DNA of 64,000 nt from Benincasa hispida (Eukaryota > Streptophyta > Magnoliopsida > Cucurbitales > Cucurbitaceae). This document shows, one piece after another, positions 1-64,000 of this stretch. The stretch spans positions 32,259,997 through 32,323,996 of the forward strand of contig NC_052349.1 of NCBI RefSeq assembly GCF_009727055.1, given 5' to 3'. The notes under the pieces were generated by a model. That model saw nothing but the letters and a program-made list of their open reading frames with translations, was not told the DNA's origin and searched no databases. The first letter of the stretch is position 1. Every line of letters begins with the position of its first letter. The position numbers and the translations under genes are program-made.

Positions 1-36
1 AATAAGAAAAACAAAACTCAAATATCAAATTCCATT

Positions 37-72
37 ATATTTTATTTTATTTTATTTTATTTATTTATTTTA
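37..72. repeat. (TTTTA)n microsatellite
   Basis: TTTTA/TTTA units repeat without other sequence just before the hyccin start codon, which lies 25 bp downstream. It would fall in the 5' UTR or core promoter of that gene, so its length may vary between individuals. No TATA box separate from this repeat is visible in the 96 bases available upstream. Confidence 0.8.
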
Positions 73-96
73 AAGAAAACTAATCAATTTCCACCA

Positions 97-1308
97 ATGT
101 CCTCCTCTTCCTCCGACGACGACTCCCCCGCCGCCGTAGAACCAACCCCCGCAGAAGAACCCGCCGCCGAAGAAAAACCAACCCCCGCAGAAGAAACTGC
201 CATCGATGAAACCGCCGCCGCCGAAGAAACCACCCCCACCATCGCCGCCGCCGAAGCACCCGTCATCAAAACCAGCAGCAGAGCAAGCGGAAGCGGCCCC
301 GTGGTGAGATTCGATATCTCACAATCGTCATCCTTAACCACAATCGCAAAAACCGCCATTGAATCCCTAAAATCCATTCTCCCAAATATCCCCTCATCTC
401 TCCCTTCCGCACCCAACCCCGCCCTCGCCCTCCTCAACGACCTCGAAACCACCGCCCAAATCACCGCCCTCCTCCGCCGCCCCACCTCCGGCGCCGGCGA
501 CGACAACCTCTGCCGTTGGCTCTACGATACTTTCCAATCCAACAACCCCGACCTCAAACTCGTCGTCCTCCGCTTCCTCCCTGTTCTCCTCGGCGCTTAC
601 CTCTCCCGTGTCGTCTCCCGCCGCAAATCCCTCGCCGGGTTCGAAGCCGTTCTCCTCTCCCTCTACGCCCATGAAACCAACCGCCGCGCCAGCCAACCCC
701 TCTCCGTCAACATCCCCGATTTAACCCACCCCAGTATTTACCACGAATCCAAATCCCCTCTCAAAAACAATGCCACCGCTCTCAATCTCGCCGTAATCTC
801 CCCATCGTTGGAGCCCCACGGTATGGTCCGCTCCACCAAGAGGGCTCGAATCGTCGGCGTCGCCCTCGAACTCTACTACACGAAAATCGATAAGATTCCA
901 GAAACTTCCAAGATTGAGTTCTGCGAGTTTTGCCGGATCTGGGCCAGCGGCGGCGATGATGAAAAGGGAAAAGTTAAAAATGAGGAAGCGGCGGCGGAGG
1001 AGGCAGAGGAGGAGAGTATTGGGAGAATTCCGTTGCCGTGGGAGATGCTTCAGCCGATTTTAAGAGTGTTGGGGCACTGTCTTTTGGGGTCGAATGTGAC
1101 TGCGAAGTGCAAGAAGAATGAAACGACCCCGTTGTTCGATGCAGCCATTGCTGCGATTCGGAGCTTGTATTTGAGATCGATGCATGACATTAATCCCAAA
1201 GCAATTTTGGCGACTGGGAGTTTGGTGAGGTTGGGGAATATGGCTATGGAGTCGGCTGATGAAATTGATTACACTGAGATTCCTTATCAAACTGTCATCA
1301 ACCTCTAG
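97..1308 (+). CDS. Hyccin (FAM126) family protein, PI4-kinase complex subunit
   Basis: This is an intronless gene for a 403-residue protein. The first about 65 residues are low-complexity Ala/Glu/Pro/Ser and probably disordered. The conserved hyccin region runs from about residue 105 to 385 and includes LLSLYAHETNRR, a SIYHES segment, STKRARIVGVALELYY and a KIEFCEFCRIWASG stretch, all typical of plant hyccin proteins. Known for the family: FAM126/hyccin is a scaffold subunit of the phosphatidylinositol 4-kinase alpha complex at the plasma membrane; in Arabidopsis the HYC proteins act with PI4Kalpha1, NPG and EFOP proteins. The length fits plant members, and ATG at 97 is the first ATG in frame, in an ACCAATG context. 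An acidic Glu/Ala insert near residues 290-312 looks species-specific. Codons are very C-rich up to about base 850 and G-rich after about 950. HYC1 versus HYC2 cannot be decided here. Confidence 0.93.
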   Translation: MSSSSSDDDSPAAVEPTPAEEPAAEEKPTPAEETAIDETAAAEETTPTIAAAEAPVIKTSSRASGSGPVVRFDISQSSSLTTIAKTAIESLKSILPNIPSSLPSAPNPALALLNDLETTAQITALLRRPTSGAGDDNLCRWLYDTFQSNNPDLKLVVLRFLPVLLGAYLSRVVSRRKSLAGFEAVLLSLYAHETNRRASQPLSVNIPDLTHPSIYHESKSPLKNNATALNLAVISPSLEPHGMVRSTKRARIVGVALELYYTKIDKIPETSKIEFCEFCRIWASGGDDEKGKVKNEEAAAEEAEEESIGRIPLPWEMLQPILRVLGHCLLGSNVTAKCKKNETTPLFDAAIAAIRSLYLRSMHDINPKAILATGSLVRLGNMAMESADEIDYTEIPYQTVINL

Positions 1309-1427
1309 CAATTCATTTTTTCTTCTTTTTCTCTTCAGATCAAATGAATGGTTGCAATCTTTTTTCTTGCCTTTTTCTCTTTTTTGTTTGGATTCTTTAA
1401 TTTTCTTTAGTGAATTTGGAGTTGTAA

Positions 1428-1433
1428 AATAAA
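1428..1433 (+). promoter_or_regulatory. Candidate poly(A) signal of hyccin gene
   Basis: A canonical AATAAA lies 120 bp after the hyccin stop codon, behind a T-rich stretch typical of plant near-upstream elements. Plant poly(A) signals are loose, so this is a reasonable but unproven cleavage signal. Confidence 0.5.
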
Positions 1434-3957
1434 ATGTACTTTATAGAGAATTGTCTTTGTTGGCTTATTTTTGTTTGGTTGATATATTTGTAGTCCCCTT
1501 TACCTTCTTTACCTTCTCTTGTGATTGTCTTTGTGTGATTGTCTTTTTAGGATGTTTGTTCTCACTCAACTTATATTTATGCCATTGATATCAATTTTTA
1601 CAAGTTTGTTTAGTACAATAATTATAGGATTGAGGATCGAATCTTCCACCTCTACGATGAAATGTCATGTCAATACTACTAAACTAAGTTTACTTTAGCA
1701 ATTTTCATAATTTAATATTACTTTTTTTACTTTTTGTACGACACTCACATGCTTTTTATAAAACTCAAGTTACCGGACATATGGTTTGCTTCAAATCAAG
1801 TATACTTTAACCACGAAATTTGTATAATATTATGTCAAGGAGAAAAAAGGTATCGTGTACTATGTTGGTATAGGTACTAATCGTGAGATTATTTGGCCCA
1901 CCAACTCTATTAAACTATTAAAAATAATTCAAATCTACCCATTTTAATAGCGTTCACTATAATATTTTTCTAAATAATTTTGGAAGTTGTATATTTTTAA
2001 AACTTTAAAAAAAGGTGCAATACTTAAAAACAAAAAAAAATCCCCAATTTATAACTCTGAGCTATAACAATATAATTTAAAAAACAATAACTATTTAATC
2101 TTCTTATGAAAATATTACATCACATGATAGGTAAGTTTTTTGTTTTTTGTTTTTTTGTTTTTTTTTNTTTTGTTTTTTCATTTTTTTTTTTTAAACTAGG
2201 TCAGGATGAGTTTGAATCTAAAATTTTTAGAAAAAAAGAAAGCTGAAATGTCTTTCGTGCTTTCTGTAAAGTTAACTTTAACATGAGTCTATTAGTATTA
2301 GGTAAATTTCAGCTTTATATTTGAATAAATTGATTACATATATTTGGTAAATAAATACTAAATTATCATATTTTAAATATAATAATTGAAATGAACTTAA
2401 AATTATTTTATTATAGTTTATGCTTATTTAAAATTATTTAAAATATAGATATAATTGTTTAAATTTTAATTTAAATTGATAAATTTAAAAAATAAATTTT
2501 ATTAAATATCGTACATGCTTTTAGGAGAATCTAAAAGCTAGAAAATAATTGATTTTAAATGGGCGTCAAATGAACGCGTGATTTAAAAATGATTTTAGTA
2601 GATTTAATCATAATTTATTTTACCAAAAAAAAATGATTAAGATTCTGTCATAATCACTTCTATTTCTCTCAAAATCAATCTCAATTATAGTTTTAATTAA
2701 CAAAAAGTTGACAATATTCTGATTATACTCTTGAATTGTTTTATTGAGCAATTAATCCACTCAAACATAAGAATGTGAGAAAAATACATTTTTGATCCCT
2801 AATATATGGATTAATTTGCATGTGGGTCATTGAGTTTTCAAACTCAACAGGTTTAACCATGAATGTTATTTTCGGTAGCACTATTTTTTATTTGCCTCTT
2901 TGGTTAATTTACCATGGAAAATTGACATGGTACCTATTTTTTTTTATTATTATTATTAAAAGAATACTTTTCTTGGTAATGAAAGAGGAAGGAGAGTGAA
3001 TGACGGAGGAGAGGAGCAGTTTATTTGAATTAACTAGGATAAAAAAGTATTTTTCAAAAGAGCAATGATTAGGTGCAGTTTAGGTTACACTTATCACTTG
3101 TGCTCCCCACTTCTCTACTCCAGAAAAAATAATTAAAAAATTATTTTTCTACAAAATAAAAATGTCACATGGCAAAATTTTATTAGACTATACTTGAGAT
3201 GCACCAAGATAGATGCATTCAAGGGAGCACCCAAGTTTTTCTCTTTTCAAAATGTCAGTTTTATTTAAATACTTTTGATAAAAACTACTTAAAATAAAAA
3301 CACAAATATGTTTGGCAACACTTTCTCGAAAATGTTTTTATATACAAGTTTATTTGATTTGTGTTTATATTCATATCAAATTACTATAAAGAATGATTAT
3401 AAAATACTACAAACTAAATTTAAAATATTTGAAGCCAAAGTTGGTGGTGGTGGTAGGCCGTTGGATGTTGTCATGCCGTGGTGATGGTTTTTGGAGTTGG
3501 TCACCAACGATGGTCGTCGGAGTCATTGGTGGTGGCCACCGAAAGTGTCAGCCAGAGCTAGCCATCAGCGATGGTCATCGAAGATGGTTGCCAAGAGTTT
3601 CATCGAAGAAGGTTGTCGATGGTGGTCATCGAATGTGACCGATGGAGGGCAGTGGTAGTTGGTGGCAAGATGGTGGAAGTGAGGTAGATGACACGTGATG
3701 ACATTTTGGTAATTTTATAAATTATACAAATTAGGAGGAGATTGTCTATTAAGCACTATTTTTTTTTTCCTAAGAGTTGATTTGAAGTGTTTTTCTCAAA
3801 GCAACTTATGTCATAAACTTTTTTTTTCAAAAATTATTTTGGATGGTTGTCAAATACTGCAACTTTTTGAAAATATTTTTTTTCTCAAAATTAACACATG
3901 AAAAGTTAAATCAAATACATGGTAAGAAAAGAAGAGGGGCAATTAGTTTTTAAAAAA
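1434..3957. other. Intergenic AT-rich DNA, no gene seen
   Basis: No supported gene lies here. Most is AT-rich with long A and T runs and one unresolved base at 2167 inside a T run. A GC-richer island at about 3430-3690 (GGTGGTGG, GGTGGCCACC and CATCGA motifs) has an open frame of about 80 codons, but its composition is simple, it shows no domain, and it is flanked by sequence resembling eroded repeats, so I do not call it a gene. Around 2790-2940 the sequence has the look of an old dispersed repeat. Confidence 0.6.
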
Positions 3958-4251
3958 GGACAAATTGCAAAAATCACCCTTAAAATATGATGGTAGTTGC
4001 AATTATACCTTTAAACTTTCAATTTTAAAAATTGAGTCCTCAAACTTATATAAATATTAAAATTGGATTATCATACTTCTATAATTATATAAACGGTAAC
4101 ATTTGCATTAGTTTGAGGATGCAATTTTTATTTTTTATTGGTCTAATTTCTATGATTATTGTAAAGTTAAGGTCCAATTTAACATTTGTAGTAGTTTGAG
4201 AGTGTAATTACAGCTACCACCATACTTCGAGATTGTTTTGGCAATTTGTCC
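3958..4251. mobile_element. MITE-like element with long terminal inverted repeats
   Basis: The left end starts GGACAAATTGCAAAAATCAC and the reverse complement of the right end starts GGACAAATTGCCAAAACAAT. The similarity continues for about 55 bp through a TATGRTGGTAG core to a block matching TTGCAATTATACC. The element is about 294 bp, has no coding capacity, and a clear target-site duplication is not visible, so the superfamily is open. Confidence 0.7.
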
Positions 4252-4569
4252 TAGAAAAGGTGAAAAGGTTTTTATTATTAAAAAAGTTAAATATATAATC
4301 TTATTTTAAAAATTTTAACGTGTATATTTTTAATAAAATATTTCCATGTCCACTTATGTTATATAAATAACAAAAAAGGGCTTAAAAAAGGATGGAAGGA
4401 CGAGGATGATATATCGAATTTGAAAAAGTATGTAACCTAACCAAAATTTGGAGGACTAAAATGTATATTATTATTATTTAAGTTCAGGAATTTTATAATT
4501 TTTATACAATTTTCATTAATACGTGTATATAATGTAATTATTAAATAAAATTGAAATTTCGTCCAAAAG

Positions 4570-4643
4570 GACCGCATAGCGCAGTGGATTAGCGCGTTTG
4601 ACTTCGGATCAAAAGGTCGTGGGTTCGACTCCCACTGTGGTCG
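4570..4643 (+). tRNA. tRNA-Arg (anticodon TCG)
   Basis: The 74-nt sequence folds as a complete cloverleaf. The acceptor arm GACCGCA pairs with TGTGGTC (one G-T pair) and leaves a G discriminator base. The D stem is GCGC/GCGC and the anticodon stem is TTTGA/TCAAA around the loop CTTCGGA, giving anticodon TCG, which reads CGA codons. The T arm is GTGGG TTCGACT CCCAC. The internal A and B boxes for RNA polymerase III are intact and there is no intron. A T run follows at once. This looks like a functional nuclear gene. Confidence 0.95.
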
Positions 4644-4649
4644 AAACGG

Positions 4650-4656
4650 TTTTTTT
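4650..4656 (+). terminator. RNA polymerase III terminator of tRNA-Arg
   Basis: A run of seven T residues begins 7 bases after the mature tRNA end, the expected pol III termination signal. A second, longer T run follows at about 4677-4700 and could act as a backup. Confidence 0.85.
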
Positions 4657-5220
4657 CCCTCTATAAGAATATAATCTTTTTTTTTTTTTTTTTTTTTTTT
4701 GACAATTTAATCTAAAAGGTATTTGATGGGATTGAACAAAGTTTGTTATTTGATTAATTCAGATTTTTTTCCTTTTCATTTCAATGGCGTTTAACAATTT
4801 TTAAAAGTTTGGAATTGTAAAATATTTTTTTTACCAATTTCTTTATCGTTTTTCCACCAACACGAGCTCCATTTTTCTTTATTTTTATTTTGCTCATTAT
4901 AACGCAAGGTAAGGATAAAAAAAAACTTTAAGGAGTGAACAAATATAATATACTCAAAATACGTATGCACATAATTGCTTGGATAGAATGTTACTAGTAT
5001 CTACAAATTTTATTTTAAAAAATCCGGAAAAAAAAACTGTTTATTCAAATAGAAATACTAACAGAAAAAAGGAGGAATATCTACAATTTTTATTCTAAAA
5101 AAGTCTGAAAAAATATTGTTCATTCAAACAGAAATACTAACATAGAGGGAAAAACCATCTTATTATGAGTATTTATAATTTTTTCTATTAAAATGTATGA
5201 GAGTGAAAATAAGATATTTA
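4657..5220. other. AT-rich spacer, no gene seen
   Basis: The stretch has A/T runs only. A phrase around TCTACAAATTTTATT with an AAATACTAACA block occurs twice (about 4998-5062 and 5079-5142), which indicates a short degenerate tandem duplication with a period of about 80 bp. No gene or RNA signal is visible. Confidence 0.6.
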
Positions 5221-5498
5221 GGTCACGTTTAGTAATCATTTTATTTTTTGTTTTTGTTTTTTGAAAACGAAACCTAATTCTTTCTCATTTCTTACAATGA
5301 TTTACATTTTTATTAAGTACACTGGTTTAATTTTTAGTTAAATTCCAAAAACAAAAATAACTTTTTAAAAGCTACTTTTTTTTTAGTTTTCAAATTTTGG
5401 CATGGTTTTTTAAACTATTTGTAAAAGACGGATAACTAATGAAAAAGTAGTGTCTATAGGCTTAATTTTTTTTAAAAAAATGATTATCAAACGAAGTT
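5221..5498. mobile_element. MITE-like element, TIR GTTTRRTAATCATTTT
   Basis: The left end carries GTTTAGTAATCATTTT and the right end, read on the other strand, GTTTGATAATCATTTT. The interior is non-coding and T/A-rich. A second related copy lies at about 37680-37962, with shared interior phrases such as AAGCTACTTTTTTT and a TATAGACTTAATTTTTTT block. About 278 bp; superfamily not decided. Confidence 0.65.
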
Positions 5499-5950
5499 CT
5501 AGAATTGATTCTTATCATTATTTTAGACTTCGATAATTATTTGATTTTTTAAAAAAAAACAAAGTTTATAAACACTATCATCATTCACATGTTTATATAA
5601 ATTTTGTAATATACTTTCTATCGATGTAATAAAATTTGAAAAATTCTTTAGCTTTTAATTATTTATTTTTTTTTTTAAAAAAAAAAAATTTTGACTACAA
5701 ATACAATTTCAAATGTTCCTTTAAGAAAGTTAAAAACCAAAATAAAGAAATCGAAAGAAAACAAATGCAAAAGTAGAAAATTAAAATGATTCCTCAAATG
5801 GGGCATAATCATCATAATATTATACGATCGATATTCTTACTTAATCATTTAATACGTAAATTTGAACATTTAAACATTGTTTGGAATAGTTATAAATATA
5901 GCAATCAAACCCAAAGCATCAGTAGATATAACGTAATGTAGAAAAAACAA

Positions 5951-6085
5951 CAAATATGGCAAGGTTTAGATTGTCTATCAGTGATAGACCATATTGTTGG
6001 TAGGAGTCTATCAGTGATAGACCATGTCGCTGGTAAGAGTTTATCGTCGATAGAAGTTTATTGCTGATAGACTTTGCTATATTTG
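5951..6085. mobile_element. Short inverted-repeat element with GATAGAC interior
   Basis: The ends are CAAATATGGCAAGG and, on the opposite strand, CAAATATAGCAAAG. The inside consists of palindromic TCTATCAGTGATAGA blocks (5974-5988 and 6007-6021) and weaker copies. The same interior motif makes up the large arrays at 48-59 kb and recurs in the element at 40428-40575. It is non-coding. Confidence 0.65.
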
Positions 6086-6281
6086 CAAATTTTTTTAAAA
6101 TGATGTTATATACATGATTATTATCTCAAAAAATACTACCAATTGCAATTACTCTTTCTTTTAATACCTTTGATAGTTTTTGGCCCATTCTGATAAGCTC
6201 CAAGAATATAAGATTAATTAACCAAACTCTTTAATTAACTAACCTTTGCTCTAGGGCAAACCCTTATAGACCTATAGTTAC

Positions 6282-7010
6282 TAATATGAAAACCCTAGAA
6301 TTTGAAAATTTAGAACCCAAATGTTGAACCCCTAATATCAAATTTTAAAATCCCCAATCAATTTGAAAACAATTCTAAAGGGACGGATTAGATTTGGATT
6401 ACCTTTTGATTGAAGACCAAGAGACAAGGAGAACTAGTTCCTTACTCCAAGTTTGAACACTCCACAAGCAAGATTATCAAACTTACCTGAATGTTCTTGG
6501 CATGCAACTCTGAATCAAGAATTTTAAAATCGGCAATGAAACCCTATCTTTTACTAGGGAATTTTCATTCAAAGAAAATCCTAAAAACTCAACATAAAAA
6601 AATAATAATAATAAAATAGCATACGGTCTTTTTTCCCCTCCTTTAAACTCATCCTACTTAACTAAAGATACTTAAAAAGTCCTTTCTACCCCATACTTAA
6701 AAAGTCCTTTCTACCCCAACTAAAAAGAACTAAAAACCCAAACGAAACATATATGGGTCCAATAATAAAAATACCTAAAAATTAAGGTATGTTTTTCAAA
6801 TTAAAATAAATTAACAAAGTTCAATTGGTTTCATCTTGTAGCATCAACTGAAGCCAATTATAAAACTTCTAATCAGATGTTACTGCTTCAATCCCCTCAA
6901 TTGAGTTCACCTCCGCTTAAATGTGAGAATTCAACCCTAATTGTAGCTTCTTGGCTCTTGATCGTGGGACTAGTCTCGGAGGTAATACAAGGGTGTCCTT
7001 GTCCTTATCA
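6282..7010 (-). repeat. 3' LTR of the Gypsy element
   Basis: On the minus strand the LTR would begin TGATAAGGAC at 7010, directly after the polypurine tract, and end near 6282 in sequence matching the 5' LTR end at 12580. The length is about 729 bp. The terminal base near 6282 has changed (TAATATG here, TGATATG in the other copy). A 20-bp-scale duplication (TACTTAAAAAGTCC twice at 6667-6711) lies within it. Confidence 0.75.
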
Positions 7011-7025
7011 TCTTCTCCCCTTTTT
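7011..7025 (-). other. Polypurine tract of the Gypsy element
   Basis: The minus strand reads AAAAAGGGGAGAAGA immediately before the LTR start TGAT. This is the plus-strand DNA primer site expected between integrase and the 3' LTR. Confidence 0.75.
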
Positions 7026-7039
7026 GAAGGATTCGTCCT

Positions 7040-10000
7040 CAAATCAAGTTCATTATCTGCATCAAAAGGAGTTAAGTCAAAACATTAAAATTGGAACTCA
7101 CACCATATTTACCTTCAACATCAATCTAGTAGGCATTGTCATTGATTTTTTTCATCACTCGAAAAGGTCCATCTCCCTTTGCATTTAACTTAGAATCTCG
7201 TTGATGTGGAAATCTTTCCTTCTGAAGGTGGACCCAAACCCAATCTCCCTTCTTAAATATTATAGGCTTTCGATGTTGATTAACCCTCTCCGCCACCTTG
7301 GCATTTTGCTTTTCAATCCTTTTTTTACCTCTTTATGTAGCTTAAATGGCGGTGGCTTTCTCATCAAGTTGAAATTTCATAACCTCGTTAGAAGGCAAAG
7401 GTAACAAATCAATAGGTGATAAAGGGTTAAATCCATACACAATCTCAAGCAGTGTACATTTAGTGACACTATGAACAACCTTGTTATATGCAAATTCAAT
7501 AAATGGTAGAAAATCCTCCCAAGTTTTAGTGTTTCTATCTATTATAGCTCTAAGCATAGTTATCATTGTCCTATTGACTACCTCAATTTGTCCATCGGTC
7601 TAAGGATGACATGTAGTGGAGTAAACTAACTTAGTACCAAGCTTTTTCCAAAGTACTTTCCAAAAATGACTTAAAAATTTCACATCTCTATCACTAACAA
7701 TGCTTCTAGAAATGCCACGCAATTTAACCACATCCTTAAAAAATAAGTCAACCATATGTTTAGCATCATTAGTTTTATTACATGCAATGAAATGAGCCAT
7801 TTTGTTAAACCTGTCAACTACCATAAAAATGTTATCCTTCCATCTCTTAGATCGAGGTAAACCCAACAGAAAATCCATTGAAATATCTAACCATGGTCCA
7901 CTAGGGATTGGTAACGAAAAATATAATCCTTGTGGTTTCGATTTAGACTTAGCTTCCCTACATGCAATATATCTCTCACATTTCTTATGTACATCATGTT
8001 TCATTCTAGGCCAATAAAAATGTTCATTCAACATGTCGTATGACTTAGTAACCCCAAAATGTCTCATTAAACCTCCCTCGTGTGCTTCTTTAACTAATAG
8101 CTCACGAATAGAACAAGTGGGAATACAGAGTTTATTCTTCCTAAACATAAACCCATCAAACATCATAAAATTAGGCATAACACATTTTTGCTTGAGATTT
8201 TCAATAATAGGTGCAAAATAAGTGTCTTGTGAATACAATTTCTTAATATGTTCAAAACTAAGCAATCTAGTGTGAAGGGCGTTTAGCAAGACATTACCTC
8301 CTAGATAACGCATCAACAACTACATTTTCCTTACCTTTCTTATACTGTACCACATAAGAAAAAGTTTCAATGAACTCCAATCATTTTGCATGTCTCCAAT
8401 TCAGCATTTATTGGCCTTTCATGTGTTATAAGCTTTAGTGGTCAGTATGGATAACAAACTCCTTTGGCCACAAGTAATGTTGCCAAGTTTGTAGTGCATT
8501 CACTAAGGCATAAAGCTTCTTGTCGTATGTAGGATATTTCAAGGCAGCTCTAGTTAGCTTCTCACTGAAGTACATCAATGGTCTTTGATCCTACATTAAC
8601 ACAACTCTAATTCTCATTCCACTGGCATCACAATCAATTTCAAATGTTAGCTCGAAATTAGATAAAGCAAGTAAAGGTGCATTACATAACTTATCTTTCA
8701 AATCATTGAAAGGGCATTCATATGCTTGTCCCTACTCAAACTTTAAATTTTTATTTGTAAGTTCATTAAGTGGTGCAACTATGGAACTAAAATCTCTAAT
8801 GAACCTCCTATAGAATCCAACTTATCCATGAAAACTCCTAATCTCACTAGCATTCTTAGGTGTAGGCCACTCTCTAATTGCTTTAACCTTCTCAGAATCA
8901 ACTTCCACTCCATGTTTAGAAACTACAAAACCTAGGAAGTTTACCTTTTTCATGCAAAAACAACACTTTTTTTATATTAGCATAAAGTTTTTCCTTTCTA
9001 ATGCAACTAGAACACACCTAACATGCATAACATGATCCTCTAATTTCTTAGAATATATTAGGATGTCATCAGAATAAACCACTACAAACTTTCCTAAAAA
9101 TTCACACAATACATGATTCATAAGTCTCATAAAAGTACTAGGTGCATTAGTTAAGTCAAAAGGCATAACTAGCCATTCATATAAACCATGCGTAGTTTTA
9201 AAAGCGGTTTTCCATTCATCTCCAACATTCATCCTAATTTGGTAGTATCCATATTTTAAGTCTATTTTTGTAAATAGGCTACAACCATACAATTCATCTA
9301 ACATATCATCCAACCTAGAGATAGGATGCCTATACTTAATTGTAATTTTATTAATTGCCCAACAATTTACACACACTCACCAAGATCCATCTTTCTCATG
9401 TACTAGTAAGACAAGACCACTACAAGGACAAACTTTCATGTACATACCCATGAGCAAGCAACTCATTAACTTGTTTCTAAATCTATTCGGCCTCTTGTGG
9501 ATTGGTCCAGTAGACTGGTCAGTTTGGAATCTGAGCATCTAAAATAAAGTCAAGCTTATGCTCTATACCTCTTAAGGCGGTAGCTCCTTAGGAAAACCCT
9601 CGGGAAAGACTTCCTTGAATTCCTGCAAAAGAGATATAAAGTTACTAGGCAGAAGGGAGTCAAGGTCCTCGGTTAGCAAACAAGCTTCTTTAAATGCAAC
9701 CATGAGTATTGTTCCTTTTTAAAATATAGCTTTCCTTACCTCATAAGATTTAGCACTCTAACTTGCTAGTTTTCTCTCTTTTTTCTTTCAAGGTCGCGAG
9801 CTATGATGTTTCTTTTCTCTTAATCCTTCATTTTCTCTCAAGCTCTCTTTTTCTTTTCTCAAACCCTCACCTCCTCTCAAGCTCTCTTTTTCTTTTTCTT
9901 TTCCTTTTGTTTTTGTTACAACCTCTTCTCTTCTTTTTTCTAACTTTTCTTGATCAATAAGCACTTCTTTAAGGGATAGGAGTACAAGTACAATTTTCCT

Positions 10001-10205
10001 ACCATAGTGTTTGAAAGTGTAACGGTTAAGAAAACCAGCATAGATAACCTTTCTATCAAATTGCAAAGGCCTACCAAGAAGTATGTCACCTGTATGCATG
10101 GGCACCACATCACACAGTACTTCATCCTTGTATCTCCCTATGGCAAAAGGAACCTTCACCTGCTTAGTCACTCTGAGTTCCCCACAATTATTAAGCCACT
10201 ATAGT
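7040..10205 (-). pseudogene. Gypsy pol (protease-RT-RNase H-integrase) remnant
   Basis: In minus-strand order: a protease/linker piece (about 10171-9960) with DILLGRPLQFDRK; reverse transcriptase (9376-8972) with [14 protein letters not shown] and the catalytic motif [10 protein letters not shown] near 9065; an RNase H-like stretch broken by stops (8970-8330); integrase (8319-7342) with the zinc finger pattern H, H (AHEGG, RHFG) and C, C (CERYIAC), and the core residues in DISMDF and VSDRD; and a C-terminal segment down to about 7040. There are stops and frameshifts between all blocks, so no polyprotein can be made. I see no chromodomain. Confidence 0.88.
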
Positions 10206-10499
10206 TTGTAAGGTCTTGGATGAGATATAGTATCCAATCAAACTAGAGCTCACCATATTCGTACAACTCCCAGTGTTAATCACTACACTACATGATATGA
10301 TTTGTACAAGGCAACGTGTATGAAAAAGATTCCCCCTCTGATTCTCCAAATCATCCTCCTTCATGTGTGCACTTAAGGCCTTTCTAGTGACGAGGGATAA
10401 CTATTAAGCATCTTCCACTTCTTCCTCTCCTTCTTGGTCACTCATTAATTTTTCTCTCTTCATCATTTTCATTCATGACAGTGACAATCTCTCATTCTC

Positions 10500-11654
10500 T
10501 AATGATCATTTTCCTCTTATTAAGACATTTTCGACTTATGTGTCCTACTCCTTGACATTTCTAACACTTAAAGTCTCTATTTCTACCTGTGGGTGCCTCC
10601 ACCTTTGGTTTTTCTTTCGATGAAGACTCCCCTTTATCTTTAGTTTTATCACTTCCTATTTTGGCTTTAAATTTAGAGTCTGTTGATTTGTCACCCTGTT
10701 TCCAAGAAGTTTAATTGGAAAAATTTTTAGAAGCCTCTGAAATTGCTTTTCAACCTTTACTGTAAGGTGCACTAATTCCTTCATATCCTCGTACGCTTGC
10801 AATTCAACACGTTCAGTCACGTCAATATTTAATCCATGAAGAAATTTGGTCATGGTGTTCTTTTCATCCTCATCCATCTCCAATCTTTCCATCAACATCT
10901 CCATCTCCTTGAAATAATCTTCTACACTCTTACTCCCTTGGCGTAAAGCCTAAAGTCTTCATGCACAATCTTTCAAGTAATGTTTTGGCATAAACCGCCT
11001 CTTCATGAGCTCTCTCAATTCTAGCCATGTTTCCACGGGACCCTCCTGACACCTCCTCCGGTTAGAACACACCTTACCCCACCATGTTTGTGCATAACCC
11101 TTAAAATGTGTTATAGAGATAGTTACCTTTTTCTCTTCAAAGAGTTCGTTACCATGAAAAATATGTTCTGCCTCATGTTCCCATTGGAAAAAGTCTTCAA
11201 GATCAGACGTACCATAAAATTTTAGAAATTTAACTTTAATGTTTCCAAAACCTCGATCTCCATGGTGACTTTCTTTTCTACCTCGTGGCCTTCTATTATG
11301 AAAACCCCTTCTTCCTCTCGGCCCTTGCTCTCCTCTTCTAGACCCACCTATAGTAAGGTCAGAGTCAAATTCATTTTGCTTTGAGTCTTTTGCCTCCTCA
11401 GAAGCATCCACAACTCGCCTTTTTAATTGGGTCCTTTCCTTAGCTTGAAACCTTTGTTCTATTTTATCCAATCTTGCATTGATCAAAGTCTCCAACTTTT
11501 GCTCGACTCCCTCAATGAGTCCTTCTTGTAACTGTCCCTGTGGAACAATTCCATTGCCTGACCTTGCTGCAAAACAAAAAAACAAGTGAAAGAAAAAGTG
11601 GACCTCACCAATCACTCCCTCACATGTTTCACTCGATAGGTGATGTTCACTCAT
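10500..11654 (-). pseudogene. Gypsy gag remnant
   Basis: A capsid-like region shows YGTSDLEDFFQWEHEAE and a WW motif (AQTWWGKV) followed by LKELMKRRF-type sequence, typical of the retrotransposon gag family. A zinc-knuckle of the form CX2CX4HX4C is recognisable near 10520-10575, with its first part damaged by a stop. An Arg/Gly-rich linker precedes the capsid region. A stop near 10957 and frame changes inactivate it. Confidence 0.85.
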
Positions 11655-11659
11655 GTTTA

Positions 11660-12565
11660 CACTCTTTTATATAGGCACTCTTTCACAAAAAGGGAATGCT
11701 CTCAAAAGGACAACGAACCATGTCATCAAGGTTAGAAGAGCAAGCCAAAATCAAACCAAGCAAGAATGGTTGTAAAGTGTCAAACTCAAGCAAGAGCTAG
11801 TTGAATTCAACAAAAACGAAATTAGAAATCAAGAACCTAATGTTAAGATCAACCAAACTAGGACATGAAACAACAAGAATATGATATAAAAAAAAAAAAT
11901 TAAGAATCTAATATTCAGAATTCAAAGAATTATGCAAGATGAACAAAGATGGCAAACTACTAGACAAATCAATGATAAAAAGGAAACAGAGAATTAGGAA
12001 TTAAAAAAAGCTCTAATTTTACAAAAACCCCATAGATAAGTGCATTTTTAAAACAACTAATCTTTTCTTATGAATTTTAGCAGCTTGAAACTCATGAAAA
12101 TTGAGCTACTTTCTTCACGTACCTGCTTAAAAAAACAAATTTCACTTCGATTTTCACGCTCCACATCCAGACCCCTTCACACGATTTTCAATATTCTTCT
12201 CACTGTCAATTCTTGTCTCTTTGTTTTTTTTTTTTTGTCTCTACTTTCAATTTTATGCTTTTCAACCAACTTCCTTCTCACTTCTGATTCTTCGCCGCCC
12301 CACTCGATTTTTCACTTTTTCTTCAATTTCGATTACTTTGTTTCTTTTTTTTTTCAATTTCGGTCGAAGCACAGCTGCTTTATTCTTTCTCTTTCTTTTT
12401 TCAATTTCAATCCAGGTCCGTCAGACTTGAATTTTTTTTCCAGTCTTTACACTTATTTTTTCTTTCTTCAAGTAACACAAATAGAACAAAACAAAGTCTA
12501 AACACAAAATTTCTAAAAAGAAACAAATAAAAACTCACGAGATATATTTGATCTAGAGCCCTTAG
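11660..12565. other. Gypsy leader region, no gene
   Basis: This lies between gag and the primer-binding site and would be the untranslated leader of the element. It holds T-rich simple sequence on the plus strand (12210-12460) whose Phe/Ser-rich frames are products of composition. Confidence 0.6.
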
Positions 12566-12577
12566 GCTCTGATACCA
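12566..12577 (-). other. Primer-binding site (initiator tRNA-Met)
   Basis: The minus strand reads TGGTATCAGAGC, the standard complement of the 3' end of plant initiator tRNA-Met, two bases from the 5' LTR end. This fixes the orientation and the boundary of the Gypsy element. Confidence 0.9.
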
Positions 12578-12579
12578 AA

Positions 12580-12697
12580 TGATATGAAAACACTAGGATT
12601 TGAAAATTAGGAACCTAAATATTGAACCCCTAATATCAAATTCTAGAAACCTCAATCAATTTGACAACAATCCAAAAGGGAAGAATTATATTTGGGG
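12580..12697 (-). repeat. Truncated 5' LTR of the Gypsy element
   Basis: It matches the left part of the 3' LTR (from 6282) over about 117 bp and then stops abruptly. The remaining about 600 bp of the LTR are not found to the right. A perfect 10-bp inverted repeat (GTCACACTCT at about 12696, AGAGTGTGAC at about 12735) marks the new sequence after the break. Confidence 0.75.
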
Positions 12698-14426
12698 TCA
12701 CACTCTCTCCCAAATTACCTTCTTAACCCAGAAAAGAGTGTGACGGCAGCAGTTACTAACCTTTCCATAGCACTTACCACCTAACTTACATTCTTAACCT
12801 GCTAGAGAACCCTGTGAAGCATATATAACATACATCATGCTAAGGTTACTCAACCAAACTTAACAAAACCAGGATTCTGCATACAATGTATTTACATCAT
12901 ATTAACAAAAACAGAGTTCAGTGGGTCCTAACACCCCTCACAAGTCCCTAACATGAGTAACACATATGTACAGATATTAACAAAGTAAAAACCTAAAACT
13001 TCTCTGAAAACTTTGAGCTTTAACTGGAGTCCTTAAATGGCAGAGCAGCAGGGCAGCTAACTTCTGAGAAGATGAGCACTACCTAGGAAAAGAAAACATT
13101 TGAAAAGAATGAGCTACTCGCCCAGTGAGTGACTAATAAAACATAATCATCATGCTTAAAACTGAAAACTGCCAAGCAAACTCATATTTTAAACTTTTAA
13201 TACATGGAATCTCTTAACTCATAAATCCTCTTAAACCATGTTGAAAGAGAACCATTTTGCTCAATCCTTCAACCTCTATCCTTAGTTGGTGTGGAGTAAT
13301 CTCAACACAAAAAACGTCAACTCTACTTACATGCACATGGTAATAATTAAGTATTGTCATACTTTAGGTACTATGACCTAGATACCTTCTCAACGTCCTT
13401 TAGTATCGGGTTCATTACTAAAACATCCCTAGATACCTTCTCAAAATCCTTCAGTATCGGGTTTATAATAATCATCATAAAAACATATTCACTGAAACAT
13501 GTATGCTTGAAAGCATAAATAACATAAATCATATGCTTTAAACATCTTTACCATATAATCATGAAATTACTAATGCATGCCTCATAAACATAAAGTATAT
13601 AAATACATATGCTTTCATAAACATCTTAAAACTATGCATGCATTTGGAAAACTCTTGGAAAAATTGGTTTGCTTGGAAACTATCTTAATCATACTTTTAA
13701 ATAAACCAAGCATGAAGCTAAACTTTTAAGTAAATCATACGTTTGATTAAGCATTTTGAAAACATTTAGTTCTGTCATTTATAGCCTTCAGCGTCCTTTC
13801 TAGGGTTGATAAGCCTTCCCTATTGCCATTAACCCTGTGGAATTGATAAACATATTTGGTCAATGTTATTAATCCCCTTGTGAGACTAACTCACATAAAT
13901 AAGCTTAATATTCAACCAAAAACATCATGATCCATGTCAACGCATACCTCCTCTATGCTTTCAAGACTTAGGAAATTCCTTGGGTGATGTTACTAGACTA
14001 TGTGGCCACAAGCATCACCCTATGCATCAACTACACTTTACCTATGTGTTGTACGTTACACTAATACACCAACACACGCTACCACAATGCATCAACATGC
14101 ACCCTTGCACTCACAACATGCCTCACCGTGCAACTTCTCATGCGCACGCCTAGAGCCCATCTTCATCCTCATCCACGTATGCCAGCGCCTTCGCCTGGAC
14201 TTTCAAGCTGCTTGCTTACTCAACCTAAGTAGCTACTTACTTGTTCAACGCAAAAATCCAAATTCAACTTCAGGCTCAAATTACTTATTTTTCCAGACAT
14301 ATCCTAGAAAATTTCCTTCTACAAACTTGTTTAAAAATGTCTTAACTCCTTACCTTAAAATTTGAGCTTCCTCGTGGTCTGGCAAAAATCCTTCAATCTT
14401 CACCTCTGGCCCAAATTCACCTGAGA
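12698..14426 (-). repeat. LTR-retrotransposon-like repeat, family not decided
   Basis: No coding region is recognised. On the minus strand TGTTAGGACCCACTG begins at 12933 and resembles an LTR start. A 51-bp tandem pair (AGATACCTTCTCAA...GTATCGGGTT) lies at 13380-13481. Many ATGC and CATGC phrases recur between 13490 and 13750. An open frame at 14000-14365 shows no domain and is not called. Confidence 0.45.
13380..13481. repeat. 51-bp tandem duplication
   Basis: Two copies of a block starting AGATACCTTCTCAA and ending around GTATCGGGTTTAT follow each other with period 51 and a few substitutions. Confidence 0.75.
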
Positions 14427-16017
14427 GCCTGACCTTCTTAAGGTATTTTTCAAATTTCAACTTGATTCTTTAGGATATTTCTTTCGACAGCCTAGGGACT
14501 TCAACTACACTCATCAATAGTTCAAATGGCTCTGGAATCACCTCTTTTGCACAAGTAGACTGCTCAAACCGAGCTTTTGAATTGAGACCTTCTTTTTATA
14601 CAAAAATTTGCATGCTTCAGCTTAAGTACCAAAGTGTCAGCTAGCCCACTAAGTGGGGTTAACTCCTAAAACCTCGATAGCTGGCCCACTACAAACTGTG
14701 ATGCATAGCTTCACTTTGATGCATACACCCCTCGACCAACGCACTCCTTAGTGCCCCTTTGCGCCTCTCTTGCACGCACACGCTTACCTAGTCATCGCAT
14801 ACCATCGGACGCCAAGTTGCCACCTCTACACCTTAGGCAACTTTGCCATGTCGCGTGCGTTCACGCTCATCTAACCTCAACATGAGGCTTGGCCAACGCA
14901 TAGCACTACCTTTGGCTAACACTTAGCTGCCTACTCCTTGCCTCACGCCCAACATATGTTCATCTTAACCTCAAGATGCTTAGGCTGCTGCATACCTCAA
15001 ATGTTGATGAACCGGGTAAAATTGCCTTAAAATCACAAAATTAAAGCTAACTATTACAAAAACAAGGAGTCTTCGGTTCAAACAGGCGAACCGGGTCTTG
15101 AACCATCCAGGCGAAGCAACGCGTCTCCAACCATTGTGTACTAAACTCCTCGTGATCGTTTACACAATAAAATAAATGTTTCGTTCTATCGATTACCAAT
15201 GCTCCCAAAGTCAAATGATCGTTTAGCAAATACTACACGATCGTGTACCTTTTACTAAGAGATGAAGCCTAAGGTATGCGATCGATTAGTGCACTCCACT
15301 CAATGCCCACCTTACGCGATCATCTAAATGACTATGATACGATAAAGCCTCATCGCTTAAATGATCGCTTAGCTAGGGCCTCCGTGTTGTATATGCGTGA
15401 TCGTGTAGGTAGTAACTAAGCGATGAGGCTTGCTAACTACACGATCGTTAGCGCGTGCCTTTTACTAAATGATGAGCATTACATGCTCCCACTACGATTG
15501 TCTACCTCCAGTGCCTACACGATCGGGCAACCAACGCTTTGCGATAGAGTAAATAATTTCCCCATCGCTTAGCATTAGCTAACGATCGTTTAGTAAATAC
15601 TACATGATCGTATAGAAAAATCTACAAGATCGCTTAGATAAATCCCAACGATCGTTTACTTAGGCTACACGATACTACCAACGTTTGTCTTATTCCTCGT
15701 TGAGAATCGCATCTCCATGCTTCGAAACTTCATCATGAACGACTCGACTAACTCAAACTATTTGAATTACAGACTCGATTGTAAGTTAATTACGCCCAAA
15801 AACACAGGGGCCCTTACAAATTAACACGTTGTAATTGAAGAAAGCTTTAATTAAAGGCAATTAAACCCAAAACATTTATCAACTTTCATCCACAAATGCA
15901 CTTAACAATTAAACCACAATGCAAAAAACACCACTAAGATTGTAAAAAGAAGTTCAAAACATACTTATATTGGAATATCAGAACAACTCGGCTCTAATAC
16001 CAATTGAAGGAAATTGT
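14427..16017. repeat. Copy 1 of a 1.59 kb tandem duplication
   Basis: The block starts GCCTGACCTTCTTAAGG and is followed directly by a near-identical second copy at 16018. It is retrotransposon internal sequence ending with a primer-binding site at 15991-16002 and the first about 15 bases of an LTR. It contains the CGATCG-rich region at 15040-15680. The copies differ mainly by single-base insertions and deletions in short homopolymers. Confidence 0.92.
15040..15680. repeat. CGATCG-rich motif cluster
   Basis: The palindromic motif CGATCG or GATCG with flanks such as ACGATCGTTTAG occurs many times at irregular spacing. The same cluster recurs in the second duplicate (about 16650-17280), and a shorter one sits in the LTR at 21615-21720. 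No open frame explains it. Confidence 0.8.
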
Positions 16018-17617
16018 GCCTGACCTTCTTAAGGTATTTTTCAAATTTCAACTTGATTCTTTAGGATATTTCTTTCGACAGCCTAGGGACTTCAACTACA
16101 CTCATCAATAGTTCAAATGGCTCTGGAATCACCTCTTTTGCACAAGTAGACTGCTCAAACCGAGCTTTTGAATTGAGACCTTTCTTTTATACAAAAATTT
16201 GCATGCTTCAGCTTAAATACCAAAGTGTCAGCTAGCCCACTAAGTGGGGTTAACTCCTAAAACTCGATAGCTGGCCCACTACAAACTGTGATGCATAGCT
16301 TCACTTTGATGCATACACCCCTCGACCAACGCACTCCTTAGTGCCCCTTTGCGCCTCTTCTTGCACGCACACGCTTACCTAGTCATCGCATACCATCGGA
16401 CGCCAAGTTGCCACCTCTACACCTTAGGCAACTTTGCCATGTCGCGTGCGTTCACGCTCATCTAACCTCAACATGAGGCTTGGCAACGCATAGCACTACC
16501 TTTGGCTAACACTTAGCTGCCTACTCCTTGCCTCACGCCCAACATATGTTCATCTTAACCTCAAGATGCTTAGGCTGCTGCATACCTCAAATGTTGATGA
16601 ACCGGGTAAAATTGCCTTAAAATCACAAAATTAAAAGCTAACTATTAAAAAAACAAGGAGTCTTGGTTCAAAACAGGCGAACCGGGTCTTGAACCATCCA
16701 GGGCGAAGCAAACGCGTCTCCAACCATTGTGTACTAAACTCCTCGTGATCGTTTACACAATAAAATAAATGTTTTCGTTCTATTCGATTACCAATGCTCC
16801 CAAAGTCAAATGATCGTTTAGCAAATACTACACGATCGTGTACCTTTTACTAAGAGATGAAGCCTAAGGTATGCGATCGATTAGTGCACTCCACTCAATG
16901 CCCACCTTACGCGATCATCTAAATGACTATGATACGATAAAGCCTCATCGCTTAAATGATCGCTTAGCTAGGGCCTCCGTGTCGTATATGCGCGATCGTG
17001 TAGGTAGTAACTAAGCGATGAGGCTTGCTAACTACACGATCGTCTAGCGCGTGCCTTTTACTAAATGATGAGCATTACATGCTCCCACTACGATTGTCTA
17101 CCTCCAGTGCCTACACGATCGGGCAACCAACGCTACGCGATAGAGTAAATAATTTCCCCATGGCTTAGCATTAGCTAAACGATCGTTTAGTAAATACTAC
17201 ATGATCGTATAGAAAAATCTACAAGATCGCTTAGATAAATCCCAACGATCGTTTACCTTAGGCTACACGATACTACCAACGTTTGTTCTTATTCCTCGTT
17301 GAGAATCGCATCTCCATGCTTCGAAACTTCATCATGAACGACTCGACTAACTCAAACTATTTGAATTACAGACTCGATTGTAAGTTAATTACGCCCAAAA
17401 ACACAGGGGCCCTTACAAATTAACACGTTGTAATTGAAGAAAGCTTTAATTAAAGGCAATTAAACCCAAAACATTTATCAACTTCATCCACAAATGCACT
17501 TAACAATTAAACACAAATGCAAAAACCCACTAAGATTGTAAAAAGAAGTTCAAAACATACTTATAATTTGGAATAATCAGAAACAACTCGGCTCTAATAC
17601 CAATTGAAGGAAATTGT
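16018..17617. repeat. Copy 2 of the 1.59 kb tandem duplication
   Basis: It repeats copy 1 with about twenty small indels, usually one base longer in homopolymers (for example AACGCG becomes AAACGCG). It continues smoothly into the full LTR at 17605, while copy 1 is cut off about 15 bases into it, so copy 2 is the one with the natural context. Confidence 0.92.
17591..17602 (-). other. Primer-binding site of minus-strand LTR element
   Basis: The minus strand reads TGGTATTAGAGC, one base different from the initiator tRNA-Met site TGGTATCAGAGC, two bases from an LTR end (TGAAGGAA on the plus strand). An identical site ends copy 1 at 15991-16002. The element it primes extends to lower coordinates. 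Confidence 0.75.
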
Positions 17618-18973
17618 GCACAAGGATTTCCATGAGCAGCGGAAAGATCATTCCAAATTACAATCATATATGAACTTTACAATTACAGTCATAAACAGAA
17701 ACATACGGTTATGCATTCATTATAAAAATTACAGCATGATAATACAAATGATCAAGGAGAAACACTACACATATTTATAAACTCATCGCCAAGCTCCATG
17801 ATCACGAAATACTCGAACACAGCAACCTCGAATGCACGTCTAACCACAACCGCTACACTGCACGAACACCGCGCACTCAAACTCAACGATCGCCTCGGTC
17901 ACGAACATCCCAGCAACATGAACAGCCTCCACAAGAACCTCGACAGTGTCGAGTTAAGTATGAACCACCAAGAAGGCTACCTACAGGAAATCTGACTTCT
18001 CTCGACGTCACATTTCGTTGGAAAAAGTGTGAAAAATTCGTCGGGAGAGGATCTCTCGACGTATAACAGTCGTCGGAGTTTGGTCAGGAGAAACTCGTCG
18101 GGAGAGGATCTCCCGACGTACTTTTAAACTGCGTCAGGAGTTATAGAGGAACTCTCGACGCACTACAATGTGTTAGGAGTTCCCCCATAACTCCTGACGC
18201 CATGTAAGTGTCGAGTTCCCCCAACTCCCGATGTCACATACGCAGTGGAAATTTCTCCAATTTACAAAGTATGACTATGATGTCTGCTTGTAGTCTTGTT
18301 CAAATCACTTACACATATTGTCTTTGCACATAAGTCGCAAAAGAATGTACACAACTCAACAATAGCAGTGGATACGTTCTTCAGTAGGTATGCTCGAATA
18401 CCAATAGGGAGTAGTCTGTGAAGCAACACATGAACAGTCGTGTGTTTTCAGCCTCTATATTCTTCCATCTTTGCCATTGACACATCGTGATATGTTAGAT
18501 ACGAATCCATTAGAGAATTTCACTAATTTCAAAATACTTACAAAACGAAATCCATTCACCATTTGTCAATGTGTATGCTGCGTGTGGTTTTACAAATTTG
18601 TTCTCGATCTGTATCCAAGTGTAGGTCCTTTCTTATCTTCAAATCTTGTAAGTCTAATGAGCGTTTCGTTGTATCTTTGTCTTTCCTTCAATATTAAATA
18701 ATGTGCCCCCAATTGTCGCATATGTTTTTTTTCAATATGCATTACATCCAATTTATGTCGTAACAATAGTCTGGACCAATATGGAAGTTAGAAAAAAAAT
18801 ACTTTTTTTAGTCCAGTTTAGAATTTGCTTTCTTTTTTTATCTTTCTTCGATGGATGTTTGCTAAGAACAAAAATGTTTAGCGTATTTATTGTTGTAATA
18901 TCTCTTCTCATTTATTATGACTGGTGGAGGTCTATGTTCAACTTTTCCATCATGTTGTCTACTTCGACGCCAA

Positions 18974-20446
18974 CTATGATTCTCGGGAAGATAAACGTCG
19001 ATGTCCCATAAATAATATTTTCCCTCTTATCCCGAAGGACGAGTTATCTTCTTTGCATATTGGACATGCTTGATAACCTTTTGTACTCCACCCAGATAAG
19101 TCACCGTACGTAGGGAAGTCATTAATCGTCCATAATAAGGTAGCATAATAGTTGAAAAAACTCATCAGCAACAGAATCATAAGTTCGCACACCAAATTGT
19201 ACAACTCTTTCAACCTCTTCAATCAACAGTTGCAAGTAAACATCAATTTCCTTTCCAGGAGATTTTGGACCAGTATGAGCAAAGACATGAAGAAGTTTTG
19301 TTTCGTTCATGCATTTCCAAGGGGGCAAATTATAAGGAATTATCACCATAAGCCACATACTATAAGAATGCTCATATTTCAAAATGGATTGAAGCCATTT
19401 GAAGCTAATCCCAAACGAACATTTTGAGGATCTAAAGTGAAATGAGGAAATTCACGATCAAAATGTTTCCACCCCTCTGCATCAGCTGGATGTCGCTATA
19501 CATCATCCGTTTCAACTCGCTTATCTTTATGCATTCTCATGTCAAAAGCGCCTTCTTTTGATGCAAACAATCGTTTTAATCTCGGTGTCAATGGAAAATG
19601 ATTCAATACCTTATGTGGTATTTTTTTACCCTTACTATCATTAACTTTGTACCGAGACTCACCACAAATAGGGCATTATTGCAAATCTGCAAACTCTTTC
19701 CAATACAATACACAAATCATATTTGCACACATGAATAGACTCATAACCTAGGCCTAAATCACACAATTTTCGCTTGGCTTAATAAAGGAAGTAGGTATAG
19801 AGGTGCCAGTTGGAAACGCTGCTTTTAACAATTCTAGCAACATGTCAAACGATTTGTTACTCCAACCGTTCAGAACTTTGATAAGCATCAACTTCACTAA
19901 AAAAGTTTAAGGACGAAAATTGCGAACACCCAGGGTATAATTCATTACGTGCTTGGTCATTAAATCCTCGAATAAGTTCGCGGTATCTCTTTCTTGACCA
20001 TTAAAGGAAATTTCATTATTCTCAATCCTTCCTTCATTTGCATTTTCGTTTTAATTTGGAACTTGTAAATCGTTTATAAGATTCAACATCTCATTTTCTT
20101 CAACAGCATTACTCTCTATACTATCTACTTCAACATCCTGTATTTGAATGACTTGTATGACTTCTAGATAAGTTTACTGGCTCTCCATGATATACTCATT
20201 CAAAATATGAGGAGGATATTCCATATGTAATAGATGTCATTCCACAATATCTATCTTTTCCCAAATTGAATTCATACAATTCTTGCATGGACATCTTATT
20301 CGTCCGGAATCATTAACATGAAACCTTGCCATATCTAAGAACTGTGATACTCCTTCTCTATACTCCACTGATAACTTATTCCTTAGTTTAATCCATTCTT
20401 TATTCATCCATAAAAATAAATATTTTCTAACCAACTTGTAATCCAA
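18974..20446 (-). pseudogene. CACTA TNP2-type transposase remnant
   Basis: On the minus strand the first piece (20446-20237) matches the transposase-associated N-terminal domain: EYREGVSQFLDMARFHVND followed by GRIRCPCKNC. Pieces at 19382-18974 match the transposase core: MVIIPYNLPPWKCMNETK, GKEIDVYLQLLIEEVE, LLWTINDFPTYGDLSGWS and ACPICKEDNSS. The order is correct but frames shift and stops occur. Between 20237 and 19382 only eroded coding sequence is left. It is not functional. Confidence 0.88.
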
Positions 20447-21059
20447 AACAATAACCTGGATTAGAGGACAAAGTACAAAATATTATTAAGCATTGAGTTC
20501 CATAATTTTCATTTCTTAAGGCAAAATAAACACATAGATCCCTAGACCGCTTAAATTGTCTTAACAACTTTCAAATGTTTTATTTAGTATGTCTCTAAGC
20601 TTTCAATTTTGTGTCTAATATAGGTCTTTCATCTATTCAACATCTTCTAAAATTTACAAGCCTATTGGAAACAAAATTTAAAGTTCAATTTTCTATTAGA
20701 CACAAAATTTAGTTTTATGTCTAGTAGATTCTTTAAACTTTTTTAAAATATTAAATGCGTTACTTACCAAATTGGAGGTTTAAAGATTTATTTTATATTT
20801 TTTAGATTAATATAGGCCTTTCATTTACTCAACATCTTCAAATGTTAAAAATTTAAGATAAGATTTTAATGGGCATAATATTGATGGGCATGATTTGTAC
20901 AACAATTTCAGAAAGTTAACAAAGCAAATACAATATTTAACACATTTTAATGGGCATTTCACATATAATTTAAATAAATATACAAGATAAAATAAAATGA
21001 GAAAATTACCAGCAATGAGAAGACGGCGGCGGCGGGCAGTTGATTGCAGCGACGACGCG

Positions 21060-21350
21060 ACGGCAAAAATTGATGGAAGAAAAGGGAGAAATGGAAGAAA
21101 AATTTGATTGAAAAAATGGAAGAAAAGTTGGATGGAAAAAATGGAGAAAATGGGAGTTAAAATGTAAAATGATGAGAAAAGGGGGAGAGGAAGGAAGAAT
21201 GGTGAAGAAAAAGGAGGAAAATGGGAGAAAGAGGGAAAAATTTGAGAGAGAGAGAGAGGAAGAAAATAGAGGCGGCGGTGGTGGGGGGTTAAGGTTTTTT
21301 GAGAGGGAGAGAAATAAAAAAAATAGGGGGAGTGGGGAAGAAGAAAGGGT
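21060..21350 (+). repeat. Purine-rich (GA) tract in CACTA element
   Basis: About 290 bp of almost pure A/G on the plus strand (GAAAATGGGAGAAAG-like units with GAGAGAGAG). An open frame through it encodes only Lys/Glu/Arg/Gly and is a composition effect. Confidence 0.75.
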
Positions 21351-23135
21351 CTGGTTATAGGGAGTTCTCGGGGAACTTCCGACGGTCCTTTACTTCGTCC
21401 GGAGAGACCGTTTCTCTCGACGACCTAACTTCCGATGCATTAAAACGGCGTCGGGAGTTCCCGTTTTTCTTGTAGTGCTACCTTGGTATTCTCAGTGTGA
21501 GAATCCAGATGGTGGGTCCTGTGTGGACTTGGTTTTGAGGCAGAAGACGGAGGAAACAACAATCGTGTAAATAATTGAGTAAATGGGAGAAGGCTGAACT
21601 TACTGTATAGGTCGATGCCTAATCGTTTAGCAAGCGATCGTCTAGCAAAAGCTAAGCGATCGTTTAGCTCATTCTTACCTACGTGTCTGTAGCCTACAAA
21701 CACTACACAATCGTTTAGCTCGCTCCAAGTTGTTGCTTAGTAAATCCTATTTACTTGACAACTTCCGTGATATTATTTTCCGAGAGAGAAAATCTCAAAT
21801 TCACAAATCTTACTAAATTAGGAAAGCAATTTTCCTTCTATCTCACGGTTACCATAAAACCACCAATAACTCCACTCAATTGGTTATTAGAGAAAAAGAT
21901 TTAATTATCCAATAATTAATATTATTATAAATATAAATGATAACCAACTTATCATACTATATTTATAATCTATAGTTTTAATATTTCATCTCATGAAACA
22001 TATAAACCATAGCTCTTTTTCTATTTCATGGTACTTAATGTAAATCTTATTTACATTAATTCTCCACTAGATGTATTTCATACATCATACCGATCATATC
22101 ATATATAATCAAATTATCTCTTGTCAATTTGAATATTTCAAATTAACGCCAAGAACTGATCCTCAACTGAATCCATTGAGCTACCAAGGGGACCTTATGA
22201 ACCTGTAGCTCGTAGCTCCAACGGTACGTGAATAACTGACTAAACTCTTTAGTCATGGAATCCACCATCCGTTAACTGCCAGACACTCCACTAAAGACAA
22301 ACAGCGAAACTCTCCTTACCACAGATATATTATGTGTCCATCTTAACCAATCAGCAATACGATAACCCTTCACAAATCGCTCATAAGTACAGCTCGGCCA
22401 ATAACCGTTATGCCCCTATAGTTACATCTAACTTCTTAAGTACCACTGATCCCTCTAATGAACATAAGTCATAGTCCTACTATAACTGAGTCCTCTCTTC
22501 CAAAGAGAAGCTGTGGCCATTAGTTCAATCCCTTGACTCACCCCTTAAGGGAGCAATCTCTCTACTTATCCTTACTTCGGGAAATGAGTGAATTCTATCT
22601 TGTGGATTGAGTTCCTAGCTCCCAGATTAGACAAGTCTCCAAAAAGATAAGCATGTTGAGTTGGCAATCTGGCAACTCTCACCCATACTAATCAAAGGAC
22701 CACCCTTAAAGGTAGGAGTTCCCAAAACATTTAGGATTGAGGTCGTGTCACCTATGGTCGTTTAGGTGAGAAGTAAGTCTCTAGTATCAACGGCGTTGTA
22801 TACAGAGTCTAGTCATCTCGTGGTTCGGTCTTATACAAACTCTTTGTATAGGACACCCCCGCTCGCACGTTTCCACATGAATGGTCAGGATCTACCATCT
22901 GTAGTAGTTTACAACACTTGCAAATCTCTACAAAGCGAGTTGTATCTGTAGTGTCACTAGGATCAGGTATCCAACCTTAATCCTTATACTACACACCTAT
23001 TTAGGTTATCACTTTAGTCATGATCCACTTGTATATCACATATACATGTTTAAGTTTGCATAAGATAACCATGGAGCTTTGTTTATTGGATATGAGTAAA
23101 TGCCAGAATGAAATAGCATTTATTTTATTAATCAA

Positions 23136-24612
23136 ATGTCGGGTCTGGTACACAACATTGCATAAATTAAGCTTCATACAGCTGAAGCATGGGGAATCTA
23201 TCTCATCTCCTCAACTTCTTGATGTGTCTTAGGACATTGATCCTTAGACAAAACGATTCCATGCCTGAAGGGTAACAAACACCTCTTAGAATCCTACATC
23301 CTGTATTTTATCAACATTTGATCGATGTACGATGCCTGAAACAGGGCTAACCGTTTGTTCTTACGATCCCGAATGATCTAGATCCCTAGAACAAACTGTG
23401 CCTCACCCAAATCTTTCATTTGGAACTGGGCAGCTAGCTATTTCTTAATATCAGTCAAATACCCTACATCATTCCCAACGAGGAGGATATCATCCACATA
23501 CAGTACCAGAAAAGCTATTGAGCTATTGATGATCTTCTTGCAAACACAAGGCTCATCAATGTTATGACCAAAGCTAAACGACTTTATAGTAGTGTCAAAT
23601 CTGATGTTCCAAGATCTAGATGTTGTTTCAGCCCGTAAATGGACCTATTAAGCTTGCAAACTCTTTACTCTTGATCTGGAACTATGAACCCCTCTGGTTG
23701 AGTCATATAGATGGTCTCTTCAAGATTACCATTAAGAAAGGTAGTCTTGACGTCCATTTTCCATATTTCATAATCATAAAATGTGACTATGGACAGGAGA
23801 ATCCGGATAGACTTGAGCATGACAACAGGTGAGAAAGTTTCATCATAGTCAACTCCTCAACCTGGGTATAATCTTTGCCATGAGTCTAGTCTTAAAAGTT
23901 TGCACCTTTCCATCTACACCTCTCTTTCACTTAAAGATCCACTTACACCAAAGGTTTTACCCCATTAGGTGGATCAACAAGCTCTCAGACGTTATTAAAG
24001 TACATAGACTCCATTTCCTAGTTCATGGCTTTAACCCATTCATCTTTGTCAATATCTTCCATTGCTTTATTAAAAAACAATGGATCCTCGACCCCATCAT
24101 TTGAAATGACGTTTTGGGCTTCAATCAAACCCATGTAGCAATCCTGTGGGTTTATAACCCTCCCACTACGTCGAGGCAATCTCAACTCTTGAGCTGGTTG
24201 ACTAGACGTTCCGACCTCAACAACTCTTGTTGATCTGTCAGCTTGTTCAACAACTCTTGTTGAACCCTTAACAGTCTCAATCTCACTAGAGATCTCATGC
24301 AAAACGAGCTTACTTTGTGGCTTATGATCCCTTATGTGGTCTTCTTCCAAGAAGATAGCATTTATAGAAACAAACACTTTGTTCTCACTCGGATCATAGA
24401 AGTATCCACCTCTCGTTTCCTTGGGGTAGCCTACAAAGAGGCAAACCTTCGTACGCAGTTCTAACTTTTTGGGTTAGTCATTAGCACATGTGTCAGACAG
24501 CTCTAAATCCTGAAGTGGTGTAAACTACCTTTACAGCCTCTCCATAACTCAAAAGGTGTTTAAGAAACACTTTTTGAGGGAACGTTATTCATGATATAGC
24601 ATGCAGTTTGAT
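23136..24612 (-). pseudogene. Copia pol remnant (integrase end, RT)
   Basis: Read on the minus strand from 24612: the end of integrase (YIMNNVPSKSVS, TPFELWRG, FVGYPKETRGGYFYDP), the linker with LRLPRRSGRVINPQDCY (24377-24018), then reverse transcriptase with DVKTAFLNG-type sequence damaged around 23740 and the catalytic motif YVDDILLVGND near 23480-23510, and finally the AMLCTRPDI block near 23140. Several TAG and TGA stops interrupt it. RNase H and the 3' end of the element are missing because LTR sequence starts at about 23135. Confidence 0.88.
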
Positions 24613-26945
24613 GTTCAAATTAACTGAGGACAATTATGCTACTTGGAAATCAAATCTGAACACAATACTGGTGATAGACGATTTGAGGTTCGTTTTGATA
24701 GAGGAGTTGTTGGATCGATATGGTAACCCTAGGGGGGGTGAATAAGGTTTAATTAAACTTTTTTTTTTCTAAATTAACCCAATTAAACTAATTAATACAC
24801 TTTTTATAAATAATAAGAAAAATTCAATTTATGCAACAAATAAGATGACAAAAATGTGACAATTTAATTCTATCAAATTTTAGCAAATAAATAAGAACAA
24901 ACTAAAACATATAATCAATTGCTTAAATTAATTACAAAAATAAAAAGGAAAGAGTTAGAGAAGAAGACACCATAATTTTTATAGTGGTTCGGTCAAACTC
25001 GACCTACTTCACTCCCCAAGCGCCTCTTGGGAATTTGAATAAAATCTTTCTGACACTTTCCACAGATTAAAGCCCAACTGTTACACCACCGCTTCTTTTA
25101 CGGGTTCAAGAGAAAATCCGATCCTTTCCACGGTTTAAGATCAAACCGTTACAAATGTTAGAATTTTTTAAGAACACAATACAATTCTCAATAGAGTGGA
25201 TTTACAAGTTTAAGTACTCAACAAGTTTATCCTCACAATACAATAACACTCTCTCAAGAATAAGATGAAAAGAAAAAAATTGGGAACTTAGAGAGAGCAA
25301 CAATGGAACTTTTGAGTTTTGGAGGATTATGAAATGTAAAATTTGTTGGTTTTAAAATTTGGAGAGGAAGATGGTTTATATAGAGATGGAAAAATTTTTA
25401 GAAACCACAATTAATTTGGACCATTGGATTTTGGAAAAGAAAAATCAATGGTGGAGATTTTAAACTAAACTAGTCATTAGATACAAACAAAATATAATAT
25501 TAAATTCCTTTTCTTTTGAAATTCATTTTTTTAGAAAAATTAATCCAAAAAATTTAAAAACATATCATGTGTCAAAAACTAGCCGTTAGACACAAACATT
25601 AAATAATATTAAATTCATTTCTTTCTAAATTCATTCTTTTTAAAGCCAATCAAAAATAAAAAACATACCATGTGTAAAAAACTAGCCGTTAGACACAAAC
25701 ATAAAACAATATTAAATTTATTTTCCTTTTAAATTTCTTTTTTAATTTCAATTTTTTAATTTTAAATCAATCCAAAAATCAAAAGTCCATCATATGTTAA
25801 TCTCTTAATGATCCACCATTTAACCAATATGCTACCACATGTTTATTTGCAAATGATCTGGTTATGCCACGTCATCCACCACGGTATTTTCTCTATAGAC
25901 TTGTCTCGGTCATATCGGCTTCGTTTTAGCTCCGATTTAAGTGATTCAAGAGGTCTTGGAATCGTTGTTTCGAGCTCTTTGCTATGGACATATTAAAACA
26001 CTAATATTTTTAGTAAAAAATTGAGTTTGTTATCATCAAAACATTTATTAATTAATTAATTTGAGATTAAGGGCCAAAAAGCCAACAGGAGTGTCCTTCC
26101 ATCCCTAGCTCAATGAAAAGTGAACTATTCGAGAAGCATACGACAAATGGATGAAGGCAAATAAAAAAGCCCGTGCTTATATTCTTGCCAGCATATTTGA
26201 TGGTCTGGCTAAAAAACACAAAAGCATGTATACTGCCAAAGAGATTATGGAATCTCTACATGGAATGTTTGGACATCCGTCATTCTCCCTGAGGCATGAT
26301 GCTATCAAATATGTTTAAAACCGTCGAATAAAAGAAGAGACCTCTGTTAGAGAACATGTTCTGGACATGATGGTCCATTTCAATGTGGTAGAGGTAAAGG
26401 GAGCTGTCGTAGATGAGAGGAGCCAAGTCGGTTTTATTCTAGAATATCTTCCATGTAGAGATTTCATGCCAATGCATTAATGAACAAGATAGAATACAAC
26501 CTGACTAGACTTCTGTACGAGTCACAGGCTTTTCAGTCCATTTTAAAAAGAAAATGACAAGTAGCGGAGGTAAATGTTGTCGCTACTAAGAAAAGAGGAT
26601 CGTCCTCTAAAAGGTCTGATATTGCTTCTTCTTCTAAGAATAAGTGTATTCCTGTGAAGAATAACAAGGGGAAAGGGAAAAAGAAAACTTCTATTGGCCG
26701 CAAAGGCAAGGCAAAAGCTGTAGACAAAGGAAAATATTTCTATTGTAGAAGGACGGGCACTGGAAAAGGAACTACCCATAATACCTGGCAAAGAAAATAG
26801 CGGAGAAAACAAAACAAGGAAACTAGATCCTGAGGATTGCTTACAATTAGATAGTACTCAAGTTTGTGAACATGGGAGAATATCTCAGAAAGACAAGTGG
26901 GAGATTTTGGAGTTGCAGACAAAAGATGAATCTGGTTACTTTTGT
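24613..26945 (+). pseudogene. Copia gag remnant, split by a solo LTR
   Basis: The first piece (24613-24707) encodes KLTEDNYATWKSNLNTIL, typical of the Copia gag N-terminus. After the LTR insertion it resumes at 26088 with YDKWMKANKKARAYILASI, then SLHGMFGHPSFSLRHDAIKY and SVREHVLDMMVHF. A Lys-rich stretch and a damaged zinc-knuckle follow near 26700-26800. Its strand is opposite to the Copia pol piece ending at 24612, so the two do not form one reading unit. Confidence 0.87.
24708..26087. mobile_element. Solo LTR in Copia gag, target duplication GGAGT
   Basis: The inserted sequence begins TGTTGGATCG and ends AAAGCCAACA, a perfect TGTTGG/CCAACA terminal pair. GGAGT occurs directly before (24703-24707) and after (26088-26092), a 5-bp target duplication. 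The gag reading resumes across it. No coding sequence or primer-binding site lies inside. A GTGGTTCGGTC phrase near 24983 recalls LTRs of plant Copia elements. Length 1380 bp. Confidence 0.9.
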
Positions 26946-27254
26946 TAATGTAATAAAAGTTGTGTTATCTTTTGTAAAGGTCATGTTGTATAAAATCTTT
27001 TGTTATAAATGAAATGTTCATTAGCAAAAGTTATATTTGTTCTACTATAAAGCAACTTTTGTTAAAACCAACCAAGTTCAAGGCCATTTCAAATATTTAG
27101 ATATTTAACGGCTGAAAAACAATAAGGCAATTTCGGTCAATATCGAGTGCGTGAAGCTACGCGCTTCTCTCTATAGGGTTGACTTCATCGGGTGATTTCG
27201 AGGAGGGGTTGTCCGTTAGCCGTCCGAGTTGTTCTGTATGGGAGGTTTGCTTCA

Positions 27255-29290
27255 ATGGTTAGGAAACACTCTCCATTGCGTTTAAAGGACAAGAATGTTG
27301 CTCGACCAATGCACCAACCGCACCAAATGCTCAAATTAGAGAGTGTTGATTTAAAGGTGAATTCGGTGGTGTCTGGTGAATCTAATTTGAACTTGTGTGA
27401 TGAAGGAGGCGGCGATCTGAGGGAGCATTCGGGGAGGCAACAGGATGTCGATGCTGATGATGGGCTTGAGATTGATGCAGATTTCTGGTGTTTGGATAAG
27501 AGTTACGATAGTGTAGTGACGACGGTTGTCGAACGGTTGAAAAAGGACGAAGGAGACCTAGATTCGGTGAACCAGGCTTTCGGTTTGGTTCAAGGGAGGG
27601 TTCAGCACATGGGTGGAGTTAGGCTTCAGGGGTATGGTGGGCTTTTGAAGGCCCAAGGGCCAAGCATTTTGAGTGGAGGGCAGCTGAAAAGTGGAAGCCG
27701 GGTGGAGTGTGGGGTTGGATCGGGTGGATGGGGACGCGCCTACTGGGCTGAAGGTTAACGATGTGGCTAAAAGTAGAGTTTGGATTGGGTCGGTTGTGAA
27801 TGGCGAAGGAGAGGCTGATGGGCTGGGTGGGCTGAAGTTAGTGGGCTAGGTATTGGGGATGCTTTTTTGCATAAGGGGGTTGAAGTTGTGGGCCGTAAGG
27901 TGGGGGCTGGCACTGGAAGTGGGGTTGAGAGTGGGTTATTTCTGGAGGATGGAATCGAGATTGAAGGGGTTGTTGTTGAGGGATGTGGGCCGAATAGGGA
28001 AGTGGTTCCCGACAGAAATTTTGACGACCTATTTTGTCCACGTGAGGGTAGTGAAGCTGGTTCAAGAGGGGTTGGTTCACGGGCTGTTTGGAAACATAAA
28101 GTTGTTGGATCTAGTATTAGGGGAGTTGGTTTAAAAGGGAAAATTGTGGAAGGCTCTTTTTAGGTCCAATTTGAAACAAAATTCTGAATTCACTCCTCCG
28201 GTGGTTGAGAATGTCAGGGTTGTGGTGGAAACCTGTGAAAAGGTATTGTTTGATGGTATTAATATGTGGGAAACTTCGTTGGTTGGGTAGTTTGTGGATG
28301 CGAGGCTCCCCTTTTCAGTAATTTCTAGGCTTATTTAGAGGATATGGGTTTGTGTGGAGATGCCCTCTATTACACTGTTGGAGAATGGATTGATTATTTT
28401 TAAATTCCTCAAAATGGAGTTGTGTGATTGGGTGTTAGTAAATAGATCGTGGCATCTAGGTGGCAAGCCAATCTTATTTCAACAGTGGTCTCCAAGTATT
28501 ATTCCAGAAAACTTTGTTTTTAATTCTGTGCCAATTTGGATTAAATTAGCAAGGGTTCCTTTAGAGATGTGGACGGATAGGGGTTGGCAGTAATTGCTAG
28601 TGCGGAAGGAAGTCCGTAATTCTTGATGCTACTACTAGGAATAGGCGTCGTCTATCGTATACTAGAGTTTGTGTGGAAGTTGATGGCACCTCACTATTAC
28701 CTCCAATAGTTACTATTAGAATACGAGGTCAGGAAGTCATAGTCCCTGTAACATATGAGTGGAAACCTCGTAAGTGTGGTTGTTGTGGTTCTTTTGGACA
28801 TACCATTGAGTTGTGTGTAAAAGAGACCGTGGTGAATGATAATGATATGAGTATTGTGGTGGCTAGTGAGGGATGCATTGGGTAGGTAGGTGTTAGGGAG
28901 GAGGTCTCTACACCAGGGGGAAATGGAGGTGTCATTCACAGGGGTGGTACAGATGTCTGTGATGTACGATCACCTGGATTGGGTAGAGGTGGAGAAGGTG
29001 GTAATAAATTCACTCTAGTCAATCGTCGACATCAAGAGCGGACGGTTGGTTCCTCAGGTGCTAGTAGAAATGTTTGAGGGTCCCCAGGAATTACAAGGTT
29101 TGTTAAGCATGTCGTTAAACATAATCAGTTTGATATTCTGAGGGAAGAGGGGGATGATTATCTTGTGTTGGCTATTGTGCAGCCTGACTCTGATCTGTTG
29201 GGTGTTATGGGTGTGTCTAGTGCAATTACAGGTAAAAGGCTTGTGGGTGGTGGCAGTAGAGACCTTTCGTCAGTATCATTATCTGGTGCT
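27255..29290 (+). pseudogene. LINE ORF1 (DUF4283-like, zinc knuckle) remnant
   Basis: The first ATG, at 27255, opens a frame rich in Gly and Val. The conserved region follows at 28354-28900: SITLLENGLIIFKF, WHLGGKPILFQQWSPS, FVFNSVPIWIKL and the knuckle YEWKPRKCGCCGSFGHTIEL, which carries CX2CX4HX4C. This is the nucleic-acid-binding gag-like protein of plant L1 elements. Stops at several places (for example near 28290, 28337 and 28884) are TAG where the frame suggests CAG. Confidence 0.85.
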
Positions 29291-32200
29291 CCTAGAATGT
29301 AAGGGGTTTGAATGATCCTATTAAATGTAGAGTGGTGGCGATTCTTTTTGTTCTTCTTTTGTAAGTTTTTGTTGTCTTCTTGAGACTAAGGTGCGTGTGG
29401 AGAATTTTGACTCTGTGTTTGGCAGATTTAGAGACTCTTAGAGTTGTGTGTGTAGCTATAGCCCTAAAGGTGTGAAGCGTATTTGGGTGATGTGGAAGAA
29501 GAATCTGTATAACTTCTCTCCTGAGATAATTGATGGTCAATGCATCGTAGGTTGTTTCAGAGCGTTGACTTCTATTCATATTGTGAATGTGGCTGCGGTT
29601 TATGCCTCTAATAATGTTTCTGAAAGGCGTGCTCTTTGGAGGTCGTTGGTTGATATTTGTTCTAATTGGCAAATTAGAGGGGCAGTTATAGGTGACTTTA
29701 ATGATATTCGTAATTCTTCAGAAGCTTATGGGGGTAATCCCTGTATGGGGAGTTAGAGAAGTTTGACAGGGCTATTTTTGAGGTCGATCTAGTGGAATTG
29801 AGTGTTCAGAGGAACTGGTTTACATGGACGAGTAAGGTTAAGGGAGCTGGTATTTTGCGCAACCTAGATAGGTTCTTAGCGAATGAGTTGTGGACTGATC
29901 ATGGCCCTCATACTGAGGTTACAGTGAAGCCGTGGGGGATTTTTTTATCATAGCCCCATTTTGGTTTCCATTGATGGTTGTGTTACTCTGTCGCTTTCCA
30001 TGTTTTGGTATTTTAATCATTAGGTTAATTCTGTTGATTTCATGGATTTCATTACCTTTGTTTGGAAGACGCATTCTGGAGTGTCCCCTTTGGTTAGTTT
30101 GATGAAAAATTTGAAGGCATTAAAGTCGATGTTTCGTTTTACTTTTGGTTAGCGTATTGAAGGCTTAAGATGTTTGACGCGGGAGGCCAGAGGTAAGATG
30201 GAGTATGCTCAGGCTATTGTGGAATGTGACCTTTCTTTTGAGGTTTTGATTGGTGAGGCTGCCTCAGCGACTGAGGAGTTTTAGAGGTTAGCGAGATTGG
30301 AGGAGGCTTTGCTTCGTCAGAAGTATCGTGTTCGTTGAAGCTGGGGGACCAGAACATGTCGTTCTTTCATCGGTTTGTTTGGCCGCAGTGGGTGAAGAAT
30401 GATTTATTCTTAGTGAATGCTTCTAATGGGATATGTCATTCGTCTCATAATAGGGTGGCGGATGTGGCTGTTAAATACTTTAGTGGGAGTTTAGGGTCGC
30501 AAAAGTTGGGGAATAGAGACCTGACGGCCCAGATTGATGAGATCATGCATTTTCAGTGGCCTGATGAGTGTATTAGGGACATTTGTAGTTCTGTTACTTA
30601 GGAGAAGGTTCATAATGCCCTGTTTTCAATGAAATCAGAGAAAGCTCCTAGCCCGGATGGTTATCCTGTGGAGTTTTATAAATCTGTTTGGAGTGTGGTT
30701 GGAGAGGATTTTTGCTCGGCTGTGCGCTATTTCTTTGATACGTGTTATCTTTCCCATGGGGTAAATTCCACGACTCTTACCCTAATCCCTAAACATTCTG
30801 ATGCGGATCACATGGAGGATTTTCGCCCGATTGTTTGCTGTAATGTGGTGTATAAATGTAATTTTAAAGTGATTGCTGACAGACTTCGTGGGTGTTTCAG
30901 TGGGAACTAGTCAGCATTTGTGCAGGGGCAATGTGTCACTGATAATATTCTATTGTGCCAATAGCTTGTTGAGGGTATCAGCTTGATAGGGGTAAACCTC
31001 GTTGTGCGCTGAAGGTGGACCTTCATAAGGCCTATGACTCTGTTAATTGGGATTTTTTGTTTGGTGTTCTTTTGGCCATTGGTACTCCTTTGAAGTTTGT
31101 AAGTTGGATTCGTGCCTATGTTACTTCCCTTTTTTTCTCTATGATGATTAATGGTTCTCTTGAGGGGTACTTTCCTGGTAGGACAGGGTTAAGACAGAGG
31201 GATCCTTTGTCCTCATTCTTGTTTGTGATGGTTATGGAGGTCTTATCTCGTATGCCGAATAACCCTCCGCCTTCCTTTGTGTTTCATCATTAGTGTGAAA
31301 AGGTGAGGTTGACTAATTTGTCGTTTGCTGATGACCTCCTGATTTTTTGTGCGGCTGATCCTGGATCGTTGAGTTTTGTGAATCTAGTATTGAGTTAGTT
31401 TGCGTTGTTATCCGAGTTGATGGCTAATGTGAGTAAGAGCTTTATGTTTGTGGTTGGTGTTTCTGGTGATGTAGCTAGGGAGTTGGCTAGGAGTATGGGG
31501 TTTGCTCTTGGGTCCTTGCATGTTCGGTATCTTGGGCTTCCTTTCTTGTCGGGTAGGTTGAAGGCTACGGATTGTGCCCTCTTGATTCAGAAGATTATTG
31601 CTCGGCTTAGGAGTTGGGTTGCGAGATCCCTTTCCTTTGCAGGTCGTTTGCAATTGGTTCGATCGGTGTTGTAGAGTTTCCAGGTATATTTGTCTAGTGT
31701 GCTTGTGTTGCCTGGTTCTGTTGCTCACGAGGTTGATTGTATTTTACGGGCTTACTTGTGGAGAGGGCGGACTGATAGTAGGGGATATGCATGTTGCTTG
31801 GGATGAGGTCTGTTTGCCAAAAGATGAAGGGGGTTTGGGTATCCATCATACTTCCTCCTGGAATGTGGCAGCTATTTTGAAATTGTTGTGGTTATTGTTG
31901 GTGCGGTCTGGCTTCTTATGGGTTGCATGGATGGAGGAGTATGTGCTTCGGGGTTGTTCGTTATGGGCAATTCGTATTGAGATGGGGCGGTTCTGGTGTT
32001 TGAGGGCGATTTTACGCTATTATGATGGGCTTAAGCCGTTTGTCAGAATACAGATTGGTAATGGGTGAAGATGCTTTGTTTGGTGGGATCCATGGTTGCC
32101 TGTAGGGTCCATTTTCGAGATTTATGGGGATCGCGTGATTAATGATGTTGCCAGCTGTCGTGAGGCTAGACTATCGGATTTTTTATTTGTTGATGGTTGC

Positions 32201-33040
32201 TGGCTTTGGCCGTCGGTTTCTTGGAAACTTCTTGAATTGTGGGGTTTGGTTCAGGATATGAAGCCGAGGGTGAGTGGGGAGGATTGTTAAGTTTGGGTTC
32301 CAAGTGATAATGGTCATTTTACTGTTGCTAGTGCTTGGGAGAGTCTGCGTCCGAGACATCATAGAGTGCCCTGGGCTCATCTAGTTCTGTCTAGGGGTAA
32401 TATTCCGAGGCATTCCTTCTGAGTTTGGCTGGCGGTGAAGGATATATTAAGTACTCGGGATTGGTTTATGAGGTGGGATCGAACGGTGGATGCTGCCTAT
32501 CTGTTTTTTGTTTGGTGGGGTGGAGTCTCAAAATCATTTGTTTTTCGATTGTGTATTTGGGAGTGAGGTCTGGGAGGGTTTGTTGCGTCTGTTGGGTTTA
32601 TCTCATCGGGTTGCTAGGTGGGATGTGGAGTTGAGATGGGTGTGTCGGATGGGGTCAGGTAAGCGTGTTCAGAGTAAGTTATTTTGAGCCTTCTGGTATG
32701 CATCAATTTATTATATTTGGCAGGAGAGAAATCGTTGGTTGCATGGCAGGCGTCCGCGATTATCGTCTTCTTTGTTACAGCTTATTGTCTCTATGGTCCT
32801 TGTGCGTGCTGTCTCTTAGCGGATTGATCTTCAGGGCCTCCTCTAGCTTGTTTGTTGTTCATTGTCTTTTACTTCCTCCTGGTTTCTATGGTTCTTTGAT
32901 TTTCCCCGGTGTGGGGTTTTTTATTATTATGTTTACCTTTAGATTGTGTTTGGTTTGTTCGTCTCTCTGTTTTTGGGTTATGCTGGTTTGGATTGGTTAT
33001 TTTGTGTCTTCCAGTCGTGCGTTATTTATGTAGGTGCTTT
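29291..33040 (+). pseudogene. LINE ORF2 (endonuclease-reverse transcriptase) remnant
   Basis: Endonuclease: NVRGLNDPIKCRVV near 29295 at the N-terminus, then VNVAAVYASNN and VIGDFNDIRNSSEAYGG (29580-29740). Reverse transcriptase: SEKAPSPDGYPVEFYK, STTLTLIPKHSDADHMEDF, LHKAYDSVNWDFL, GLRQRDPLSSFLFV and the catalytic FADDLLIFC near 31324. C-terminal region: YLGLPFLSGR, then DNGHFTVASAWESL and a Cys/His-poor zinc-binding remnant to about 32700. About a dozen stops and several frameshifts make it inactive. Confidence 0.9.
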
Positions 33041-33126
33041 GTTTGTTGTGGTGCCTTGATCCTAGGCTGTGGGATCCCTCTTATTGTTTTATAATAATAT
33101 TGCCTATTCAAAAAAAAAAAAAAAAA

Positions 33127-34217
33127 GGCAAATAGTTATGTTTACCTAAATGATAAATTTAGAACACTTGAAAGATTCAAGATGTATAAAACTTGTTAGG
33201 TAAAATAGTTGAAACACTTCGATTAGATTGAGGTAGAGAGTATAGAGGATCTGAGATTTCTAAGGCTATTATGATAGAACATGAAGTCCAGTGACAACTC
33301 TCTATACCTAAGTTGCCTTAATTGTTTTTTAACATCATTCCAATTTTAAGGTATTTCTGAAATTCCATATGAGATATGGAGAACTCATGAAAATTATTTA
33401 TATGTAAAAGATGTTTACAAAGTTTAGAAATCTGGAATAAATCGACACAAGTGTTAGTGTCGAACCCTTAAGTGTTGGAATGTCGTTCAGATGGCATGCC
33501 TATCTGTGTAGGTAATCCAAAAGTAGTATATTTAACAAGTAAGAGAAAATCAAGTGTTTGTGTTGCAAATGCTAAATTTTTCTGAAAAAGTGTATGAGAT
33601 CACCATGAATTGACTATTTCGGATAATAGAGAAGAAAAGACAAGCGAAAAGTAGCGAAGAGAGGCGTACATAAGAGAAAACCAGAAAAGAGAGGAACAAA
33701 GAAAGGAAAACGAACGTATAGAAATAGCAAAAGCCATCCGGCATGCGTATTTTTGATTTTCCAATGGATTTACATCTTTCATGTTTGGACAGGTCAAATA
33801 TATCTTACTCAAAGAGTTGAGGGTACCTCAATGTAGTGGAGGGGAATGTATGACATAGTGAAAACTTAAGTCATCAAGTCGTGATGATGGTATCGAGAAA
33901 CAAAAAGTTGTGGAAATAAGATGCATTTCCTACATTGTTTGAATAGAAGTCCACTGTATATTAATGTATTTACAGAGATCCTCTCGACTAAAGTGTTTAA
34001 GGATCTCCTAGTGAGATTAAGAGTATGAGTTATATAACTAAGGGAAAGTGGGAGAAAAACTCATGGGTATGTGATACTTAAGGATGGGTATGTATACCTA
34101 AAGGCAAACCATGGGTATGAAATGCCCTAGTTTATTGTATTTCTCAGTAAAATAAAAAACTCAACATTATGTATTCATATGTATGTTACCACTGGATTTT
34201 TAGTCTAAGTGAGAGTT
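33127..34217 (+). pseudogene. Copia integrase remnant and 3' end before LTR
   Basis: Directly after the LINE poly(A), fragments of Copia integrase can be read in shifting frames: SYVYLNDKFRTLERFKMYK near 33133 and SEISKAIMIEHEVQ-like sequence near 33255, then EIPYEIWRTHENYL near 33360 after a deletion. From about 33640 nothing coding is recognisable. The segment ends in a purine-rich AAGTGAGAGTTT, the polypurine tract expected before a Copia 3' LTR. It is probably the same plus-strand element as the gag piece at 24613-26945. Confidence 0.72.
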
Positions 34218-36258
34218 TGTTGGGTTTTATGTCCTAAAACTTGTGGTTTGTAAACAATAACTTATTCTGAAATTCAATAAAGTTATTATTGAAGTTTGAT
34301 TCAATAAAGTTGTTATTAAATATATGAATTGCTTATTTCATTTCAGAAATAAATTCAATAAACTAAAAGATCCATGGCTATTACATGAGTACTTGAACTT
34401 TATGTGGAGACATAAGAGTGAATCAGGTTCGAGTAAATAGTCAAAATGATCTATACTATACGAATAAGGTCGGGTGCCTTATTCTGGTAACACTATCGGA
34501 TATGGCCCACTCTATAGTTGTTATAAGGAGTTGTAAAGTGCTACAAACAAAGTGATCCTTATTCGTTCATGTGGTGACATGAGGAGTGGGGGTGTCTTGT
34601 GCAATGAGTTTGCACAAGATCGGACAAAAAAATAAGTCACTCTTACTTTATAACGTTGTTTACTACTTAAGACTGACTATTTCATAACGATGATCTAGGT
34701 AACTTAACCGTAATCCTAAGTTAACTATGAACTTCTGTTTATTCGGGATTATCCTTAGATTTATATAGGTAAGGGTTGGCTCAACAGCGACGACTCAATA
34801 AGCCTCCCATTCCAAGGGTAAGATCGGGTAGATAACTGGGGACATAGGGTGCAAGATGGAACTCGTTCCTACCCGCTTTCAGGGATAGTAGAAAGGTTGT
34901 TCCCTTAAGTGCTGATTTTGAGCTTTGAACAAGGGGCCCCACCCTCTTATTGGCTTGAGAGGGATTCTGTTTGTTGATTGGATCACAAACAAATTGTTCA
35001 TTAGAGGATCAGTGGAACTTAAGAAACAAAAGGTAATCTCCAGGATAAAACAGTCATTTGACCCAGTCGTTATTACGAACAACCTGTGAAGGGTTATCTT
35101 ACTATTCATGGTTATATCGAGTGGACACAATATATCTACAGTGAGAGAAGTGCAACTACTGGGCTTTAATGAAGTGACCTGGTAGTTAACGAATGGAGGT
35201 TAATTCGGTTAAGGAGTTTAGCCAATTAATCCGGATCGTTGGAGCCCATGATCGGTAGATCCATTAGGTCCCCCTACTAGCTCACAAACGAAATATGTCT
35301 TAGAATAGTGTGATAAGTTAATTTGAATCATTCAAATTCGAATTAAGGGAATTAGTAATTATATGTGATATAATTACACGTTTAATTTTGGAATTAAACG
35401 AAATTGGAGAATTAATTAATATTTGAATATGATTTAAATATTAATTTCATAAATAGGGATTCATGGTAGTGGAATTGGTGATAAATTAATTTAATATTGG
35501 ATATTAAATTAATTAAAATTAATTAAATTGTTTAATTAATTATTAATTTTATTAGAAAAATTAATTATTAAATTANTATTGGATATTAAATTAATTAAAA
35601 TTAATTAAATTGTTTAATTAATTATTAATTTTATTAGAAAAATTAATTATTAAATTAATTTTTGTAAAGTTAATAAAATTTCAGTTTTAATTATAGAATT
35701 AAAAACTGAAATTTAATTTTAGTTTTGAAAATAGTTTTCAAATTAAAAAAAAATGAAAATTGGAGGAATTGAAAATTGGGATTTTCCCACTTTTCAAGCA
35801 CAGTCCTTAGTCACACTTCCACTCCCAAATTACAGCTCAAATTGAAGTAGGAGCTGTAATTACTTCATGTAATTAGCTTGCACGAAAGTCATGCAATAAA
35901 GCACTCAGTTTTCTAGTGGAAAATTCCATGAAAACATTGAGAATTTGCTGAGATTTGAAGCTAGAAGAAGAGTTCTTCAAGTGTGAAAACCAATCACCTT
36001 CTCCTTCTGATTTCCCAAAATTTAAGCTTGAGTCCCACAACTCAATCTAAGGCTCCTAAAGGATAGTTGTGAAGCTCTAGTAGTGGTCCACAGCAAGAAT
36101 TAGAGAAGATTGCAGCTGAATTTCGAGTTTGAAGAGGATATTCAAAAGTATGTAATGAAACCCTACCATATGAACATGCTTAATTTTATGCCAAAATTGA
36201 GAAGTTATAATGCTTAATGATCATATTTTCTTCCGTTGTGTGTTTCTAAAAACTAACA
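34218..36258 (+). repeat. LTR family A, 3' LTR of plus-strand Copia element
   Basis: It begins TGTTGGGTTTTATGTCC right after a polypurine tract and ends near AAAACTAACA. Full-length relatives are the solo LTRs at 45406-47341 and 53123-55111. Shared phrases include GCCTTATTCTGGTAACACTA and TCACTCTTACTTTATAACG. Length about 2.04 kb, including an exact 82-bp duplication at 35495-35658 that may be an assembly artefact. Confidence 0.85.
35495..35658. repeat. Exact 82-bp tandem duplication around an N
   Basis: The units 35495-35576 and 35577-35658 are identical apart from the single N at 35576, which is the last base of the first copy. Other LTRs of the family have one copy of this AT-rich stretch. 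Confidence 0.88.
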
Positions 36259-36889
36259 TTAAATTCAATCGTGAAGTCGATTTTCTTTTAAATTTTCAAT
36301 TGAAGAAGAAGAAGCTAAATCGATTGTGAAGAATATTATCAGAAGTCGATTCTTTTTTGAATTCTCGATTGTGAATTCGATTTTCTTTTGAATTTTACAA
36401 ATGATAAACAATGATAGAACTGTTCCTGCTTTTGAATTTCGATCGTGAGATCAACTCTCTTTTGAATTCTCAACTAAAGAAGAAGAAAAAGCTAAAAACT
36501 AAACAATTGAAGAAGAAGAAGGTATCGATCAAGAGAAAAATCTTTGGAGGAATGTTGATCGCCGATAATCTCAATTTTCCAAGCCAATAATCTCTTGGGA
36601 TTGATTTTTCTGTGAAGATAATCGATCAATTTTTGCTGTGTGAAGAACATTGATAGCAAAATCTCGGAAAATAAGAAGACAAAAATCGAATCGAAGAAAA
36701 TGGATTTTTCAAATTTAAACAGTTGTTGCAAAATCGAGAAGAAGAAGTAGTCGACGGTCAAAAAATAAGCACGCAAGTTCAGATGAAAAGGGTAGTTTGG
36801 GCATTTTTGAATGGGTCATTTCTTCAAATTTACCCTATTATCAAAGTATTAATTAATTTATTAATTATCCTTATCACATCTTTAATTTT
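36259..36889. other. Degenerate short tandem repeats, no gene
   Basis: From about 36265 to 36500 a unit around GAAGTCGATTTTCTTTT...CAATTGAAGAAGAAGAAG is repeated about four times with much drift. The rest to 36889 is GA/AT-rich. No gene is supported; a Phe-rich minus-strand frame at 36776-36492 is a composition effect. Confidence 0.55.
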
Positions 36890-37185
36890 ATAACGACCTC
36901 AAAACAAAGTTTTCAAGTTTCTGTGAAAATGAATGTAATAAAGAAATTTAGAGCTAAAGAAATAAGAAAAAAATCATAAAATTTTGACGTATCAAAGTTT
37001 TCATATGTTAAAATTAAATATAATTAGATAAAAAAAAATTAATTAATAATTAATATATATTATAACTTTTCACATCCCATGCATTCACATCTTCATAGAT
37101 CTATTAAAATCACATTAATTTATCTCATACCACATTCTTAATGAATTTTAAGTTACATTTTGTTGTTTTTAATGTAAATTAAATA

Positions 37186-37235
37186 TATATATCTATATCT
37201 ATAGATATAGATATCTATATCTATATATATATATT
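37186..37235. repeat. TA/TATATC microsatellite
   Basis: About 50 bp made of TATATATCTATATCTATAG and its mirror, forming a self-complementary stretch. Confidence 0.85.
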
Positions 37236-37679
37236 TCTACTCATCTTTTTTTCTTTTTGGAAAAAAATTATTTCGAAAGTTATTTTCTACTTCTAACTAT
37301 TAGATCTTATAATTACTTTGTTTGGGTATTAAAGATTCTATAGATTATTATGCTAACTTTTTGTTATATTAGAACTTTTCAAACCCAATAAATTTATAAA
37401 TTCATTCAATCTTCATAGATTTATTAAAGTCGCATTAATTTATCTCATACCACATTCTTAATGAATTTTAGGTTACATTTGGTTGTTTTTAATGTAAATT
37501 AAAAAATATATATAGTGTTACTCATCTTTTCTTTTTTTCTTTGGCAAACAAATTATTTAGAATGATTTCAACCATTAAATTTTATAATTACTTTGTTTGG
37601 TTATTAAAACTTCTATAGATTATTATGCTAATTTTTTCTTGTTATATAATAGAACTTTTCAAATCCAATATAATTAATT

Positions 37680-37962
37680 TGGTACCTGTTTAGTAATCAT
37701 TTTATTTTTATTTTATTTTTTATTTTTAAAAATTAATTCTATTTCATCCTCATTTTTACATTGATTTGTATTTTTCTTAAGTACAATAAATTCTTAACCA
37801 TTTTAAAAAATAATAATAATAAAAAGCTACTTTTTTTAGTTCAAATTTTGGTTTATTTTTTAAACCATTGGTAAAAAGTAAATACCAAAAAAATGGAGGT
37901 GAAATTAGTATTTATAGACTTAATTTTTTTTTTTTAAAAAAAAAACCAAACTAAGCTTTAAT
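37680..37962. mobile_element. Second copy of the GTTTRRTAATCATTTT MITE-like family
   Basis: The left end GTTTAGTAATCATTTTA equals that of the copy at 5221. The interior shares the TCATTTTTACATTGATTT-like region, AAGCTACTTTTTTTAG and TATAGACTTAATTTTTTT. The right end is degenerate. Confidence 0.6.
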
Positions 37963-39236
37963 AATTTGATTTCATATTATACTTAAAGTTAATTCTTATA
38001 ATTTAAAAAAATCATTTAAATTTTGTGTGAATGAAGGAATAAAACTTTTCGTGTTCCATCATTTTCGTTCTTAATTACAACTTTTTAATTTTTAATATAT
38101 TATTGATAATTAATTAATTAATTTACTAATTATATTTTATTAAAATTTTCTTTGGGAATAAGGTTACAAGATTTTTTAAATTTATCCTATCATCAAAGTT
38201 TTAATTCGTTTATTAGTTATCTTTCTCACTTGCTTTAATTTTATAATTAAACTTAAAACAAAGTTTTCGAATTTTTTTATGAAAAATGAATGTAATGAAA
38301 TGTCAAAAAGATTTTAAAAACTTTTGGCATACGAAAGTTTTCCTAGGTTAAAATTAAATATAATTAGATAATTAATTAATTAATAATTAATTTATTATAA
38401 CTTTTCATATTCCATTCCTTCGATCTTTATAGGTTTATTAAAATCAAATTAGTTTATCTCATACCACATTTTAATGAATTTTATGTTACATTTTATTGTT
38501 TTTAATGTAAATTAGAAAAACATATAGTTCTCATCTCATCGTCCTTTTTAAAAAAATATTTGAAATGATTTTTAGATTTATTTTTCACTTCCGAACCATT
38601 ATTTCTATTTACTTTGTTTATGAAAAATTCTATAGATTCTTATTCTAACTTTTTTTGGTTATATAATTGAACTTTTCAAACTCAGTAAAATTAATATAAT
38701 AATTTGATTTCATATTATACTTAAAAGTTCATTCTTATAATTAACAATATTTCTACAAATTACTTGTTAATGAAGTAATAAAACTTTTTGTGTTTCTATC
38801 ACACTTTAAAATTTCTATCGAAATCTCGAAATTTTAAGATTTCGAAGGGCTCGAAATTTTGATTGGGACAAATTTTATTTTTCTCATGTTGAATGAGAAA
38901 TTTTGGACCAATCACAAATTGTCAAGTCATTTACCAAATTAATGGCGAAATTAAAAATAATTGAATTTGAGATTAATTAAAAGTTGACATGTGTCCCAAA
39001 TTAAAATTGAAAACATAAATTGGCTAATCCCAATGATCCACGTGTTTTCATCTTGATCATGAGATTAAATTAATTATTTTGGCCCAATTAAATATTAATA
39101 TTTAAGCTAAATTCCAATTGAGCCCAAAAATAGGTTTGGTCCAAAGGCCAATTAAGGCCCAAAGCCAATAGTTGGGCCCTAGGGGTCAGGTCCATGGGCC
39201 AACCAAGCCCAAGGTCACAAAAGCACCTGAGAATTT

Positions 39237-39244
39237 TATAAATA
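39237..39244 (+). promoter_or_regulatory. TATA box of LTR-like fragment
   Basis: TATAAATA, in the context of a presumed LTR promoter. The next about 60 bases contain a CTTCATTTG-type leader. Activity is unknown. Confidence 0.5.
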
Positions 39245-39390
39245 GACGAGTTCTCTTCATTTGTGGAGGTCAGAAATTTTAGACTCCACAACGCCTAGAG
39301 AGAATAAGATTCTTCCAAGACTTCAATTTCAAGAACATCATATGCTCCTCTTTCCCAAGTCAAGTGTACACATTCAATTGAGAGAGAATC

Positions 39391-39430
39391 AGACGATCAA
39401 GTATTAAAGAAGACGATCAAGTATTAAAGA
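39391..39430. repeat. 20-bp perfect tandem duplication
   Basis: AGACGATCAAGTATTAAAGA occurs twice in a row. Confidence 0.9.
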
Positions 39431-39735
39431 TCGAACCATATCTGTATCAAATTTACATCAACACAAGTTCAACTCCACCAAATACGTTTTTCTGAAAATC
39501 TTGTAGAAACATCTCCAATTTCGACAGAATTTCGAGATTTCTTGAAATTTCTCGAATTTTGGAAATCTCAAGAATATTCCGATTCCCCCCATTCCGACGA
39601 AATTTTGAGATTTCGAGAAAATTTTGAGAAATTTTGACATTTCAAGGAAATTTTGATTTTGTAAGCAACTACGTTAAATTTTGTGGTCCTAACCACACAA
39701 TTCTATAGTTTCACACATCAATGTCATTTTCGATA

Positions 39736-40389
39736 AAGGATTAAGCCTTTTTATGTGCTACTTTTTCTAATTTCCAATTTTTCTCAATTTTTAGCTTTCT
39801 GTTCGATCCAAACTTTCACTTTTAAAGAAATTGAATTTGAAAAAACCACAAAAAAAAAAAAAAAAAATCATATGTATTTATTTTTAACCTCATTCAATCT
39901 TTTTTCATTAAATTTTACATAATTTCACCTCAAAATTAAATTGATGTGAGTTCTTTTTCTTTTACTATCCAGAACTTTCATTTTTTTTACATCATTTTAC
40001 CTCAAAATATTTATAAAATTTATATTATTTTGTAATTATTTTTACATTTCCTTTTTAAAATTTTGCTCTCCTGTTAACATTTACCCATACATTTACAAAA
40101 GACATCTAAATGTTGTCTTATTCTATAGAAATTGCGATTAAAAATGATCAATTATAGTCTAATTAAGCCACAATGAAAGTTTCATTAACTAATTATAACA
40201 ATTTCTATAAAATTTTCCAAAATTTTCATTGATATTTTCATAAAATCAAGACTTCAATATTTCCATCGACATCGACATTTTGAACATTGGTTCTATCATT
40301 TTAGTGCTTAATTACGACAATTTTTATTTTTTAATCTATTGTTGATAATTAATCAATTTACTAATTATAATTTATTAAAATTTTCTTGG
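39736..40389. other. AT-rich spacer, no gene seen
   Basis: A/T-rich sequence with an A run at about 39848. Nothing coding or structured is recognised. Confidence 0.6.
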
Positions 40390-40640
40390 ATTGTTTTCGA
40401 ATAAAGTAAAACGAGTCAACTTATTTACAAATATAGCAAAATGTCACTGTATATGGTGATAGATCCCGATAGATTGAGTGATAGAAGTCTATCACGGGTT
40501 ATCGCTCAATGATAGAAGTCTATCACTATTTACCACGGTTTATCACTAATAGATAGTAAAATTTTGATATATTTGAAAATATTTTTAATAATTTTATCAT
40601 TTAAATAATTACTAAATTTTCTTTCGACATAAAGTTATAT
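40390..40640. mobile_element. Dispersed repeat with inner GATAGAC inverted-repeat module
   Basis: The inner part 40428-40575 has ends CAAATATAGCAAAA and, on the other strand, CAAATATATCAAAA. Between them GATAGAAGTCTATCAC-type palindromes occur. The outer flanks (AATAAAGTAAAACGAG on the left, TTTAAATAATTACTAAA on the right) are also found at 43812-43905, where the inner module is absent. Confidence 0.68.
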
Positions 40641-41739
40641 GATGTTTTATTCAAAACAAAAGGAAGATAAGCATGTAAGAGAATGACTTATTGTTTTTTT
40701 TAAAAATAATAATACACTAATTATAAAAGAACAATTAAAAAAAACAACCAATAAAATTCAAGACCCTAACAACTATACACATTCTTCAAAATAGATTACC
40801 ATTGAGTTTTTATTTATTTATTTTTTTTTTAACAAATATTTAAACATAACACTTTGAATATGAAAGACCTAGAAAAAGAGAGAGAAAAAACCTTAGCTAG
40901 ATAATTGTTTCCTAATAACAATAGGTAGACAAACACTCTTGTTCAAATCTATCAAAGTTGAGGTGCATTTTTTGCAACTTGAATCTACCAACATTATGAG
41001 ATGCTTTGAAGATTGAAGAGAGTTGAAAAATAATGCATAGATAGAACAAAAAAAGAAATATTGAAACTTTAGGCATTGGTGGAGAATGATAATTAAAAAA
41101 ATTCATTTTTATAGTAGTAGAAGTTAAGAGTTACAAAAGATATTGAATTCTAAAACGATTAAATCTGTAACTTTGAATTAAATTAAAGAAAAAAATAAAG
41201 TAGGAAAAACTTTTTACAATCCAACGTTTGAGTTTCTGTTACACTTATCATTTATATACTATTTATGATAAATCTTTAATTGCATCTCTGGTAAATAAGT
41301 AAATTAAGGAAGGGACAAAAATGTTCAAATTTTTTTTCGAGATTCTCACTTTTGAACACATTATACAGAATATATTATGGATATAAATATAGATAAAAAC
41401 ATTTTTTTTCTATATTTGAAAATATTTTTTTCATTTTTAGCCATTTAAAACAATTTCCTTATTCTTTTTAAAAAAAGTTTCAAATCTATTAGATAGTCTG
41501 ATTACATAATTATAATATTTTTTTCAAAAAATATTAATTTATATTCTTGAAGGGGATTAAATCAATTTAAACCCCAAACTATTAATAGTATCAATTTGAA
41601 CCCTGAACTTTGGGATTGTATCAGAAGCGATTGAGTCCCAAACCAGAGTGTTCGAACGTCATACGATCCATTTTGAATTTGGAGTCAAACAGAAAATATA
41701 GAGAGAAAAAATAATTTTTTACATGATAAACATAGAGGA
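40641..41739. other. AT-rich spacer, no gene seen
   Basis: No gene is supported. A minus-strand frame of 64 codons at 41106-40912 shows no domain. Around 41560-41640 there are phrases such as CAATTTGAACCCTGAAC that recur in altered form near 43600-43720, which points to an old dispersed repeat. Confidence 0.55.
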
Positions 41740-43559
41740 AAAATTCACAGCATCCTAAAGAGGAGGAAAAATGAGCTGATTCTACTTACCAGGGTAGAAT
41801 ACGCAGTCTTCATGAATCCTCTCGATCTCACGAATGGTGACGATCCTTCCCCGGTATCTTCAAGAAAATGCAGCAACGGAGATAGGCACCACACGTTGAG
41901 ATTTTTGGGCTTCGGCGATTTTAATTTTTTGGGAAAGGGAAGTTTTTTTTAAGAGAAATCACACAGAGAGCTGAGAAGAGGAAGATGAACTTTTTATAAA
42001 AACGTGAACCAAATTCACGTATGGAAAGGTGGGGTTGAGAGATTAATAGGAAAAAATAACTTCCTCCCGAATTATTTAACATTTAAATAAAATAAATAAA
42101 TAATATAATAAACAACTTTATTATATATTAATAAAAACTATATGTTATATCACATCTAACATATAACCTATAATTTATATTATATCACATATAATATAAT
42201 ATAACTTATAGTTTATTAATCTCTCATAAAACTTTATAGAATTAAAATGAATCATATTCACATTAATTTTAACCTATAAATTTTATATGAATCAATTTAT
42301 ATAACTAATATTTAAATCATATTCAAATATTTATATCTCTCATTAGAACTTATAATGTATCATATACATTATATTAATTATATCTTATATATTAGTTTCC
42401 TCTACTTAATTTTAAATAATTCAAATTAATTCTATGATGTATCATATACATTCTATTAATTATATCTCATATAATTAATTAATTTCCTTAATTAATTTGA
42501 ACAATTCAAATTAATCCAAAATTAATTTGATTCTCATTAATCCTAATTGAGCCAACGAGTGACCTTATGAACCTATAGATTGAAGCTCCAATGGTACTTG
42601 ATTAATTAATTAAACTCTTTAATTAAATTAATCAACATCCATTAATTATGGTTCACTCCACTAAAGACCAACAGCTGCACTCTTCGCACTACGAATATAT
42701 TTATGTGTCCATTGGATATAACCAATCAACAATATCCTTCACAAACTGCTCATCAGTATATATGGGCCAAAATTACCATTTTCCCCTATAATTACATTTA
42801 GTTCATTAAGTACCACTGATCCATCTAATGAACAATAAGTTATAGTCCAACTAGAACTGAACCTCTATTTAATCATAAGAGGGTGTGCGCACCACATTGT
42901 TCAAGCTCTAAAATCAACACTTAAATGAGCAATTTATCTACTTACCATAACAATAGAGAAGGTGTAAATTCATTCTTGTGTAGTTGTATTCCCAGCTCTC
43001 CAATTAAACGAATCCCCAACATGATAGGCATATTAAGTCAGCGAAACTAACCACTTTCATCCATGCAAATCAAAGGACCGCCCTTATAGACAAGAAATCA
43101 TAACTCACTCAGGATTCATGCCAAGTCACATATGGTCATCCTGGTGAAATGTAAGTCTCTTCTAGCAATGGTATTATAAAGAGAGACTATTCATTTTGTA
43201 GTACGATCTTATACAAACTCTTTGAATAGGAAACCCCACTCGTATATCTTCACATAAATGATCAGGATCAGATCATTTATAACACTTTACAATACTTGTA
43301 ACAACTATAAAGCGGGTCGTATCCATAGTGTCACCAAAATAAGATATCCAACCTTATCCATCTACTCTAGATCGTTCAAGTTATCATTTAAACATGATCC
43401 ACCTGTAAGTCTCTACATACATGTCTAAATTACATAAAACAACCTAGGATATTAGTTTATTGGATCGAGTAATTGTACATAAAATAACAATCATTTATTG
43501 ATAACAACTTGTTTACAAAGTACAAGAACAAAGAGAGATTTAGAAGACCAATCACAACA
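41740..43559 (-). repeat. LTR family B, second copy
   Basis: On the minus strand it begins TGTTGTGATTGG at 43559 and shares the whole middle part with the LTR at 21478-23135 (for example CTTATGAACCTATAG, CCACTAAAGACCAACAG and AAGTACCACTGATCC on the plus strand). The lower end, near 41740, is not sharply visible. No internal retrotransposon sequence adjoins, so it may be a solo LTR. Confidence 0.65.
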
Positions 43560-44224
43560 GTATCAACTTAAATCATAAACTAGTAATTATATCCATTAAA
43601 ACCTTAAGCTTTCATAAATATTTAATTTAAATCATGAACTTTCATAAGCGTGTAAATTACTATGATTATTAGTTTAAGGTTTAAATTAATACAACTTCCA
43701 AATTTTAAAGGTACAAATTGATACTTGCCTTAACTTTTTTTTTTTTTTTTTTTTAAAAAAAAATTATCATTAATAAAAGAAATTATTAAAATTTAGGACT
43801 ATTTTCAAATAAAGAAAAATGAGCAAACTTTTTTACAAATATAGTAAAATGTCACTAAAAAATATTTTGAGTAGTTTTAACATTTAAAATAATTACCTAA
43901 AATCTAGGGACAAACATATATTTTCAAGAGAATTTGTCAAAAATGGAAAAATAAGAAAACTATCTACATCATATAGAAAAAAAAATCAATGGAAACAAAA
44001 AAAAAAAGGTTAATGGAAACAACTTCAGTTTTTAAGAAAATTCCAAAACTACCCCTCCACATTTCAATTTTTTTTGCACATATCGCCGATTCACCGATTT
44101 TTTTGACAACTTCAACCACAATTGCAGTCACACCTTCAACTTCGGCTTCAACGACAATTTCAACTTTGGTTTCAATTTAGTATTCCCGATTCAATTCAAC
44201 TGATCGCTGATTTCAATTCATTTT
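43560..44224. other. Spacer with a GATAGAC-less repeat copy
   Basis: Contains the element copy at 43812-43905 that lacks the GATAGAC module, long T and A runs at 43738-43760, and simple CAACTTC-rich sequence at 44100-44200. No gene is supported. Confidence 0.5.
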
Positions 44225-47200
44225 CTTCTTCTTGTTCACACCACTAGGTTTCCATTCTTCTTCGTGGATTCCATCGATCACAGGTACACTTCTTCCACTT
44301 AATTTGAGTTCAAAGCATGCTAAAAAATAGTTTCAATAGAAAAAGGGTTTCGTTTGTGTATACCTTTGTAGATTTCTTCTTGATTCTTGTTGAACTCCAG
44401 GAATTGATCTTCAAATCCTTAGTAGACCACCAAGATGAGCTTCTCTACCATTCTCTTCCTTAGAGTTGAGTGGTGGAACTCTCAATTGAGCTTAATTGAA
44501 ATAGAGAAGAAGAGAGTTTGAGGGAGTTTCATAATTTTATGTGAAAATCAACTTGCATAGGAGTCAATCTCTTAAAATTGAGTATTTTATCATGTAAATA
44601 CATGCGAGCACAACTTGGTTCAACCAATTGACAATCAGCACCAAGAAAGTGGGATATGTGTAACATTTTGGATTAATCCATTAAAACAACTTAAAACTTG
44701 GATTTTCCCACTAACCAGTTCAAATTTAATTTAATTAACTTAACCAAATTAAACTAAAATCACTTTTCTAAAAAATAAATTTTCTAAATTTGAATTTTGA
44801 TTTAATTTAAATAATTAATTAAATAAATTTAATTAATTGATTAATTAATACTCTAATATTAAATATTAAATTAATGAAACACCTAATTCAAACATGAATC
44901 TTATTCATGTGACAAATATTTAAATCAATATTTGAATATCCTGAATTCTCCAATTTCGTTTAATTTCAATAAAATTAAACGTTTAATTATATCGAATATA
45001 AATATCCAAACTCTAAATTGATTTTGAACTTTTCAAATTCAAACTCCAATTTCGAATTTGAACGCTTTAAATTTGCACAATATTCTAATTTAAGGTTTAA
45101 TCTTTTACGAGCTAGTAGACGGTTCTTATGGACCTATAGATCATGAGCTCTAACGATTTGAGATTAATAAGTTAAACTCTTTAACTAGAGTTAATCAATA
45201 TTCGTTAACCACCGAGACATACCACTATAGCTCGATGATTGCACTATCTTCATTGTAGATATATTTATGTCCACTTGATTTTACCATGATCAGTAAGTTG
45301 ATCCTTCACAGGTCGTTTGTATTTACAGTTAGGTTCAAATTACCGTCTTACTCCTGTCAATATATCTTACTCCTTAAGCTCCTATTGATCCTCTATTGAA
45401 TAATTTGTTGGGTTTTATGTCCTAAAACTCGTGGTTTGTAAACATTAAACTAATTCTGAAAATTCAATAAGTTGTTATTGAATATATGAATTGCTTATTT
45501 CGTTTTAGAAATAAATCCAATAAACTAAAAGATCCATGACTATTACATGAGTACTTGAACTTTATATGGAGACATAAAAATGGATCATGTTTGAGTAAAT
45601 AGTTAAAATGGCCTATAGTATATGAATAATATTGGTCGCCTTATTCTGATAACACTATTGGATGCGACCCACTTTGTAGGTGTTACAAAGAGTTATAAAG
45701 TGCTACAAACGAAGTGATCATAATTCGTACATGTGATGACATGAGAAGTGAGGGATTCTGTGCAATGAGTTTGTACATGATTGGACCACGAAATAAGTCA
45801 CTCTTACTTTATAACGTTGTTTACTGTTTAAGACTGACTATTTCAAAGCAATGACTTAGGTAACTTGACCTTAATCCTGAGTTAACTATGAACTCCTATT
45901 TATTTGGGATTATTCTTAGATTTGCATAGGTGATGGTTGACTCAACAGCGCTGGCTCAATAAGCCACCCATTTTAAGGGTAAGACCGGTTAGATAGCTGG
46001 GCACATATGGTGCAAGATGGAATTCACTCCTACCCACTTTAAGGGATAGTAGAGAGGTTGATCCCTTAAGTACTGACTCCGAATTTTGAATAAGGGGCCT
46101 CACCCTCTCATTGGCCCAAAAAGAACTCGGTTTGATGATCGAATCACAAACCAAATTGTTCATTAGAGGATCAATGGGACTTAAGGAACAAGAGGTAATC
46201 TCAAGGGTAAAACAGTCTTTTGACCTAGTCGTTATTATGAACAAGTTGTGAAGAGTTAACTTACTAATCATGGTTATATTGAGTGGACACAATATATCTA
46301 TAGTGAGGGGAGTGCAACTCTGGGCGTTAGTGGAGTGACCTAGTAGTTAACGAATGAGAGTTAATTCGGTGTAAATAGTTTAACCAATTAATCTCGGATC
46401 GTTGGAGCCCATGATCTGTAGGTCCACGAGGTCCCTCTACTCGCTCACAAATGGATTAGTCTTAGAGTAACGTAATAAGTTGATTTGAAATATTCAAATT
46501 AGAATTAAGGAAATTAGTAATTATATGTGATATAATTACACATTTAAATTTTGGAATTAAACAAAATTGGAGAACTGATATTTAAATATGATTTAAATAT
46601 TAAATTCATGAATAGGGATTCATGGTAATGGAATTGGTGACAAATTAATTTAAATATTTGATATTTAAATTANATTACTAATTATTAATTTTGTTATAAA
46701 AATTAATTTTGAATTAATTTTTATAAAATTAATATAATTTTAGTTTTAAATATAAATTAAAAACTGAAATTAAATATTCATTTGAAAAAGAATTTCAAAT
46801 TAAGAAAGAAAAGAAGAAAATTGGAAATGGAAAAGTTGTGACTTTCCCACTTCTTCTCCATTTAGCTTAGTCATTAATCCATTATACTTCAGCTCAATTA
46901 ATTCAAGCTAGAGTTATGATTCATGCAAGGCTATTAGTTGCATGAAAGTCATGCAATATAAGGCTGGATTTTTTAGTGGAAAAAGAGAGAATGCAATTGT
47001 TTCTAAAACTCTAAAATTCCGTGTGTTGAAGAAGAGTTCTTCAAGTTGCTGAAAACCAGTACAATTTCCTCCTAATTCCCTTCAATTCAAGCTTATTTTG
47101 AGTCTCACGACTCAATCTAAGGCACCAAGAGAATAGTAGGGAAGTCATTGTGGTGATTCACGAGCAGAAATCAAGAAGATTGCAGCTAAAGATCTTGAAT

Positions 47201-48091
47201 CAAAGATGCTTCAAAGGTTAGTGTTGAAACTCAAAACTCTATTTTTAGTTCATGAGCATGCTTAGTTTAAATCCAAAATTAGTGAATTAGAATGCTTAAT
47301 AATCTTGTTTTACTTTCGCTGCTTGCTTCCTCATTCCAACACAATTGGTTTATAGTCCAACTAATAAACTATATCCCTTTCGGCCATGAGAGAGCGGGCC
47401 TCCTTTATTTAAGACCAGGAATAAGTACCTTAGGGAACAACCTATCTGCTAACCTTAAAATGGGTAGGAGTGAATTCCATCTTGCCGGACTATATCTCAG
47501 CTATCTATCCGATCTTATCCCTGAAATAGCAGGCTTGTTGAGCAGTGTTGTTGAACTACACTCACCTATACAGATCAAAGGATAATCCCGAATAAACAGG
47601 AGTTCATAATTAGCTCAGGATTAAGATCAAGTTACCTTAGATCATCAATTTGAAATACTCAGTTTTAACAGTAAAAGGTCGTTATAAAGAAAAGTGATTA
47701 TTTCGTGGTCCGGTCATATGCAAAACTCTTTTGCATAAGATGCCCCACTCACATATATCCACATGAACAATTTTGGGATCACATCATTTGAATCAGTATA
47801 CAATGTAGGGCGCATCCATTGTGTCCCTAGAACGAGGTACCCAATCTCATCTATATATTTATAAACCTTTTTGGCTATATACTATAACTTGATCCTCTTT
47901 TATGTCTCTACAAAAAATTAAAGTATTCATACTATAGCATGGATTCGTTTATTAGATTTTATAACATAATGCAATTTCAATTTCAATTTCAATAACCCTT
48001 TTATTGAATAAATTATTTAACAATACTTTTATTAATAAAATAGAATATGTTTCGATGAATACGAACTGCGAGTTTTAGGACATTCCCAACA
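44225..48091 (-). repeat. Outer LTR on minus strand, split by a plus-strand LTR
   Basis: Two parts, about 44225-45405 and 47342-48091, form one minus-strand LTR of the TGTTGGG family: its start TGTTGGGAATGTCCTAAAAC is at 48091. The two parts rejoin in the region corresponding to ATCCTCTAATGAACAATTTG of the other copies. The outer lower end is approximate. The plus-strand LTR at 45406-47341 lies inside it, so both orientations of one family are stacked here. Confidence 0.75.
45406..47341 (+). mobile_element. Solo LTR family A, nested in an opposite-strand LTR
   Basis: Begins TGTTGGGTTTTATGTCC and ends CATTCCAACA, 1936 bp. The flanks TAATT and CAATT agree at four of five bases, a plausible aged target duplication. 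No primer-binding site or coding sequence adjoins either end, so it is a solo LTR. It contains one N at 46673. Confidence 0.85.
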
Positions 48092-48640
48092 TCTTTTTCT
48101 ATCAGGGATAGATAAAGATAGACATCTATCTTTGCCTATATCTTTGTTTTGTCTCTATTTTGTTTTGAATTGAATTCACTACTTTGTATTGTATTGTATC
48201 AGCGAGATAGAACTATTCATTGATAAACAACAATATATAACTATTTTCGTCTATCACTTATCATTGTGATTGGGTATATCGATGATGGACAGAGATAGAA
48301 ATCTATCTCTGACTATCACTAATAGACAGATATAGACGGCTATCTTTGTCTATCTCTTTATTTTGAATTGAATTCACTACTTTCTATTGTATTAGCGACA
48401 TCGAACTATTTATTGATAGACAACGATATATCACTATCTCTATCTATCATTCATCATTGTGATAGAGTGTATTAGTGATAGACATAGATAAAAGTCTATC
48501 TTTGTCTACCATTATCTTTGTCTATCAGTGATGGACAAAGATAGAATTCTATCATTGTCTAGCTGATAGACACTAAATGAGTTCTATCTTTGTCTATCAC
48601 TTATAGACAAAGATAGAACTGTATTTCTATTTATCATTAT
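48092..48640. repeat. GATAGACA palindromic array, block 1
   Basis: Degenerate repeats of TCTATCTTTGTCTATC and TGATAGACAAAGATAGA alternate. They lie just before the MULE transposase N-terminal coding piece. Confidence 0.85.
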
Positions 48641-49028
48641 TGGATATTTTCATTATGAGTTTCTCATATGATCATTTTTTTTTAAATTTTTTTGTAGAAT
48701 ATCATGACTATTCCTATAGTTTTTTATTTTATTTTATGGAGGATAGTGGAATGATTATCACTCCTATGAGAATTATGAGGATGGTGAAATTTTGGTAGAT
48801 GACCGAATAGACTTTAATGGTTTAGTTGGTTTAGTATAGGAAGAGATTCAATTGAATGAGTTGGTAGATTTGTCAGTTTTATTGGATTTTGGTAAAAATG
48901 GTATTCAAACTATGGTTCCAATAAAAAAGGACAAAAATGTTTTTTGGTATCTGATTTTGGCTAAAGATGTAATCAGTAGACATTCATTAGTTGCTCATGT
49001 AAGTCTTTTTTCTTTGGAAGGGTCTTCT

Positions 49029-49667
49029 TGAAGGAACGATGAAGTTCCGCGGCGGAGGCAGGATCATCCTAATTTTATTTTTCACATAATCCCAAATTTA
49101 CATAATAAAAAACATTATGCATTTAAGATTTTATAGCATGCTAATCAGTAGGAAGAAGGAAAGAAAAACCAAAAGTGGGATTTTCCCACTTTTGGAACCA
49201 AACATCTTACTCATATTTGCACTGAAATTCCAGTTCAATAATGAAGGTGGAGCTGGAATTCATGCAGGATGTTGATTTATATGAAAATCATGTAATATAA
49301 CAATGAGATCTGAGTGGAAATGGGGATGCAATTTGTTGCAATTTGTTAACAAAATGTGTTTGAAGAAATGTTCTTCACACTGCTGAAAAACTAGTTCTTT
49401 ACCTCTAATTTCCCTAATTCAAGCTTATTTTGAGTCTCACAACTCAATTTAAGGCTTCAAGAGAATAGTAGGAAAGACCTTGTGGTGGTTCACAACCAAA
49501 GGAAAAGGAGATTGCAGTTGAAGATCATGATTCAAGAGGTACTTCAAAGGTTTCTGTTGAAACTCTCTTTTTAGTTTATGAGCATGCTAAATTTGAAGCC
49601 AAAATTAATGAATTAGAATGCTTAATGATCCTGTTTTTCTTCTGTTGCATGCTTTCTTATTCCAACA
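49029..49667. repeat. LTR-derived fragment inside the MULE
   Basis: The right part (about 49140-49667) matches the last about 530 bp of the family A LTRs and ends TTATTCCAACA. The left start TGAAGGAA resembles the family B LTR end at 17605. It appears to be a chimera of LTR ends. No target duplication is obvious. Confidence 0.65.
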
Positions 49668-49734
49668 CCAAGAATATATTATGACGAGAACATGAAAAGT
49701 CAAGAAGTTTCTTGGTAAGAATTTTATCTTTTCC

Positions 49735-49960
49735 TTATTGTCTATCTATCACTATCTATCTCATATAGACATTGATAGTGTTTTATCTCTGTCCACCTCA
49801 GAAAGACACTGATAGAGTACTATCATTATCTATCCTAGACACTTATAGTACTCTACCTCTGTCTATTTCAATTTGAAGTTCTTAATAGGTAGACTCAGAT
49901 AGACAAGTATGTAAAGTGCCTATCTAAGATAGACAATGATTACCTTTTTTCTTGAATAGT
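49735..49960. repeat. GATAGACA palindromic array, block 2
   Basis: TCTATCACTATCTATC and AGACACTGATAG words alternate, between the LTR fragment and the transposase C-terminal exon. Confidence 0.82.
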
Positions 49961-50559
49961 TGTTAATACTAATTACCTTTATCGTATTTATCTATTAGGT
50001 TGATCCCATTAGCAACACTAAATACAAGATAATGGATGGAGATAAACAGTTCATACTGAAGCTAGACTTGGGATCTTGCAGTTGTCAAGTATGAGATTTT
50101 GAGGAAATTCCATGTGCACATGCACTTGCTGGTCTCTGAATGCTTAATTTAGATATATGTTCTTATGTAGCTAGCCTTTATTATAGAAGAACATTGTCAA
50201 CAACATATAGTGGTTGTGTTCGACCTGTTGAAGTTCATTCGAATTGGAGAGTGGAAGATGATGTAATGAAAACATTGCCTTCTATTGTTAAACATCAAGT
50301 TGGAAGACCTAGAAAACAAAGAATTCCATCTGTAGGTGAATTTAAACGTTCATCAAAATGTACTCCTTGTAATCGTAAAGGTCACAATAGTAGGACTTGC
50401 AAACTTCAACCAATTAATCAAATGATGTAATCATTATTTTTCATTGTAATACATGTGTAGATAGATGGATTGACATTAAAGTTTCTGAATGATATTTCTT
50501 ATTTATTCTATTATTGAGTTATAAATGTTTTTAACTATACCTTACTTTTAAGCCATTAT

Positions 50560-51190
50560 ATATCAGTGATAGGCACAAAAACTGGAATAAGTATAAAAAC
50601 TGTCAGTGATAGGCATCGATAGTGTCTATCTGACTCTATCTACTGATATCAGGTAGGTGAACTTCAACAAGAAAGTCAATAGATAGACACAGATAGACAA
50701 CTATCTGTGTCTATCGTTGTGGATATAGATTATGACATGTATATGAATCTATCAATAGATGGATTTTGATGGATTCAAATACATATAGATAGTTGCAACA
50801 TTGTCTATCACTAAATATACATACCACGATTGTTTTTCTGATTGTACATAACACATTCATTGCAACTACATTCCCCCCTCTTCTAAGTTAAGTTCTTAAA
50901 TGATAGAACTCTATCATTAATTGAAGTCACCCATAATTTAAAAACCCATTCATTAAAGTCTATCACTGTCTATCTCAGATAGACACTGATAATATCCCAT
51001 CTCTGTCTATCTCAGGTAGACAATGATAGTATTCTATCTTTCTCTATCTGAGATAGACACTGATAGTACTCTATCTTTGTTTATCTCAATTTGAAGTAGA
51101 TAAGTACGTATTGATGTTAAAGTTTTTCTAAAGTTCCTAAGACAGATAGTGATACTAGTCTATCACCATGTATCAATAGATAGACTCAGC
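50560..51190. repeat. GATAGACA palindromic array, block 3
   Basis: A dense run of TCTATCTCAGATAGACACTG and related palindromes in the space between the 3' ends of the convergent transposase and DUF1985 genes. Confidence 0.85.
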
Positions 51191-51596
51191 TTGACAACTA
51201 TGTACCAACAAATGCATTATTAAATAAGCATCGATGCACAACAACACAATAAACAAAACATGTTAATTTTATAAATTCCAAAAGTAGTTGACTGTAAAAA
51301 AGTAGAAACAAACTTACAAACTGTAGAAAGTAGAAAACCAAGTACAAAGAAATGTTCAACTTGAAGCTTTACAAACTAGATAAAGTAATTCTATAATCAA
51401 GATTGAGATTGAGACTGAGATTGGGATTTTGGTTGAGATTGAGTTTGAGAAATGTTCAAGCTGAAGCTTGGAATAGTGTCCGTCATCAATTTCATATATT
51501 ATTGAGTTGAAGTTCGATGTTGTACTTCATTCTTCTTCTCAAGTTCCTTCCTTTCAGGTTTCTTCTTAAGAGAGATATTTTTCTTATTTTGATTGT

Positions 51597-51989
51597 CTAA
51601 TGCTTTTTTGGTTGGTTTTCGTTGTTTCTTTGGTCTCTCCTTTTGAAAGTGTGTGTATCTAGCACCTTTGGTCTAAACCTTTTACGCTTCCTTGAAACTG
51701 CTGCTTTCCTTTCTGTTTTTTTTCCTGTTATTTGAATATCTTCATCTACATCCTCTTCACTATCAGTTTCTTCTACAAAAACTTGTTTCCGCTTCTGGTT
51801 TCTTTTTGGTATCTCTTTCTGAAAGAGAATCTCTTCATTCTCTTCTTGAACTTGTTCCTCCTCATTTTGCTCCTCTTCTACTTGATGTTCATCAACTTTC
51901 TTCTGGTTTTCTTGTACTTGCCCGTCATTAACTTTCTCTTGCTCTTCATCTTCTTTTTTTTTTTTTTTTTTTAATTTGCTCTTTTTCAT
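51597..51989 (-). other. Lys/Glu-rich terminal exon of the DUF1985 gene
   Basis: An open frame with poly-Lys start, Glu/Gln-rich repeats (EEEQNEEEQVQEENEE), FVEETDSEEDVDEDIQITGK and a basic tail RKRKRFRPKVLDTHTFK. Acidic stretches with nuclear-localisation-like KRKR are typical of the linker in DUF1985/Ulp1 proteins. A Ulp1 domain does not follow; the spacer after it is the array of block 3. Confidence 0.6.
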
Positions 51990-52090
51990 TGATTTGCTCC
52001 AAGAAAATATTGGAGTTCATAAGAAGAACATTGAATGATGGTCAATGCTAATCATTGTCTATCATCATGTATATAGATAATGATATTTAC

Positions 52091-52257
52091 CTTTTTCTCA
52101 TTTCTATATTTTGATTTTTTTTTTCTCTTATTTGGTTCCTTTTTTTTTCATCTTTTACTTCATCTTCTTCTTCTCCTTTATCAGTTTCAGCACCTTCTTT
52201 GACTTCATCTTTTTCCTTTCTTATTTCAATTTCAGCATCTTCATCAACTTAATCTAC
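52091..52257 (-). other. Exon A copy 1
   Basis: Acceptor GCAG, then a Glu/Lys-rich frame parallel to exon A copy 2, with a stop (TAA) at its third codon where copy 2 has GAA. It ends at a GTAAAT donor. 167 nt. Confidence 0.65.
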
Positions 52258-52299
52258 CTGCAATCATATGATAGAACATAAGAATCTTAAAAAATTTAA

Positions 52300-53117
52300 T
52301 ATTCAGATAGAATGTGATACTATCAGTGTCTATCCACTTAGAGACTGGTAGTAGTCTATCTTTGTTTGTCAACTTTTGTATTTGAACAAAAACTAGCTTA
52401 AGAAAATAATCAAACCTAAGGCAACTCAGCTAGACAACTCAGATAGATAATGATGGAGGACTATCATTGTCAATCCCAAATAGCCATTGATAGAGGACTA
52501 TCAGTGTAGAAAGAGATAGATCTCTATCAGAGTCTATCTCAGATAGACACTGATAATAGTCTATCACTATCTATCCCAAATAGACACTGATAGTAGTCTA
52601 TGTCTGTCTGTCAGCTCTTCTATTTGAACAAAAAGTATCTTTAGAAAAGAATCATACCTCAGGCAACTCAGATAGACAACTCAGATATATAGTGATACAA
52701 TCAAACCTCAGGTAACTTAGACAAAGATAGTGATAGAGAACTATCATTGTCTAACCCAGATAGATAGAGATAGACCTTTATTAAAAAAGTCTATCTTAGA
52801 TAGACACTGATAGTAGTCTATCTTTGTATGTCAGCTCTTCTATTTGAACAAAAAGTAACTTAAGAAAAGAATCAAACCTTAGGAAACTCAAATAGACAGT
52901 GATACAATTAAACCTCAGGTAATTTAGATAGACAAAAACAGTGATAGAGGACTATCACTGTCTATCCAGATAAACATTAATAAAGGACTATTAATGTCTA
53001 TCCTAGATAGACCTCTGTCATAGTCTATCTCAGATAGACACCTATAGTTGTTTATTTCTATCTGTTAACTCTTCTATTTGAACAAAAAGTATCTTAAGTA
53101 AAGAATCAAACCTCAGG
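52300..53117. repeat. Higher-order repeat of GATAGACA array plus splice-site relic
   Basis: A unit of about 217-243 bp repeats at least three times. Each contains CTTCTATTTGAACAAAAAGT (52613, 52830 and 53070 regions), AGAATCAAACCTCAGG and a run of GATAGACA palindromes. Read on the minus strand, CCTGAGGTTTGATTC corresponds to the exon B donor region (TGTAAGGTTTGATTC), so the unit looks like an exon-end plus intron module. Confidence 0.8.
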
Positions 53118-53122
53118 CAACT

Positions 53123-55111
53123 TGTTGTGTTTTATGTTGTAAAACTTGTAGTTTTACAAATTAAACATATTCTATTATCAATAAAAGATGTTATTCAACA
53201 TTTCTTCAATAAAGATATCGAATCTATTAATTGCATTTGTAAAGTCTAAATCCAATAAACTAAGATCCATGACTATTACATGAATATTTGAACTTTATGT
53301 AGAAACATAAAGATGGATTAAGTTCGAGTAAATAGCCAAAATGGTCTATAGTACATGAATAAGGTTGGGTGCCTTATTCTGGTAACACTATTGGATGCGG
53401 CCTACTCTGTAGAGATTACAAGTTGTTGTAAAGGTACTACAAACGAAGTGATCCTGATTCGTTCATGTATTGAGATAAGAAATAGGGGCGTCCTATGCAA
53501 TGAGTTTGTATAAGATCGGACTAAGAAATAGGTCACTCTTACTTTATAACGTTGTTTACTATTTAAGACTGATTATTTCGATTAGATGACCTAGGTAACT
53601 CGATCTTAATCCTAAGTTAACTATGAACTCCTGTTTATTCGAGATTATCCTTAGATTTTCATGGATGAGGGTTGGCTCAATAGCGTCGGCTCAATAAGCC
53701 TTCCCATTTCAGGGGTAAGACCGGGTAGATAGTTGAGGATATAGGGTGCAAGAAGAAATTCACGCCTACCCGATTTAGGGATAGGAGAAAGGTTGTTCTC
53801 TTAAGTACTGAATCCACGTATTGAACAAGGGGCCCGAGAGGGATTTGTTTTAGTGATTGGATCTTAAACCAATTGTTCATTAGAGGATCAATTGGAACTT
53901 AAAGAACAAGACATAATATCGAGGGTAGAACAACACATTGACCCAGCCGGTATTACGAACAATTTGTGAAAGGTCGACTCACTAGTGATGGTTAAAATAT
54001 GTAGATACAAACATATCTACAATAAGGAGAGTGCAACATCGAGCTATAGTGGTGTGACTCGATAGTTAACAAATATTGATTAATTTGGTCTATAGAGTTT
54101 AGCCAATTAATCTTAATCGTTGGAGTCATGTCTGTAGGTTCATAAGATCCCTCTACTGGCTTGTAAAACATGAACACTTTGAATTAATAAATTGAGTGAA
54201 TTTGGAATAATATCAATTTGAATTGTTCAGATTGAAGTTCAATTTGAAAATGTTCAAATGGAAAATAGGGATTTGAGTTTAAATTAGTTCAAATTCAAAT
54301 TAGGGTTTGCACAATTATATTTAATATAATTAAAATTAAACAAAATTGGAAAGTGTATAACATTTAAATAATGATTTAAATATAAATTACATGAATAAGA
54401 TTCAGGTTGAAAATTTAATGTATGATTAATTTGATATTTGATATTAAATTAATTAATTAATTAAATATATTTAATTAGTTATAAATTCAAATTAATTCCA
54501 ATTTTAATTCAATTAGAGAAATTGGATTTTGATAAATTATGAATTGATAAAATCAGGTTTTAATTAATTCAGAATTAATTAAAATAAATTGAAATTTTGA
54601 AATAAAAGAGAATTTTGAAAATTGAATTTCAAAGTGGGTTTATCCCATCTTTGAAGCTAGTAGGAGGTGTCCCTCCCTCGTACACACACAATACCACCTT
54701 CAATTGTTAAGTAGTTACTGGCTTTGGAGTGTCCTAAGATGGTTTGCATGCTTGAGAGTGATAAAAACACTCTAAAATTGAAGAAGAAAGAGGTTAATCA
54801 GTTGGAAAAAGTTTATGCTTCATTCATCTTCTTCTCACACAAAAACCCACAAAACACTTACCAAATTCACTCAAATCTGAGTTCCACCACTCAAATTCAA
54901 GGCTGAGAATAGGCGAGAAGACCTCTTGGTGCTTCATGGACTGATTTGGAGCTGAATTGAAGTGAAGAGCAACTTGGGTTTGAAGATTTCATCATAAAAG
55001 GTATGTAACTTGAAACCCACTTGAATATGCATGCTTTAGAACTCAAATTAAATGTAATTAGAGTGCTTACTGATTCTATTTGCTTCCACTACATGATAAT
55101 GTATTCCATCA
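53123..55111 (+). mobile_element. Solo LTR family A with exact target duplication CAACT
   Basis: Begins TGTTGTGTTTTATG and ends ATTCCATCA. CAACT stands directly before (53118-53122) and after (55112-55116). Removing the element joins CAGGCAACT to AAGATAGAC, as in intact array units. Length 1989 bp. No internal region adjoins. The end base change (CATCA instead of CAACA) shows modest age. Confidence 0.93.
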
Positions 55112-55344
55112 CAACTAAGATAGACGATGATACAATCAAACCTTAGGTAACTTAGATTGACAAAAAAAAATGATAGAGGACTATCAGTGTCTATCTCAGA
55201 TAGACAGAGATAGACCTTTATCAGAGTCTATCTCAAATAGACAATTATAGCAGTCTGAGATAGACTATGATAATGTTCTATCTCTATATGTGAACTCTTG
55301 TATTTAAACAAGAGATAGCTTAAGAAAAGAATGAAACCTTAAAC

Positions 55345-55436
55345 AATTCTTGTGTTTTGGGTGTTCCCAAATCTACAGTTGCAATTGAATCCAAATCATC
55401 TTATGTTTGAAGTTGTTGTGTTTGCATCTCAGTTTC
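55345..55436 (-). other. Exon B copy 1
   Basis: Same sequence as copy 2 with a stop (TAA where copy 2 has CAA) after LQT and a weak donor (GTTTAAG). It reads ETEMQTQQLQT and then DDLDSIATVDLGTPKTQE. Confidence 0.72.
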
Positions 55437-55543
55437 CTACAAGAAAACATGTTATTATTTTCTATATAAGAAAGTAAGAAATTTAAAATACATAATATTA
55501 AGATTGACAGTGATAGAGGATTGTCACTGTCTATAATACATAC

Positions 55544-55700
55544 AAGTCTTTCTTTCCTTTTGTCTCTCACTTTTATTCTTTTCTTTTTCAACTTCTTCTA
55601 CTTCAGCTTCTTTTTCTTCTTTGTCAATTTCAGCATCTTCTTTGACTTCATCTTCTTCCTTTTCTGTCTTAATTTTAACGTCTTCTTCAACTTCATCTAC
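55544..55700 (-). other. Exon A copy 2
   Basis: Acceptor GCAG, then VDEVEEDVKIKTEKEEDEVK and further Glu/Lys-rich sequence, ending at a GTATGT donor. It is 157 nt long and open. It is homologous to exon A copy 1 at 52091-52257 and to the reversed copy at 59915-60000. A partial third copy of its 3' end lies near 56097-56140. Confidence 0.75.
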
Positions 55701-55866
55701 CTGCAAGCATGATAGAAAGTAAGAATCTTAAAAAACTTAATATTCAGATGGGCTGTGATAGAGGACTATCACTGTGTATCTCAGATAGACACTGATATTA
55801 GTCTATCTCTAACTGTCAACTTTTGTGTTTGAACAAAAATAGCTTAAGAAAAGAATCAAACCTTAC

Positions 55867-55960
55867 ACAACTCTTGTGTTTTGGGTGTTTCTAAATCAAT
55901 AGTTGTAATCCGATCTAAATCATCTTGTGTTTGAAGTTGTTGTATTTGCATCTCCGTTTC
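55867..55960 (-). other. Exon B copy 2
   Basis: Bounded by an acceptor (TTGTAG) and a GTAAGG donor. It reads ETEMQIQQLQTQDDLDRITT and then IDLETPKTQEL, with an open frame. It is 94 nt long and nearly identical to exon B copy 1. Confidence 0.75.
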
Positions 55961-56878
55961 CTACAAGAAAATAATTTGTTATTGTTTTCTATCTAAGAAT
56001 CTATTGTTTTCTTTCTAAGAAAGTAAGAAACTTAAAAATCATAATATTAAGATAGATAGTGATAGAGGGTTATCACTGTTTATTATACATACAAACCTCT
56101 CTTTCCCTCTACCTCTCATTTTGAACTTGGCTCTACTAGGAAAAAAAATTAATTTGTAAATGTATGGTTATATTTATTAAAATGTAACAAAAAAAAAAGT
56201 AAGAAACTTAAAAAAATATAATATGAAGATAGTATATAACAATACAAATACTTATCGAAGATAGATATGTTATTGCATAGTCAACCATTGTATCAATATC
56301 ATCGTTTTCTTCCAAAATTCGAAGGCTACAATAAGGCGGTTTATTTTTTTCCACACCTTCTTCATGCTCTTTTTCTTTCTGTTATTGTCGTTGTAGAAGA
56401 TTTTCAAATGGAAATCTACTATTTAGGTTTTCCATAATTGACCTCAACATTATTTTGATTTCTTCTTGGCTTTGTTTCAAAACATTTTGTTCTTCTACTA
56501 TTTCTATTGGCCTTTTCTTATTTCACTAATTTATTTCATTATTTTATTTGCTCCTCTTTCTCCAATTTATTCGTTTTTTTCTCGGTTCATTTGCCTCCTT
56601 TTCTCCTTTTTTTTTCCTTCTCCTTTTCCTACTATGCCTCGAGTTCTATGAAATATTTGAAAGTTGATTGGGATTCTTCTTTTATTGGACGCAGTGGTGT
56701 CATGCAAAACTATAAGTAAATAGATATTAAATTATTAGAGGAAAAAAAGTAGCAACATCAATGATAGACAATGATAGTAGTCTATCACTGTCTATCAGTG
56801 ATAGACAGGGATAGAACTCTATCACTGTCTATCTTTAAAGTGATAGACAATGAAAATGTTCTTATTTAACGAATTACT

Positions 56879-57543
56879 TACATCTTCTGTTTTGAAAATT
56901 TCTCATTTAGAGTCTTCCACTCATATGACTCAAAACACTCGCATGTGATGATTCTTGGACCTTCGATTCCAAGATTCCTTTTAAATCCAACATCCAAATC
57001 GGAAAGTTTTGGGATTGTCTCAAAAGTCCAATAAACTAATGCTAATGAGAATCCTTGAAAATAGACAACATCCTTCTCAGTATATGATGCTCTTTTAAAG
57101 AATTGATAGGTCAAGGTATAAAATAATCTTCCCCATGGATAGTTTTTGAAGACTTGTTCATTGTCCAAAATGTCTAGATGTTTTAAATCAATATGGTTGG
57201 TTGTTGTTAGGGGATTAAAAGAGCTTCTAGGATGTAGAGATTGGCTAATTTAACTTTCAAATAGTCTTCCTCATCGCGTAATGCTTTAAAAGTTCTCTCT
57301 ATATCTCTCCTAGTTATATGATCATCATGAACAAAATAAAAAAAAAACATTTATAAGTTTTGACATTTTTCTTTCTCCTAGATCTAATTGAGGGAATTTG
57401 TGACCTTTTAATCCAGTTATTAAACAAAATACCTTCAATCCAAATTCTGCTATACGACCATTAAAGTTGAATGCTAAGACATTTGACTTCTTTATATAAC
57501 ATTGCCTTCTTACTAAGTAGTTGAGGAACCAAAAATAGGTCAT
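56879..57543 (-). pseudogene. DUF1985 domain exon
   Basis: The minus strand encodes SNVLAFNFNGRIAEFGLKVF, CLITGLKGHKFPQLDL, then RRDIERTFKALRDEEDYLKV and LANLYILEALLIP. After a break near 57205 it continues with LDILDNEQVFKNYPWGRLFY, the diagnostic NYPWG motif, FSLALVYWTFETIPKL and GPRIITCECFESYEWKTL. It ends at a GTAAG donor near 56880. The break near 57205 (frameshift or base loss) is the main defect. Confidence 0.85.
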
Positions 57544-57629
57544 TTAAAACTTGAGGAAGAATTGTTTCATCTAATTTTATTCTTATCAAATTCAACACCT
57601 CTATACTAAAGTACAAAATAACTCTTAAA

Positions 57630-57965
57630 GGTATGTTTGGGCAAAGACTATCATAAGTATATAATAATCACCTCTTGCTATAGTAAATACTATTTTGTAT
57701 TCCCCAATTAGATACTGTCAATACTATTTCAAAACCCCATTTGCTATAATATTTACTATTTGCTACAGTTTTTACTATTTTACATTCATCACTTTTTATT
57801 CTTTACTACCATGTTTATTATTTCTTTCTCAAACTAAAATAGTTTACACCTCAAACATATACTATTATAACTCAAACTAAAATAATCTATAGCCCATACA
57901 CAAACTATTACAACCCAACTATGATAACTTATGACTATAATAACCAACTCATTGCCCGAACACCC
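57630..57965. mobile_element. MITE with TIR GGTRTGTTYGGGCAA
   Basis: The left end GGTATGTTTGGGCAAAGAC and the reverse complement of the right end GGTGTTCGGGCAATGAG form a terminal inverted repeat. The interior is AT-rich with repeated TACTATTT words and non-coding. It is 336 bp, lies just upstream (minus strand) of the DUF1985 exon, and the end sequence recalls PIF/Harbinger-type MITEs. Confidence 0.7.
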
Positions 57966-58079
57966 CAAAAGTTTCTATTATCGTTTTCCATAATTAATTC
58001 ATGTTTCACCTATTGAAAAAATATATTTAACAATATGTTAGAAAGTAAAATTTGCATAACACCGATAACTAATAAGATA

Positions 58080-59155
58080 ACTATCAATAAAATCATTATG
58101 TATTATCTATTGATAGGCATTGATAGTACTCCATCTCTATCTATCTTAGATAGACAATGATTGAATTCTATATATCACTAATTATCTTAGATAGACAAAG
58201 GTAGTATTCTATCTCTATCTATCTCAGATAGACACTGATAGAATTCTATCTCTGTCTATCTCAATTCAAAATTTTAATAAATACACTCAAATAAACAAGT
58301 ATCTATTAAATAAGCATCAATGCACAACAAGACAATGAATCATAACACTATCTACCAACAAAAAAAAAAAAAATAGAGTGCAATATACAAACTAATATTA
58401 CTATTTATCATTGAAGTCTATCATTGTCTATCTCAAATCTATCACTGTCTATCTCAGATAGAGAAAGATACTATTATTTCTCTGTCCATCTCAAATAGAC
58501 AATGATATAACTCTATCACTGTCTATCTCCGATAGACAAAGATAGTATTTTATCTCTGTCTATTTAGATAGAGACTGATAGAGGACTATCACTGTTTATC
58601 CCAGATAGACACTGATAGTACCCTATCTCCGTCTATCTCAATTTAAAGTGATCAATAGATACATTCAAATAAAAGTATCTATTAAATAAGCTATCAACAA
58701 AGCATGAAACTATCTACCAATAACAAAAAAATATAGTGTGCAAATCATATACAAACTAATATTACTATTTAATTCTATCTCTGTCTATCTCAGATAGACA
58801 ATAATAGAACTTTATCTCAGATAGACAATAATAGAACTTTATCTCTGTTTATCTCATATAGGCAGAAATAGTATTCTATCTCTTTCTATCTTAGTATTTG
58901 TGTATCGTAGATAGATAGAGATAGAGATAGACAAGTATGTATTGATGTTAAAGTTCTATTGATACATGGAGATAAATAATGAACAAGACATAAAACTATC
59001 TACCAATAACAAAAAAAAAAAAAAAAAAAACATTTAGAGAGTGTAAATCATTAACACTATCTACCAACAATAATCAATAATCTACACAATATTTAGTGGT
59101 TCTGTCACTATCTATTTGTGATAGATAGTGATAGAACACTATCACTATCTATCAC
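58080..59155. repeat. GATAGACA palindromic array, largest block
   Basis: About 1.1 kb dominated by TGTCTATCTCAGATAGACA and near variants, interspersed with AAATAAGCATCAATGCACAA-like spacers that also occur near 51220. The spacer repeats (58300-58340, 58680-58760) show that it too is a higher-order repeat. Confidence 0.85.
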
Positions 59156-59914
59156 AACTACTTCATTTTTTCCTTTTTTTCTCTTCAGATTTTTTCTCTT
59201 TTCTTTTGCTCTGCTTATTGATGATTCAACTTTCATTGTGTTCCTTCCTTTTCCTTTGCTTCCTTTGTTTGTTGATGATTCAGCTTTGATCGCTTTTTAT
59301 TTTTTGCTTACCATCTATTTAAACAAAGTTAGGTTTAATAAGGTTTGATAATTATGATTAAATGGAAGAGTTGATGAAAAGAAAAGAAAAGAAAAGAGAA
59401 TGATTATAACCTCGAAGAGTTGATTTGATAATAGACTGTAAACTTGAAGGAGAAGCAACAAAAGATTTAGCAGCAATAGGAGAAATAGATTGAGCAGTAG
59501 CGACAGAGGAAGAAGAAGATGATGATGAAGATGAAGCAACGGAAGAAGAAGAAGTAATGAAAGAAGAACAATCGGTGAGATAGATGACGATAGATTGTTA
59601 TAGTAAACTGTTTGATGAAGAAAAAGTCGTTGGAAAAAGACGTGGGAAGAAGAAGGGGCGGGCGTGGGCAATATCGGGCTGATTGATGGATAATCCGATT
59701 AATCGTAATTAATCAGTTGAGTTGTGGGTTATCTGCATATGGGTTGGGAACATTTTTTATATTTCACTATCGTGGGTTAGACTTTTTTTTCTATTTATTT
59801 AATTCATTTTTGGACTGGATTCAAATTTACTATTGATGTAAATAATTTGAACTTTTTTTTTTATTACTTTTGAAACCTCCCTATCTTCCAAAAAAAAAAA
59901 AAAAAAAAAAGAAG
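59156..59914. other. MULE edge region, no gene seen
   Basis: T-rich then GAAGAAG-rich sequence without a supported gene. The minus-strand frames with many Leu and Ser codons reflect simple sequence. A terminal inverted repeat of the MULE could not be identified. Confidence 0.5.
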
Positions 59915-60000
59915 AAGATGCTGAAACAGATAAGGAAGAACAAGAAACTGAAGTAGAAGAATTTGAACCAGAAGAAAAAAAAAAAAAAAAAAATAAAAAA
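59915..60000 (+). pseudogene. Exon-A-like fragment in reversed orientation
   Basis: The plus strand reads EDAETDKEEQETEVEEFEPE, closely parallel in both DNA and protein to exon A copy 2 on the minus strand (EDAEIDKEEKEAEVEEVEKE). It is followed by A-rich tracts to about 60060. It lies about 170 bp before the helicase start codon, so MULE-derived sequence reaches into that gene's promoter or 5' UTR. Confidence 0.65.
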
Positions 60001-60166
60001 GAGAAAGAAGAAAAAAGAAAAAAAAGGAAAAAAAAAGAAGAGCAAAATAGATACAAACGCAAACATAGAGGCGGAGAGGGACTGACCGTAAATAAAGTGA
60101 AATGAACTCGGGCGTTTTTATCTCTCTCTTTATTAATTGCTTTTGGGATCTCCGTGTCCGTGTACA

Positions 60167-61958
60167 ATGGCTCCAAGGAAGAAGCAACAGCAGCAGCCGA
60201 AGCAGAAGCAAAACAACCGAAAATCCAATACAAGTTCCTCGACCTCCGATCCTCGTCCTTCTTCGTCCGGTCCAAAGCTCAATATCTCCGCCGAAAACGA
60301 GACTCGTCTCCGTCGTCTCCTACTGAGCTCCGGCCGCTCCACTCCATCGGTCAATTCCGCAGATGATTCGCTCTCAAAGGTCCAGAAGGTCAAGAAGCTT
60401 AAAGCCGTTTACGAGAATCTCTCATGCGAAGGTTTTACCAATGATCAAATTGAACTGGCACTCTCCACTATCGGGGTAACTTGCTTTTCAATGTTTTTAA
60501 TTTTGCTAAGGAACATTTTAGTATTTCCTTCAGCTTTCTCGCTTTATATGTTGTTCTAGTTACGGTTGCTTTGGTTTTTGAGACGGTTGTTCATTCTGGT
60601 TAAATTGGTTCCTGATTAAAAAAACATCATGTGGGTAACAAAATTGAAGAGTGCAGAATGAAGGAAGTGTTGATGGATCGTTTTTTACCAATTGGTTCTT
60701 TTGTTCAACAAATTGTAGAATTAAAATGAAATTGAATTATGCGTGAGTGGAATTTTATTTATTGGCATTTTGGCAAAAGCACTTGTGTTTCCTTTATTCA
60801 TTTTCGTGGAGTAGGTTGGATAACCGAGCCAACGACTTGCATCGTCTGTTTAAAATTGCAGGTTCTTCATAGTTACAATCGATAAAAAAAATTTAAATAC
60901 GCACTAATTGACTTTATCAAACATAGTATGAAATTTTAACTCGTAATTAGGTTCTTTCAATGCGAGGCACATTTAGGATCATTCTTCTTTTCGGTTTATT
61001 TCGTAGGCTGCAAGCTGAACTTTACTTATTTGCTTAGGTTCCGTAGGTAGGAGATCTATGGAGTAAAAAGGCCATTAACATAAAAGATAGATATTCTAGG
61101 GACATCTCTCACCAGCGTAAAATAAGAATTTATTTGTATTGGAAGATTTCTTCTTCCTTAGGGGCCGATAAAATTAGAACTCTTTTCTTTAGTGTTAAGG
61201 CATTTGAATGTGCTTTAGGACTGGAAATCAAATGTAATATATTTTGTAACTACTGCTCAACATCTTTACATGCCAATTGAAAAGTTTCCATATGATAAAA
61301 TAAATTCTATCTGCTGCCAGTTTTCTGAAATTGTTTTGTTTTACTTTCATTTACTATATTCAACTTTTATTTGACATCTATGGTCGTCTAACTAATTTGG
61401 CCATCTCGATATGGATTGTAGCCTAGATTCCTGAAAAATTTGTAGTTCCTTGTTACGATCTTTGACCATGTATATATCTCAATAAGTGGCCCAATTATCA
61501 ACATCATCATCATCATTATTATTTATCTCAAGTAGGATGGTGCTACATTTGAGGCTGCTCTTGATTGGTTATGCTTGAACTTGCCTAGTAGTGAGCTTCC
61601 ATTGAAATTTTCAAGCGGAACTTCTCTGCATACACATGAAGGTACGTTATGTTTTGCCTATTGGTTTCATAGAGTGGTGTCTGTTAACATTTTCAAGCTT
61701 ATTGACTTTCAGTTAATGCAAATGATTTTCAGCATTTTATGCTATTGTCCCGTTATACAATTTCCAGGTGGTTCTGTTCGTATTCTACATACTGCACAAA
61801 AAGACTGCCCTTCTATGGGAGTCCAATCTTCCAAAGATAAAGATAGAGACAAAGACGTTCCTGTTATATTGAATAGGCGTAAAGATGATGATAAACTAGA
61901 TTTGTTCCAATCATCCCAAGCTGAATGGATCAAACAGTATGTGGAACAACAAGAAGAG
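60167..61958 (+). CDS. DExH-box RNA helicase DExH7-like, N-terminal exons (partial)
   Basis: Three exons: 60167-60475, 61536-61641 and 61768-61958, with GT-AG introns and continuous phase (606 nt, 202 codons). Exon 1 begins MAPRKKQQQQPKQKQ, a basic Gln-rich tail, then LNISAENETRLRRLLLSSGR and KLKAVYENLSCEGFTNDQIE. Exon 2 carries TFEAALDWLCLNLPSSELPL. Exon 3 ends SSQAEWIKQYVEQQEE. This matches the N-terminus of plant DExH7, related to animal DHX29/DHX57 helicases, where the UBA-like part precedes the helicase core. Plant proteins are about 1450 residues, so most is missing. No helicase motif is seen up to 64000: either intron 3 is long and TE-filled, or the gene is broken. The function in plants is poorly defined. 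Confidence 0.9.
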
Positions 61959-62099
61959 GTGCACAAAAGAAGTTTGATTAATACTACATCTATTCTATTA
62001 TTGTCAGCTCAAATTTAATGATCCAATGATGTTGTTAATATCCAAGAAATATTTCTGCGAACTTCTCCGTCACCTTTTCCTCCTTTGATTTGTAGTTTG

Positions 62100-63106
62100 T
62101 TTGCCAATTATATAGGAGAGTTGGTGACTTCAAGTCTATTAGCCTCCCTACCGATCTATACAAAATTGTGGCCGGAGTTCTCCTTGAGCGTTTGAAGAGT
62201 CATCCATTCCATTATATCCACTAATCAATTGACTTTAGAGAATTAGTTGTATTTTTAAAGGTAATTACACAAAGTTTGATTAATGAATGCCCATATAGAA
62301 GCATTAAACCTCACTCATTCTCGCACCTCCTCCGAAGAACTCTCAATCCCTTAAAAAATTCTACTATTCTCAAGTCAAATGCCCCATAGAATAGAAAAAG
62401 AACAAGCCTACCACAATACTCTACCCATTATCTAGTTCATAAGGATCTTAATCATCAAGTGATAGCCCTATTGTGCATCAGAGTGATCCAAACAAGCTAA
62501 AACACTGACACCAAAGGGAACAAGTGAACTAGTAGCTCCACGTTAGAGGATCTAGATCCTTTTCCTACCATTATAGTATATATGGGAATATAGGAGCTCA
62601 TTAGTCTTATGTCATTTATTGTAATTTTACTATTTTTAGTTCGGGGCTTCCATGTATGTCTGTATATGTTGAACTCTAATTTGTGGAATGCATGCTAAAA
62701 TAGTTAAAGTCCTTCCCTGGTCCATGCCTTTTAGAAACCTTACTATTTTGTCCTTTTGAAGTTGCGTTTTTTCTCTCAATAGCTGTAAACTTAGAAGCGA
62801 CTGTTTACAAGTTGGTTTGATTTGTGGTTTGATCCTTGTAGTTTCGGCCTTATTGGATTTCTTACCTCGTCTGCTTATTGGACGTCTATCGGCTTGTGCT
62901 CTCTAGTTTCGGTTTCCGTTTTGGAGCTGGTTTGTTAGGTTTTAAGTGTTTGTTTTTTGATGTCTTCTCCTCTTTGTGTCTCAATTGTATTTCTTCTCCT
63001 TTCCTTTTTTCGCGGTTTCTCATTCCTTTTGAAGGTTATTGTTTCCTTGAGCATTAGTCTATTTTCATTTTATCAATGAAAAGTTATGTTTCCTTTTAAT
63101 AAAAGA
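62100..63106 (+). mobile_element. Truncated LINE fragment
   Basis: Reverse transcriptase piece near 62117-62230: GDFKSISLPTDLYKIVAGVL followed by LERLKSHPF, which corresponds to the conserved RPISL...YKI block. From about 62840 to 63106 a T-rich 3' tail with TTGAGCATTAGTC and TATCAATGAAAAG, typical of LINE 3' ends, is followed by a short A-rich end. The centre of ORF2 is missing. Same strand as the helicase gene and probably in its intron 3. Confidence 0.65.
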
Positions 63107-63219
63107 AGCCTTAACATGGATATATGATCCAAAATAAGTTAGAAATTGGGTGTTATCCCCACTTGGTTGTAGATTGTGTTATCCCCACTTGGTTGTCGGA
63201 GTCCATCAAGAAACCGAAC

Positions 63220-63755
63220 TATTTATTGGTTTTCACTCTCGGCAAGGTTGTTTCTTGCACTCAACCTTTGGAACTCTTTTGTATACTCTTCAATGCTTCT
63301 TGACCCCTGTTTGCAATATTGGAATTGGCTATACAACAATCTTTCATGGTTAAGTGGAAGAAATCTCTTCTTCATGAGTTTAAGCATTTTTGGCCAGCTT
63401 TGAATTGGAGGTTTTCCATACATTTTCCTATTTGCTTGGAGTTGATTCCACCATGCGGATGCTCCACTTTTTAGTTTAAAGGACACAAGTTTTACCTTTC
63501 GATCCTCGGGGGTGCCCATGTAGTCATAAAAACTTTCTACCTCCTTCATCCAATCGAAAGAACTTCAATATTCATTCGTCCATTATAAGTAGGGAGGTCA
63601 ATTTTCATTTTGTATTTAGAATCTTGTCTCCACAGAGGTCCTCTTTGCATTCCCCTATACTCGGGCCAATATTGTTCTAAATCTTGATCATTCTCTTGAA
63701 CCCCAAAAACATAAAAAAATAAATGCTCTCTCCTCTCTCCTCTCTCCCCTTTCAC
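63220..63755 (-). pseudogene. Gypsy gag fragment
   Basis: The minus strand encodes KMKIDLPTYNGRMNIE, a frameshift near 63548, then MKEVESFYDYMGTPEDRKVK, GASAWWNQLQANRK, WPKMLKLMKKRFLP and QFQYCKQGSRSIEEYTKEFQ. This is the capsid core of the retrotransposon gag family. It is a different subfamily from the gag at 10.5-11.7 kb. It ends near 63220 without pol. Confidence 0.87.
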
Positions 63756-64000
63756 CTCTCCTCTTCCCTCCCTCCGGCACCCTATTCTAACCTAACTCCC
63801 CGCCCTCTTTCCATCTCCGACCAAGCTTTGCCTATTCCCCCCAACCTCAACCCTCACCTCCAACCCTCGGCTCATCTATCTCTCATGGCCCATCTATCGA
63901 CCCTCCCCTCCAAGCCTAACTTAGCCGTCGAAGTTATCAACTGTAAAATTAAGGACAGCCACTTCTGTACCCTCATCCAAGCTGGTTCAGTAATCATAGA
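63756..64000. other. Pyrimidine-rich window end, no gene assigned
   Basis: CTCTCC-rich sequence to about 63900. A plus-strand frame near 63886 (MAHLSTLPSKPNLAVEVINC) stays open to the window end, but I recognise no family. Confidence 0.4.

Follow-up and report, generated by a model that had tools for sequence, protein, structure and literature searches.

A multicopy wax gourd MULE with a DUF1985 gene and palindromic non-coding arrays: a probable VANDAL/VANC-like element in a cucurbit

The 64-kb stretch of wax gourd (Benincasa hispida) DNA analysed here, hereafter the window, contains remnants of a MULE transposase, a DUF1985 gene and arrays of a short palindromic word, and it raises the question of whether these parts belong together and what the arrays could be for. 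A reading made from the sequence alone had proposed a composite, Ulp1-type MULE of about 12 kb, at 48092-60060, with its gene embedded in the arrays. The embedding was borne out: 49 of the 50 GATAGACA/TGTCTATC octamers of the window lie inside 48092-60060, and dinucleotide shuffles of the block (n = 200) gave a mean of 0.67 octamers and a maximum of 4.

The possibility that the transposase and the DUF1985 gene are chance neighbours was rejected. Between the matches in the wax gourd genome of the SWIM exon of the transposase (40 scored of 201 candidate places) and those of the DUF1985 exon (40 scored of 109 candidate places), there are 11 transposase/DUF1985 pairs no more than 25 kb apart, against a chance expectation of 0.115. 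All 11 are arranged tail-to-tail and none in any other orientation, indicating that the transposase remnant and the DUF1985 gene are parts of one element. That the wax gourd block is one composite MULE, as first proposed, is therefore near certain. The copy in the window is dead and old, and it is one member of a multicopy wax gourd family. Its limits and two of its inserts are as follows.

43929-59882, no strand assigned: whole element, a MULE with a DUF1985 gene; its length, with inserts counted, is about 15.9 kb, and each terminus is uncertain by a few bases
43929-44295, plus strand: left end, degenerate terminal inverted repeat (TIR), matching the left ends of sister copies L022 (E 3e-33) and L010 (84% over 197 nt)
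44296-48090, no strand assigned: LTR-retrotransposon-like insert between the left end and the remainder, absent at this place in sister copies
53123-55111, no strand assigned: solo-LTR-like insert, with a 5-bp duplication, CAACT, at 53118-53122 and 55112-55116
59660-59882, minus strand: right end, from alignment with L012, L014 and L023

By alignment, four of the 20 fetched copies (L010, L019, L020, L022) share the left end near 43929 with the window, and three of the eight copies examined (L012, L014, L023) share the right end near 59882; a search for the right end gave none for L020 or L022. Outer borders are thus shared between copies, as expected by the sequence-only reading. The right end lies near 59882, and the left border that the reading gave had to be moved. 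Position 48091 was rejected as a border, since it is the end of an LTR-type insert, four sister copies extend leftward, and the left end of the window copy itself lies at about 43929. This insert (3.8 kb) resembles LTR-like sequence at other loci and is one of three within the element, together with 49035-49690 and 53123-55111. The TIR is about 40 bp long and imperfect. Its score was reached by none of 300 shuffles for the pairs L020-L014, L020-L023, L022-L023 and window-L023; scores were weaker for the remaining end pairs, some being at shuffle level, and the weak or failing pairs include all those with L045. MULEs typically make target-site duplications of 8-11 bp. A candidate target-site duplication of the window copy, TATTTTCAA / TATCTTCCA, was read by eye and matches at 7 of 9 positions, and the ends of L019 showed no clear duplication.

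The left half of the element contains the transposase gene and its arrays:

48091-48640, plus strand: GATAGACA array lying 5' of the transposase gene, 7 octamers at 48117-48591; seen in all 6 copies that have the N-terminal exon
48747-49028, plus strand: N-terminal MULE transposase piece with one TAG stop; 82-91% identity in L010, L019, L020, L022 and L024
49035-49690, plus strand: LTR-like fragment where sister copies have the DDE part, 83-85% to 47084-47342
49712-49998, plus strand: array-filled transposase intron, with GT at 49712 and AG at 49998 read off the sequence; 5 of 7 copies carry arrays at this place
49999-50427, plus strand: C-terminal transposase exon with a SWIM zinc finger (PF04434) and a zinc knuckle, interrupted by in-frame TGA codons
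50620-51170, no strand assigned: array between the two genes, 9 octamers at 50623-51052

Both plus-strand ends of a MULE transposase, noticed in the sequence-only reading, were recovered. The SWIM domain scores 30.9 bits in the window when TGA is read through (cut-off 19.6). The N-terminal piece matched no Pfam family; the sister copies with which it shares sequence identity run on into a transposase, and it was assigned on that ground. No DDE domain was found between the two pieces in a six-frame Pfam search of 48091-59882; the sequence 1358-2950 of L010 is missing there from the window copy, and the sister copy L028 has a MULE domain scoring 55.2 bits.

The DUF1985 gene converges on the transposase from the minus strand:

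51400-52016, minus strand: C-terminal charged part in open frames; 72-88% identity in seven other copies
52040-53117, minus strand: repeated short acidic coding segments (families D5, D7 and D11) and array-filled introns, 9 octamers at 52056-53033
55112-56060, minus strand: more acidic coding segments (D5, D8, D11 and D12) and array-filled introns
56750-56860, minus strand: array in the intron adjoining the DUF1985 exon, 5 octamers; at least one in 19 of 21 copies
56881-57628, minus strand: DUF1985 coding region, broken in the window copy; Pfam core 57112-57507
58100-58930, no strand assigned: array upstream of the DUF1985 gene, 13 octamers at 58149-58926; present in 7 of 8 copies

Read through its stops, the DUF1985 core scores 34.2 bits (E 3e-8), just below the cut-off of 35.1; its open 123-aa piece scores 17.3 bits by itself, and a sister copy, at 48.7 bits, is above the cut-off. 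The label "Ulp1-type" was not supported for this copy: the six-frame Pfam search of 48091-59882 found DUF1985 and SWIM, and no Peptidase_C48 (Ulp1 protease).

What, then, are the arrays? Across the 20 sister copies fetched, the repeat unit measures 37 bp and has two dyad axes: the offsets from GATAGACA to TGTCTATC are +26 (41 times) and -11 (44 times), and the direct spacing is 37 (60 times). A period of 37 bp is likewise seen in the window arrays. The unit reads roughly GATAGACAnTGATAGnnnTCTATCnnTGTCTATCtca and contains four GATAG half-sites. The arrays occupy fixed non-coding sites, 51 copy-site tests being positive (6/6, 5/7, 6/7, 8/8, 19/21 and 7/8), at a density of 3.6-16 octamers per kb in the non-coding compartments, compared with a single octamer in 14,456 bp of exons. 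In a literature text search with six array strings, the papers listed all matched through the shortest string, tgatagacac, and through no longer one.

Two further lineages of DUF1985 MULEs in the wax gourd genome were compared with lineage A, that of the window element. The proteins of lineage B (3 loci) are 40-43% identical to those of A, and their word is related to the A word but different: GATAGACA occurs 1, 2 and 0 times in these loci and GATAGCTT 4, 8 and 2 times, whereas five A sequences have GATAGCTT 2, 1, 0, 0 and 0 times. The B half-sites are also mainly non-coding (7.9 and 12.7 per kb, against 1.6 and 0 per kb in coding sequence), and L038 has the convergent gene order of lineage A. 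Lineage C, at 51% to A, is closer than B and has retained the A word. The arrays thus look intrinsic to the element rather than captured. The proposal that the element "took up" a satellite was rejected as the main reading, since the word is fixed at the same non-coding sites in most sister copies examined, is nearly absent from exons and differs in another DUF1985 lineage.

We consider it probable (about 0.65), by analogy, that the wax gourd element is an anti-silencing element of VANDAL/VANC-like type, with the dyad-symmetric 37-bp unit as its target. The DUF1985 protein, acting like VANC, would bind the repeated word both in the element that encodes it and in related copies, and would strip silencing marks there, with loss of methylation. 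With silencing lifted, the transposase would be expressed and the family could move. Tandem duplication would spread new versions of the word, so that word and protein would change together between lineages. Several observations speak against this reading. The half-sites recur every ~9.25 bp and not with the 10.5-bp helical period; the array is missing before the SWIM exon in 2 of 7 copies and beside the DUF1985 exon in 2 of 21; the unit occurs in dispersed form too, since of 66 listed places 52 are not within 15 kb of any listed family member; TIR scores are weak or fail for several pairs of ends; and, since lineage C shares the A word, a single word change is seen, in the three B loci.

Three other explanations have to be weighed against the VANDAL/VANC-like one. 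The arrays may be transposase-binding or structural repeats, hairpin-forming like the subterminal repeats of other DNA transposons and unrelated to the DUF1985 protein, and both the dyad symmetry of the unit and the MITE-like sequences of the window, whose ends are similar to the element's right end and enclose related palindromes, would agree with this. However, the arrays spread through introns and the space between the genes across about 12 kb, avoid the exons and are not crowded at the ends, so that we regard such a role as unlikely. We also give little credit to a neutral minisatellite, that is, functionless slippage in an old transposon whose non-coding DNA is under no constraint: tandem repeats expand easily, array size at one site varies from 0 to 16 octamers depending on the copy, and the window copy is dead, but one word fills five or six separate compartments per copy and a different one extends across the compartments of lineage B. 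Were slippage to act independently from site to site, the compartments would not all come to share one word.

It is very improbable that the element is an Ulp1 MULE of the KAONASHI/CUMULE type whose protease exon was lost and which acquired a satellite. The presence of DUF1985 with a convergent MULE gene would suit such an origin, and so would the report of CUMULE from melon (in the accessible text of PMC5299730) and a melon DUF1985 protein with 65% identity over 93 aa, whose structure prediction (mean pLDDT 46.9) was discarded. Against it stand the absence of Peptidase_C48 from the six frames of 48091-59882, although other copies may carry such an exon, and a word that is intrinsic and changes with the lineage.

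The palindromes are not confined to the MULE. The window contains MITE-like sequences, at 5880-6110 and 40400-40590, whose ends resemble the right end of the element and which carry GATAG palindromes inside. They differ from the MULE in their length (about 0.2 kb) and in having no genes, and resemble it in end sequence and palindromes. The sequence ATATTTACAnnnATAGCAAAATTT has five matches in the window, including the element's own right end, against a shuffle mean of 0.27; no published family was identified for the MITE-like elements. We tentatively suggest, as a possibility that we hold with some doubt, that the DUF1985 protein, lacking Ulp1, reads the palindromic GATAGACA...TGTCTATC as a putative symmetric site for a dimer or tetramer, and that the dispersed GATAG-palindrome MITEs are its non-autonomous targets, kept for the anti-silencing word. 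If they are kept because they carry that word, a single epigenetic switch encoded by a transposon would account for a whole class of dispersed repeats and give a reason for the scattered GATAG palindromes of the wax gourd genome.

If the VANDAL/VANC-like reading is true, sequence-specific anti-silencing by transposons would extend to a crop family distant from Arabidopsis, and its target unit there would be new and symmetric. The wax gourd genome, with its many DUF1985 genes (150 scored of 1345 candidates), would then provide a natural panel for finding the protein part that sets the target word, a matter that PMC5735166, in its accessible text, leaves to future study.

Among known systems, the KAONASHI (KIU) MULEs, described with Ulp1 domains in the accessible text of PMC13317346, and CUMULE, also from a cucurbit, resemble the wax gourd MULE in that they, too, have an additional DUF1985/Ulp1-type gene. 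They differ from it in the Ulp1 domain, absent from 48091-59882, and in the arrays, of which the accessible parts of PMC13317346 and PMC5299730 make no mention. The combination had been thought undescribed. In fact, the layout is known from Arabidopsis VANDAL/VANC, where, according to the accessible text of PMC5735166, the DUF1985 protein VANC removes methylation and binds to motifs repeated in tandem within introns and upstream regions; what we have not found described is a cucurbit version of this layout whose unit is palindromic. Unlike the published VANC words, which are not palindromic, the wax gourd unit is dyad-symmetric (37 bp, four GATAG half-sites), a difference that counts against the VANC-like reading. 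The wax gourd element also differs from Arabidopsis VANDALs in its cucurbit host and in that no third gene (VANB) was identified. No DUF287 was seen in the six-frame Pfam search of 48091-59882. In other respects the two agree. Like VANDAL21 and VANDAL6, the wax gourd family is a MULE with a DUF1985 protein and a SWIM-type transposase. The variable regions of VANC carry tandem peptide motifs (PMC5735166, accessible text), and the wax gourd DUF1985 gene has repeated acidic coding segments, a likeness by description. VANDAL words are short and lie in tandem repeats (same source), and they differ between related elements, as in VANDAL21/VANC21 and VANDAL6/VANC6 (PMC5735166 and PMC10398659, accessible parts); VANDAL TIRs are degenerate (PMC10398659, accessible part). 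The wax gourd element likewise has short tandem words in its introns and upstream regions, nearly absent from exons and different between lineages A and B, and a short, degenerate TIR.

The window lies at C1:32259997-32323996 of a 913-Mb assembly. Within it, 49 of the 50 occurrences of the array octamer GATAGACA/TGTCTATC fall inside 48092-60060, while shuffling gave a mean of 0.67 and a maximum of 4 (200 shuffles), which bears out the claim of the sequence-only reading that such arrays pervade this block. The array unit is 37 bp long and has two dyad axes; by reading, it contains four GATAG half-sites in the order ++--, spaced by 10, 9, 10 and 8 bp. The parts of the MULE that could be recognized, and a piece inserted in it, are the following:

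57112-57507, minus strand: Pfam core of the DUF1985 gene (34.2 bits, E 3e-8; cut-off 35.1)
48747-49028, plus strand: first piece of the MULE transposase gene, without a Pfam match of its own
49999-50427, plus strand: SWIM/zinc-knuckle piece of the MULE transposase gene (SWIM 30.9 bits, a TGA being read as W)
53123-55111: solo-LTR-like piece with a 5-bp duplication, CAACT

A six-frame Pfam search of 48091-59882, read through stops, found neither the MULE DDE domain nor the Peptidase_C48 (Ulp1) domain, and the "Ulp1-type" label is not supported for this copy. An LTR-like fragment other than the solo-LTR-like piece occupies the spot of the DDE-region parts of the sister copies, one of which (L028) has a MULE domain at 55.2 bits. 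The window copy is dead.

When the DUF1985 and SWIM exons were used as DNA queries against the genome, they gave 40 scored matches among 109 candidates and 40 among 201, respectively. At least 11 DUF1985-SWIM pairs, counting that of the window, lie no more than 25 kb apart among the matches listed, versus 0.115 expected by chance, and all 11 are tail-to-tail, with no other orientation. The proposed association of the transposase with the DUF1985 gene thus recurs elsewhere in the genome.

To this single-element interpretation belong also its outer ends. Besides the window, 39 DUF1985 places were listed; we took the left 10 kb of the 20 that scored best, and the right side for 8 of these 20. A left terminus reading (G)nAAATTGTCAAAAATGGAAAAATATGC, or nearly so, is shared by 4 of the 20 copies (L010, L019, L020 and L022), the left sides of the remaining ones being interrupted by other insertions, truncated, or followed less far. 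The window has the same left terminus at about 43929, a 3.8-kb LTR-type insert splitting off the remainder, and on the right the homology to three further copies (L012, L014 and L023) stops at about 59882, so that outer borders are indeed shared. Between them, the termini make up an inverted repeat that is short and degenerate: its score was equalled in 24 of 1000 shuffles for the window's own ends (5 of 300 with other trimming) and reached in none of 300 for several sister end pairs, other pairs, including all those with copy L045, being no better than weak. No target-site duplication could be established at the element ends. Directly beyond the right end lies a poly-A-rich stretch, 59891-60040, that partially matches the acidic exon 55571-55663 in inverted orientation (76%, 93 nt). 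About 290 bp to the right of the element begin plus-strand open frames (60137-62018) that resemble 5' exons belonging to a host gene (MAPRKKQQQQ...), which may encode a DExH-type helicase. By eye, minus-strand frames at 7600-11666 resemble pieces of an LTR retrotransposon polyprotein.

Octamers by compartment in 21 sequences (the window and 20 copies), each compartment counted where its anchor exon is present
600 bp before the transposase N-terminal exon: 9.2/kb, 6/6 copies
300 bp before the SWIM exon: 11.4/kb, 5/7 copies
800 bp after the SWIM exon: 3.6/kb, 6/7 copies
600 bp beyond the C-terminal exon of the DUF1985 gene: 7.1/kb, 8/8 copies
140 bp of intron beside the DUF1985 exon: 16.0/kb, 19/21 copies
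1500 bp upstream of the DUF1985 coding region: 6.1/kb, 7/8 copies

The exons (four sets, 14,456 bp) contain a single octamer. Array size is variable, with 0 to 16 octamers upstream of the DUF1985 coding region depending on the copy. The octamer is absent from one of the 20 stretches taken, L025, and occurs 2-4 times in each of L011, L016 and L028; in these four, a different sequence adjoins the DUF1985 exon.

The Pfam DUF1985 model scored 150 places of 1345 candidates, all 150 above the cut-off. Outside the lineage of the window element and its sisters (lineage A), four DUF1985 places were inspected, two of them just 2.3 kb long. Lineage B (L037, L038 and L047) has a DUF1985 domain at 94.2 bits in L037, a convergent MULE gene at 57.0 bits in L038, and a DUF1985 protein 40-43% identical to that of lineage A. 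Its arrays are made of ATCAnTGATAGC-type words: GATAGCTT occurs 4, 8 and 2 times in the three loci, versus 2, 1, 0, 0 and 0 times in five lineage A sequences, and GATAGACA occurs 1, 2 and 0 times. The half-site TGATAG is common to both lineages, and half-sites are denser in non-coding than in coding sequence (7.9 versus 1.6/kb in L038; 12.7 versus 0/kb in L037). Lineage C (L048), whose protein is 51-52% identical to that of lineage A, retains the A word, with four octamers in 2.3 kb that include one full dyad unit. These counts indicate that the array word differs between A and B and is the same in A and C. On contig C7, part of a Benincasa hispida protein annotated as a pescadillo homolog shows 96% identity to a lineage B DUF1985 protein (33% of the query), owing either to an actual fusion or to a gene model that joins two genes.

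Beside the gene pair, the ends, the placement and variable size of the arrays and the different word of lineage B, all of them direct observations, we infer a mechanism in which the DUF1985 protein would bind the array word, with demethylation and mobilization as its further putative steps. That the arrays are instead transposase-binding or structural repeats seems unlikely to us. We give just as little credit to neutral minisatellites, since what independent slippage least explains is one word across five or six compartments per copy and another word across the compartments of lineage B.

Genome-wide, each strand holds 235 occurrences of the 34-bp unit pattern, and none of the pattern read backwards. 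Among the matches listed, which reach into contig C4 and comprise 66 distinct unit places, 14 have a listed family match no more than 15 kb away, versus 0.48 by chance; they are 12 of the 32 one-orientation places and 2 of the 34 both-orientation places. The other 52 of the 66 listed, not near any listed family member, could be family members outside the listings, MITEs or of another kind, since the listings covered just 150 of 1345 candidates for DUF1985 and 40 of 201 for SWIM, and the window itself carries MITE-like elements with related palindromes. Two such elements of about 0.2 kb (5880-6110 and 40400-40590) contain GATAG palindromes between CAAATATAGCAAA-type ends, and a third end-like match is found at 43829, 100 bp to the left of the MULE.

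According to Hosaka et al. 2017 (PMC5735166), the VANC protein of VANDAL MULEs combines DUF1985 and DUF287 domains, has tandem peptide motifs in its variable regions, and binds to short words within tandem repeats of non-coding DNA, in VANC21 and VANB21 introns and upstream of VANA21, with loss of methylation as its effect. Sasaki et al. 2023 (PMC10398659) add that the TIRs are degenerate and that there is overlap with targets of RdDM, and a 2026 review (PMC13317346), which cites Sasaki et al. 2022, mentions Ulp1-bearing relatives (KIU). In the literature searched, 5 papers mention DUF1985, none of them on cucurbits to judge by the titles, and no description of a cucurbit case of such an element was found. 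The 2022 paper reportedly deals with how these systems diversified in eudicots and with the helical periodicity of words, so that some of what is described here may already be covered there. A melon relative of the A-type DUF1985 protein (65% identity over 93 aa) shows that Cucumis also has A-type proteins. Set beside VANC by the published descriptions, the wax gourd element has the VANDAL/VANC anatomy; it differs in that a third gene was not identified, in having no DUF287 match, in its cucurbit host, and in the dyad symmetry of its 37-bp unit.
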